Shown one piece after another: positions 1 to 38,005 of a stretch of 38,005 nt of DNA (positions are counted from its first letter, which is position 1; each line of letters opens with the position of its first letter). The position numbers and the translations under genes were made by a program. Where the stretch lies: NCBI GenBank assembly GCA_021775495.1, contig JAJFHT010000145.1:1-38005 (forward strand), written 5' to 3'. The notes under the pieces were generated by a model. That model did not search any database. It worked only from the letters and a program-made list of their open reading frames with translations, and was not told where the DNA came from. Source of the DNA: Hyphomicrobiales bacterium (GTDB taxonomy: Bacteria; Pseudomonadota; Alphaproteobacteria; Rhizobiales; Rhizobiaceae).

Positions 1-2028
1 CGCGAAGCTCTGGTGATCACGGAGATTCCCTACCAGGTCAACAAATCCTCGATGATCGAGAAAATGGCCGATCTCGTCCGCGACAAGCGTGTCGAGGGGA
101 TTTCCGATATTCGCGACGAGTCCGACCGCCAGGGTTACCGCGTGGTGGTGGAATTGAAGCGGGATGCCGTTGCCGACGTCATTCTCAACCAGCTTTACCG
201 TTACACACCGCTACAGACATCGTTCGGCGCCAACATGGTGGCCCTCAACGGTGGCAAGCCGGAACAGCTGACCCTGATGGACATGCTGCGGGCTTTCATC
301 GCGTTTCGCGAGGAAGTGGTCAGCCGCCGTACGAAATTCCTGCTGCGCAAGGCGCGCGACCGTGCTCATGTTCTGGTTGGTCTGGCCATCGCAGTCGCAA
401 ATATCGATGAAATCATCCAACTGATCCGCAAGGCTCCTGATCCTGTGACGGCGAGAACGCAGTTGATGGAACGCCGCTGGCCGGCAAAGGATGTTGCGTC
501 GCTCGTTGCACTAATTGACGATCCGCGTCACAGGTTGAACGACGACGATACCTATAATCTTTCCGAGGAACAGGCCCGTGCGATCCTTGAGCTGCGCCTG
601 CAACGCCTAACCGCGCTTGGCCGGGATGAGATCGCCGATGAACTCAATACCATCGGCGACGAGATTCGCGACTATCTGGATATTCTGTCGTCGCGTGTCC
701 GTATTCAGCAGATCGTCAAGGATGAGCTGACAGCCGTGCGCGAAGAGCAGGGCACGCCGCGGCGCACCGAACTCGCCGAAGGCGGCGCCGATATGGATGA
801 CGAGGACCTGATCGCCCGCGAGGACATGGTCGTCACGGTCAGTCACAAGGGGTACATCAAGCGGGTGCCGCTGAGCATCTACCGGGCCCAACGCCGCGGC
901 GGCAAAGGCCGCTCGGGCATGTCGACTACGGATGAGGATTTCGTTACGCGGCTGTTCGTGGCGAACACCCATACACCGATACTGTTTTTCTCCTCCCGCG
1001 GCATAGTCTACAAGGAAAAGGTGTGGAGGCTGCCGGTGGGCTCTCCGACATCACGCGGCAAGGCGCTCATCAACATGCTGCCCTTGCAGCAAAACGAACG
1101 CATTACATCCATCATGCCGTTGCCGGAGGACGAGGAGAGCTGGTCCGAACTTGACGTCATGTTCGCAACAACACGCGGAACGGTGCGGCGTAACAAATTG
1201 TCGGACTTCGTTCAGGTCAATCGAAACGGCAAGATTGCGATGAAACTCGAGGACGAAAGTGATGAGATTCTCGGTGTTTTCACTTGTACCGAGAATGACG
1301 ATGTCGTGCTGACATCCTCGTCGGGCCAATGCATTCGGTTCCCTGTTACGGATGTTCGGGTGTTTGCCGGCCGGAATTCCGTCGGCGTCAGAGGGATCAA
1401 CCTGTCGTCCGGAGATACAATCATATCCCTTGCTATTCTCGGCCATGTCGAGGCCACTCCGGCAGAACGGACAACTTATCTGAAAATGGCAGCGCTGGAG
1501 CGTCGGGCCGCCGACGACGATCTGGAAACTGTTGTGGACGCTAGCGAAGGCGAAGAGGCTTCAGAAGCTGTTGAACTGACGCAGGAACGTTTTGAAGAAT
1601 TGCAGGCACGTGAGGAATTTGTGCTCACCGTGAGCGAATTCGGTTACGGCAAACGATCCTCTTCGTATGATTTCAGGACATCCGGGCGTGGCGGCAAGGG
1701 CATTCGCGCCACCGATATCAGCAAGTCCGCCGAAATAGGCCAACTCATCGCGGCCTTCCCGGTTGATGCCGTCGATCAGATCATGCTGGTGACGGATGGC
1801 GGGCAGGTCATTCGTGTTCCGGTTACGGGGATACGGTTTGCCAGCAGAGCCACCAAAGGGGTGACCATATTCAAGACGGCGACCGGTGAAAAAGTGATGT
1901 CGGTTGAGCGCATTTCGGATCCTCAGGGTGATGAGGAAGACGATGAACCGGCCGAGAGCGAAGCGGAAGCCGATAACGCGCCGGACGATCCGGAAACAAC
2001 GACAGGGGATGGTGGTCAGGACGGCTGA
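1..2028 (+). CDS. gyrA: DNA gyrase subunit A, C-terminal part (5' end cut by window)
   Basis: This is the open 3' portion of a type II topoisomerase A subunit, read in frame from base 1 with no start inside the window. The part shown covers the end of the breakage-reunion domain, the coiled-coil and tower region, and the whole C-terminal beta-pinwheel DNA-wrapping domain. The GyrA box QRRGGKG at 889-909 separates gyrase from ParC, and a second GRGGKG-type repeat is seen near 1687-1701. The tail is strongly acidic (runs of D and E from about 1927). The catalytic tyrosine region lies upstream of the window. GyrA acts in the cytoplasm as an A2B2 tetramer with GyrB to introduce negative supercoils. 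Identification is very secure. Confidence 0.97.
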
Positions 2029-2048
2029 TCGACATTTCACCTTCTCCT

Positions 2049-2183
2049 TCAGGCCAGCGGATATTTGCGCGTGTTTTTTGCAACCGAAAGCTCCATTGTT
2101 CTGTTGCTTTCCTGATGCAAAGCAACAGCAGTTGCAATCAACATGGCGATCATCATGGCCGTAGCCAGAACAACAATAATCAT
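2049..2183 (-). CDS. Small hydrophobic membrane microprotein, 44 aa, function unknown
   Basis: A short minus-strand reading frame in the gyrA-LysE gap, convergent with gyrA. It begins with ATG at 2183, preceded at about 5 nt by a good purine-rich ribosome site (GAAAGGGA). Residues 2-22 form one continuous hydrophobic segment of I, V, L, A and M, enough for one membrane span. It is followed by a polar, mildly basic tail (HQESNRT, then KNTRKYPLA). The coding potential rests on the ribosome site, the single-span architecture and the lack of any competing gene. I do not recognise a family. It may be a small inner-membrane regulator or stabiliser, but no function can be assigned. Confidence 0.55.
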   Translation of the reverse strand: MIIVVLATAMMIAMLIATAVALHQESNRTMELSVAKNTRKYPLA

Positions 2184-2396
2184 CGGATTCCCTTTCTTTT
2201 ACGATCTGTCTAAAAAACCCGCCAATGGCGTGTTTGTTCCATGATCATGTCAAAAGAGCTTTGAATGGTGCCTGAGCGGGCCGTTCATCATCCATTCATG
2301 CAAGCCAAGGCCGCTGAAAACAGGCTTCAGCTTGTCATCCAACCGGCAACGTGACAAAAGCGCTGCTCGCAATTGGCCATTCAAAGGAATGAATTC
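2184..2396. other. Intergenic leader between microprotein and LysE exporter genes
   Basis: 213 nt without a convincing gene. It contains the weak minus-strand hairpin at 2212-2230 and a plus-strand hairpin GCTGAA (2313-2318) / TTCAGC (2326-2331) in the probable leader of the exporter message. No good sigma-70 promoter could be read. Confidence 0.4.
2212..2230 (-). terminator. Short hairpin plus U-run on the minus strand
   Basis: On the minus strand a CGCC-ATT-GGCG stem (2230-2220) is followed, after two G, by six T (2217-2212). It resembles a weak intrinsic terminator or attenuator ahead of the 44-residue gene. The stem is only 4 bp, so this is tentative. Confidence 0.25.
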
Positions 2397-3014
2397 ATGC
2401 CGGACTTTGCCGTCCTAGCGTCATTTATCCTGACCTGCATTGTCATCGTGGTCGTGCCCGGACCGAGCGTAACGGTGATCATTGCCAATTCTCTTCGTTA
2501 TGGCGCCAAAGCGGGCATTCTCAATGTGGTTGGCACGCAAATCGGACTGGCCTCGATGATTGCTGTTCTGGCGACCGGCCTGTCGGCGGTGGTTTCGCTG
2601 ATGGGCAGCATGTTCGAAGTCCTTCGTATCGTCGGCGCTGCCTATCTGATCTGGCTGGGTATCAAACTGTGGCGCGCTAACGGGGCTCTGGCGACCGAGG
2701 AACCCGGGCCGCGGCCATTCGGGTCATTTGTCCTTCAGGGATTTGTCGTGATCTGGTCAAATCCGAAAGCACTGCTTTTCTTTGGCGCCTTCATTCCGCA
2801 ATTCCTTGATCCGGCGAAGGGAAGTGCATTGTTTCAAACAATCCTGTTCGGCGGCTTGTTCATGCTTGTTGCAACGGTCTTTGATAGTATATATGCGCTC
2901 GCTGCCGGAGGAGCCGGCAGTTGGTTGTCAGCCACCCGTATTCGGATTACAGAACGCATCGCCGGAACGTTTCTCATTGGCGGCGGTCTCTGGTTGGCTT
3001 TTGCAAAGCGTTAA
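2397..3014 (+). CDS. LysE/RhtB family amino-acid exporter
   Basis: A 205-residue polytopic inner-membrane protein of the LysE/RhtB family, which exports amino acids or their derivatives using the proton gradient. The N-terminal span is followed by the family hallmark PGPS (about residues 23-26), then [11 protein letters not shown] and [16 protein letters not shown] in the first half. [16 protein letters not shown] marks the start of the second repeat. About six membrane segments are visible and the length is standard. The start chosen is the ATG at 2397, because AAGGA lies 8 nt upstream; an in-frame TTG 24 nt earlier would add only eight polar residues. The gene ends 4 nt before coaD. The substrate cannot be told from sequence. 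Confidence 0.9.
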
Positions 3015-3018
3015 CAAG

Positions 3019-3516
3019 ATGGCAAATTCAGCGATATATGCAGGGTCTTTCGACCCCCTGACAAACGGGCACCTCGATGTCCTCAAGGCGACACTGGCGA
3101 TGGCGGACAATGTGGTTGTCGCGATCGGCGTTCACCCTGGTAAAAAGCCGCTTTTTTCGTTCGACGAGCGTTCGGACCTGGTTGACCAGGTCTGCCGTGA
3201 CACCCTGGGTGCCGACGCCAGCCGGGTTTCGGTGGCAGCGTTTGACGGACTGGTGATCGATGCCGCGCGAAACCATGGTGCCACGCTGCTTGTGCGCGGC
3301 CTTCGCGACGGAACCGACCTCGACTACGAGATGCAGATGGCAGGCATGAACGAAACCATGGCTCCGGATCTGCAGACTGTTTTTCTTCCGGCCAGTCCGG
3401 CTGTCCGCACAATCACGGCGACACTGGTTCGACAGATTGCTTCAATGGGCGGGGATATCACGGCATTTGTTCCGGAACGGGTTGCCGGAGCGCTTTTAGG
3501 GAAGTTTGCATCATGA
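3019..3516 (+). CDS. coaD: Phosphopantetheine adenylyltransferase
   Basis: CoaD joins ATP and 4'-phosphopantetheine to make dephospho-CoA, the penultimate step of coenzyme A synthesis in the cytoplasm. The 165-residue product has the normal family length. It carries the nucleotidyltransferase motif TNGH at residues 15-18 within the opening [12 protein letters not shown], the central [15 protein letters not shown] segment that binds pantetheine, and the C-terminal [12 protein letters not shown] helix (the family usually has ISST/S-x-VR here). The start at 3019 gives the canonical N-terminus. The reading frame extends upstream into lysE sequence, but that extension has no homology. It overlaps the next gene by 4 nt (ATGA), so translational coupling is likely. 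Confidence 0.96.
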
Positions 3517-4187
3517 AACTCAGCACACCCGCAAAGATCATTGGTTTGGCCGCGCTTGCAATCATCGTTGTTTTTCTGGCGCGTTGTACCAGTTCTTCGA
3601 TCAAGGACGATCTGCAGCAGTCCGGCGAGTCCTCCAAGGTCGAAATGTCAAAACCCGAACAGCAGGCTTCTGCTTCGGCGGTTGCAGATGATGTGATGGT
3701 TATCCGTCTCAAGGACGGGGATGTCCGCATCAAACTTCGCCCTGATCTGGCGCCAAAGCATGTCGAGCGGATCAAGGCGCTGGCCGCCAGCGGGGACTAT
3801 GACAATGTTGTGTTTCACCGCGTGATCGACGGGTTTATGGCGCAAACGGGCGATGTGCAGTTTGCCGATAAGACGAGTGATTATCGACCGGAACGAGCCG
3901 GCACCGGTGGCTCAAGCTTCCCCGATCTTCCGGCCGAGTTTTCCAGCGAACCGTTTGTTCGCGGAACAGTGGGAATGGCCCGTTCGAACAATCCGAATTC
4001 GGCGAATTCACAATTCTTCATCATGCTGGCGCCGGCTACTCATCTGAATGGGAGTTATACTGTTGTCGGCACAGTCGAGAGCGGAATGGACAAGGTCGAT
4101 AGTATCAAGAAGGGTGATCCCAACAAAAACGGTGTCGTCACCGACCCGGATTCGATGCTGGCCGTGACCGTCGGATCCAAAAGCTGA
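3513..4187 (+). CDS. ppiA: Membrane-tethered cyclophilin-type peptidyl-prolyl cis-trans isomerase
   Basis: A 224-residue cyclophilin that isomerises X-Pro bonds. An N-terminal hydrophobic segment (about residues 9-23) precedes a Ser/Gln-rich linker (26-62) and the catalytic domain (about 63-220). The domain contains [15 protein letters not shown] and [16 protein letters not shown], the standard active-site strands. A cysteine follows the hydrophobic segment in the order LARC, but Arg at the -1 position is not a normal lipobox. A signal anchor facing the periplasm is therefore more likely than a lipoprotein. The start overlaps the coaD stop. A second, unanchored cyclophilin follows directly. 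In rhizobial genomes this pair is commonly annotated ppiA/ppiB. Confidence 0.92.
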
Positions 4188-4214
4188 TTCACAATTCAAA
4201 TACAAGGAAAACTG

Positions 4215-4688
4215 ATGACTGAAATCAAAGACCCGGAAAACACACTGGTCCTGGAAACCACAAAGGGCAAGGTTGTGATCGAACTGCTGCCGGATCTCGC
4301 GCCGGGACATGTGACGCGACTGAAAGAACTGAGCCGAGAAAATTTTTATGACGGAATTGTCTTTCACAGGGTGATCGACGGATTCATGGCGCAGACCGGC
4401 GATCCCACAGGCACCGGTATGGGCGGTTCTGAAAAGCCGGACCTCAAGGCGGAATTCTCCAACGCCAGTCATGGTCGTGGAACCTGTTCGATGGCGCGTT
4501 CGCAGAGTCCGGATTCGGCCAATTCGCAATTCTTCATCTGTTTTGATGATGCGTCGTTTCTGAACCGCCAATACTCCGTCTGGGGCCAGGTGATTGAAGG
4601 CATGGATGCGGTCGACCAGATCAAACGCGGCGAACCGGTTCAGGATCCCGACAAGATCGTCACCATGCGGGTCGCGGCAGACCTCTGA
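4215..4688 (+). CDS. ppiB: Cytosolic cyclophilin-type peptidyl-prolyl cis-trans isomerase
   Basis: A 157-residue minimal cyclophilin with no signal peptide or membrane segment, so it acts in the cytoplasm. The family core is visible: LETTKGKVVIELLPDLAP at the N-terminus, [20 protein letters not shown], a conserved [17 protein letters not shown] strand, and YSVWGQVIEGMDAVDQI near the C-terminus. It is closely similar to the membrane-tethered copy just upstream and probably arose by tandem duplication, although the pair is shared across related bacteria. AAGGAAAA lies just upstream of the ATG. It sits 27 nt after the first copy and 27 nt before queA, and is probably cotranscribed with both. Confidence 0.95.
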   Translation: MTEIKDPENTLVLETTKGKVVIELLPDLAPGHVTRLKELSRENFYDGIVFHRVIDGFMAQTGDPTGTGMGGSEKPDLKAEFSNASHGRGTCSMARSQSPDSANSQFFICFDDASFLNRQYSVWGQVIEGMDAVDQIKRGEPVQDPDKIVTMRVAADL

Positions 4689-4715
4689 CGCGTTGTTGCC
4701 TGGCATGGAGTCCCC

Positions 4716-5792
4716 ATGCGCGTTGATCTTTTTGACTTTGAACTACCGGATGAGCGGATCGCGCTTCGACCCGCGGAGCCGCGGGATTCTGCGCGCCTGC
4801 TAGCGGTTCATCGTGACAATACTTTTGATGACCGGCTGGTTCGCGATCTGCCCGACCTGTTGCGGGCAGGTGACGTGCTGGTGTTCAACGATACCAGAGT
4901 GATCCCGGCACGGCTGACGGGAACCCGCACGCGTGATGACGCGGTCGCAAGGATTGAAGCGACGCTCCACATGCGAACTGGACCCGACCGCTGGCGTGCC
5001 TTTGTCAAACCCGGCAAACGTCTCAAGGTCGGTGACCAGGTATGCTTTGGCTCGGGTACGAACGTGTGTTTGTCCGGAGTACTGAACGCCAAAGTCGCGG
5101 AAAAAGGCGCTGACGGTGAGTTCCTGCTGGTTTTTGAATTTTCCGGGGGGGCACTTGATGAGGCGTTGCAATCGGCAGGACATATGCCGTTGCCGCCCTA
5201 TATCGCATCGAAACGTGCCGAGGATTCCCGCGACCGGAGCGACTATCAGACCGTCTATGCGCGGACCAACGGCGCCGTGGCGGCGCCGACAGCAGGGCTG
5301 CATTTTACTCCCGAATTGCTGAGCGTGCTGCAGGAACGCAGTATTGAACAGCAATTTGTCACGCTTCATGTTGGAGCCGGAACATTTCTGCCGGTCAAAG
5401 CCGACGATACGGCCGACCACAAGATGCATGCCGAAATCGGCGAAATCGACTCTGCGACCGCCGCTGCTATCAACGCAGCACGGGCTCGGGGCGGGCGGGT
5501 GATCTGTGTCGGAACAACCTCTTTGCGGTTGCTGGAAAGCGCCGCGGCCGAAGACGGCACTCTGTCGGCCTGGTCCGGTGCGACGGATATCTTCATAACC
5601 CCCGGGTACCGGTTCAGGATTGCAGACATGTTGCTGACGAATTTTCACCTGCCCCGGTCAACGCTGTTCATGCTTGTTTCCGCCTTTAGTGGGCTGGAAT
5701 CCATGCAGAAAGCCTATCGCCACGCAATAGCCTCCGGATACCGGTTTTACTCCTATGGCGACGCTTGCCTGCTTTCCCGGTCCGCATCATGA
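4716..5792 (+). CDS. queA: S-adenosylmethionine:tRNA ribosyltransferase-isomerase
   Basis: QueA transfers and isomerises the ribosyl part of SAM onto 7-aminomethyl-7-deazaguanine in tRNA, giving epoxyqueuosine. The 358-residue product starts with the typical [14 protein letters not shown] and has [16 protein letters not shown], the YQTVYA...[13 protein letters not shown] core, THTVGAGTF-type [27 protein letters not shown] and the C-terminal [22 protein letters not shown] motif sits 5 nt before the ATG at 4716. It overlaps tgt by 4 nt. The two enzymes catalyse non-consecutive steps of queuosine synthesis, and their coupling is widespread. Confidence 0.96.
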
Positions 5793-6919
5793 GTGTTCCG
5801 TTCTCGTTTGAAGTGACCGCAACAGACGGTGCGGCGAGGCGTGGCGCGGTGACCATGGCGCGCGGCTGCGTCAATACTCCGGCTTTCATGCCGGTGGGCA
5901 CAGCCGCGACGGTCAAGGCGATGTACATGGACCAGGTGCGCGGTACCGGCGCCGATATCATCCTGGGCAATACCTACCATCTGATGTTGCGCCCAGGAGC
6001 CGAACGGATCGGCCGTTTGGGCGGGTTGCACAGCTTCTGCGGATGGTCGCACCCGATCCTTACAGATTCCGGCGGTTTTCAGGTGATGTCACTGGCCAGC
6101 CTGCGAAAACTCGATGAAAACGGCGTGACCTTTCGCTCACACATCGACGGCTCGGCCCATGAAATGACACCGGAGCGTTCAATCGAAATACAGGGATTGC
6201 TTGGATCCGATATTCAGATGCAACTGGATGAATGCATCTCCCTGCCGGCAGATGAGACCGAAACCGTAAGAGCAATGGAGCTTTCTCTGCGCTGGGCGGA
6301 ACGATGCAAATCGGCATTTGGCGAGCAGCCTGAAAGAGCCATGTTCGGCATTGTACAGGGCGGTGGTGTAGCCGCGCTTCGTATGCGATCGGCCCAGGCG
6401 CTGCGGTCGATGGATCTGAAGGGATATGCGGTCGGTGGCCTGGCGGTCGGCGAGCCGCAGGATGTGATGCTCGATATGCTGGATGCAACCTGCGATCATC
6501 TGCCTTTGGACAAGCCACGCTATCTGATGGGAGTCGGTACACCGGACGACATCTTGAAATCAGTGGCGCGTGGCATTGACATGTTCGACTGTGTCATGCC
6601 GACGCGGGCAGGGCGCCATGGTCAGGCGTTCACGCGTTTTGGCAAGATCAACCTGCGCAATGCACGCCACGCGGAAGACCCGCGCCCGCTCGACGAGACA
6701 TCCGAATGCCCGGCGGCACGGGATTATTCGCGCGCCTATCTACATCATCTGGTCAGATCAGGCGAAGCGCTCGGCGGGATGCTGCTGACCTGGAACAACA
6801 TTTCCTACTATCAGGATCTCATGCGCGGTATCCGACTGGCAATCGAAGCTGGCGATTACAAAAGTTTTGCCGACACAACTGCACTTGGATGGGAGCGGGG
6901 CGACATTGCCGCCGTTTGA
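5789..6919 (+). CDS. tgt: tRNA-guanine transglycosylase (zinc ligands largely replaced)
   Basis: Tgt exchanges guanine 34 of Asp, Asn, His and Tyr tRNAs for the queuosine precursor preQ1. The 376-residue protein has the general-acid/base aspartate in LTDSGGFQV (D93), the GIVQGG loop, [11 protein letters not shown], and the nucleophilic aspartate in [12 protein letters not shown] (D267). The start at 5789 overlaps the queA stop and gives the standard N-terminus. Oddity: compared with the E. coli CxCxxC...H zinc site, the aligned positions read S305, C307, A310 and N336, so three of four ligands are missing although the surrounding [10 protein letters not shown] is intact. From memory, rhizobial Tgt proteins look similar, so this may be lineage-wide rather than damage. 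Confidence 0.95.
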
Positions 6920-6934
6920 AAGCGAACCGAAGAT

Positions 6935-6957
6935 ATCAGGTGCTGAGGTCGCCTGAT
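6935..6957. terminator. Possible bidirectional stem-loop between convergent tgt and DUF4864 gene
   Basis: ATCAGG (6935-6940) pairs with CCTGAT (6952-6957) across an 11-nt loop. It overlaps the stop codon of the minus-strand gene and lies 16 nt past the tgt stop. No clear U-run follows on either strand, so the termination role is only suggested by position. Confidence 0.25.
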
Positions 6958-7358
6958 GCTTTCAGGCTTACGCCGGTGATGCGATATTCGCCATTTGGCT
7001 GTTGTTGAAGCGTGTAAACCGCCACCCAGTTTTTCCCCGCAGGACCGGTAATCAGAACTTCCTGGGCAACGGATCCCGGACTGATTTCGCGTGTTCGGCC
7101 GAAGCTGTATTGCCGGGGACGATGAACCGGTTTGTAGCCCTGTTTGACCATTGCCATGAAATTGTCGGCGGTTGGAAAGATCCGTTTGATGTTTGGTGCG
7201 GCAAAGCTGTAGGCCGTCGCCACGTCATCCGACAGGAAGGCTCGTAGCTGGCGGTCTATGATCGTCTGGGCAGCATCGGCGTCCGCCTCACCACCGCTGG
7301 CCGGATTCGCAGTCGTCATCAGGGTAATTGCCAAAGATAAAATAATTATGTTTTTCAA
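6936..7358 (-). CDS. Secreted DUF4864 domain protein
   Basis: A 140-residue protein with an N-terminal signal peptide: KN, then a hydrophobic run to about residue 15, a small-residue cleavage region around NPASGG, and a mature acidic start. The rest matches the DUF4864 pattern: IIDRQLRAFLSDDVATAYSFAAPNIKRIFPTADNFMAMVKQGYKPVHRP. A beta-rich C-terminal half (VLITGPAGKNWVAVYTLQQQ..GEYRITGV) gives it the look of an NTF2-like fold. The start is TTG at 7358, with GGGAG 7 nt upstream; starting at an internal ATG would lose the signal peptide. It is convergent with tgt. The function of DUF4864 is not known to me; a periplasmic or secreted location is inferred. Confidence 0.85.
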   Translation of the reverse strand: MKNIIILSLAITLMTTANPASGGEADADAAQTIIDRQLRAFLSDDVATAYSFAAPNIKRIFPTADNFMAMVKQGYKPVHRPRQYSFGRTREISPGSVAQEVLITGPAGKNWVAVYTLQQQPNGEYRITGVSLKASGDLST

Positions 7359-7560
7359 TATCTTTCTCCCATCTGCTCACTTTGTCCAACCAGCGGGCAG
7401 CAGCAACGAGGCCTGCTGTGCCTGGTAACAAGTTTGTCCTTTGATGAATATACGTGAAAATCCGCCTTTTGGTTTCATTGCATCGACCTGATCGCTTGAA
7501 ACGACGGTGTCTCTCTGCGAGAGTCACGGCAACGCTACCCCAGCCAACGGAATATTCTCG

Positions 7561-7797
7561 ATGCAAGCATTCTTCGTTCAGATCAAATGTGAACTCGGAC
7601 AGTCTTATGGTGTTGCCAATAAGATCGCCGATGCCGAGATCGCCTCTGAAATCTATTCGACGGCCGGAAATTTCGACCTGCTGGCCAAATTCTACATCGA
7701 CGACGACGACGATATCGGTCACTTCGTCAACGAAAAACTTCAAGTGATCGGTGGAATCAGGGACACCCACACCATCACGACATTTCGCGCTTTTTGA
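7561..7797 (+). CDS. Stand-alone Lrp/AsnC effector-binding (RAM) domain protein
   Basis: A 78-residue protein consisting only of the ligand-binding, oligomerising domain of Lrp/AsnC regulators, without a DNA-binding helix-turn-helix. It runs AFFVQIKCELGQSYGVANKIAD, then STAGNFDLLAKFYIDDDDDIGHFVNEKLQVIGGIRDTHTITTF, which is the usual beta-alpha-beta-beta-alpha-beta order with the G-D/N-F-D-L-L strand and the terminal TxT strand. In this family, stand-alone copies are thought to bind amino acids or modulate full-length partners. The ATG at 7561 removes a non-homologous upstream extension; the ribosome site is weak (ACGGAAT). It lies 168 nt before the Anbu operon, in the same direction, but cotranscription is unproven. 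Confidence 0.88.
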   Translation: MQAFFVQIKCELGQSYGVANKIADAEIASEIYSTAGNFDLLAKFYIDDDDDIGHFVNEKLQVIGGIRDTHTITTFRAF

Positions 7798-7965
7798 GCC
7801 AGGGGCCAATTGATCCCGCCGAACGGCAGCAGGCGGCAAGGGATCGGCCAAGGCATTAAATCGGCAAAACATTGGTGCCGGGCTTGCATTTTTTCTTCTG
7901 ACGATCTGAACTGAGGACATTGGAGTGTCCGGGCGGGTATTCGTGCGGACCGCAGGAGCGCGCGT

Positions 7966-9378
7966 TTGAGTCCGTTTGATGAAATGCTGGGACCAGGGAA
8001 ATCTGTCAGGGAACCCTATTCCGGCTACAACGAATGGCTTGAGGCGCAAGACAATTCCCGACTTGAACAAAAGACACGGGATGCGGAACAGGTTTTCCGC
8101 AAGACCGGCATTACATTCGCTGTTTACGGCGAAGACGAAGCCGTCGAGCGCCTGATCCCGTTTGACGTCGTTCCGCGGATTCTGTCCGGCAGGGAATGGC
8201 GAAAGCTTGCCGAAGGCATCGAGCAGCGTGTGATGGCGATCAATGCCTTCCTTGATGATATTTATCATCGGCAGGAGATCGTTCGTGCCGGGCGCGTCCC
8301 AAAGGAACTGATCCTCAAAAATTCGGCGTTTCTTCCGGAGATGATCGGTTTTCGTCCGCCTGCCGGGGTCTACACGCATATTATCGGCGTGGACATCGTT
8401 CGAACGGGCGACGATCAGTTCTATGTGCTCGAGGACAATGCGCGGACACCTTCCGGCGTGTCCTACATGCTGGAAAACCGTGAAACCATGTTGCAGCTGT
8501 TTCCGGAGCTCTTCCGGCGGGTCAAAATTCGGCCGGTGGAGAATTACCCAAGGCTCCTTCGTCGTTCTCTTGCCGCGGTAAAACCGCCAGGGTGCAAGGA
8601 CCGGCCGACCGTTGCCGTGCTGACGCCGGGTATCTACAATTCAGCATATTACGAGCATGCATTTCTAGCCGACCAGATGGGTGTGGAACTGGTTCAGGGG
8701 TCGGATCTTCGCATCAACGATGGTAAGGTAACGATGCGGACGACGGAAGGTTATCGGCCGATCGATGTGCTGTATCGGCGCGTTGACGATTCTTTTCTTG
8801 ATCCCATGACGTTTCGTTCCGATTCCACCCTGGGCGTCGCCGGTATCATGGATATCTATCGGTCCGGAAACATCACGATCGCCAATGCACCGGGCACGGG
8901 AATCTCCGATGACAAGGCGATCTACTCCTATATGCCTGACATCGTCGAATTCTACACCGGCCGCAAGGCGATCCTGAAGAACGTGCCGACCTGGCGGTGC
9001 TCCGAGCCGGACAGCCTCAAATATGTGCTGGAGAACCTGACCGAACTGGTCGTTAAGGAAGTGCACGGATCGGGCGGCTACGGAATGCTGGTCGGGCCGA
9101 CCTCAAGCAAGAAGGAATGTGCCGATTTCGCAGCCAAACTGAAGGCCGATCCGGCCAACTACATCGCTCAACCGACGCTGTCCCTGTCGACCTGCCCGAT
9201 CCTGACCGAAGCCGGGCTTGCTCCGCGCCACGTCGATCTCAGGCCTTACGTGCTGGTCTCCGATCGAATTGAGATCGTCCCGGGTGGCCTTACAAGAGTT
9301 GCCCTCAAGGAAGGATCGCTCGTGGTCAATTCCTCACAGGGCGGCGGCACCAAAGACACCTGGGTATTGGACGACTGA
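7966..9378 (+). CDS. Circularly permuted ATP-grasp protein of the Anbu operon
   Basis: A 470-residue protein of the DUF404/DUF407 circularly permuted ATP-grasp family (COG2308). Visible family segments are PYSGYNEWLEAQ near the N-terminus, FDVVPRILSGREWRKLAEGIEQRVMAINAFLDDIYH, DIVRTGDDQFYVLEDNARTPSGVSYMLENR (an ATP/Mg-site segment), IDVLYRRVDDSFLDP, and VVKEVHGSGGYGMLVGP (glycine-rich loop). ATP-grasp enzymes join acids and amines through an acyl phosphate, so an amide or peptide ligase role is expected, with unknown substrate. The start is TTG at 7966, with AGGAG 7 nt upstream. It is followed, 2 nt after its stop, by the alpha-E gene, and this order is the conserved Anbu operon. Confidence 0.93.
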   Translation: MSPFDEMLGPGKSVREPYSGYNEWLEAQDNSRLEQKTRDAEQVFRKTGITFAVYGEDEAVERLIPFDVVPRILSGREWRKLAEGIEQRVMAINAFLDDIYHRQEIVRAGRVPKELILKNSAFLPEMIGFRPPAGVYTHIIGVDIVRTGDDQFYVLEDNARTPSGVSYMLENRETMLQLFPELFRRVKIRPVENYPRLLRRSLAAVKPPGCKDRPTVAVLTPGIYNSAYYEHAFLADQMGVELVQGSDLRINDGKVTMRTTEGYRPIDVLYRRVDDSFLDPMTFRSDSTLGVAGIMDIYRSGNITIANAPGTGISDDKAIYSYMPDIVEFYTGRKAILKNVPTWRCSEPDSLKYVLENLTELVVKEVHGSGGYGMLVGPTSSKKECADFAAKLKADPANYIAQPTLSLSTCPILTEAGLAPRHVDLRPYVLVSDRIEIVPGGLTRVALKEGSLVVNSSQGGGTKDTWVLDD

Positions 9379-9380
9379 CC

Positions 9381-10322
9381 ATGCTGCTTGGACGCACCGC
9401 CAACGGACTGTTCTGGATGCACCGACATATCGAGCGGGCCGAGAATATGGCGCGGCTGGTCGATGCCGGGCAACGCATGGCACTGACCAAACTGAGCGAT
9501 TCATCCGATGAATGGGCTTCAGTGGTGTTGAGCTCCGGTGTCAGTGCGACTTTCAAGGACAAATACGATGAATATTCAGCCCAGACGGTTTCAGATTTCC
9601 TGCTTCGGGACATGGATAACCCGTCAAGCGTGATAGCCTCCATCGAGACGGCTCGGCACAATGCCCGGATGGTGCGGACGGCGCTTTCCCGTGAAAGCTG
9701 GGAAAGCCTGAATGAAGCCTGGATGTCGCTCAAGCGCATACTTGCCAATCCCATCGATGAGCGTGACATGCCAATTATTCTCGATGCGATCAAACGGGAG
9801 ACAGCGCTCATTCGTGGCGCGTTTCACGGGACAATGCTGCGCAATGAGAATTTTGATTTCGCCCGTATCGGCACGTTTATCGAACGCGCGGACAACACGG
9901 CTCGCATTCTTGACGTAAAATATTACCTGCTGTTGCCATCGTTGTCCTGGGTCGGATCAAGTCTGGACAACTACCAGTGGGAATCGATCCTGCGTTCGGT
10001 CTCTGCACATCGATCCTATCGCTGGGTTTACGAACCTGACTATCTGCCGGCCAATGTCGCGGATTTCCTGATCCTGAACGGACGCATGCCGCGGTCGCTG
10101 ACATTTTGCTACCGTAACATTTCTGAAAACCTCGGTTATCTTGCCAATGATTACGGCACCCGGCACACTTGTCACGATACAGTTGAGAACACGGTGAAGA
10201 TGCTGGCATTCGGCTCGATCAAAGATGTGTTCGACGAAGGCCTACATGAATTCATCGTGGATTTTCTTCATAAAAACAACAAGCTGGGCAAGGAAATTGC
10301 CGAAGCTTATCAATTCTATTGA
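9381..10322 (+). CDS. Alpha-E domain protein (DUF403) of the Anbu operon
   Basis: A 313-residue, mainly alpha-helical cytosolic protein of the alpha-E family (COG2307). Its opening, LLGRTANGLFWMHRHIERAENMARLVD, and the internal repeat RIGTFIERADNTARILDVKYY are the two E-R-A(D/E)N-x-AR helices that define the family. The segment VADFLILNGRMPRSLTFCYRNISENL is also typical. It begins 2 nt after the ATP-grasp gene. Alpha-E proteins occur almost always beside a circularly permuted ATP-grasp protein and a transglutaminase. They have been predicted to take part in a peptide ligation or tagging system, but the biochemistry is not settled as far as I know. Confidence 0.93.
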   Translation: MLLGRTANGLFWMHRHIERAENMARLVDAGQRMALTKLSDSSDEWASVVLSSGVSATFKDKYDEYSAQTVSDFLLRDMDNPSSVIASIETARHNARMVRTALSRESWESLNEAWMSLKRILANPIDERDMPIILDAIKRETALIRGAFHGTMLRNENFDFARIGTFIERADNTARILDVKYYLLLPSLSWVGSSLDNYQWESILRSVSAHRSYRWVYEPDYLPANVADFLILNGRMPRSLTFCYRNISENLGYLANDYGTRHTCHDTVENTVKMLAFGSIKDVFDEGLHEFIVDFLHKNNKLGKEIAEAYQFY

Positions 10323-10333
10323 TGTGCTGACGA

Positions 10334-11128
10334 ATGCGCCTGAAAATTTCCCACACCAGTGAATATCGCTACAGCCAATCGCTTCATTATGGATTGCAGC
10401 GCCTTCATCTGGTCCCGCGCAACGGCCCGGGGCAAACCGTCCATTCCTGGCAACTGGAATATAAGGGTGCGCGTGAAGAGGCTCAATATGTCGACCATTT
10501 CGGCAATGACACAAGGCTCGCAAGCGCCTATCCTGGTGTTGAAAAAATCGTATTCAACGCGGTCGGAGATATAGAGACGACCAGCAATGAAGGCATTTTG
10601 GGGGGACATAAAGGTTACGCGCCGCTTTGGCTGTTTCAAACCGAGAGCAAGTTGACGACGTCGGGGTCGGGCATCGACAAACTGCTGGCGGATCTGTCCG
10701 AAAGCGCTGAACTGGATCGCATGCACCAACTAATGTCCCTGATCGGAGCAAGGGTGCGGTATGAGGTCGGCACCACCGACGTTGCCACCTCGGCCGAGGC
10801 CGCGCTCCAGCAGGAAAGTGGTGTGTGCCAGGATCATGCCCATATCTTTATTGCAGCGGCCAGGGCATCTGGCCTTCCCGCCCGCTATGTCAGTGGGTAT
10901 CTGATGATGGATGACACAAGTGAGCAGGTGGCAAGCCATGCCTGGGCCGAAGCTCATCTCGATGGACTCGGCTGGGTCGGCTTTGATGTCTCGAACGGGA
11001 TATCACCGGACGAGCGTTATGTCCGCCTGGCTACGGGCAAGGATTACAATGATGCCATGCCCATTGCAGGAATCCGTTTCGGTCCTTCAGAAGAATCTCT
11101 TGCGGTTCACATCTCTGTCGAGCAGTAA
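10334..11128 (+). CDS. Transglutaminase-like cysteine protease of the Anbu operon
   Basis: A 264-residue protein with an N-terminal beta domain (LKISHTSEYRYSQSLHYGLQRLHLVPRNGPGQ, the transglutaminase N region) and a papain-like transglutaminase core. The catalytic triad is complete: C165 in SGVCQDHAHIF, H202 in SHAWAEAHL, and D218 in VGFDVSNG. No signal peptide or membrane segment is seen, so it is probably cytosolic. Such proteins hydrolyse or form amide bonds. Its neighbours, an ATP-grasp ligase and a proteasome-like peptidase, suggest a peptide-bond making and breaking cycle. The ATG at 10334 follows the alpha-E stop by 11 nt. Confidence 0.93.
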   Translation: MRLKISHTSEYRYSQSLHYGLQRLHLVPRNGPGQTVHSWQLEYKGAREEAQYVDHFGNDTRLASAYPGVEKIVFNAVGDIETTSNEGILGGHKGYAPLWLFQTESKLTTSGSGIDKLLADLSESAELDRMHQLMSLIGARVRYEVGTTDVATSAEAALQQESGVCQDHAHIFIAAARASGLPARYVSGYLMMDDTSEQVASHAWAEAHLDGLGWVGFDVSNGISPDERYVRLATGKDYNDAMPIAGIRFGPSEESLAVHISVEQ

Positions 11129-11164
11129 TGCGCAGCTGATTCAAACCGAAAAGACCAAATTTCC

Positions 11165-11899
11165 ATGACCTATTGCGTGGGCCTGAAAACAGATAGCGGC
11201 CTTGTGTTCATGTCCGATACCCGGACCAATGCCGGGGTCGACAACATTTCGACATTCGGAAAAATGTACACATGGGATGTTCCGGGCGAGCGGCACATTG
11301 TCCTCATGACCGCCGGCAATCTTGCGACCACGCAGACGGTCGTCAGCCTGCTGGAGGAACGAGCCAAGGCGCCGGAAGACCGGTCTTCTTCGTTGCTTGA
11401 AACCAATTCGATGTTTCAGACCGCACAATTGGTCGGAAATACAGTCAAGGAAGCTATCGCGTCGTCGGCACCTGCTGGCCAGAAAGCCGACGCAGCGTTC
11501 AATGCGACCTTTATTCTCGGTGGCCAGATCAAGGGCGGTGAACCGCGACTTTTCCTGATCTATCCGGAGGGAAATTTCGTCGAGGCGAGCAAGGACACGC
11601 CGTTTTTTCAGATCGGCGAACACAAATACGGAAAACCGATCCTTGTTCGTGCCTATGATGCAGGGATGAGTTTTGCAGAGGCTGCCAAACTCCTGCTGGT
11701 GTCTTTCGACTCGACATTGAAATCGAACCTGACCGTCGGCCTGCCGCTTGATCTCCAGTTTTACCAGGCCGACAGCTTCAAAACGGGATTGCAGCGGCGG
11801 ATCGAAGCCGACGATCCCTATTATCGTGATATATCCGAAGGATGGTCACTCGCCCTCAAAACGGCGTTCGGCAGCTTGCCGCCATTTCCCGACCGCTGA
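11165..11899 (+). CDS. Anbu proteasome-type peptidase
   Basis: A 244-residue Ntn-hydrolase of the Anbu (ancestral beta subunit) family, related to HslV and proteasome beta subunits. After removal of Met, the predicted nucleophile is Thr (T2 in MTYCVGL), and the supporting residues D18 (FMSDTRTNAG) and K33 (STFGKMY) match the classic Thr/Asp/Lys set. The strands IVLMTAGNLATTQTVVSLLEER and FNATFILGGQI..GEPRLFLIYPEGNF follow the family pattern. Published Anbu proteins assemble into open helical or ring-like oligomers of unclear substrate. It is the last gene of the four-gene operon, 36 nt after the transglutaminase. Annotations usually call it a proteasome-type or 20S proteasome-like protease. 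Confidence 0.94.
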   Translation: MTYCVGLKTDSGLVFMSDTRTNAGVDNISTFGKMYTWDVPGERHIVLMTAGNLATTQTVVSLLEERAKAPEDRSSSLLETNSMFQTAQLVGNTVKEAIASSAPAGQKADAAFNATFILGGQIKGGEPRLFLIYPEGNFVEASKDTPFFQIGEHKYGKPILVRAYDAGMSFAEAAKLLLVSFDSTLKSNLTVGLPLDLQFYQADSFKTGLQRRIEADDPYYRDISEGWSLALKTAFGSLPPFPDR

Positions 11900-11919
11900 G
11901 CAGGCGTTGCGGGAAAGTA

Positions 11920-12228
11920 TCAGGTTTGTTCAGTTGCGCGATTTTCAACAATCAAAAACCAGGCGCGCAGCTTTGCAAACCGGGCCAGCAATCGGCCTCT
12001 TTGTTCGTTCAGGGCGGGGTCATCATCACCATAGAGCGTTGCCGAAGCCAGGAAGATTTCGTACTCGGCTTCAAGCGCAGAAGCCATCTCATTTGAGTTG
12101 TGATCAGGCGGCAGATCGTCGGCTGCTTTTGTAAGCAGAAACCGCAGTTTCTGACTAGCCTTGTTGTCGGAGCTACGCACCGTCCGGATCAGACTCTCGA
12201 TTGCTGAAAAGATTTTTTCGCGTGACAT
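11920..12228 (-). CDS. Hypothetical 102-aa helical protein
   Basis: A short minus-strand gene convergent with anbu (20 nt between stops) and divergent from the dihaem peroxidase gene. The product is predicted largely helical and amphipathic, with charged heptad-like stretches (SREKIFSAIESLIRTVRSSDNKASQKLRFLLTKA, then ALEAEYEIFLASATLYGDDDPALNEQRGRLLARFAKLRAWFLIVE). It has no signal peptide, membrane segment or recognised motif. The ribosome site before the ATG at 12228 is poor. No other gene competes for the interval and the composition looks protein-like. I do not recognise the family and give no function. Confidence 0.55.
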   Translation of the reverse strand: MSREKIFSAIESLIRTVRSSDNKASQKLRFLLTKAADDLPPDHNSNEMASALEAEYEIFLASATLYGDDDPALNEQRGRLLARFAKLRAWFLIVENRATEQT

Positions 12229-12233
12229 GACGT

Positions 12234-12264
12234 CTTGAAATATTCCGTGATCAATATATTCAAG
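12234..12264. promoter_or_regulatory. Imperfect palindrome in divergent intergenic region
   Basis: CTTGAA at 12234-12239 and TTCAAG at 12259-12264 form the arms of an inverted repeat whose flanking bases ATAT/ATAT also nearly pair. The site is AT-rich and lies between two divergent genes, 126 nt before the dihaem peroxidase start. A dimeric repressor or activator could bind here; no regulator can be named. Confidence 0.35.
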
Positions 12265-12389
12265 TCTGTTAACCCAGATTCCGTATAAAATCCAATGGGT
12301 TTCGGATATTATGATTAATTTGATCGACTGGATTCAGGCTTTGTAAGCGTTCGAATCGCGTCGGTTCGTGAAACCGGAATTCTAAAGAC

Positions 12390-13775
12390 ATGTTCCCGTC
12401 AATCGCCGCAAACCCCTATAAAGCCTTCGTTTTGGCGGCAATTGCACTGTTTTTTCCGGGAATAGAACCTGCCCTTACGGCAGAGGGAAAGATGGCAGGG
12501 ATGTCAATTCCGCAGGCGCTTACCGATGCGGATTTCGAAGCTGCTTCGAAGGCAAAGGCAAATCTTGGACGGTTGTTGTTCTACGATCCGGTATTAAGCG
12601 GCAACAAAAACATATCTTGTGCAACCTGCCATCATCCCGACCATGCGACGGGCGACGGCGTGTCGCTTTCGATAGGTGAGGGCGGCGCCGGCCTTGGACC
12701 CGATCGACTCCCCGTTTCCGGGGTCAATCAACCCGAGCAGAGGATCGGTCGAAATTCCCCGGCACTTTTCAATGTTGGTGCACGGGAGTTCAAGTCCTTC
12801 TTCCACGATGGCCGCCTGGAACGCGATGCCTCCCGCGAATCCGGATTTCGGACGCCGCTTGAGGATGACATGGTTGCCGGGTTTGACGGACCGCTGGCGG
12901 CGCAAACGATGTTTCCGGTCCTGTCCGGCGACGAGATGGCAGGGCATTATGATGAAAATGAAATTGCTAAAGCCGTCCGGCAGGGTCTGATAGCCGGTCC
13001 TGGCGGTGCCTGGGAACGTATTGCACAAAGGATCAGGCGCATTCCCGAATATGTCCAATCCTTTGTCGGCGCCTTCGACAATGTCGAGACTGCCGATGAC
13101 ATCCGTTTCACTGATATTGCCAACGCAATCGCCGCGTTTGTGGCGTTGGAATGGCGCGCCGATGACAGTTCGTTTGATCGCTATTTGCGTGGTGATGAAA
13201 GCGCCATGGGACCGGCGGCAAGCGCGGGCATGACATTGTTTTACGGAAAGGCAAATTGCAGCATCTGCCATTCCGGCCCGTTGCAGACGGATCATGAATT
13301 CCACGCCATAGCGATGCCGCAACTGGGGCCCGGGCGGACAGCTCGGTTTGAATCCCATCAGCGCGATATCGGCCGTATGCGGGTCACCGGTAAATCCGAT
13401 GATGCCTACCGGTTCAGGACACCAAGTCTCCGCAACGTGGAACTGACCGCGCCGTATGGACACGCGGGAGCCTATTCCAGCCTAGAAGCAGTCGTCCGGC
13501 ATCATTCAGACCCGGTCGGATCGCTCGAAAAATATGACAAATCGCAAGTGGTCCTTGCTGATGTCGAAGACTGGAATCGTCGCGATTGGGCGATCCAGGA
13601 CAATCCGCAGGAGACCGCAGCCATTGCCTCGGCGAACCAATTGCAGCCGACTCCGCTGTCCGATGGCGAGATTGCCAGACTGGTCTCTTTCCTAAAGTCA
13701 CTGACAGACCACAAGAGCCTGCCGGGCCGACTGGGGGTTCCGAGCAGTGTACCAAGTGGCCTGCCGGTTGATTGA
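12390..13775 (+). CDS. Secreted dihaem cytochrome c peroxidase / MauG family protein
   Basis: A 461-residue exported c-type cytochrome. An N-terminal signal peptide (hydrophobic about residues 12-23, cleavage probably near ALTA) precedes two haem-binding motifs: CATCH at 77-81 and CSICH at 290-294. Other family features are NLGRLLFYDPVLSGNKNISCATCH, GRNSPALFNV, FFHDGR, and the C-terminal FRTPSLRNVELTAPYGHAGAYSSLEAVVRHH. Bacterial peroxidases of this family reduce hydrogen peroxide in the periplasm, and MauG relatives oxidise protein side chains; sequence alone does not choose between them. At 461 residues it is longer than classic CcpA (about 330-350). It is convergent with a UnbV-type repeat protein only 1 nt from its stop. 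Confidence 0.9.
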   Translation: MFPSIAANPYKAFVLAAIALFFPGIEPALTAEGKMAGMSIPQALTDADFEAASKAKANLGRLLFYDPVLSGNKNISCATCHHPDHATGDGVSLSIGEGGAGLGPDRLPVSGVNQPEQRIGRNSPALFNVGAREFKSFFHDGRLERDASRESGFRTPLEDDMVAGFDGPLAAQTMFPVLSGDEMAGHYDENEIAKAVRQGLIAGPGGAWERIAQRIRRIPEYVQSFVGAFDNVETADDIRFTDIANAIAAFVALEWRADDSSFDRYLRGDESAMGPAASAGMTLFYGKANCSICHSGPLQTDHEFHAIAMPQLGPGRTARFESHQRDIGRMRVTGKSDDAYRFRTPSLRNVELTAPYGHAGAYSSLEAVVRHHSDPVGSLEKYDKSQVVLADVEDWNRRDWAIQDNPQETAAIASANQLQPTPLSDGEIARLVSFLKSLTDHKSLPGRLGVPSSVPSGLPVD

Positions 13776-13776
13776 T

Positions 13777-15363
13777 CTACTCGGTGGGGCGAACCAGCTT
13801 CATGGTGTTGCCCAGACGCTCAAGACGGATGTGCTGGCCGGCCTGAACGGCTTGCCAATCGGATGTTTCACCGTCCGGCCAGATTACCCTCACACGCAGC
13901 TCCCGGGATTTTCCGGTACCTAAATGATGAACCCCCAACGTACCGCCGGCATGGCCGCCGCCGATGGTGACTTCACGGTGCCAGGAACGCGTGCCGTCCG
14001 ATACCTCAATCCAGGAACCGACGGCATTTCTGTTGTTGCCGTTCTGCAGCAATTCAACGGCTAACCAGTTCCCGCTGTTCGCAGTGCGGTTTTCGTTGAG
14101 CTCCAGTCCGGCGCGCCGGTTGTTGACGACGATATCGAGCAGTCCGTCCCGATTGAGATCGACAACGGCGGCTCCCCGGGCACGCTCCGTCGTTGCGAGA
14201 CCGGCCTTGTCGCCGAATTCTTTGAAACTGCCGTCAGACTGCTGCATGAGAAGATTGTTCGGATCGCGCATCGCGGTATCCGGCATTTGGTCGACATTGC
14301 CTTTGGCAACAAACAAATCATCTTTCCCGTCATTGTCGACATCGCCAAAAGCGGCATGCCAGCCGGAAGACGGACGGCCTTCATCGCCGACATAAGGGAT
14401 ATGCGCCGTAATGCCGCGCTGATATGGCGACTCCTCGTATGTCGGCGACTTTCCGTCGCTGGACAGCAGTTGAAGCTTCTGATCGCCCATGCTGGTCAGA
14501 TAGACTTCCGGCACGCCATCGCCCGAAATATCACGGCTGGCAATGCCCATTCCCCAAATGCTCAGCGGCTTCCAGCCTTCGGCTTCAGTGTATTGCCGGG
14601 GTGTTTTGTCAAACCGCCACAGCTGCTCCTGGCCGTCATGGACATAATAGTGCCGATCATTGCTGATCCGCAGATCCTGCCGTCCGTTGCGGCCCCAATC
14701 GCTGAACAGGGCAGAGAGTGCACAATATCCGGGAGACAACAGGGCAGGTGGCGAATAGTGGTCACCATCGGCGCGATAGAAGGCGTTTTTGTCGCATGCG
14801 CCAAACGGTCCGTTAGGATTGTCCCGGTCCACATAATTGCCGAAGACGAGAGTTGGAAGCGATCTGTCGGCTTCCCAGGTTGCCGTGAAGGCCGTCGTCC
14901 AGCGATCGCGTCCGTCAAATGTCCATTTCTCATCGGCCCCTTCGAACCGGCAGCCACCCAGTCCCCTGTAGAGCTTGTTGGACCCGACCCGCATGATTGC
15001 CAGATCAATGCTGCCGTCGCTGTCTATGTCGATTGGATAGGCGCCCGTCACTCCGGTCAGCGCCAGTTCGGATGACTGTGCCAGCGTGAAATTCAGCGAG
15101 CCTCCCTCTCGTTCCGTCCGATTGATCAACAAGGAGGATGGGGCAGTGCCACCGGCCGCAAATATCTCTGGAAATCCATCCTTATTGCAATCGAATACCG
15201 CGACACCTCCGCCGACAAAGTGTTCCCAGCCACCGATATATTGATGCACAATCCCCAGTTGCGGAGCGCGATCGACAAATTTCGGAGCCGACCAGGCGTT
15301 CGCTGGCAGGAGACCGGTCGCAATCGCCATCAGAAGTATGCGGCGGAGATGTGTTGTAGTCAT
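13777..15363 (-). CDS. Secreted FG-GAP/VCBS repeat protein of the CRTAC1/UnbV type
   Basis: A 528-residue exported protein. The signal peptide runs to about residue 26 (NAWSA then PKFVDRA). The body has at least five calcium-loop-like FG-GAP/VCBS units with D-x-(D/N)-x-D-G cores: VFDCNKDGFPEI, DIDSDGSIDLAI, DISGDGVPEVYL, DVDNDGKDDLFV and DLNRDGLLDIVV. It ends in an ASPIC/UnbV module (GSWIEVSDGTRSWHREVTIGGGHAGG, then RVRVIWPDGETSDWQAVQAGQHIRLE). These form beta-propellers used in protein or carbohydrate binding outside the membrane. The ATG at 15363 is chosen because it gives the signal peptide; the reading frame extends 58 codons upstream into the aldolase gene. The convergent dihaem peroxidase suggests a shared periplasmic role, but this is inference. 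Confidence 0.88.
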   Translation of the reverse strand: MTTTHLRRILLMAIATGLLPANAWSAPKFVDRAPQLGIVHQYIGGWEHFVGGGVAVFDCNKDGFPEIFAAGGTAPSSLLINRTEREGGSLNFTLAQSSELALTGVTGAYPIDIDSDGSIDLAIMRVGSNKLYRGLGGCRFEGADEKWTFDGRDRWTTAFTATWEADRSLPTLVFGNYVDRDNPNGPFGACDKNAFYRADGDHYSPPALLSPGYCALSALFSDWGRNGRQDLRISNDRHYYVHDGQEQLWRFDKTPRQYTEAEGWKPLSIWGMGIASRDISGDGVPEVYLTSMGDQKLQLLSSDGKSPTYEESPYQRGITAHIPYVGDEGRPSSGWHAAFGDVDNDGKDDLFVAKGNVDQMPDTAMRDPNNLLMQQSDGSFKEFGDKAGLATTERARGAAVVDLNRDGLLDIVVNNRRAGLELNENRTANSGNWLAVELLQNGNNRNAVGSWIEVSDGTRSWHREVTIGGGHAGGTLGVHHLGTGKSRELRVRVIWPDGETSDWQAVQAGQHIRLERLGNTMKLVRPTE

Positions 15364-15442
15364 TATGATCCCGGCACCTTTGGTTGAAAACGGTACATCC
15401 ACTCTCCAAGCAAAGGATTGCATGAATGGCAAGCTGTCTGAG

Positions 15443-16282
15443 TCAATTCCTGCCGGGATGGCGCAGCTTCGAGATGATTTCAACGGTGGCCTGCCGAACC
15501 GGTGGAATACAGGAAGACAACAGTTCAATGCGGTCAAATTGATTGGGATTGCTGATCACGGTTTGGCGCAAAGCATTGCCGAAGGCCATTCGCAGTTCCG
15601 TACCGATATTGAATTTCGAAACATTGGTTTCGGTGGCAAGCCTGCAGCGGACATCAGACGGAATTCCGCTTCCGCCATGCAGCACCAGGGGCACATCGGT
15701 TACAACTTCAATCGCCCGCACGGCGTCGAAATCGATGATCGCGTGCTTTTCCGTCTGCAGATGAACATTGCCGACCGAGACTGCCAGGGCGTCGACCCCG
15801 GTTTCTTGTGCAAATCGACCGGCCTCTATTGGATCCGTTGCGGCGGATGCTGCTCCGGAATCATAACCGACAAACCCGACTTCGCCCTCAACTGAAACAC
15901 CCGCAGGGTTGGCTTTTTCAACGACGCTGGCGGTCAGGTCTATGTTTTGCTGCAAGGACAATTGTGAGCCATCGAACATGACGGACGTGAAACCGTGCTC
16001 AATGCCTTTGAAGCAGTCGTCGACGTTTTGTCCGTGGTCAATGTGACAGACGATCGGCACGCTCGCCTGGTCGGCCAAATGGCGAAACATCGCGCCAAGA
16101 ACCGGGATTGGCGTATGTTTGCGGCAACCGGGACCAGCTTGAAGAATGATCGGAATGCCGGTTTCCTCAGCCGCCTCAACATAGGCGACGGCGTCTTCCC
16201 AACCCAGAACCACTAATCCGGCAACGGCATATCCTTCAGCCCGGGCTGCGTGCAGCAGACCGGTCATGGATACTGCTGTCAT
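15443..16282 (-). CDS. iolJ: Class II aldolase, IolJ-like, last gene of the iol operon
   Basis: A 279-residue class II (zinc-dependent) fructose-bisphosphate aldolase family protein. Visible metal and active-site segments are VPIVCHIDHGQNVDDC, the acidic VSVEGEVGFVG, LAVSVGNVHL and LVLHGGSGIP, giving the usual His, Glu, His, His set. The context with iolB, iolC and iolD points to the final step of inositol breakdown: cleavage of 2-deoxy-5-keto-gluconate-6-phosphate to malonate semialdehyde and dihydroxyacetone phosphate. Its start overlaps the iolB stop by 4 nt (ATGA). The gene symbol is by context and family; fructose- or tagatose-bisphosphate aldolase activity cannot be excluded. Confidence 0.85.
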   Translation of the reverse strand: MTAVSMTGLLHAARAEGYAVAGLVVLGWEDAVAYVEAAEETGIPIILQAGPGCRKHTPIPVLGAMFRHLADQASVPIVCHIDHGQNVDDCFKGIEHGFTSVMFDGSQLSLQQNIDLTASVVEKANPAGVSVEGEVGFVGYDSGAASAATDPIEAGRFAQETGVDALAVSVGNVHLQTEKHAIIDFDAVRAIEVVTDVPLVLHGGSGIPSDVRCRLATETNVSKFNIGTELRMAFGNALRQTVISNPNQFDRIELLSSCIPPVRQATVEIISKLRHPGRN

Positions 16283-17121
16283 TTGAACTTCGCGATCATG
16301 TCCTTGATGCCGGGAATGGTTTCTATCTGGTAGGCGTGCGTCGGTTGAAAATATTGCACCAGCGAGCGCTGGCTCAACCCACCGAGAATTGTGAAGTAGT
16401 ACATCTCATATCCCGGCGCGGCGACGCAGGGGTGGTATCCCTTGTCGATGGCAAATGTCGAGCCATCGACCAGATGAAACGCTTCACCGGGCTTGCCGTC
16501 CTCAGCTTGCAGAAGCTGCATGCCGAAGCCGTGAGCGGGCCGGAAGCGGAAATTGTAGACCTCATCATGCCTGGTCTCGTCGGGTAAGCGATCGGAATCG
16601 TGTTTGTGCGGCGGAAAACCGGACCACCCGCCGGCACCTACCGTATAGAGTTCCGAAACCAGAAGGCGGCCGACCTTGTCATGCTGCTTCTGGCCAAGAA
16701 TGTGCTTGATCTTGCGATGGGTCTTGGTGTCGTCGGAACCATACTGGACAAGATCGATGTCCTCGGCACGGATTGCGAAAGGGGTCAGGACCTCATCATA
16801 TTTTGCACCGGCGACAAATACCTCGGCGGTTTCGGACTCACAAACGAATTCTGTCTTTGCACCTGACGGTACATAGATGCCTTCAGGTTCGCCATCCCAG
16901 ACATCCTGCCCACGCCGGCCAACATCCGGAAAGGACACACCCTCGACCTTCGCGCTGACCGTTCCGGTCGCCGGCACGATACAGGTCTCATATCCCGGCA
17001 CCGAATACTCGAATGCCTGGTCCCGTCCGAGCTTGACGATGTTAAAATATGTCAGCGGGACACGGGAGTCTCCGGCATCCACCAACGGGCTGTTGTTGTT
17101 GTCAAATGGAGGAATGTGCAT
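16279..17121 (-). CDS. iolB: 5-deoxy-glucuronate isomerase
   Basis: IolB converts 5-deoxy-D-glucuronate to 2-deoxy-5-keto-D-gluconate in myo-inositol catabolism. The 280-residue product is a double cupin with the family segments CIVPATGTVSAKVEG, GIYVPSGAKTEFV, the metal-binding SGFPPHKHDSDRLPDETRHDEVYNFRF and GYHPCVAAPGYEMYYFTILGG. AAGGGA lies 6 nt before the ATG at 17121. The gene start overlaps the iolC 3' end by 20 nt and its stop overlaps the aldolase start by 4 nt, so it is inside one operon, transcribed iolD-iolC-iolB-iolJ on the minus strand. Confidence 0.95.
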   Translation of the reverse strand: MHIPPFDNNNSPLVDAGDSRVPLTYFNIVKLGRDQAFEYSVPGYETCIVPATGTVSAKVEGVSFPDVGRRGQDVWDGEPEGIYVPSGAKTEFVCESETAEVFVAGAKYDEVLTPFAIRAEDIDLVQYGSDDTKTHRKIKHILGQKQHDKVGRLLVSELYTVGAGGWSGFPPHKHDSDRLPDETRHDEVYNFRFRPAHGFGMQLLQAEDGKPGEAFHLVDGSTFAIDKGYHPCVAAPGYEMYYFTILGGLSQRSLVQYFQPTHAYQIETIPGIKDMIAKFK

Positions 17122-18115
17122 GGAAGTTCCCTTCTTCAGATTCCGTTATCCGGTGAGTCGAGATGAATGTATCGAGATCGCCACGGTCCGGCATGGCCGG
17201 GGCACAGCCGACCCTGCCGACGACGATTGCCGCGCTGGCCGACCCCTGTTGAACGCAATCGGCCAGCGGCATCCGTTGTGCCAATCCGGCAACCAGCGCG
17301 CCCATGAAGGCGTCTCCGGCGCCGAACGGTTTGAGTGCGCTGACCGGGAATATTCCGGTCTGGAATGATCCGCCTGGAGTGAATGTTATGGAGCCCAGTT
17401 CGCCCATCTTGTAGATGACGATCGCAGCGCCCGACCCGGCAAGTTGTTCGGCAAAGGCCAGACCCTTGTCCTTGCCGCCGGCCATCACACCGAATTCATC
17501 GTCATTGCCGACAATAATATCGCTGTATCCGGCTGCCCTTTCGTAGACAGAAGCCGCCTCCTGCATCGATGTCCAAGTGTAAGGCCGGTAATCAATGTCG
17601 AAGATAACCGGTAACCCGTCCTTGCGAGCCAATTCGAACGCTTTGAAAGTTGCGTCCCGGGATGGGTTTCTCGCCAATACAGTGCCGGTGGTGATCAGGC
17701 CACCATAGGAAGAATAGTCGACGGCAGAGATATCGCCGTCGTTCATTTCGAAATCAGCAGCGCCGTTGCGGTAGATTACCGATTGATGATCTTCAACGCG
17801 GCTTTCAGCAATGGCGAATGAGTTTCGTGCCTCGCCACCAACCGACCTGACATGTGTTGTGTCCACGTTGTAGTGCGTGAGCCTGTTGCGGGCCAACCTT
17901 CCAATCGCGTCGTCCGACACAGCCGTTACCAGCGATGCTCTCCCACCGAGCTTGATGATGCCAACTGCAATATTTGCCGATGAACCGCCCAAGTCGGTCA
18001 CAAATCCTGTTGCATCCTCGATCCTGGTGCCCGGAGGGTCAGGATAAATGTCGACACCGGCGCGGCCGATGACAACAAAATTGTTCCGCTCGAGCCGTTT
18101 CAGTACGTCTCCCAC
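17102..18115 (-). CDS. iolC: 5-dehydro-2-deoxygluconokinase
   Basis: IolC phosphorylates 2-deoxy-5-keto-D-gluconate. The 337-residue PfkB-family (ribokinase-like) kinase starts with NNFVVIGRAGVDIYPDPPGTRIED, has the substrate-binding LGGSSANIAVGIIKLGG motif, and ends with the PfkB signature LKPFGAGDAFMGALVAGLAQ, whose GAGD holds the catalytic aspartate. The start chosen is GTG at 18115, with AAGGG about 9 nt upstream, only 1 nt after the iolD stop. The longer open frame upstream runs inside iolD and lacks homology. The C-terminus overlaps iolB by 20 nt. Confidence 0.94.
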   Translation of the reverse strand: MGDVLKRLERNNFVVIGRAGVDIYPDPPGTRIEDATGFVTDLGGSSANIAVGIIKLGGRASLVTAVSDDAIGRLARNRLTHYNVDTTHVRSVGGEARNSFAIAESRVEDHQSVIYRNGAADFEMNDGDISAVDYSSYGGLITTGTVLARNPSRDATFKAFELARKDGLPVIFDIDYRPYTWTSMQEAASVYERAAGYSDIIVGNDDEFGVMAGGKDKGLAFAEQLAGSGAAIVIYKMGELGSITFTPGGSFQTGIFPVSALKPFGAGDAFMGALVAGLAQRMPLADCVQQGSASAAIVVGRVGCAPAMPDRGDLDTFISTHRITESEEGNFHAHSSI

Positions 18116-18116
18116 G

Positions 18117-19976
18117 TCAGATACCCTTGCGCTGCCTTTTGCGACCTTCTTCCCACTCGATATGAGCGGCGTGAACGTCCTTGCTGTCGCTGATATGCGG
18201 CGTGCCGACCTCCCACCAGGCATGGCCTTCGTCGGTCCAGCCTTCATAGGCATCGACTTTCATGCAGATGACGTAGGTGCGGTCACTTTCGCGGGCGCGC
18301 TCGAAAGCCAGTTTTAACTCGTCGATCGAGCCAACGGTCTCTGCGTTTGCACCAAGCGAGCGTGCATGGGATTCGAAATCAACCGCAAACGGTTCGACCG
18401 CCAGGTTGCAGTCGCTGATGAGGTTGTTGAATGATGTGTTGCCGGTGTTGTTCTGCAATTTGTTGATCACGGCGAAACCGCCATTGTCGCAGACGACAAT
18501 AATCAGTTTCCGGCCGGACAAGACCGAAGAGTAGATGTCGGAGTTCAACATCAGATAGGAACCGTCACCGACAAAGACGATGGTATTGGCTTCCGGTTCG
18601 TTTTCCATCTGCGCCATGCGCGCGCCCCAGGCACCGGCAATTTCGTAGCCCATGCAGGAGAAACCGAATTCGACGTCGACGGAGCCGATTGATTTGGTGC
18701 GCCAGTTTGCGGTTACCTCGGCCGGCAAGCCGCCGGCGGCGGAGACGACACGGTCTTTGTCGCCGCAAACATCATTTACCGCGCCGATCACCTGAGCATA
18801 GGACAGAGGCCGATTGCCAGGGCGGATGTTTTGCCCGACATATCCGATCCAGGCATCCCGTTCCTTTGCCGCGGTGTCTTTCCATGTGGGAGGAGTGCGG
18901 TAGCCTTCGAGTGCGTCCTGCATTTTCTCGAGGCAAACCTTTGCGTCACCGACGACCGGCATCGACAGATGTTTTCCTGCATCGTGGCGGCCGACATTTA
19001 TCGAAATGATCTTTGCGTCCGGATCGAAGGCGGTCCAGGAACCGGTAGTGAAATCCTGCAATCTTGTACCGATAGCCAGGATGACATCGGCTTTTTCCGC
19101 CAGATTGTTGGCCGAATTAGATCCGGTAACACCAATTGGTCCCAGATTCAGCGCATCATCATGCAGCAGGTTGGCGCGTCCAGCGATGGTTTCAACAACC
19201 GGGATATTGTGCGTTCTGGCGAAATCAGCCAGTTCGGCGGTCGCCAGGCTATATTGCACCCCGCCACCCGCGATGATCAGCGGTCGCTCCGCAGATTTCA
19301 GCAAACCGGCAGCGTTTGAGATTTCGATGTCATCAGGGCTTTGCCTGCGGATAAAGTGGGTCCGCGGCTCAAAGAACTGCGCCGGATAGTCGTAGGTCCA
19401 ACCCTGCACGTCCTGAGGCAGACCGAGAAAAGCCGGTCCGCAATCAGCGGGATCCAACAGTGTCGCGATCGCTGCGGGCAGGGACTGGATAATCTGTGCC
19501 GGATGGCCGACCCGATCCCAAAACCTGGTCACGCAGCGGAAAGCATCATTGACCGATATTGACGGGTTGTGAAAATGCTCGACCTGCTGCAGCACAGGAT
19601 CGGGCAATCGCGTTGCGAAGGTGTCGCCGCACAACATAAGCAAGGGCAACCGATTGGTGTGGGCGATGCCGGCGGAAGTCAGCATGTTCGTTGTGCCAGG
19701 TCCAGCCGAGGAACTGGCGAACATGAAGCGGCGGCGCAGTTTCTGCTTGGCGTACCCGATTGCAGCCATTGCCATCGACTGTTCATTCTGACCTCGCCAG
19801 ACGGGCAATTCCTCGCGATGCTGATAAAGCGCTTCGCCAAGACATGTCACGTTGCCATGACCAAAAATCGCAAACCCGCCGGCGCACAATCGTGTGGTCT
19901 TGCCGTCTATTTCGATATGCTGATTGGCCAGATGCCGAACCAATGCCTGTGCCATGGTCAGTTTGATTGTCTGCAT
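18117..19976 (-). CDS. iolD: 3D-(3,5/4)-trihydroxycyclohexane-1,2-dione hydrolase
   Basis: IolD opens the ring of trihydroxycyclohexane-1,2-dione to 5-deoxy-glucuronate. The 619-residue thiamine-diphosphate enzyme has the N-terminal Pyr domain (GHGNVTCLGEALYQ, with RRRFMFASSSAGPGTTNMLTSAG), the central domain (ERPLIIAGGGVQYS) and the C-terminal PP domain with the ThDP motif beginning GDGSYLML and ending near VVCDNGGFAVINKLQ. The ATG at 19976 has AAAGG 8 nt upstream; a longer frame adds 13 unlikely residues. It is the first gene of the minus-strand iol operon. Its promoter must lie in the 19977-20147 gap, which also carries the LacI-type palindrome. Confidence 0.95.
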   Translation of the reverse strand: MQTIKLTMAQALVRHLANQHIEIDGKTTRLCAGGFAIFGHGNVTCLGEALYQHREELPVWRGQNEQSMAMAAIGYAKQKLRRRFMFASSSAGPGTTNMLTSAGIAHTNRLPLLMLCGDTFATRLPDPVLQQVEHFHNPSISVNDAFRCVTRFWDRVGHPAQIIQSLPAAIATLLDPADCGPAFLGLPQDVQGWTYDYPAQFFEPRTHFIRRQSPDDIEISNAAGLLKSAERPLIIAGGGVQYSLATAELADFARTHNIPVVETIAGRANLLHDDALNLGPIGVTGSNSANNLAEKADVILAIGTRLQDFTTGSWTAFDPDAKIISINVGRHDAGKHLSMPVVGDAKVCLEKMQDALEGYRTPPTWKDTAAKERDAWIGYVGQNIRPGNRPLSYAQVIGAVNDVCGDKDRVVSAAGGLPAEVTANWRTKSIGSVDVEFGFSCMGYEIAGAWGARMAQMENEPEANTIVFVGDGSYLMLNSDIYSSVLSGRKLIIVVCDNGGFAVINKLQNNTGNTSFNNLISDCNLAVEPFAVDFESHARSLGANAETVGSIDELKLAFERARESDRTYVICMKVDAYEGWTDEGHAWWEVGTPHISDSKDVHAAHIEWEEGRKRQRKGI

Positions 19977-20113
19977 TGTGTTTGCCTTTGCGGGATTGGC
20001 AGAGCCGGGCAACACCGCCGTCCGGAACGTGTGAATCTGTGACTTCGGAAGCGAAATTCATTCTTGTGCGCTTCCAACGACGCCGACACCATGATAAACG
20101 CATCGAATATCAT

Positions 20114-20127
20114 TGCAAGCGGTTGCA
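20114..20127. promoter_or_regulatory. LacI-family operator candidate in the divergent iolD/dehydrogenase gap
   Basis: The 14-mer TGCAAGCGGTTGCA is a palindrome (TGCAA and TTGCA arms around a central CG), the classic form of a LacI/GalR-family operator. The identical 14-mer occurs upstream of the local LacI-family gene at 24452-24465. It lies 138 nt upstream of iolD and 20 nt before the dehydrogenase start, so one bound dimer could control both directions. Confidence 0.75.
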
Positions 20128-20147
20128 AAAATCTTTGGAGCAAACAG

Positions 20148-21263
20148 GTGACAAATATCGGAATCGGAATGATTGGCGGCGGTTACATGGGCAAAGCCCA
20201 CTCCGTTGCCCTGAATGCCGTCGGCGCGGTTTTTGATACCGGATTGCGGCCGGTCTGCGAAATGATCTGTACAACAACGGAGGCCGGCGCGGCCGAAAAA
20301 GCGAGAACCTTCGACTTTCATCGCTCAACGGCAAACTGGAAAGTCCTGGTCGAGGACCCGAAGGTCGAAGCTGTCTACATTGCCTCACCGCAGGAAACAC
20401 ACCTCGAAATCGCTCTGGCTGCTTTCGCGCTGGGCAAACCGGTGTTCTGCGAAAAGCCGCTGGGAGCGACATTGGAAGACAGCCGGGCGATGGCAGCGGA
20501 AGCCGAGAAGGCGGGTGTCACCAATATGATGGGTTTTAACTACATCCGAACCCCGGCATCGCAACTTGCCCGGGAGATCATCGCGTCGGGAGAAATCGGC
20601 GAGGTGACCTATTTTCGCGGGGAACATACCGAGGATTTTTTCTCCGATCCCGAAAGCCCTGCAACCTGGCGGACGACCGGGCGTTCCAACGGCACCATGG
20701 GCGATCTTGCACCGCATATGATCAATGCCGCCCTTGGATTGATCGGACCGGTATCGTCACTGATTGCCGATATCGAAACGGTTCACAAGGAGCGACCGGG
20801 GGAAAACGGCCGGGAGGCCGTGACGAATGATGATCAGGGACAGTTTCTTTGCCGGTTCGAAAACGGTGCCATGGGCATGCTCTATTTCAGCCGCATCGCG
20901 ACCGGTCGAAAAATGGGATATATTTACGAGGTCTTCGGCACAAAGGGCGCCATTCGTTTCGATCAGGAGGACCAAAACGCCCTTTGGCTCTACAATGGCG
21001 ATGCGAAGCCTGACCGTGAGGGTTTCACCAAAATCCTGACGGGGCCGAGGCATCCAGACTATCTGGCCTTCTGTCAGGGCCCCGGTCACGGGACCGGCTA
21101 TCAGGATCAGATCATTATCGAGGCCAAAGATTTCCTTCAGGCCATCGAGACGGGACAGGCGGTCTGGCCGACTTTTCAGGATGGACTCATGGTCCACGAA
21201 GTTGTTGAAGCCTGCTGGCGCTCGCATGAACAGAAACGCTGGGTCTCCATCAGTGACCTTTGA
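20148..21263 (+). CDS. Gfo/Idh/MocA family oxidoreductase (probable inositol dehydrogenase)
   Basis: A 371-residue NAD(P)-dependent dehydrogenase. The Rossmann fold opens with GIGMIGGGYMGKAHSVAL. It carries AVYIASPQETHLEIALAAFALGKPVFCEKPLG, whose EKP lysine is the catalytic lysine of the family, and a C-terminal sheet (FENGAMGMLYFSRIATGRKMGYIYEVFGTKGAIRFDQED). The start is GTG at 20148, with GGAG 7 nt upstream; the operator palindrome lies just before it. Divergence from iolD and an IolE-like neighbour suggest oxidation of myo-, scyllo- or chiro-inositol, or of an inosose, but the substrate is not readable from sequence. A second member of the family follows two genes later. Confidence 0.88.
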   Translation: MTNIGIGMIGGGYMGKAHSVALNAVGAVFDTGLRPVCEMICTTTEAGAAEKARTFDFHRSTANWKVLVEDPKVEAVYIASPQETHLEIALAAFALGKPVFCEKPLGATLEDSRAMAAEAEKAGVTNMMGFNYIRTPASQLAREIIASGEIGEVTYFRGEHTEDFFSDPESPATWRTTGRSNGTMGDLAPHMINAALGLIGPVSSLIADIETVHKERPGENGREAVTNDDQGQFLCRFENGAMGMLYFSRIATGRKMGYIYEVFGTKGAIRFDQEDQNALWLYNGDAKPDREGFTKILTGPRHPDYLAFCQGPGHGTGYQDQIIIEAKDFLQAIETGQAVWPTFQDGLMVHEVVEACWRSHEQKRWVSISDL

Positions 21264-21291
21264 ATATCAAGTTAACTCTCGGTGATGTTGC

Positions 21292-22185
21292 ATGACGATA
21301 CGAATTGGAAATGCCCCCTGTTCCTGGGGTGTGGAATTTGCTGACGATCCACGAAACCCGGCCTGGGAGCGGGTTCTGGATGAGTGCAAGACTGCCGGTT
21401 ACACTGGCATTGAACTCGGTCCGGTGGGGTATATGCCGGAGGATCCGGCCCGTCTTGGTGACGCCTTGCAGCAGCGCGGGCTCGAGTTGATCGGCGGTGT
21501 GGTTTTTCGCCCGTTTCACGACAGCCAAAAATGGAGCGATGTGCTGGATGGCGCGGTGCGTACCTGCAAAGCTCTGGTTTCGCACGGCGCTCAGCATCTC
21601 GTTCTGATCGACTCGATTTCGCCTCGGCGGGCGCCAACGGCCGGCCGGCCGGCCGAAGCCGAGCAGATGGCGCCGGCAGAGTGGTCAGAATACGTTGAGC
21701 GCATCCGGACCATCGCAAAACTGGGATCCGAGGAATACGGACTGACCGTCGAGATACATCCGCATGCGGCCGGGTTCATCGATTTCGAACCCGAGGTGGA
21801 ACGGTTGCTTGAGGAGATCGATGACGGTCTGCTGAACATCTGCATCGACACTGGGCATTGCACCTATGCCGGATTTGATCCGATACCCTTCATGCGGCGG
21901 CACATGGACCGCATTACATATGTTCATTTCAAAAACACCGACGCGAAGGTGAAGGCGGACGTAATTGCCAATCGTACCGGGTTCTATGAGGCCTGTGGCG
22001 ACGGGATTTTCTGCAATCTGAGTGATGGCGAGGTCGACTTCCCGGCAGTTCGCCAGTTGCTCATCGACCAGGGGTATAACGGCTGGTGCACTGTCGAGCA
22101 GGACTGCGATCCGGCCGGCGACACATCACCGATTGATGATGCCCGAGCCAACCGCGAATATCTCGCATCCATCGGATTCAATTGA
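21292..22185 (+). CDS. TIM-barrel sugar isomerase/dehydratase, IolE/IolI-like
   Basis: A 297-residue xylose-isomerase-like TIM-barrel protein. The opening RIGNAPCSWGVEF and the metal-binding pattern are those of inosose dehydratases and inosose isomerases: LVLIDSIS, LTVEIHPHAAGFID, ICIDTGHCTYAGFDP, YVHFKNTD and WCTVEQD near the C-terminus. Since no other IolE candidate is present, it probably dehydrates 2-keto-myo-inositol to the diketone used by IolD. It could instead be an IolI-type isomerase or act on a different ketocyclitol. It lies 28 nt after the first dehydrogenase and 11 nt before the second, so the three are one operon. Confidence 0.82.
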   Translation: MTIRIGNAPCSWGVEFADDPRNPAWERVLDECKTAGYTGIELGPVGYMPEDPARLGDALQQRGLELIGGVVFRPFHDSQKWSDVLDGAVRTCKALVSHGAQHLVLIDSISPRRAPTAGRPAEAEQMAPAEWSEYVERIRTIAKLGSEEYGLTVEIHPHAAGFIDFEPEVERLLEEIDDGLLNICIDTGHCTYAGFDPIPFMRRHMDRITYVHFKNTDAKVKADVIANRTGFYEACGDGIFCNLSDGEVDFPAVRQLLIDQGYNGWCTVEQDCDPAGDTSPIDDARANREYLASIGFN

Positions 22186-22196
22186 GTGGCAACAAG

Positions 22197-23363
22197 ATGA
22201 CAAAACTGAACTGGGCAATGATCGGAGGCGGTGAGGGCAGTCAGATTGGGCCGGTACATCGTATCGCGGCCAATATGGATGGCCGCTTTGAAATGGTAGC
22301 GGGAGCGCTGGATGCGGATCCGGACCGCGGCCGTGATTTCGCGCGGCGGCTGGGCATTTCCGCAGACCGCTCCTATGGCAACTGGCAGGAAATGCTGGCA
22401 GGTGAAAGTAATCGTGACGACCGGGTGGATCTGGTCACCGTGGCAACGCCGAATGCAACCCATTTTGAAATCAGCAAAGCCTTCCTGGAAGCCGGTTTTG
22501 ATGTGCTTTGCGAAAAGCCGATGACCATGACCGTTGAAGAGGGAGAGGAGATCGTCAAGATCGCAGAGGCCAGCGGACGCGTCTGTGCCGTCAATTACGG
22601 TTACTCCGGATACCCTCTTGTTCGTCACATGCGGGCGATGGTCAAACGCGGAGATATCGGCCGGGTTCGCCTTGTCAAAGCCGAGTTTGCGCACGGGTTT
22701 CATGCGGATGCGGAGGATGCCAACAATCCGCGTGTCCGGTGGCGTTATGATCCGGCGCAGGCAGGGACGTCTGCGGTTTTCGCCGATTGCGGAATCCATG
22801 CGCTGCACATGGCCAGTTTTACTGCAAACCAGGACGTAACGACGCTGTCAGCCGATTTCGTATCCTGCCTGAACAGCCGGGAACTGGAAGACGATGCGAT
22901 GATCAATTTTCGCATGGATGGCGGCGCGGTCGGCCGGTTGTGGACCAGCGCGGTTGCCATCGGCCGCATGCACGGTCTCAACATTCAGATATTTGGCGAA
23001 AAGGGCGGCCTGAAGTGGGCTCAGGAGCAACCAAACCAATTGTACCACACTGCCTTGAACGAACCGGTTCGGGTGTTGGAAAGAGGCGGCCCGAATTTGT
23101 CGCCCGAGGCCGATCGTGGTTCGCGGGTGGCGATAGGTCATGCCGAGGGCATGCCGGTGGCGTTCGCCAACATCTATCTTGACCTCGCGGAGGTGATCAC
23201 ATCGCGCAAGGCCGGCCGCGAGCCGGATGCCGCGGCGATGCACTATCCAAAAGCTGTGGACGGCCTGCGCTCGATGGCCGCGGTCCACGCCGCGGTTCAA
23301 TCGGCCGCCAGCAATGGTGCCTGGACGGATGCACGTCCGCCGTCGCTGCGCACGCCGAAATAA
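22197..23363 (+). CDS. Second Gfo/Idh/MocA family oxidoreductase
   Basis: A 388-residue NAD(P)-dependent dehydrogenase of the same superfamily as 20148-21263 but from a different subgroup. The nucleotide motif is WAMIGGGEGSQIGPVHRIAA, followed by LVTVATPNATHFEISKAFLEAGFDVLCEKPMTMT with the catalytic lysine. AVNYGYSGYPLVRHMR and FADCGIHALHMASF line the usual substrate side. The start at ATG 22197 is chosen over a TTG at 22182 that overlaps the previous stop; both leave the fold intact. It ends 2 nt before the convergent LacI-family gene. Its place in the iol set suggests a second inositol isomer or keto-intermediate, perhaps scyllo- or chiro-inositol. Confidence 0.87.
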   Translation: MTKLNWAMIGGGEGSQIGPVHRIAANMDGRFEMVAGALDADPDRGRDFARRLGISADRSYGNWQEMLAGESNRDDRVDLVTVATPNATHFEISKAFLEAGFDVLCEKPMTMTVEEGEEIVKIAEASGRVCAVNYGYSGYPLVRHMRAMVKRGDIGRVRLVKAEFAHGFHADAEDANNPRVRWRYDPAQAGTSAVFADCGIHALHMASFTANQDVTTLSADFVSCLNSRELEDDAMINFRMDGGAVGRLWTSAVAIGRMHGLNIQIFGEKGGLKWAQEQPNQLYHTALNEPVRVLERGGPNLSPEADRGSRVAIGHAEGMPVAFANIYLDLAEVITSRKAGREPDAAAMHYPKAVDGLRSMAAVHAAVQSAASNGAWTDARPPSLRTPK

Positions 23364-23365
23364 AA

Positions 23366-24361
23366 TCAGACGCTTTTCAGCGTCTGCCGTTCGACAATGG
23401 TGCAAGGAAAGAGCCGTTTTTCAGGGGTTCGTTCGTGGTCGTTGACCATCGAGACGACCAAATCGACTGAACTCAGGATGATGTCGCGCGTCGGCTGGCG
23501 CACGGTGGTAAGCCCATAGGCCTCCCATTCGGACATCTTCATGTCATTGAAACCGATGAAGCCCAGTTCTTCCGGAATGTTAATGCCGCGACCACGGGCT
23601 GCGTCCATCGCGCCCATACAGATGAGGTCATCGCCGCAGAACACAGCATCGACTTTCTTTTCATCCAGCAAAGCGTTCATGACCACCTTGCCGGCATCGT
23701 AGGTATAATCATCGGCATAGCGCATGTCGGCTGGTACCAGGCCCGCTTTCTTCAGGCCATCGAGGAAACCGGCTCCGCGGTCCTGCGCCGAACTTGAGCT
23801 TTCGGGCCCACCCAGAAAGGCGATGGATCGATAACCATGCTGTAACAGGGTTTCGACCGCCATTTCACCGGAACGTCGGTTGTCGATCCCCACGACATGA
23901 ATATCGACATCGGATGAGATACGGCCAAATGCATGGACAACCGGAACTCCGGCATCCTTGAACGCCTTGGCAAATACCGGTGGCAGCGTCGAGGATGCGA
24001 CCACCACCCCATCGACGCTGTACTGTTTGAGCATCCTTACGGAATGTTGTGGATCGGTTTCATCGCTGAGATTGACGAGCAGGGGGCGCAAGCCCCGCTC
24101 CTGAAGTGCGCGGGTGAAAAGGTCGAACACTTCCAGAAATACCGGATTTTGGAAGTTGTTAGCGACGAGGCCGATCAGGCTGGTGCGACTGGTGGCAAGA
24201 CTGCGGGCAATAAGGCTTGGAGAATAGCCAAGCTCAAGGGCCGCTTTTTCGACCTTCTTGCGGGTCTTGCTGGAGACACTTGCCCCTTCGGTGTAAGCGC
24301 GCGAGACCGCTGATTGGGAAACACCGGCTCTTTCCGCCACCTCTTTGAGAGTTACCGCCAT
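23366..24361 (-). CDS. LacI-family transcriptional regulator of the iol locus
   Basis: A 331-residue LacI/GalR-type regulator. The N-terminal helix-turn-helix is TLKEVAERAGVSQSAVSRAY, followed by the hinge helix region PSLIARSLATSRTSLIGLV. The rest is a periplasmic-binding-protein-like ligand domain (FQNPVFLEVFDLFTRALQERG, VDGVVVASSTLPP, VVGIDNRRSGEMAVETLL, SIAFLGGPE, VDAVFCGDDLICMGAMDAAR, GFIGFNDMKMSEW and LTTVRQPTRDI). The ATG at 24361 gives the family N-terminus, with GGAAA about 9 nt upstream. Identical palindromes lie 91 nt upstream of it and in the iolD/dehydrogenase gap, so it probably controls its own gene and the iol operons, likely as a repressor released by an inositol-derived ligand. 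Confidence 0.92.
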   Translation of the reverse strand: MAVTLKEVAERAGVSQSAVSRAYTEGASVSSKTRKKVEKAALELGYSPSLIARSLATSRTSLIGLVANNFQNPVFLEVFDLFTRALQERGLRPLLVNLSDETDPQHSVRMLKQYSVDGVVVASSTLPPVFAKAFKDAGVPVVHAFGRISSDVDIHVVGIDNRRSGEMAVETLLQHGYRSIAFLGGPESSSSAQDRGAGFLDGLKKAGLVPADMRYADDYTYDAGKVVMNALLDEKKVDAVFCGDDLICMGAMDAARGRGINIPEELGFIGFNDMKMSEWEAYGLTTVRQPTRDIILSSVDLVVSMVNDHERTPEKRLFPCTIVERQTLKSV

Positions 24362-24451
24362 GGCAGCGTTTTCCAATTCGTTTCATTCATCATGCGATCT
24401 TCCAGTCGGTCAGACCGATCTATAGCACCCAACGGGTTCATGCAAAAACAC

Positions 24452-24465
24452 TGCAAGCGGTTGCA
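24452..24465. promoter_or_regulatory. LacI-family operator candidate upstream of the regulator gene
   Basis: A second perfect copy of TGCAAGCGGTTGCA, in the gap between the divergent LacI-family gene and the alpha-hydroxy-acid oxidase gene. The flanks match the first site best in reverse orientation (TGATAT after this site, ATATCA before the other). The position suggests autoregulation and possibly control of the oxidase. Confidence 0.75.
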
Positions 24466-24548
24466 TGATATTTATCTGTCTTGTCGAAACAAATATCCCG
24501 CTGTTCCGTTAAACGGACGGGAATCCTGAGTTTGCAAGATGCAGGAAG

Positions 24549-25757
24549 ATGTGTTCGCATGATCAAATTTCAGAAATCGATAAAACCGCGGAACCGATCG
24601 ACGTGAATATGCGGGAATCACTGACTATTGAAGATCTGCGGAGGCGCGCGCAACGGCGCGTTCCGCGCATGTTTTACGACTATGTCGAAGCCGGTTCGTG
24701 GAGCGAGTCGACACGTGACGCCAACATCGCAGACCTTGCGGACATTGTTTTTCGCCAACGCGTTGCCGTGGACATCTCAACCCGTGACCTGACGGCCAAT
24801 ATGCTGGGTCAGGAATTCAGCTTGCCGATCGGTCTCGCCCCGGTTGGGCTGACCGGCATGCAGTACCCGGATGGGGAAATCCACTCCGCACAGGCTGCCA
24901 AAGCGGCCGGTATTCCCTATGTCCTGTCCTCCATGAGCGTTTGCTCGATTGAGGATGTGGCATCAACCGTTCGATCTCCATTCTGGTTCCAGCTTTATGT
25001 GATGCGTGATCGCGGGTTCACGGAAGGCCTGATCAGTCGCGCCGAGGCGGCCGGCTGCAAGGTGCTTGTGTTGACCCTCGATCTCCCGATTATGGGGCAG
25101 CGCCACGCGGATATTCGCAATGGTCTCGGCAGCAAAGGGATATCAGTGCGCAATCTGCTCAACGTTGCAACAAAGCCACAATGGCTGGCGGGAATCCTGC
25201 GGACAAAACGCCGGAGCCTGGGCAATCTGGTTGGCCACGTCGACGGTGTGGATGATGCCGCCTCGCTGCGGGAGTGGGTCGGTAAGCAGTTCGATCCCTC
25301 GCTTGACTGGGACGATGTCGCAGCGTTTCGCGCCCGCTGGCCGGGCAAGCTCGTGCTGAAGGGCATACTGGACGAAGATGATGCCCGGCAGGCAGCTGAT
25401 ATAGGTGCCGACGCGATTATCGTTTCCAATCATGGCGGGCGGCAACTTGATGGCGCGCCGTCCTCCATATCAGTCCTCCCGTCGATTGTTGCGGCGGTCG
25501 GCAATCGGGTGGAGGTCTATGTCGACGGCGGCATACGCAGCGGCCAGGATGTCCTCAAAGCGCTTTCTCTTGGTGCACGGGCCGTTTTTGTCGGTCGGGC
25601 TTATACCTATGGGCTTGGCGCTGGAGGCCGAGCCGGCGTGGACAGAGCGATTGAGATTCTCAAAAACGAACTCGACCAGTCGATGGCTTTGACAGGTAAT
25701 CTGTCCGCCCGACGGATTGATTCCAAGACTATCTTTGCGCGCGGTCACCGCGCATAG
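24549..25757 (+). CDS. FMN-dependent alpha-hydroxy-acid oxidase/dehydrogenase (LldD-like)
   Basis: A 402-residue member of the L-lactate dehydrogenase / glycolate oxidase family, which oxidises L-2-hydroxy acids with FMN. Family segments are LTIEDLRRRAQRRVPRMFYDYVEAGS, LPIGLAPVGLTGMQYPDGEIHSAQAAKAAGIPYVLSSMS, PFWFQLYVMRD, VLTLDLPIMGQRHADIRNG, LVLKGILDEDDARQAADIGADAIIVSNHGGRQLDGAPS (with the catalytic histidine) and VYVDGGIRSGQDVLKALSLGARAVFVGR. The start is uncertain: ATG 24549 has AGGA unusually close, while ATG 24609 would remove a nonconserved leader of 20 residues. It is divergent from the LacI-type gene and convergent with the deoR gene. The substrate is unknown; lactate, glycolate or a sugar-acid are possible. 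Confidence 0.88.
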   Translation: MCSHDQISEIDKTAEPIDVNMRESLTIEDLRRRAQRRVPRMFYDYVEAGSWSESTRDANIADLADIVFRQRVAVDISTRDLTANMLGQEFSLPIGLAPVGLTGMQYPDGEIHSAQAAKAAGIPYVLSSMSVCSIEDVASTVRSPFWFQLYVMRDRGFTEGLISRAEAAGCKVLVLTLDLPIMGQRHADIRNGLGSKGISVRNLLNVATKPQWLAGILRTKRRSLGNLVGHVDGVDDAASLREWVGKQFDPSLDWDDVAAFRARWPGKLVLKGILDEDDARQAADIGADAIIVSNHGGRQLDGAPSSISVLPSIVAAVGNRVEVYVDGGIRSGQDVLKALSLGARAVFVGRAYTYGLGAGGRAGVDRAIEILKNELDQSMALTGNLSARRIDSKTIFARGHRA

Positions 25758-25764
25758 GCTGCGC

Positions 25765-26547
25765 TCACTCGGGCTCAGATTGGTTTGTCGGCATCCCGGC
25801 GATGGTCAACCGCGTTCCGGCGTTTTGCATGGCTTCGGTAATGGCTTTTGGTGATTGACGGTCGGTTATCAATTCATTGAATCCGAGGAAACCGGTGACA
25901 TTGATCAGTCCGCGCCGGCCGAATTTGGTGTGGTCGGTCACCACGATCTTCCGTTCTCCGCAGGATAGCACCATGCGGGCAAATTCGGATTCTTCGAGGT
26001 CGAAATCCATCACGCCCTCGACATTGACAGCGCCGGCAGAAATGACCGAATGCACGACGGCGAAGCGACTGATGAAATCAATCGCCGAATTGCCGAATGC
26101 GGCGCCTGAATCGCTTCTCAGTTCACCTCCGGCCATGTAGACGCGGTTGCCGTTGACCGAGACAAGTGTGTGAGCAATGTCCGAGGAATTGGTAATCACC
26201 GTCAATCGCTGATGCTTCATCAGTTCACGGGCAACGAAACTTGTCGTTGTGCCGGTGTCGAGCATGACGGAATCACCATTACGGATGGTGGAGGCGAGAT
26301 GCCGGGCGATGGCTTTCTTGGCCGTGGCGTTCTCTCGCATCCGGCGTTGAAAGGGAGCCTCCCCAAATTGCCCGGCGAGGCCGACAGCACCGTGTATCTT
26401 GAGCACTGAGCCGTTTTCCGTCAGCGGTTTCATGTCCCGCCGAACCGTTTCCAACGAAACATCGAGCCGTTTTGCCAGGGCGGATATCGTGACGGTCCCT
26501 TCCATGTTCAGGATGCGCAGGATTTCCGTATGGCGTTTGGACAGCAT
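25765..26547 (-). CDS. DeoR/GlpR-family transcriptional regulator
   Basis: A 260-residue DeoR-type regulator with the N-terminal helix-turn-helix KRHTEILRILNMEGTVTISALAKRLDVSLETVRRDMKPL. The sugar-phosphate-isomerase-like sensor domain shows NGDSVMLDTGTTTSFVARELMKHQRLTVITNSSDIAHTLV, VYMAGGELRSDSGAAFGNSA and ERKIVVTDHTKFGRRGLINV. Members usually repress a neighbouring operon and are released by a phosphorylated metabolite. The gene is divergent from the betaine-type transport operon (233 nt gap), the natural target. The gap contains phased CACA-type repeats beside a promoter-like sequence. It is convergent with the hydroxy-acid oxidase. Confidence 0.92.
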   Translation of the reverse strand: MLSKRHTEILRILNMEGTVTISALAKRLDVSLETVRRDMKPLTENGSVLKIHGAVGLAGQFGEAPFQRRMRENATAKKAIARHLASTIRNGDSVMLDTGTTTSFVARELMKHQRLTVITNSSDIAHTLVSVNGNRVYMAGGELRSDSGAAFGNSAIDFISRFAVVHSVISAGAVNVEGVMDFDLEESEFARMVLSCGERKIVVTDHTKFGRRGLINVTGFLGFNELITDRQSPKAITEAMQNAGTRLTIAGMPTNQSEPE

Positions 26548-26609
26548 TGTAGGTGGTTCCGCAGGGTGGCCAGATCTTCAACTAAGTAGGCGACATAGGT
26601 AAAAATATC

Positions 26610-26648
26610 CACAAATTCGGGCATAAAATACACAAATTGCCACATTCG
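26610..26648. promoter_or_regulatory. Helically phased CACA(AA)TT repeats, candidate DeoR-family operator
   Basis: CACAAATT occurs at 26610-26617 and 26631-26638, 21 bp apart (two helix turns), and a shorter relative, CACATTCG, starts at 26641, a further 10 bp on. They lie immediately upstream of a TTGACA box in the gap between the deoR gene and the transport operon. DeoR-family proteins often use such direct repeats. This reading is inferred from position and phasing. Confidence 0.45.
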
Positions 26649-26652
26649 ACGA

Positions 26653-26682
26653 TTGACAGCCCCCAACTTCCCAAGCGTTAAT
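26653..26682 (+). promoter_or_regulatory. Promoter candidate for the transport/flavoenzyme operon
   Basis: A perfect -35 box TTGACA (26653-26658) is followed after 18 nt by GTTAAT (26677-26682), a moderate -10 match. It would start transcription about 90 nt before the binding-protein gene, directly downstream of the phased repeats. Confidence 0.4.
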
Positions 26683-26780
26683 GACTTACGGACAGGGGTG
26701 TCGAGCGATGACCGGCCAAATCCGACCGGCAGGTTGCAAGCATCCCGGGTACCGAAAACAAGGTGCACAGGGAACTCGAT

Positions 26781-27755
26781 ATGAAAGCAATTCACCGCAG
26801 TACAACACGGTTTGTCGCCGGACTTGCAGCATCGGCCATTGCCCTCGCAGCAGGTGCCTTTTCTGCAACAGCACAGGAGTCGACCGACCCCATCAAGCTG
26901 ACACTCCATGACTGGACCGGCCAGTTGATCACCACACAGCTTATGGGCGAGGTGCTGAAAAAGGCCGGCTACAATATTGAATATGTGCAAGCTGACTATC
27001 TTGCCCAGTTCGCCGGACTTCAGACCGGCGACCTGAGTGTGGCAATGGAAATGTGGGAAACCACCGGCCGCGACGCGATGGATGCAGCAACGGCCACCGG
27101 CAAGGTGGAGAACTTCGGCGCGACGGGAATGAAGGCCAAGGAAGAGTGGTGGTATCCGTCCTACATGAAAGAAAAATGCCCGGGCCTGCCCAATTGGAAA
27201 GCACTCAAGGAAGCATCCTGCGCGGAAGCTTTCTCTACGGCCGAAACCGCACCCAAGGGACGATATCTTGGCGGACCGGTGACTTGGGGCGGGTTTGACG
27301 ACGAACGCGCTGAAGCACTCGACCTTCCGTTTGAAGTGATTCATGCCGGAACCGATGCCGCTCTGTTTGCCGAACTTGAAAGTGCCTATCAGCGAAAAGC
27401 GCCTATCCTGCTTTGGATCTATGCACCGCATTGGGCACCAGCCAAATATGAGGGCGAGTGGGTCGAATTCCCGGAATATTCCGCGGATTGCTACAATGAT
27501 CCTGCATGGGGCTCGAACGCGGATATGGCGTATGATTGTGGCAAGCCGTTCGGTGAAATCTGGAAAGTCGGCTGGTCTGGCGTGAAGGACAAGTGGCCAG
27601 GTGCGCACAAAGCCATCAAGGCGTTTACGATCAATAATGACGAAATGGGAGCGATGATCACTTCCGTCGATCTGGACGGCAAGAAAGTGGATGAGGTTGT
27701 GGCTGAATGGATCGGCGCAAATGAAAGCCGCTGGATGAAGTGGATCGCCAAATAG
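26781..27755 (+). CDS. Glycine betaine/proline-type ABC substrate-binding protein
   Basis: A 324-residue periplasmic solute-binding protein of the OpuAC family. A signal peptide ends near FSATAQ. The mature protein begins IKLTLHDWTGQLITTQLMGEVLKKAGYNIEYV, then LSVAMEMWETTGRD, KEEWWYPSYM, LLWIYAPHWAPAKYEGEWVEFP and WSGVKDKWPGA. The several tryptophans are suited to the aromatic cage that holds quaternary amines by cation-pi contacts. Four cysteines in two close pairs may form disulfides. The start at ATG 26781 has AGGGA about 7 nt upstream. It is the first gene of the operon; the substrate is probably betaine, choline or another methylated amine, not defined by sequence. Confidence 0.93.
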   Translation: MKAIHRSTTRFVAGLAASAIALAAGAFSATAQESTDPIKLTLHDWTGQLITTQLMGEVLKKAGYNIEYVQADYLAQFAGLQTGDLSVAMEMWETTGRDAMDAATATGKVENFGATGMKAKEEWWYPSYMKEKCPGLPNWKALKEASCAEAFSTAETAPKGRYLGGPVTWGGFDDERAEALDLPFEVIHAGTDAALFAELESAYQRKAPILLWIYAPHWAPAKYEGEWVEFPEYSADCYNDPAWGSNADMAYDCGKPFGEIWKVGWSGVKDKWPGAHKAIKAFTINNDEMGAMITSVDLDGKKVDEVVAEWIGANESRWMKWIAK

Positions 27756-27762
27756 CGTAAAA

Positions 27763-27829
27763 CGAGAATTCTGAATTGGCCGCCGCAGCACCGCAGTGAA
27801 GCAGCGGCCATTTCAACCCCGAATTCTCG
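27763..27829 (+). promoter_or_regulatory. Large intercistronic stem-loop after the binding-protein gene
   Basis: CGAGAATTC (27763-27771) pairs perfectly with GAATTCTCG (27821-27829). Directly inside, 27772-27783 pairs with 27804-27815 over 12 positions with one mismatch, leaving a 5-nt bulge on the 3' side and a 20-nt loop. It lies between the binding-protein stop and the ATPase start. In other ABC operons such hairpins protect the binding-protein message and lower downstream expression; that role is inferred here. No U-run follows, so full termination is unlikely. Confidence 0.75.
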
Positions 27830-27842
27830 ATCCTCTGAGGCA

Positions 27843-28865
27843 ATGATGTCGTCGCCCGAAGCCAAACTGGTTTGTCGTAATATATGGAAATTGTTCGGGC
27901 ACCGCGCCGCTGAAAAACTCAGCGAAATGGGCGGCAATCCTTCGCTTGAGGATATTTCGGCGGCCGAGCTGGTCAGTGCGGTTCGAAACGTCGACCTGAC
28001 GGTCAATGAGGGCGAAATCTTCGTGATCATGGGCCTTTCCGGATCCGGAAAATCAACTCTGGTTCGCTGCCTTTCAAGGCTGGTGGAGCCGACGGCGGGC
28101 GAGATTCTGTTTCACGGCACCAATCTTCTTGCGGCGACCGAAACAGAGATGATCGAAATTCGCCGGCACAAGATGGGAATGGTCTTTCAGCATTTTGCGT
28201 TGCTGCCGCATATGACCGTCCTGAACAACGTCGCATTCCCGCTGGAAATTCAGGGGATCGGTCGAGACGAACGGGAACACCGTGCCCGGGACATGATCAC
28301 GCTTGTCGGACTTGCAGGGCGGGAGGATTCCTACCCACGCGAATTGTCAGGTGGTCAGCAGCAGCGGGTTGGAATCGCCCGGTCGCTGGCTGTCGAACCG
28401 GAATTATGGTTCCTCGATGAGCCGTTTTCGGCACTTGATCCGCTGATCCGCCGGGAAATGCAGGATGAATTTATCAGGCTTCAGTCGGTTTTGAAGAAAA
28501 CCATCGTGTTCATCACCCATGATTTCGATGAGGCGATACGGCTGGCTGACCGGATCGCGATCATGAAGGACGGGGAGATCGTCCAATCCGGAACGCCGGA
28601 GGACATCGTGCTTAATCCGGCCACCGACTATGTCGAGGAATTCACCCGTGCGGTGCCGCGCGCCAAGGTCGTTCGGGTCGCATCGGTTATGAAACCGGCG
28701 AGCGGAGGGGCTCCGGAAAAGGAAGTGTCCGACCGCTCGACGGTTTCCGATGCAGCAGCGTTGTTCCTCGATGGAGCCGAACGGCTGCGGGTGAACAGCG
28801 CTGATGGCTCCTTAGTCGGCATATTACACAAATCAGATGTTGTCGATCTGATGCTCAGGGGCTGA
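27843..28865 (+). CDS. Glycine betaine/proline-type ABC transporter ATP-binding protein
   Basis: A 340-residue ABC ATPase of the ProV/OpuAA type on the cytoplasmic side of the membrane. Residues 20-45 are the ProV-typical leader before the core. The core has Walker A GLSGSGKST (64-72), the Q-loop in MVFQHFALLPHMTV, the signature LSGGQQQR (168-175), Walker B WFLDEP (D192, E193) and the H-loop histidine H226 in FITHDFDEA. The C-terminal 60 residues (SDRSTVSDAAALFLDGAERLRVNSADGSLVGILHKSDVVDLML) look like one degenerate CBS unit, shorter than the pair in E. coli ProV. It is 2 nt upstream of the permease. Confidence 0.94.
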   Translation: MMSSPEAKLVCRNIWKLFGHRAAEKLSEMGGNPSLEDISAAELVSAVRNVDLTVNEGEIFVIMGLSGSGKSTLVRCLSRLVEPTAGEILFHGTNLLAATETEMIEIRRHKMGMVFQHFALLPHMTVLNNVAFPLEIQGIGRDEREHRARDMITLVGLAGREDSYPRELSGGQQQRVGIARSLAVEPELWFLDEPFSALDPLIRREMQDEFIRLQSVLKKTIVFITHDFDEAIRLADRIAIMKDGEIVQSGTPEDIVLNPATDYVEEFTRAVPRAKVVRVASVMKPASGGAPEKEVSDRSTVSDAAALFLDGAERLRVNSADGSLVGILHKSDVVDLMLRG

Positions 28866-28867
28866 TC

Positions 28868-30892
28868 ATGTCTGAATTGCCCGATGCCAAAATTCCGACG
28901 CAAGCCCAAGCTGTTTGGCGCAATGGTGCGTTTGGTCTTGGATTGGCCATTATCTGCTTTGTGCTGTTCTCGACCTATGGAAAATCACTCGCACCATGGG
29001 CATTTTCCTTTCCGAAGACTCAGACATTTCCTGTCGCACGCTGGATCAGTCAGTTCACCAAATGGCTGATCAATGACGCCACGTTCGGGCTCTTTACCTT
29101 CACCGATCTGACCCGATTTATCGCTGCGGTTATTGATTTACCCTATCAGATCGCTCTCAGCCTGTTCGCTACCGGTTTCATGTCGGGACCCGGATCGAGC
29201 GCGGTGCAATTGCTGCCTCCGATCTCCTGGATCGCAGTGATCGCGATTGTCGGCCTGATGGGATTTTACATTGGCGGTCGCCGGCTCGCGCTAGTGGTTG
29301 CTTCCTGTTTTGTCTTTATCGCTGTTTTCGGACAGTGGACAAGCGCGATGGTTACATTGGCCTCCATTTTGGTTGCCGTGCCGCTTGGGATTGCCGGCGG
29401 CCTTTTTCTCGGAATAGGAGCCTATCGCTGGAAATGGCTTGAGCGCGCTTTGCTGCCGCTACTCGATCTGATGCAGACCATCCCGGTTTTCGCCTATCTG
29501 GTGCCGATCCTTTTTCTGTTCGGGTTTGGCGCGACGGCGGCGGTTGTCGCCACTTTGATCTACGCCATGCCGCCAATGACACGGGTGACCATGCTTGCCT
29601 TGCAACGCGTCATGCCGGAGGTGCGTGATCTCGGCAACATGATCGGATGTACGCGTCGCCAGATGATGTGGCGCGTGCTTTTACCTTCGGCGAAGGAAAG
29701 CCTGATGGTCGGTGTGAACCAGGTGATCATGCTGTCGTTGAACATGGTGATCATCGCATCGATGATCGGCGCCGGAGGCCTCGGGTTTGATGTGCTGGCA
29801 GCCTTGCGGCGACTGGATTTCGGGGCGGGGCTGGAAGCCGGCCTGGCCATCGTGGCGCTGGCGATTGCTCTCGATCGTTTGAGTCAGGCCTTTGCCGGCA
29901 GTTCTGCCGCGACGGGAAACCGGTCATCACGCGGCCTCATTGCCCGCCATCCATATTTGGCGGCTTCGTTTTTGGTCGTGATTGTTTCCGGATTTCTTGG
30001 ATTGGCTTTCCCGGCGGTACAGTCCTATCCGGAGATGTTGCAGATATCGACCGGTACATTCTGGTCGCAGGTCGTCAAATGGATAAACGTCAATTTCTTC
30101 GACGCCCTTGAGGCGTTCAAGAACACGCTGCTCCTCAACATACTCATACCGTTCAAGCGACTGCTTCTCGGCCTGCCGTGGGCTGGGGTGGTGGTATTCC
30201 TTGCGATATCGGGTTGGTTGTTGCGCGGTCCGAAGCTGGCATTGCTCACCGGGGCGCTGAGCTTTTTGATCGCTGCAACCGGGCAGTGGGAAAAGGCGAT
30301 GATTACGGTCTACCTCTGCGGAATTTCGGTGCTGTTCGCCGCACTTATCGGCATCCCGATTGCCATTATGGCAGCTGAACGGGATCGATTGTGGGGGTGG
30401 GTGCGCCTTGCCATCGATACACTGCAGACGCTGCCATCCTTCGTCTACCTCATGCCTGCGGTGATGTTGTTTCGGGTTGGCGATTTCACCGCGATGATCG
30501 CCGTGGTGGCCTATTCAGTTGCGCCGGCCATTCGCTACACCGTTCTCGGTATTCAAGGGGTTGATCCGCGCCTGGTTGAGGCAGGCCGGGCAATGGGCTG
30601 TACGAACCTGCAACTGTTGACCCGCATCAAGCTGAAATTGGCGCTCCCGGAAGTATTGCTGGGTCTGAACCAGACGATCATGTTCGCGCTGTCGATGCTG
30701 GTGATTACCGCGCTTGTCGGGACCCGCGACCTTGGACAGGAGGTCTATATCGCCCTGACCAAGGCGGATCCCGGGCGGGGGCTTGTGGCAGGTCTGGCGG
30801 TGGCTTTCATAGCGATCATCGCGGACCGGCTGATTTCGGCCGGCGCTTTCAGGGCGCGCGCACGGCTTGGCTTGCAGGAGGGAGCACAGTGA
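28868..30892 (+). CDS. Fused double permease of the betaine-type ABC transporter
   Basis: A 674-residue inner-membrane permease that is two ProW/OpuAB-like units in one chain. Unit one (about 1-345) carries the ATPase-contacting EAA loop EVRDLGNMIGCTRRQMMWRVLLP. Unit two (about 350-674) carries LVEAGRAMGCTNLQLLTRIKLKLALP. Each unit has the MQTIPVFAYLVPILFLFG or LQTLPSFVYLMPAVMLFR segment and a VNQVIMLSLNMVIIASMIG or LNQTIMFALSMLVITALVG helix just after its EAA loop. A standard transporter uses two copies of a roughly 280-350 residue subunit, so this fusion builds the whole channel. Its stop overlaps the GTG start of the next gene (GTGA). Confidence 0.92.
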   Translation: MSELPDAKIPTQAQAVWRNGAFGLGLAIICFVLFSTYGKSLAPWAFSFPKTQTFPVARWISQFTKWLINDATFGLFTFTDLTRFIAAVIDLPYQIALSLFATGFMSGPGSSAVQLLPPISWIAVIAIVGLMGFYIGGRRLALVVASCFVFIAVFGQWTSAMVTLASILVAVPLGIAGGLFLGIGAYRWKWLERALLPLLDLMQTIPVFAYLVPILFLFGFGATAAVVATLIYAMPPMTRVTMLALQRVMPEVRDLGNMIGCTRRQMMWRVLLPSAKESLMVGVNQVIMLSLNMVIIASMIGAGGLGFDVLAALRRLDFGAGLEAGLAIVALAIALDRLSQAFAGSSAATGNRSSRGLIARHPYLAASFLVVIVSGFLGLAFPAVQSYPEMLQISTGTFWSQVVKWINVNFFDALEAFKNTLLLNILIPFKRLLLGLPWAGVVVFLAISGWLLRGPKLALLTGALSFLIAATGQWEKAMITVYLCGISVLFAALIGIPIAIMAAERDRLWGWVRLAIDTLQTLPSFVYLMPAVMLFRVGDFTAMIAVVAYSVAPAIRYTVLGIQGVDPRLVEAGRAMGCTNLQLLTRIKLKLALPEVLLGLNQTIMFALSMLVITALVGTRDLGQEVYIALTKADPGRGLVAGLAVAFIAIIADRLISAGAFRARARLGLQEGAQ

Positions 30893-31776
30893 CCGCAATG
30901 GATAGAATTGCAGAACTGCCTTGCTGGTACGGCGAGATAACCAGCGAGCCGCTGACCGGAGGGCTTTCAAATGAAAGCTGGCTGGTTACAGACACCAACG
31001 GAAAACATGTCGTGCGGTTTGGCAGTGACTACCCGTTTCATCATGTGTTTCGGGATCGCGAAGTCATGGTTGCCAAGGCAGCGCATTCGGCCGGTTTCGC
31101 CCCCGAAGTGGAACACGCCGAACCTGGAATAATGGTTTCGGCCTTCCTTGATGCGCGCACCTGGACACCTGAAGATATGCGCGCCGAGCCAGAGCGCATC
31201 GGCGGTTTGCTGCTGGATTTTCACAATCAGATGCCGGAAGAGATTTCGGGTGCAGGTTTCATGTTCTGGGTATTCCATGTCATCCGCGACTATGCCCGTA
31301 CGCTGGATGCGGGCAACAGCAGACATATGCCGCAGGTGCCCGCTTATCTGGAAACAGCATCAGAGCTTGAAGTTGCGCAAGTTCCGATGCCGATCATATT
31401 CGGCCACAATGACCTGCTTCCCGGAAACATACTCGATGACGGTGAGCGGCTGTGGCTGATCGATTTCGAATATGCGGGTTTTTCGACCGGCATGTTCGAT
31501 CTTGCCGGTGCCGCATCCAATGCCGGAATGAATGATGGCGAAGCGCTGCGGCTGCTGTCGAGCTATTTCGGGCATCACCCAGTCAAAGAGCAATTGCGTG
31601 CGTTCGACGCCATGCAATGCGCATCGCTGCTGCGCGAGGCAATGTGGGCAATGGTATCCGAGATCCACCTCAATGCGCCCGGCGTCGACTACGCGGCCTA
31701 CGCGCAGGAAAATCTCGAGCAGCTGACAATCTCTCTCGATCACTATCATTCAAAGCACGGAAAGACCGCCTCATGA
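30889..31776 (+). CDS. Choline-kinase-like phosphotransferase (APH family), copy 1
   Basis: A 295-residue cytosolic kinase of the aminoglycoside phosphotransferase / choline kinase fold. It has LTGGLSNESWLV (nucleotide loop), VVRFGSD (strand with the ATP-binding region), the catalytic loop FGHNDLLPGN (H173, D175, N180) and the metal-binding IDFEYAG (D192). LicA-type choline kinases and ethanolamine kinases share these motifs. The start is GTG at 30889, overlapping the permease stop, with GGAGGGA just upstream. Position between a betaine-type transporter and dimethylglycine dehydrogenase-like enzymes suggests phosphorylation of an imported amino-alcohol, but the substrate is not shown. It overlaps the next gene by 4 nt. 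Confidence 0.86.
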   Translation: MTAMDRIAELPCWYGEITSEPLTGGLSNESWLVTDTNGKHVVRFGSDYPFHHVFRDREVMVAKAAHSAGFAPEVEHAEPGIMVSAFLDARTWTPEDMRAEPERIGGLLLDFHNQMPEEISGAGFMFWVFHVIRDYARTLDAGNSRHMPQVPAYLETASELEVAQVPMPIIFGHNDLLPGNILDDGERLWLIDFEYAGFSTGMFDLAGAASNAGMNDGEALRLLSSYFGHHPVKEQLRAFDAMQCASLLREAMWAMVSEIHLNAPGVDYAAYAQENLEQLTISLDHYHSKHGKTAS

Positions 31777-34211
31777 CCCTTCCCGAACGCGCCGAGATCG
31801 TTGTTATCGGCGGCGGCATAATCGGTTGTTCGACTGCCTATCACCTGGCGCGTGATCACAAGGCAGATGTTGTGCTTCTGGAGCAGGGAAAACTGACATC
31901 CGGCTCCACCTGGCACGCTGCCGGCCTCGTCGGTCAGTTGCGCTCCTCCGCCTCGATCACACGGGTGCTGAAATATTCGGTCGATCTTTACAAACAGCTC
32001 AAATCGGAAACCGGCCTGGAGACGGGCTGGAAAATGTCCGGATGCCTGCGTCTTGCCACCAATCAGGATCGCTGGACGGAATATCGCCGACTGGCGACGA
32101 CGGCACGCAGTTTTGGCATGGAGATGCACCTGCTTTCACCGGAGGAAGTGAAGGCGATGTGGCCGCTGATGGATGTTGCCGATCTGGTTGGAGCAAGCTG
32201 GTTGCCGACCGACGGGCAGGCGAGCCCTTCCGACATCACCCAATCGCTTGCCAAGGGCGCGCGCATGCATGGTGCAAAACTGCACGAGGGGGTTGAGGTC
32301 ACAGGATTTGATCTCACTGGTGGCAGAATAACCGCCGTGCGGACCAGCAAGGGCAATATTGCCTGCGAAAAGGTCGTCAATTGCGCCGGTCAATGGGCGC
32401 GCCAGGTTGGTGCCATGGCCGGCATCAATGTGCCGCTTCAGCCGGTTAAACATCAATACATCATTACCGAGACCATTCCGGGTCTTGCGACGGATGCGCC
32501 GACAATCCGCGATCCGGACAGACGGACTTATTTCAAGGAGGAAGTCGGCGGATTGGTGATGGGGGGCTACGAGCCGAACCCGCAGGCCTGGACCATGGAT
32601 GACGTTCCCAGTGAATGGGAATTCCGGTTGTTTGATGATGATTTCGACCATTTCGAACAGCATATGGAACAGGCCATGGCCCGTATTCCTGCGCTGGCGG
32701 ATGCCGGCGTCAAGCAGATGATCAACGGTCCGGAGAGTTTCACGCCGGACGGCAATTTTATCATGGGCGCTGCTCCGGAATGTTCCAATATGTTTGTTGG
32801 AGCGGGCTTCAATGCCTTCGGAATAGCGGCAGGTGGCGGTGCCGGCTGGGTGCTGGCGGAATGGGTGGCGTCCGGGGAGGCACCGCTTGATCTGTGGGTT
32901 GTTGATATTCGGCGGTTTTCCAACCTGCACAGGGACCGGCAATGGGTCTGCGACCGGACGCTGGAGGCGTATGGCAAACATTACACGATCGGTTTTCCGC
33001 ACGAGGAATATGAAAGCGGCCGCCCCAGTATTGTTTCGCCGCTTTTTGAACGGCTGAAATCGCACCGCGCGGTCTTCGGATCAAAGCTCGGATGGGAGCG
33101 ACCGAACTGGTTTGCGCCGGAAGGAATGGAGGCACGGGACGTATACTCCATGGGCCGCCAGAACTGGTTTGGTCCCGTGGGTAATGAGCACCGGCATGTT
33201 CGTGAAAAAGTTGGCGTGTTCGACCAATCCTCCTTCGCCAAATATGAGCTGACGGGCGCTGATGCGTCGAAGGCGCTTGACTGGATCTGCGCCAATGATG
33301 TGACCAAGCCGACCGGCAGGCTCACATATTCCCAGCTTTTAAACAGCCGCGGCGGCATTGAAGCGGATCTGACAGTTGCCCGGATTTCCGAGGACAAATT
33401 CTATATCGTTACCGGCACCGGCTATCGCACTCACGATCAGGCGTGGATTGCAGATCATCTGCCCGAGGGGGATCTCGTTCTGACCGATATCACCGAGGAT
33501 TGGGGTACATTGTCCCTGATGGGACCGCTGGCACGCGAGGTACTGTCAAAGGTGACCGACGCAGACGTCAGCAATTCCGGCTTCCCGTTTGGGCATGTGA
33601 AAGAAATCAATATTGCCGGTCACATGGTTCGTGCATTGCGTGTCACCTATGTTGGTGAACTCGGCTGGGAACTGCATGTTCCGATTGGTGCGACCGGCAG
33701 CGTTTTTGACGCGTTGATGACTGCAGGCGCGGAACAGGACATCCGACCGGTTGGCTATCGCGCCATAGAGAGCCTGCGGCTGGAGAAGGGCTATCGTGCC
33801 TGGGCCTCCGACATAACGCCGAATGATACGCCATTCGAGGCCGGCCTGGGCTGGGCTGTGAAAATGCGGAAGAATACATCCTTCATGGGGCGTCCGTCAC
33901 TTGAAGCGGTTTCCGGTCAGCCGCTGACCAAACGCCTTGCTGGTTTCACCGTAGACGATCCCGATGCGGTTTTGCTCGGCCGCGAAACAATCCTGCGAAA
34001 CGGTGAATTTGCCGGGTACCTGACGTCGGGAGGCTACGGATACACCATCGGCAAGGGCATCGGCTACGGATATGTGCGCAACGAAACAGGCGTCAGTGAT
34101 GACTATCTGGCCGCCGGCACCTACGAGCTTGTGGTTGCGAATGAAAACGTGCCGGCACTGATCGGGATGACTGCCTTCTTCGACCCGTCCAATGCACGGA
34201 TCAGGACTTGA
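31773..34211 (+). CDS. Dimethylglycine/sarcosine dehydrogenase-like flavoprotein, copy 1
   Basis: An 812-residue two-part enzyme. Residues about 1-370 are a DAO-type FAD domain with VVIGGGIIGCSTAYHLA and STWHAAGLVGQLR; H48 aligns with the histidine that binds FAD covalently in dimethylglycine dehydrogenase. A central FAO_M region follows. From about residue 470 a GcvT-like folate-binding domain appears: VGVFDQSSFAKYELTG, LNSRGGIEADLTVARI (acidic residue placed as in GcvT), VTYVGELGWELHVP and GYRAIESLRLEKGYRAW. Such enzymes oxidatively remove N-methyl groups and pass formaldehyde to tetrahydrofolate. The ATG at 31773 overlaps the kinase stop. The substrate is unknown; see copy 2. Confidence 0.92.
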   Translation: MTLPERAEIVVIGGGIIGCSTAYHLARDHKADVVLLEQGKLTSGSTWHAAGLVGQLRSSASITRVLKYSVDLYKQLKSETGLETGWKMSGCLRLATNQDRWTEYRRLATTARSFGMEMHLLSPEEVKAMWPLMDVADLVGASWLPTDGQASPSDITQSLAKGARMHGAKLHEGVEVTGFDLTGGRITAVRTSKGNIACEKVVNCAGQWARQVGAMAGINVPLQPVKHQYIITETIPGLATDAPTIRDPDRRTYFKEEVGGLVMGGYEPNPQAWTMDDVPSEWEFRLFDDDFDHFEQHMEQAMARIPALADAGVKQMINGPESFTPDGNFIMGAAPECSNMFVGAGFNAFGIAAGGGAGWVLAEWVASGEAPLDLWVVDIRRFSNLHRDRQWVCDRTLEAYGKHYTIGFPHEEYESGRPSIVSPLFERLKSHRAVFGSKLGWERPNWFAPEGMEARDVYSMGRQNWFGPVGNEHRHVREKVGVFDQSSFAKYELTGADASKALDWICANDVTKPTGRLTYSQLLNSRGGIEADLTVARISEDKFYIVTGTGYRTHDQAWIADHLPEGDLVLTDITEDWGTLSLMGPLAREVLSKVTDADVSNSGFPFGHVKEINIAGHMVRALRVTYVGELGWELHVPIGATGSVFDALMTAGAEQDIRPVGYRAIESLRLEKGYRAWASDITPNDTPFEAGLGWAVKMRKNTSFMGRPSLEAVSGQPLTKRLAGFTVDDPDAVLLGRETILRNGEFAGYLTSGGYGYTIGKGIGYGYVRNETGVSDDYLAAGTYELVVANENVPALIGMTAFFDPSNARIRT

Positions 34212-34215
34212 GCTG

Positions 34216-36636
34216 ATGCCGTATCACGCCGACCGCCATGCACGAATTGTCATCATCGGGGCTGGTGCAATCGGCTGTTCTCTTGCCTACCATCTTGCCC
34301 GGGCCGGCGAAAAGGACGTGCTTGTTCTCGAAAAAGCACAGATCACCCATGGCAGCACATGGCATGCCGCCGGTCTGGTCGGCCAGCTTCGTGGCAAGCG
34401 CTCGCTGACCCAATTGATGCAGAATTCTGTGGCTGTCTTTGACCGGCTTGCAGATGAAACCGGGCAGGCTACCGACTGGAAGAAAGTCGGTTCACTGCGC
34501 CTGGCGTCCAGTGATGTGCGTTGGAGCGAAATCCGACGCTCAATGCAGTTGGCCAAGAGTTTCGGATTTGAATGTCACGGGCTGAGCGCAGGCGAAGCCA
34601 AAGACAGGTTTCCCCATATCGATCCAGAGGGAGTTGTTGGCGCGGCATTCATTCCCTCTGATGGCTATATCGACCCTTACGCTCTGACCCAGTCATTCGC
34701 TTCCGCCGCGCGCCAGCATGGTGCAAGGATCGAAGAAGGGGTTTGTGTCAAAGACATTGTTACTGAAAACCGAAGGGCACTCGGCGTGGTGACCGATCAC
34801 GGTACAATCGGGTGCGATATCCTGGTCAATTGTGCTGGACTCTGGGCCAGGCGCATCGGTGAGATGGCCGGCGTGCCGCTTGCTGCCGGGGTGGTGGAAC
34901 ATCAGTATTTCATTACCGAAAAAGGCCTGGATCTGCCGGCCGATCTTCCGACCCTGCGTGATCCGGACAAGAACTTCTACCTGAAGCCGGATGTCGGTGG
35001 CGCCTTTGCCATCGGCGGCTGGGAAGACGGAACAAATGGCTGCTGGAACCAACTGGCGCCATTTGAGTTCGGACGGCAGCTGTTTCCGGCAAATATGGAC
35101 AGGCTTGAACGATTTGCGCTGCCGGCAGCAGAACGACTGCCGGTATTGAACGAGATCGGTATCCGCACCACGATCAACGGCCCCATACCGGTTTCAGCCG
35201 ATGGTGAACCGATTATGGGACAGGCTCCCGAACTGGACAATTTTTATGTCGCCTGCGGGTTTACCGCCGGCATCGCCGCGTCGGGCGGAGCAGGCGAAGC
35301 GATGGCCAACTGGATCGTTCATGGAGACCCGGGTCTCGATCTCTGGTCATTCGATACACGGCGCTTTGGGAAGCCACACGCACAGGCCCAATATCTCGAA
35401 CAACGGGCAATCGAAGCCTATGGAGCCTACTACAAGGTTCACTGGCCGGCTGAGGAATCTCATGTGGGCAGGGGCCTGCGCCGGTCTCCACTTCATACAT
35501 TGCTTGCCGCCGCCGGCGCGCAATTCGGCTCCAAGTTTGGCTGGGAGCGGGCAAACTGGTTTGATAGCCAGGATATTTCTGCATCCGAAACACCGAGTTT
35601 TGAAGCCAAACCCGGATGGTCTGATGCTGTTGCAGCGGAAACCAGAGCGATCCGCGAGCGTGTGGCGTTGATCGATCAGACATCATTTTCCAAATACGAG
35701 ATCACCGGACCCGGTGTTCAGGAGGCATTGAACCGCATCGCGGCGAGCGACCTGTCCGGCCAGCCGGGCCGCGCGGTCTATTCGCAATTGTGCAACCCGA
35801 ATGGCGGGATCGAAGCTGACCTTACATTCATTCATGTTGAACCAGATCGTTTTCTGATGGTCACCGGCTCGGGTTTTGGCGTGCGTGACGCAACTTGGGT
35901 GAGGCGACACCTTCCAGATGATGTCATGCTTCGCGAACTGACTGGAGCCTATGCCGTGCTCAACATTTGCGGGCCCAAATCGCGCGAGGTCCTGCAATCC
36001 GTCAGCGGGCAGGATCTGTCAAACCCGGCGTTTCCGTTTCTGGCCGCCCGCCACAACGATGTCGGTCTTGCATCTGTATTGGCGGTACGCGTTGGATATG
36101 TCGGTGAATTGGGGTGGGAACTCTATATTCCTCAAGAATATGCAGCACATGTCTACGAGACCCTGAAGCAAGCGGGTGAACCTTTGGGGATCGCCGATGC
36201 CGGATATCGCGCCATCGAAAGCTGCCGGCTGGAGAAGGGTTATCTATACTGGTCCGCCGACATCACTCCGGACACCAGCCCTTACGAGGCAGGTCTCGGA
36301 TTTGCGGTGGCGCTGGACAAGGCCGACTTCATCGGACGTGATGCTTTGATCAAGGTGAAAATAGAAGGCGTAACCCGCCGTCTTGTCACTTTGACAGTAG
36401 ACGGTTTCGCGCCTTTCCACAGCGGCGAAACGATTCTTCATGGCGGTCAGCCGGTGGGGTCGCTTTGCAGTGCAGGCTACGGCCATTATCTCGGAAAGAC
36501 CATTGGTTTTGGATATTTACCCATTGATCTTAACAAAGAAGACGAGATCGGTATTGAAGCTTTTGGCAAAACCTATCCGGCGAAACGCGGTCCGCGCTGT
36601 CTCTATGACCCAACGATGGAAAGGCTGAAATCATGA
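34216..36636 (+). CDS. Dimethylglycine/sarcosine dehydrogenase-like flavoprotein, copy 2
   Basis: An 806-residue paralogue of the preceding gene with the same architecture: FAD domain with IVIIGAGAIGCSLAYHLAR and STWHAAGLVGQLR (H50 aligned with the covalent-FAD histidine), central FAO_M region, and GcvT-like folate domain (VALIDQTSFSKYEITG, CNPNGGIEADLTFIHV, VGYVGELGWELYIP and GYRAIESCRLEKGYLYW). It starts at ATG 34216, 4 nt after copy 1. The similarity is clear end to end but many positions differ, so the two copies have probably specialised, for example on successive methyl groups or on different amines, or as unlike subunits of one complex. Its stop overlaps the next gene by 4 nt. Confidence 0.92.
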   Translation: MPYHADRHARIVIIGAGAIGCSLAYHLARAGEKDVLVLEKAQITHGSTWHAAGLVGQLRGKRSLTQLMQNSVAVFDRLADETGQATDWKKVGSLRLASSDVRWSEIRRSMQLAKSFGFECHGLSAGEAKDRFPHIDPEGVVGAAFIPSDGYIDPYALTQSFASAARQHGARIEEGVCVKDIVTENRRALGVVTDHGTIGCDILVNCAGLWARRIGEMAGVPLAAGVVEHQYFITEKGLDLPADLPTLRDPDKNFYLKPDVGGAFAIGGWEDGTNGCWNQLAPFEFGRQLFPANMDRLERFALPAAERLPVLNEIGIRTTINGPIPVSADGEPIMGQAPELDNFYVACGFTAGIAASGGAGEAMANWIVHGDPGLDLWSFDTRRFGKPHAQAQYLEQRAIEAYGAYYKVHWPAEESHVGRGLRRSPLHTLLAAAGAQFGSKFGWERANWFDSQDISASETPSFEAKPGWSDAVAAETRAIRERVALIDQTSFSKYEITGPGVQEALNRIAASDLSGQPGRAVYSQLCNPNGGIEADLTFIHVEPDRFLMVTGSGFGVRDATWVRRHLPDDVMLRELTGAYAVLNICGPKSREVLQSVSGQDLSNPAFPFLAARHNDVGLASVLAVRVGYVGELGWELYIPQEYAAHVYETLKQAGEPLGIADAGYRAIESCRLEKGYLYWSADITPDTSPYEAGLGFAVALDKADFIGRDALIKVKIEGVTRRLVTLTVDGFAPFHSGETILHGGQPVGSLCSAGYGHYLGKTIGFGYLPIDLNKEDEIGIEAFGKTYPAKRGPRCLYDPTMERLKS

Positions 36637-37535
36637 CGGATTGGCTGGTTGAAGCGCAAAAGGCTATTGCGGATATTCCCTTGCTCCACGGGGCCGGTAC
36701 ACCGCAGCGGCTCGGCGGGCTGACCAATCTGGTATTCCGGGTCGGAGACTTTTGCCTGCGCATTCCGGGCAAAGGGACTGAGGAATACATCAACCGCGCT
36801 CATGAGGAGGCGGCGGCGCGTGAGGCAGCCCGTGCTGGAGTCAGCCCGGAAGTGCTACATTTCGATATATCCAGCGGCATCATGGTGACCCGCTTTGTCG
36901 ACGGTGCGATAACCATGACGCCGGAGGGTTTTCGCGACCGGGCAGGTTCTCCAGCAAGGGCAGGTGAGGCGCTGCGGCGCCTGCATGCGTCTGACGCGGT
37001 GTTCCCGTTTCGGTTCGAACTGTTCGCGATGATCGATGACTACCTGTCGATCCTTTCAACCAAGGATGTTGCGTTGCCTGACGGCTATCATGATGTCGTG
37101 GCCGAAGCAGAAGCCATACGCACCGTATTGAAACGCCGCCCCGTACTGGAGACGGCGTGCCATTGCGATCCGCTTTGTGAAAATTTTCTCGATCTCGATA
37201 CGCGTATGTGGATCGTTGACTGGGAGTATTCCGGCATGAACGATCCGATGTGGGATCTCGGCGATCTCTCGGTCGAGGGCGGGTTTGACGAAGCGCAGGA
37301 TGAAGAGATGCTCGGAGCCTATTTCAACGGTGATATTCCGAATGCGGACCGGGGCCGTATGGTCATCTACAAGGCAATGTGCGACCTGCTCTGGACCCTC
37401 TGGGGCCTGATTCAACTGGCTAACAACAATCCGGTTGACGATTTCCGTGCATATGCAGATGGCCGTTTTGCACGATGTAAAACCCTGATGGCCGAACCGG
37501 AATTTGCCGTTCATATTCGTGCAGTAGAACGCTGA
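36633..37535 (+). CDS. Choline-kinase-like phosphotransferase (APH family), copy 2
   Basis: A 300-residue kinase related to LicA and choline/ethanolamine kinases. Segments include RLGGLTNLVFRVGDFCLRIPG (nucleotide loop and strand), IMVTRFVDGA (hinge), the catalytic loop CHCDPLCENF (H177, D179, N184) and the metal-binding VDWEYSGMNDPMWDLGDLS (D196). It closes the operon, overlapping the flavoenzyme stop by 4 nt. It is only distantly similar to copy 1, so the two kinases probably have different substrates. LicA relatives phosphorylate choline. Absence of a recognisable phosphocholine cytidylyltransferase nearby argues against simple surface phosphocholine decoration. Confidence 0.87.
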   Translation: MTDWLVEAQKAIADIPLLHGAGTPQRLGGLTNLVFRVGDFCLRIPGKGTEEYINRAHEEAAAREAARAGVSPEVLHFDISSGIMVTRFVDGAITMTPEGFRDRAGSPARAGEALRRLHASDAVFPFRFELFAMIDDYLSILSTKDVALPDGYHDVVAEAEAIRTVLKRRPVLETACHCDPLCENFLDLDTRMWIVDWEYSGMNDPMWDLGDLSVEGGFDEAQDEEMLGAYFNGDIPNADRGRMVIYKAMCDLLWTLWGLIQLANNNPVDDFRAYADGRFARCKTLMAEPEFAVHIRAVER

Positions 37536-37652
37536 GAAGGATCCGGTTCCGTGGCCGGCCTGAAGTGCAGCAACTTCCCGACTGTTTTCCGAACATTAAC
37601 ATCGCCGACGTAGCCTGAAGCTGTCTTCAATCAATCCTGCAAGGGATCGGTC

Positions 37653-38005
37653 ATGCGGAGTTCAGTGAAAACCACGGCGATGTTTGCCGCTTTGTGTCTG
37701 GTGATGTGGACCGCGAAAGCGGAATTCGCGGTGGCCGGCGAGGAATTGAATAAATCTGCCTATTGCGAACAGTTTGCCGAGGATATTGCGGCCAAAAACG
37801 CGCGTGAAATCGAATCCGGAATTGATCTGGACAGCGCACTAGCAGGTGCCGTGGAAGGCGTGATCCTCGGGGAAGTGATTGGCGGGCGCCGAAACACCCG
37901 CCGGGATGCTCGCGCAGGCGCCGCGATCGGAGCTGTTTCTGCAGGCATTGACTTCAGGCCACGTTTTGCCCGGATTTACCGCCGCGCTTTCGCCACCTGC
38001 ATGGC
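37653..38005 (+). CDS. Secreted glycine-zipper-like protein (3' end beyond window)
   Basis: An open frame starting at ATG 37653, with AAGGGA about 7 nt upstream, and continuing past the window end; 117 full codons are visible. A signal peptide covers about residues 1-29 (hydrophobic MFAALCLVMW, cleavage near AVAG). The mature part has a cysteine-bearing helix (SAYCEQFAEDIAAKNAREIESG), then alternating small residues (GAVEGVILGEVIGG and RAGAAIGAVSAGI) typical of glycine-zipper membrane-associating proteins, and a second cysteine near RAFATCM. It is separated from the upstream operon by 117 nt without a clear terminator. No specific family or function is assigned. Confidence 0.7.
   Translation, partial: MRSSVKTTAMFAALCLVMWTAKAEFAVAGEELNKSAYCEQFAEDIAAKNAREIESGIDLDSALAGAVEGVILGEVIGGRRNTRRDARAGAAIGAVSAGIDFRPRFARIYRRAFATCM

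Follow-up and report, generated by a model that had tools for sequence, protein, structure and literature searches.

A predicted catabolic operon pairing choline/ethanolamine-kinase-family proteins with DMGDH-type flavoenzymes, possibly for N-methylated amino alcohols

The window (the whole stretch of DNA that was analysed, 38,005 nucleotides) contains seven co-directional ORFs at positions 26781-37535 of the plus strand, all of which were verified by reading the ORFs of the window. These genes and their upstream features are as follows.

25765..26547, minus strand: DeoR/GlpR-family regulator, divergent from the operon (PF08220 and PF00455 above cut-off)
26610..26645, no strand assigned: candidate operator-like element with two repeats of CACAAATT type, between regulator and operon
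26653..26658, plus strand: candidate -35 box TTGACA, immediately 3' of the operator-like element, read from the sequence
26781..27755, plus strand: periplasmic binding protein (SBP), TmoX-like, with an OpuAC domain
27843..28865, plus strand: ABC ATPase of betaine/proline/choline type (TIGR01186 proV above cut-off)
28868..30892, plus strand: fused permease, two PF00528 (BPD_transp_1) stretches in a single chain
30889..31776, plus strand: KIN1, choline/ethanolamine-kinase-like (PF01633); GTG start, alternative ATG at 30898
31773..34211, plus strand: FAD1, predicted DMGDH-type flavin/folate N-demethylase (DAO, FAO_M, GCV_T and GCV_T_C)
34216..36636, plus strand: FAD2, second DMGDH-type flavin/folate enzyme (DAO, FAO_M, GCV_T and GCV_T_C); alternative ATG at 34192
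36633..37535, plus strand: KIN2, choline-kinase-like and closely related to 3dxq of Mesorhizobium loti

A preliminary description of this DNA had reported seven genes in one direction with tight spacing after the transporter, and the ORFs, coordinates and 2-4 nt junctions agree with it. The SBP and ATPase genes are separated by 87 nt and the ATPase and permease genes by 2 nt; 4-nt overlaps are present at the permease-KIN1, KIN1-FAD1 and FAD2-KIN2 junctions, and the FAD1-FAD2 gap is 4 nt when 34216 is taken as the start of FAD2. Phosphatase, phospho-lyase and ethanolamine genes were not found within the operon. In Rhizobium rosettiformans, a DeoR gene accompanies SBP-ATPase-permease-KIN1-FAD1-FAD2-KIN2 in the order of the window. 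Because the identical gene order recurs in relatives, the arrangement is not due to chance.

Both kinases had been described as choline-kinase-like, and Pfam scores above the cut-offs bear this out: PF01633 (Choline_kinase) matched KIN1 at 61.7 and KIN2 at 57.3 bits (cut-off 29), and PF01636 (APH) at 51.9 and 66.7 bits (cut-off 23.2). The first seven solved folds for the predicted KIN1 model (pLDDT 92.2) were choline/ethanolamine kinases (Z 28.4 to 26.4), the nearest being 3dxq, LicA and the Plasmodium and human enzymes; homoserine kinase was lower (Z 23.0). Thus, the PF01633 score places both proteins in the choline/ethanolamine kinase family, as does the fold of the model for KIN1. The top NCBIfam model for both kinases, GntI (pre-guanitoxin N-oxide kinase), was rejected because its scores of 120 and 145 bits lie below the cut-off of 357.

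The choline pocket of LicA comprises Tyr197, Glu213, Trp251, Trp254, Tyr268, Asp176, Thr29 and Val178, according to PMC4364537. We mapped these positions onto KIN2 by eye from its phmmer alignment to 3dxq (E 2.6e-146). Seven of the eight were invariant in 35/35 KIN2 sequences, and Val178 was Leu in all. Save for this substitution, KIN2 has the pocket of a choline kinase, and the corresponding activity is predicted. In KIN1, Asn replaces Glu213 (LicA numbering) in 124 of 126 sequences and Val or Ile replaces Trp254 in 122, while Tyr197 is kept in 123, Trp251 in 126 and Tyr268 in 109 (17 have His). Judged by its sequence, KIN1 is a member of the kinase family that we do not classify as a choline kinase, because its choline pocket is reduced. 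The absence of two choline-cage residues from KIN1 would fit a kinase-then-demethylase system for another N-methylated amino alcohol (for example, 1-methylamino-2-propanol, a synephrine-like aromatic amino alcohol or a hydroxylated betaine derivative), with each pair acting on its own substrate. The nearly complete pocket of KIN2 speaks against this alternative, which we consider rather unlikely and to which we return below.

FAD1 and FAD2 are 43% identical, and each contains DAO, FAO_M, GCV_T and GCV_T_C domains (Pfam). The top PDB match of FAD1 is DMGDH 4p9s (558 bits), and the nearest solved relatives of the two enzymes are DMGDH and DMGO. Their GSTWHAAG motif aligns with that of mammalian DMGDH, from which we infer that the FAD is probably covalent. 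The His of this motif, which we take to be the flavin-bearing residue, is conserved in 108/108 FAD1 and 21/21 FAD2 sequences; with the order of the four domains, this is the DMGDH/SDH architecture. H227 and Y253 of FAD1, presumably the His/Tyr pair of the DMGO active site, are present in all 108 sequences. In the alignment of FAD1 with DMGDH, GQLR stands where DMGDH has YFH, and we hypothesize that the Arg of this motif (R57) may bind phosphate. Both of the nearest outside relatives examined, two FAD-GcvT enzymes of the sister group of FAD1, adjoin aminoethylphosphonate genes, and this substrate class is a phosphonate analogue of phosphoethanolamine. The TMAO demethylase model NF053776 matched FAD1 and FAD2 at only 143 and 178 bits against a cut-off of 1100. 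Flavin-dependent amine oxidation requires a lone pair, and a quaternary amine cannot lose a methyl group in this way. Therefore, choline was discounted as a direct substrate of FAD1 and FAD2 and would need a different first step.

The transporter had been called betaine-type. This stands at the family level: the ATPase scored 358 bits with TIGR01186 proV (cut-off 326.6), and the permease scored 398 bits with the TIGR03416 choline permease model (cut-off 363), but spread over two stretches of one chain. The SBP is nearest to the TMAO protein TmoX and has an altered pocket. The top PDB match of the SBP was 4xz6 (E 1.8e-72; the next had E 6e-14). The TmoX pocket, as given in PMC8918994, consists of Trp55, Trp102, Phe106, Glu131, Trp177, Phe220 and Trp222. 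Across 56 SBP sequences (window included), W51, W98, E127, W175, W218 and Y220 are invariant, and G102, the equivalent of Phe106, is Gly in 52 and Ala in four. Thus, four of the seven TmoX positions are kept, whereas Phe106 is changed to Gly/Ala, Phe220 to Trp and Trp222 to Tyr in all 56 sequences. These three changes suggest a larger ligand. If the operon served TMAO or another simple methylated amine, with the kinases working on a side product, the closeness of the SBP to TmoX and the retained equivalents of Trp55, Trp102, Glu131 and Trp177 would be explained. However, TMAO has no hydroxyl for phosphorylation, and the larger ligand suggested by the pocket and the low NF053776 scores also argue against this reading, which seems very improbable.

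Among the genomes sampled, KIN1 was present in 95 of 297 from the window's order, probably Hyphomicrobiales, and in 42 of 385 from the class. Neighbourhoods were inspected in 60 of the 94 other KIN1 genomes of the order (best first, some skipped), in 40 of the 41 others of the class (some end early at contig ends) and in 11 of 19 plasmid records. FAD1 lay on the same strand within 800 nt of KIN1 in 108 of 129 KIN1 loci, which are not phylogenetically independent; no FAD1 lay within this distance in the other 21. All 108 pairs were on the same strand, 106 with the kinase first and two reversed. The 129 kinase genes include no pair that is 99% identical and one pair at 95%. KIN1-FAD1 pairs extend to Rhodobacterales and to small, AT-rich genomes of SAR11-like type, and some stand alone with the rest of the operon absent. 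KIN2 was present in 22/22 loci with a true FAD2. A plasmid search for KIN1 and an independent one for FAD1 led to the same records: all 19 that carry KIN1, and no others, hold the 19 top-ranked FAD1 matches (identity 58.9% or more). Plasmid records with the next FAD1 matches (50.8% and below) lacked KIN1 at E 1e-40. Conservation beyond this strain had been set beforehand as a test, and the kinase-demethylase linkage proved widespread across the order, the class and plasmids.

This linkage bears on ordinary betaine-type catabolism, in which FAD1 and FAD2 would act as dehydrogenases of dimethylglycine and sarcosine, and the kinases would separately serve lipid or surface phosphocholine. Although DMGDH and DMGO are the best solved relatives and the transporter is of betaine/choline type, FAD1 tracks KIN1 on plasmids while its next paralogues do not, kinase-demethylase pairs stand alone, and two members of the FAD1 sister group adjoin phosphonate genes. 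Betaine-type catabolism is therefore improbable in our estimate.

A DeoR homologue was found in 65 of the 108 KIN1-FAD1 loci (tblastn, E <= 1e-20). Regulators of the DeoR family typically have a phosphorylated inducer, and the DeoR protein of this operon would respond to a phosphorylated intermediate. Of 43 other DeoR-operon gaps, 21 contain a match to the word AAATTCGGGCATAAAA (from 26613) with up to 4 mismatches in 16 positions on either strand; the best word in five letter-shuffled sets matched 3 to 5. The element was aligned with 19 other gaps on the forward strand, giving 20 rows, of which 17, as counted by eye, show a TTGAC-type box after it.

We examined neighbouring genes in the 108 KIN1-FAD1 windows and in 40 control windows, which came from contigs of the first set only. 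The marker queries were partly drawn from KIN1 loci themselves, with thresholds of our choice; Fisher tests were one-sided and uncorrected, and neighbour identities in some genomes were partly read by eye. In Salipiger abyssi, IMPase and DeoR genes are followed by SBP-ATPase-permease-KIN1-FAD1-ETF beta-"FAD-binding protein" and then by FolD-PurU-amidohydrolase-GS family-ALDH-FeADH-SHMT-serine ammonia-lyase-HAD; we read the "FAD-binding protein" after ETF beta as ETF alpha. ETF genes also lie downstream of the pair in AT-rich 1.4-Mb genomes, and EutH lies directly 3' of FAD1 in two loci. The EutH and gamma-glutamyl-ethanolamide-type genes that adjoin KIN1-FAD1 in a few relatives argue against a different amino alcohol as substrate. 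IMPase was found in 13/108 windows against 0/40 controls; without the query's own locus this was 12/107 (p = 0.0185), which is no longer significant once corrected for the 17 markers used, and five of the 13 loci belong to one genus. Enrichment of ethanolamine-operon genes was not found; the markers were rare and not above control: GS-like 4/108 vs 1/40, amidohydrolase 4/108 vs 2/40 (each 1/105 without source loci), FeADH 3/108 vs 1/40, ethanolamine-operon ALDH 2/108 vs 1/40, and EutH 1/107 without its source locus. GS-like and amidohydrolase genes lay near KIN1-FAD1 in L101, L108, L162 and L164, three of which are query sources; L101 and L164 carry these two with ALDH and Fe-ADH, and the random control window L197 matched all four as well.

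Several loci have a gene for a SAM methyltransferase between FAD1 and KIN2. It was found in 10/108 windows against 0/40 controls (p = 0.038; five of the ten are from one genus), or 9/107 without the source locus (p = 0.052). Such a gene would suit an anabolic or salvage role, in which the kinases would supply the synthesis of lipids or surface structures, and the methylation of head-group precursors would be tuned by the demethylases and methyltransferase. However, breakdown is suggested by the uptake system and, in Salipiger, by neighbouring genes for ETF, FolD/PurU, SHMT and serine ammonia-lyase, and no cytidylyltransferase was recognised in the gene tables read by eye. We hold this role to be quite improbable.

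In Erwinia, amino alcohols are degraded through a kinase and an amino-alcohol-O-phosphate phospho-lyase. A phospho-lyase linked to a kinase is absent from the window operon but present on contig 15 of the same genome, where the order is ALDH, phospho-lyase, amino-alcohol kinase and FAD-GcvT enzyme, with 4-nt overlaps at the lyase-kinase and kinase-FAD junctions. The contig 15 lyase matched 5g4i at 402 bits and human ethanolamine-phosphate phospho-lyase 6tor at 361 (next family, 210), and the top PDB match of its kinase was 6ef6, titled "aminopropanol kinase". In Rhizobium and Agrobacterium, relatives of this lyase-kinase set adjoin the hpa aromatic operon. This location and the aminopropanol kinase match are in favour of another amino alcohol, as are the two complete pairs of the window operon, which exceed the needs of one linear route. 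Near KIN1-FAD1, phospho-lyase was found in 1/108 windows (the query's own, L090) against 1/40 controls, and in 0/107 without the source locus. A class-III aminotransferase cluster in seven loci was rejected as a common phospho-lyase; it proved to consist of various aminotransferases, and PbfA was recognised in L047 and L051 alone. At the genome level, phospho-lyase accompanied KIN1 in 38/59 genomes vs 57/238 (p = 1e-8), but relatedness and genome size confound this association, which was not taken as proof; phospho-lyase was not associated with KIN2 at this level (p = 0.39).

On these sequence data, we lean slightly towards an operon for the breakdown of a short N-methylated amino alcohol, with N-methylethanolamine, N,N-dimethylethanolamine or both as the likeliest substrates. 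The kinase-then-demethylase logic is probably right; the ethanolamine series as substrate has somewhat less than an even chance. The TmoX-like transporter, to judge from its pocket, would import the amino alcohol, and KIN1 and KIN2 would phosphorylate its hydroxyl using ATP. FAD1 and FAD2 may then oxidise the N-methyl groups of the phospho-compound, with electrons presumably passing to ETF, while the GcvT domain would hand each C1 unit to tetrahydrofolate. The product would be phosphoethanolamine or a close relative which, by analogy with relatives, may be the substrate of an unlinked phosphatase or of a phospho-lyase, and its C2-N skeleton would enter ethanolamine breakdown. The two kinase-demethylase pairs would divide the labour by methylation state or by substrate. 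Import, phosphorylation and folate-linked demethylation had been proposed in the preliminary description. Linkage of kinase and demethylase well outside this strain supports that idea, whereas the substrate and the need for the phosphate are our inference. The use of two substrates in parallel, also proposed, keeps its place because the genes form two pairs, KIN1 with FAD1 (sometimes alone) and FAD2 with KIN2.

More tentatively, we propose a widespread aerobic phosphate-first pathway, in which the kinases would make O-phosphates of N-methylated ethanolamines and two DMGDH-like clades would demethylate phospho-amines, recognising the phosphate as an acid handle in place of the carboxylate of glycine-type substrates. 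To our knowledge, a single gut bacterium of a very different kind is the only one known to proceed in this order, and among the papers listed by full-text searches of the open-licence PMC literature we recognised none that describes the gene set. If the proposal is true, two enzyme groups that many genomes label just "choline/ethanolamine kinase family protein" and "FAD-dependent oxidoreductase" would gain a job, and a function would be suggested for the structural-genomics entry 3dxq. Phosphorylation before N-demethylation would have evolved at least twice, with unlike demethylases. Mono- and dimethylethanolamine, expected from methylated phospholipids, would have a sink, and choline-type head groups a further route of dismantling besides TMA lyase and the oxidation that yields betaine. 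The pathway would connect phosphate, nitrogen and one-carbon metabolism. The gene set is conserved in many bacteria of soil and sea, and about one third of the genomes sampled from the window's order encode the kinase.

Several known systems share parts of this arrangement. DMGDH and DMGO (4p9s, 5l46, 1pj5) have the same domain order, flavin motif and His/Tyr pair, and ETF-type neighbours are found in some of our loci; in contrast to them, FAD1 and FAD2 are linked to kinases. TmoXVW and DmpXWV (PMC8918994, PMC10030565) likewise have an OpuAC binding protein with a Trp cage and an acidic residue, but three of the seven TmoX positions are changed here and our permease is a two-domain fusion. In the amino alcohol kinase/phospho-lyase route (lyases 5g4i and 6tor), to which the contig 15 set corresponds, a kinase also precedes C2-N breakdown, whereas the window operon has no phospho-lyase. 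The N-methyl-aminoethylphosphonate oxidoreductases PbfC and PbfD (PMC10590968) are FAD enzymes for an N-methyl C2 amine with a phosphorus acid group; however, it is the other C-N bond that they break, with methylamine as the product released, and they bind FAD non-covalently. The nearest precedent is the MthK/MthB corrinoid route of Eubacterium limosum, described in PMC12155760, in which choline kinase acts first and phosphocholine, not choline, is demethylated by MthBCA. This is a published exception to the preliminary statement that choline phosphorylation is normally not for catabolism. As proposed for the window operon, the kinase comes first and the methyl group passes to tetrahydrofolate; in many genomes, the genes for kinase and demethylase are likewise found together. 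The Eubacterium route is an MttB-superfamily corrinoid system of an acetogen that acts on a quaternary amine; the operon of the window, none of whose seven proteins matched an MttB-type Pfam model, would instead use a flavin/GcvT fusion, on tertiary or secondary amines only, in Alphaproteobacteria.

The preliminary description had placed seven co-directional, tightly packed genes at 26781-37535, and reading of the ORFs bore this out.

26781-37535, + strand: seven-gene operon encoding, in order, a TmoX-like OpuAC binding protein (SBP, 26781-27755), an ATPase, a permease, a choline-kinase-like protein (KIN1, 30889-31776), two dimethylglycine-dehydrogenase-type flavin/GcvT (FAD-GcvT) proteins (FAD1, 31773-34211; FAD2, 34216-36636) and a second choline-kinase-like protein (KIN2, 36633-37535)
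25765-26547, opposite strand to the operon: DeoR-family gene, divergent from the operon

The permease-KIN1, KIN1-FAD1 and FAD2-KIN2 junctions are 4-nt overlaps, and the other intervals measure 87 nt between SBP and ATPase, 2 nt between ATPase and permease, and 4 nt between FAD1 and FAD2. An FMN-dependent L-lactate dehydrogenase-like gene (24549-25757; 417 bits against the NCBIfam NF008398 cut-off of 376) is convergent with the DeoR gene and lies outside the conserved unit. At 37653-38005, a + strand ORF with a signal-like N-terminus is interrupted by the contig end.

The genes are conserved beyond the strain of the window: KIN1 has matches in 95 of 297 genomes sampled from the order (46/123 genera; E <= 1e-40), and its profile in 42 of 385 sampled from the class (27/277 genera; E <= 1e-60). 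We examined 129 KIN1 loci (78 from a first set, 40 from the class and 11 from plasmids), in which no pair of kinase genes is 99% identical. KIN1 has FAD1 no more than 800 nt away in 68/78, 29/40 and 11/11 of these loci, respectively, together 108/129. The two genes are on the same strand in all 108; the kinase precedes the demethylase in 106 and the order is reversed in two. A 4-nt overlap between them is seen in 34 of the 70 loci with both genes (first set and window; our own gene calls). DeoR homologues accompany 65 of the 108 pairs, binding-protein homologues 52 and KIN2 33, and some KIN1-FAD1 pairs stand alone (for example L093, L095, L106, L110, L111 and L115). Because the other layers are less constant, KIN1-FAD1 is the conserved core.

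The plasmid collection contains KIN1 in 19 records (E 1e-40) and FAD1 in 164. When the best 60 of these 164 were compared, the 19 top-ranked FAD1 records (at least 58.9% identity) were the 19 KIN1 records, and those that followed showed 50.8% identity or less; KIN1 at E 1e-40 was absent from every plasmid record beyond the 19.

The other 21 of the 129 loci, with no FAD1 inside 800 nt, do not form one group in the kinase tree. Eight of them belong to the most divergent kinases, close to the KIN2 root, six share one clade with two paired loci, and the others are scattered. L109 is counted here with FAD1 across the transporter, on its other side. Four KIN1 relatives without FAD1 (L083, L084, L086 and L089) adjoin molybdenum-hydroxylase-type genes, the first three also kynureninase-like genes (by eye), and are perhaps kinases for a different compound. 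L050 and L052 have KIN1 and DeoR without FAD1; near the former is a gene resembling dimethylarginine dimethylaminohydrolase (by eye).

KIN2 is present in 39 of the 297 genomes sampled from the order, and KIN1 also in 36 of these 39. All 22 loci with a true FAD2 contain KIN2; FAD2 was not seen in 12 of 34 KIN2 loci. Thus, given both associations, the window operon is assembled from two kinase-demethylase pairs. In L042, L048, L059-L064, L067 and L162, a class I SAM-dependent methyltransferase gene on the opposite strand lies between FAD1 and KIN2, and FAD2 was not found there.

Both kinases pass the Pfam cut-offs for Choline_kinase and APH, and both flavoenzymes show the domain order DAO-FAO_M-GCV_T-GCV_T_C, with mammalian dimethylglycine dehydrogenase (DMGDH) as best match. 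KIN1 and KIN2 are 30% identical, FAD1 and FAD2 43%. For SBP, chain 4xz6, which is TmoX of Ruegeria pomeroyi (PMC8918994), was far ahead of every other match. TmoX is described as binding TMAO through Trp55, Trp102, Phe106, Glu131, Trp177, Phe220 and Trp222 (PMC8918994). In 56 window-type sequences, the equivalents, mapped by eye from a pairwise alignment, read W, W, G (52) or A (4), E, W, W and Y. Cage and acid are kept and one bulky wall is lost, as one would expect if the ligand were a methylated amine of greater size than TMAO and with a polar oxygen. In LicA, choline is reported to be held by Tyr197, Trp251, Trp254, Tyr268, Val178, Glu213, Thr29 and Asp176 (PMC4364537). This pocket is complete in KIN2 but for Leu in place of Val178 (35/35 sequences), and KIN2 matches 3dxq, a Mesorhizobium loti structural-genomics kinase, at E 2.6e-146. 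KIN1 keeps Asp176 and Trp251, and mostly Tyr197 and Tyr268; Glu213 is replaced by Asn and Trp254 by Val/Ile. Judged from these residues, the amine preferred by KIN1 should therefore be less bulky, less charged or of another kind. The folds nearest to its AlphaFold model (pLDDT 92.2) are choline/ethanolamine kinases (first seven, Z 28.4 to 26.4), followed by homoserine kinase (Z 23.0) and the aminopropanol kinase 6ef6 (Z 19.8).

The operon, its conservation, the linkage of kinase and demethylase, the protein families and the pocket residues are observations. From the operon and its relatives we infer a substrate, an order of steps and a fate of the product: an N-methylated amino alcohol, most likely mono- or dimethylethanolamine, would be imported, phosphorylated and then N-demethylated. 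The fullest gene set is on Salipiger abyssi pPABY1, where IMPase and DeoR genes are followed by SBP-ATPase-permease-KIN1-FAD1, then ETF beta, a 'FAD-binding protein' (read as ETF alpha), FolD, PurU, N-formylglutamate amidohydrolase, glutamine synthetase family, aldehyde dehydrogenase, Fe alcohol dehydrogenase, SHMT, serine ammonia-lyase and HAD genes. Here, the methyl groups would end up in methylene-THF, ETF serving as acceptor; ethanolamine would be converted via gamma-glutamyl-ethanolamide to glycine, and glycine plus C1 would give serine and then pyruvate. The route from ethanolamine to glycine may be compared with the Phaeobacter operon (PMC10132767).

Other loci carry parts of this set. 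Shinella HZN7 has amidohydrolase, RpiR regulator and GS-family genes immediately upstream of the operon and a metal/formaldehyde-type repressor gene 3' of FAD1, and a GS-like/ALDH/Fe-ADH run lies immediately 5' of KIN1-FAD1 in L101 and L108. EutH is immediately 3' of FAD1 in Nitratireductor OM-1 and L126, with no window-type ABC transporter upstream of KIN1. An inositol-monophosphatase-family gene is 3' of FAD1 in Ruegeria THAF33 and AD91A, and L090 has ALDH and phospho-lyase genes. ETF matches are close to KIN1-FAD1 in three 1.4-Mb genomes (L148, L152, L153); L148 and L152, the two read by eye, also have an ETF:quinone-oxidoreductase-like gene. These three genomes are SAR11-like by size and, for L148 and L152, by their 32% GC, and L152 has a GMC oxidoreductase gene upstream of the binding protein. 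A LysR gene recurs beside the operon in loci from two families (L047, L051, L055, L059-L063); most of these loci also have a polyamine-type binding protein, and some have ABC/ALDH genes.

We compared 17 markers, with queries drawn from some of the tested loci themselves, between the 108 KIN1-FAD1 windows and 40 control windows from first-set contigs. IMPase was found in 13/108 against 0/40 (p = 0.013; source loci removed, 12/107, p = 0.0185), five of the 13 loci being from one genus, and methyltransferase in 10/108 against 0/40 (p = 0.038; source loci removed, 9/107, p = 0.052). Not significant were GS-like (4 vs 1), amidohydrolase (4 vs 2), FeADH (3 vs 1) and its ALDH (2 vs 1), ETF (4 vs 0), EutH (2 vs 0), FrmR, HAD and RpiR (each 3 vs 0), FolD and PbfA (each 2 vs 0), PurU (1 vs 0), phospho-lyase (1 vs 1), SHMT and serine ammonia-lyase (each 0 vs 0). 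With source loci removed, GS-like and amidohydrolase each fell to 1/105, FeADH to 2/106 and phospho-lyase to 0/107. No marker is significant after correction for 17 markers; the basis of the ethanolamine assignment is therefore chemistry and the gene order of a few loci rather than enrichment. When the queries were taken from elsewhere than the locus set, a Na/Pi cotransporter was found near KIN1 in six loci, all in a Rhodobacteraceae-rich group, and phn genes in three (L047, L051, L147), against 0/40 controls.

The genome of the window encodes a second operon of this kind.

L215, own-genome contig 15, 14735-18994: consecutive genes for ALDH, phospho-lyase, amino-alcohol-kinase-like protein and FAD-GcvT

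The last three genes are joined by 4-nt overlaps, and the final one contains the GcvT domain. The phospho-lyase matches 5g4i (402 bits) and human ethanolamine-phosphate phospho-lyase (361) ahead of the next family (210); the best PDB match of the kinase is 6ef6 (123 bits). Lyase-kinase relatives without an adjoining FAD gene occur in Ruegeria pomeroyi, Rhizobium and Agrobacterium. Those of the latter two adjoin the hpa aromatic operon, which makes an octopamine/synephrine-type substrate possible for L215. Thus, an N-demethylase of this type is coupled to a kinase and a phospho-amine lyase outside the window operon and independently of it; no other evidence points as strongly to phospho-amines as the real intermediates. 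The same genome has the GCV_T domain at 21 places, many in frames of at least 800 residues, a large group of demethylase-like genes that are mostly unassigned.

Two of the plasmid FAD-GcvT genes nearest to FAD1 outside the kinase-linked set were examined in their context.

L225, 6989-9466: Aminobacter aminovorans FAD-GcvT, DeoR gene adjacent, phn genes nearby
L226, 6989-9466: Sinorhizobium meliloti FAD-GcvT, DeoR gene adjacent, phn genes nearby

In both, the DeoR gene is upstream and phnW a few genes downstream (phnW-phnA-phnY in S. meliloti). In a midpoint-rooted tree, these two group with two paralogues from the genome of the window and one from L150 as the sister of FAD1 (support 1.0); FAD2 falls outside FAD1 and this group. 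N-Methyl-aminoethylphosphonate is the P-C analogue of phospho-N-methylethanolamine. It is reportedly common in nature (PMC10590968), and the two enzymes are candidate N-demethylases for it, a reaction different from that of PbfC/PbfD. Downstream of the flavin motif, 30/30 kinase-linked enzymes compared and both phosphonate-linked ones share a Gln-Leu-Arg motif (R57) that is absent from DMGDH and three unlinked paralogues; in the other sister paralogues, the R57 position is Arg in two and Gln in one. R57 is at most a candidate phosphate-binding residue.

The window operon is well worth an enzyme assay. Phosphorylation before demethylation has a precedent in MthK/MthB, described as a corrinoid system acting on phosphocholine (PMC12155760). 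As described there, a kinase step likewise comes first; in contrast to the flavin/folate N-demethylation proposed here, demethylation of phosphocholine is corrinoid-dependent (PMC12155760).
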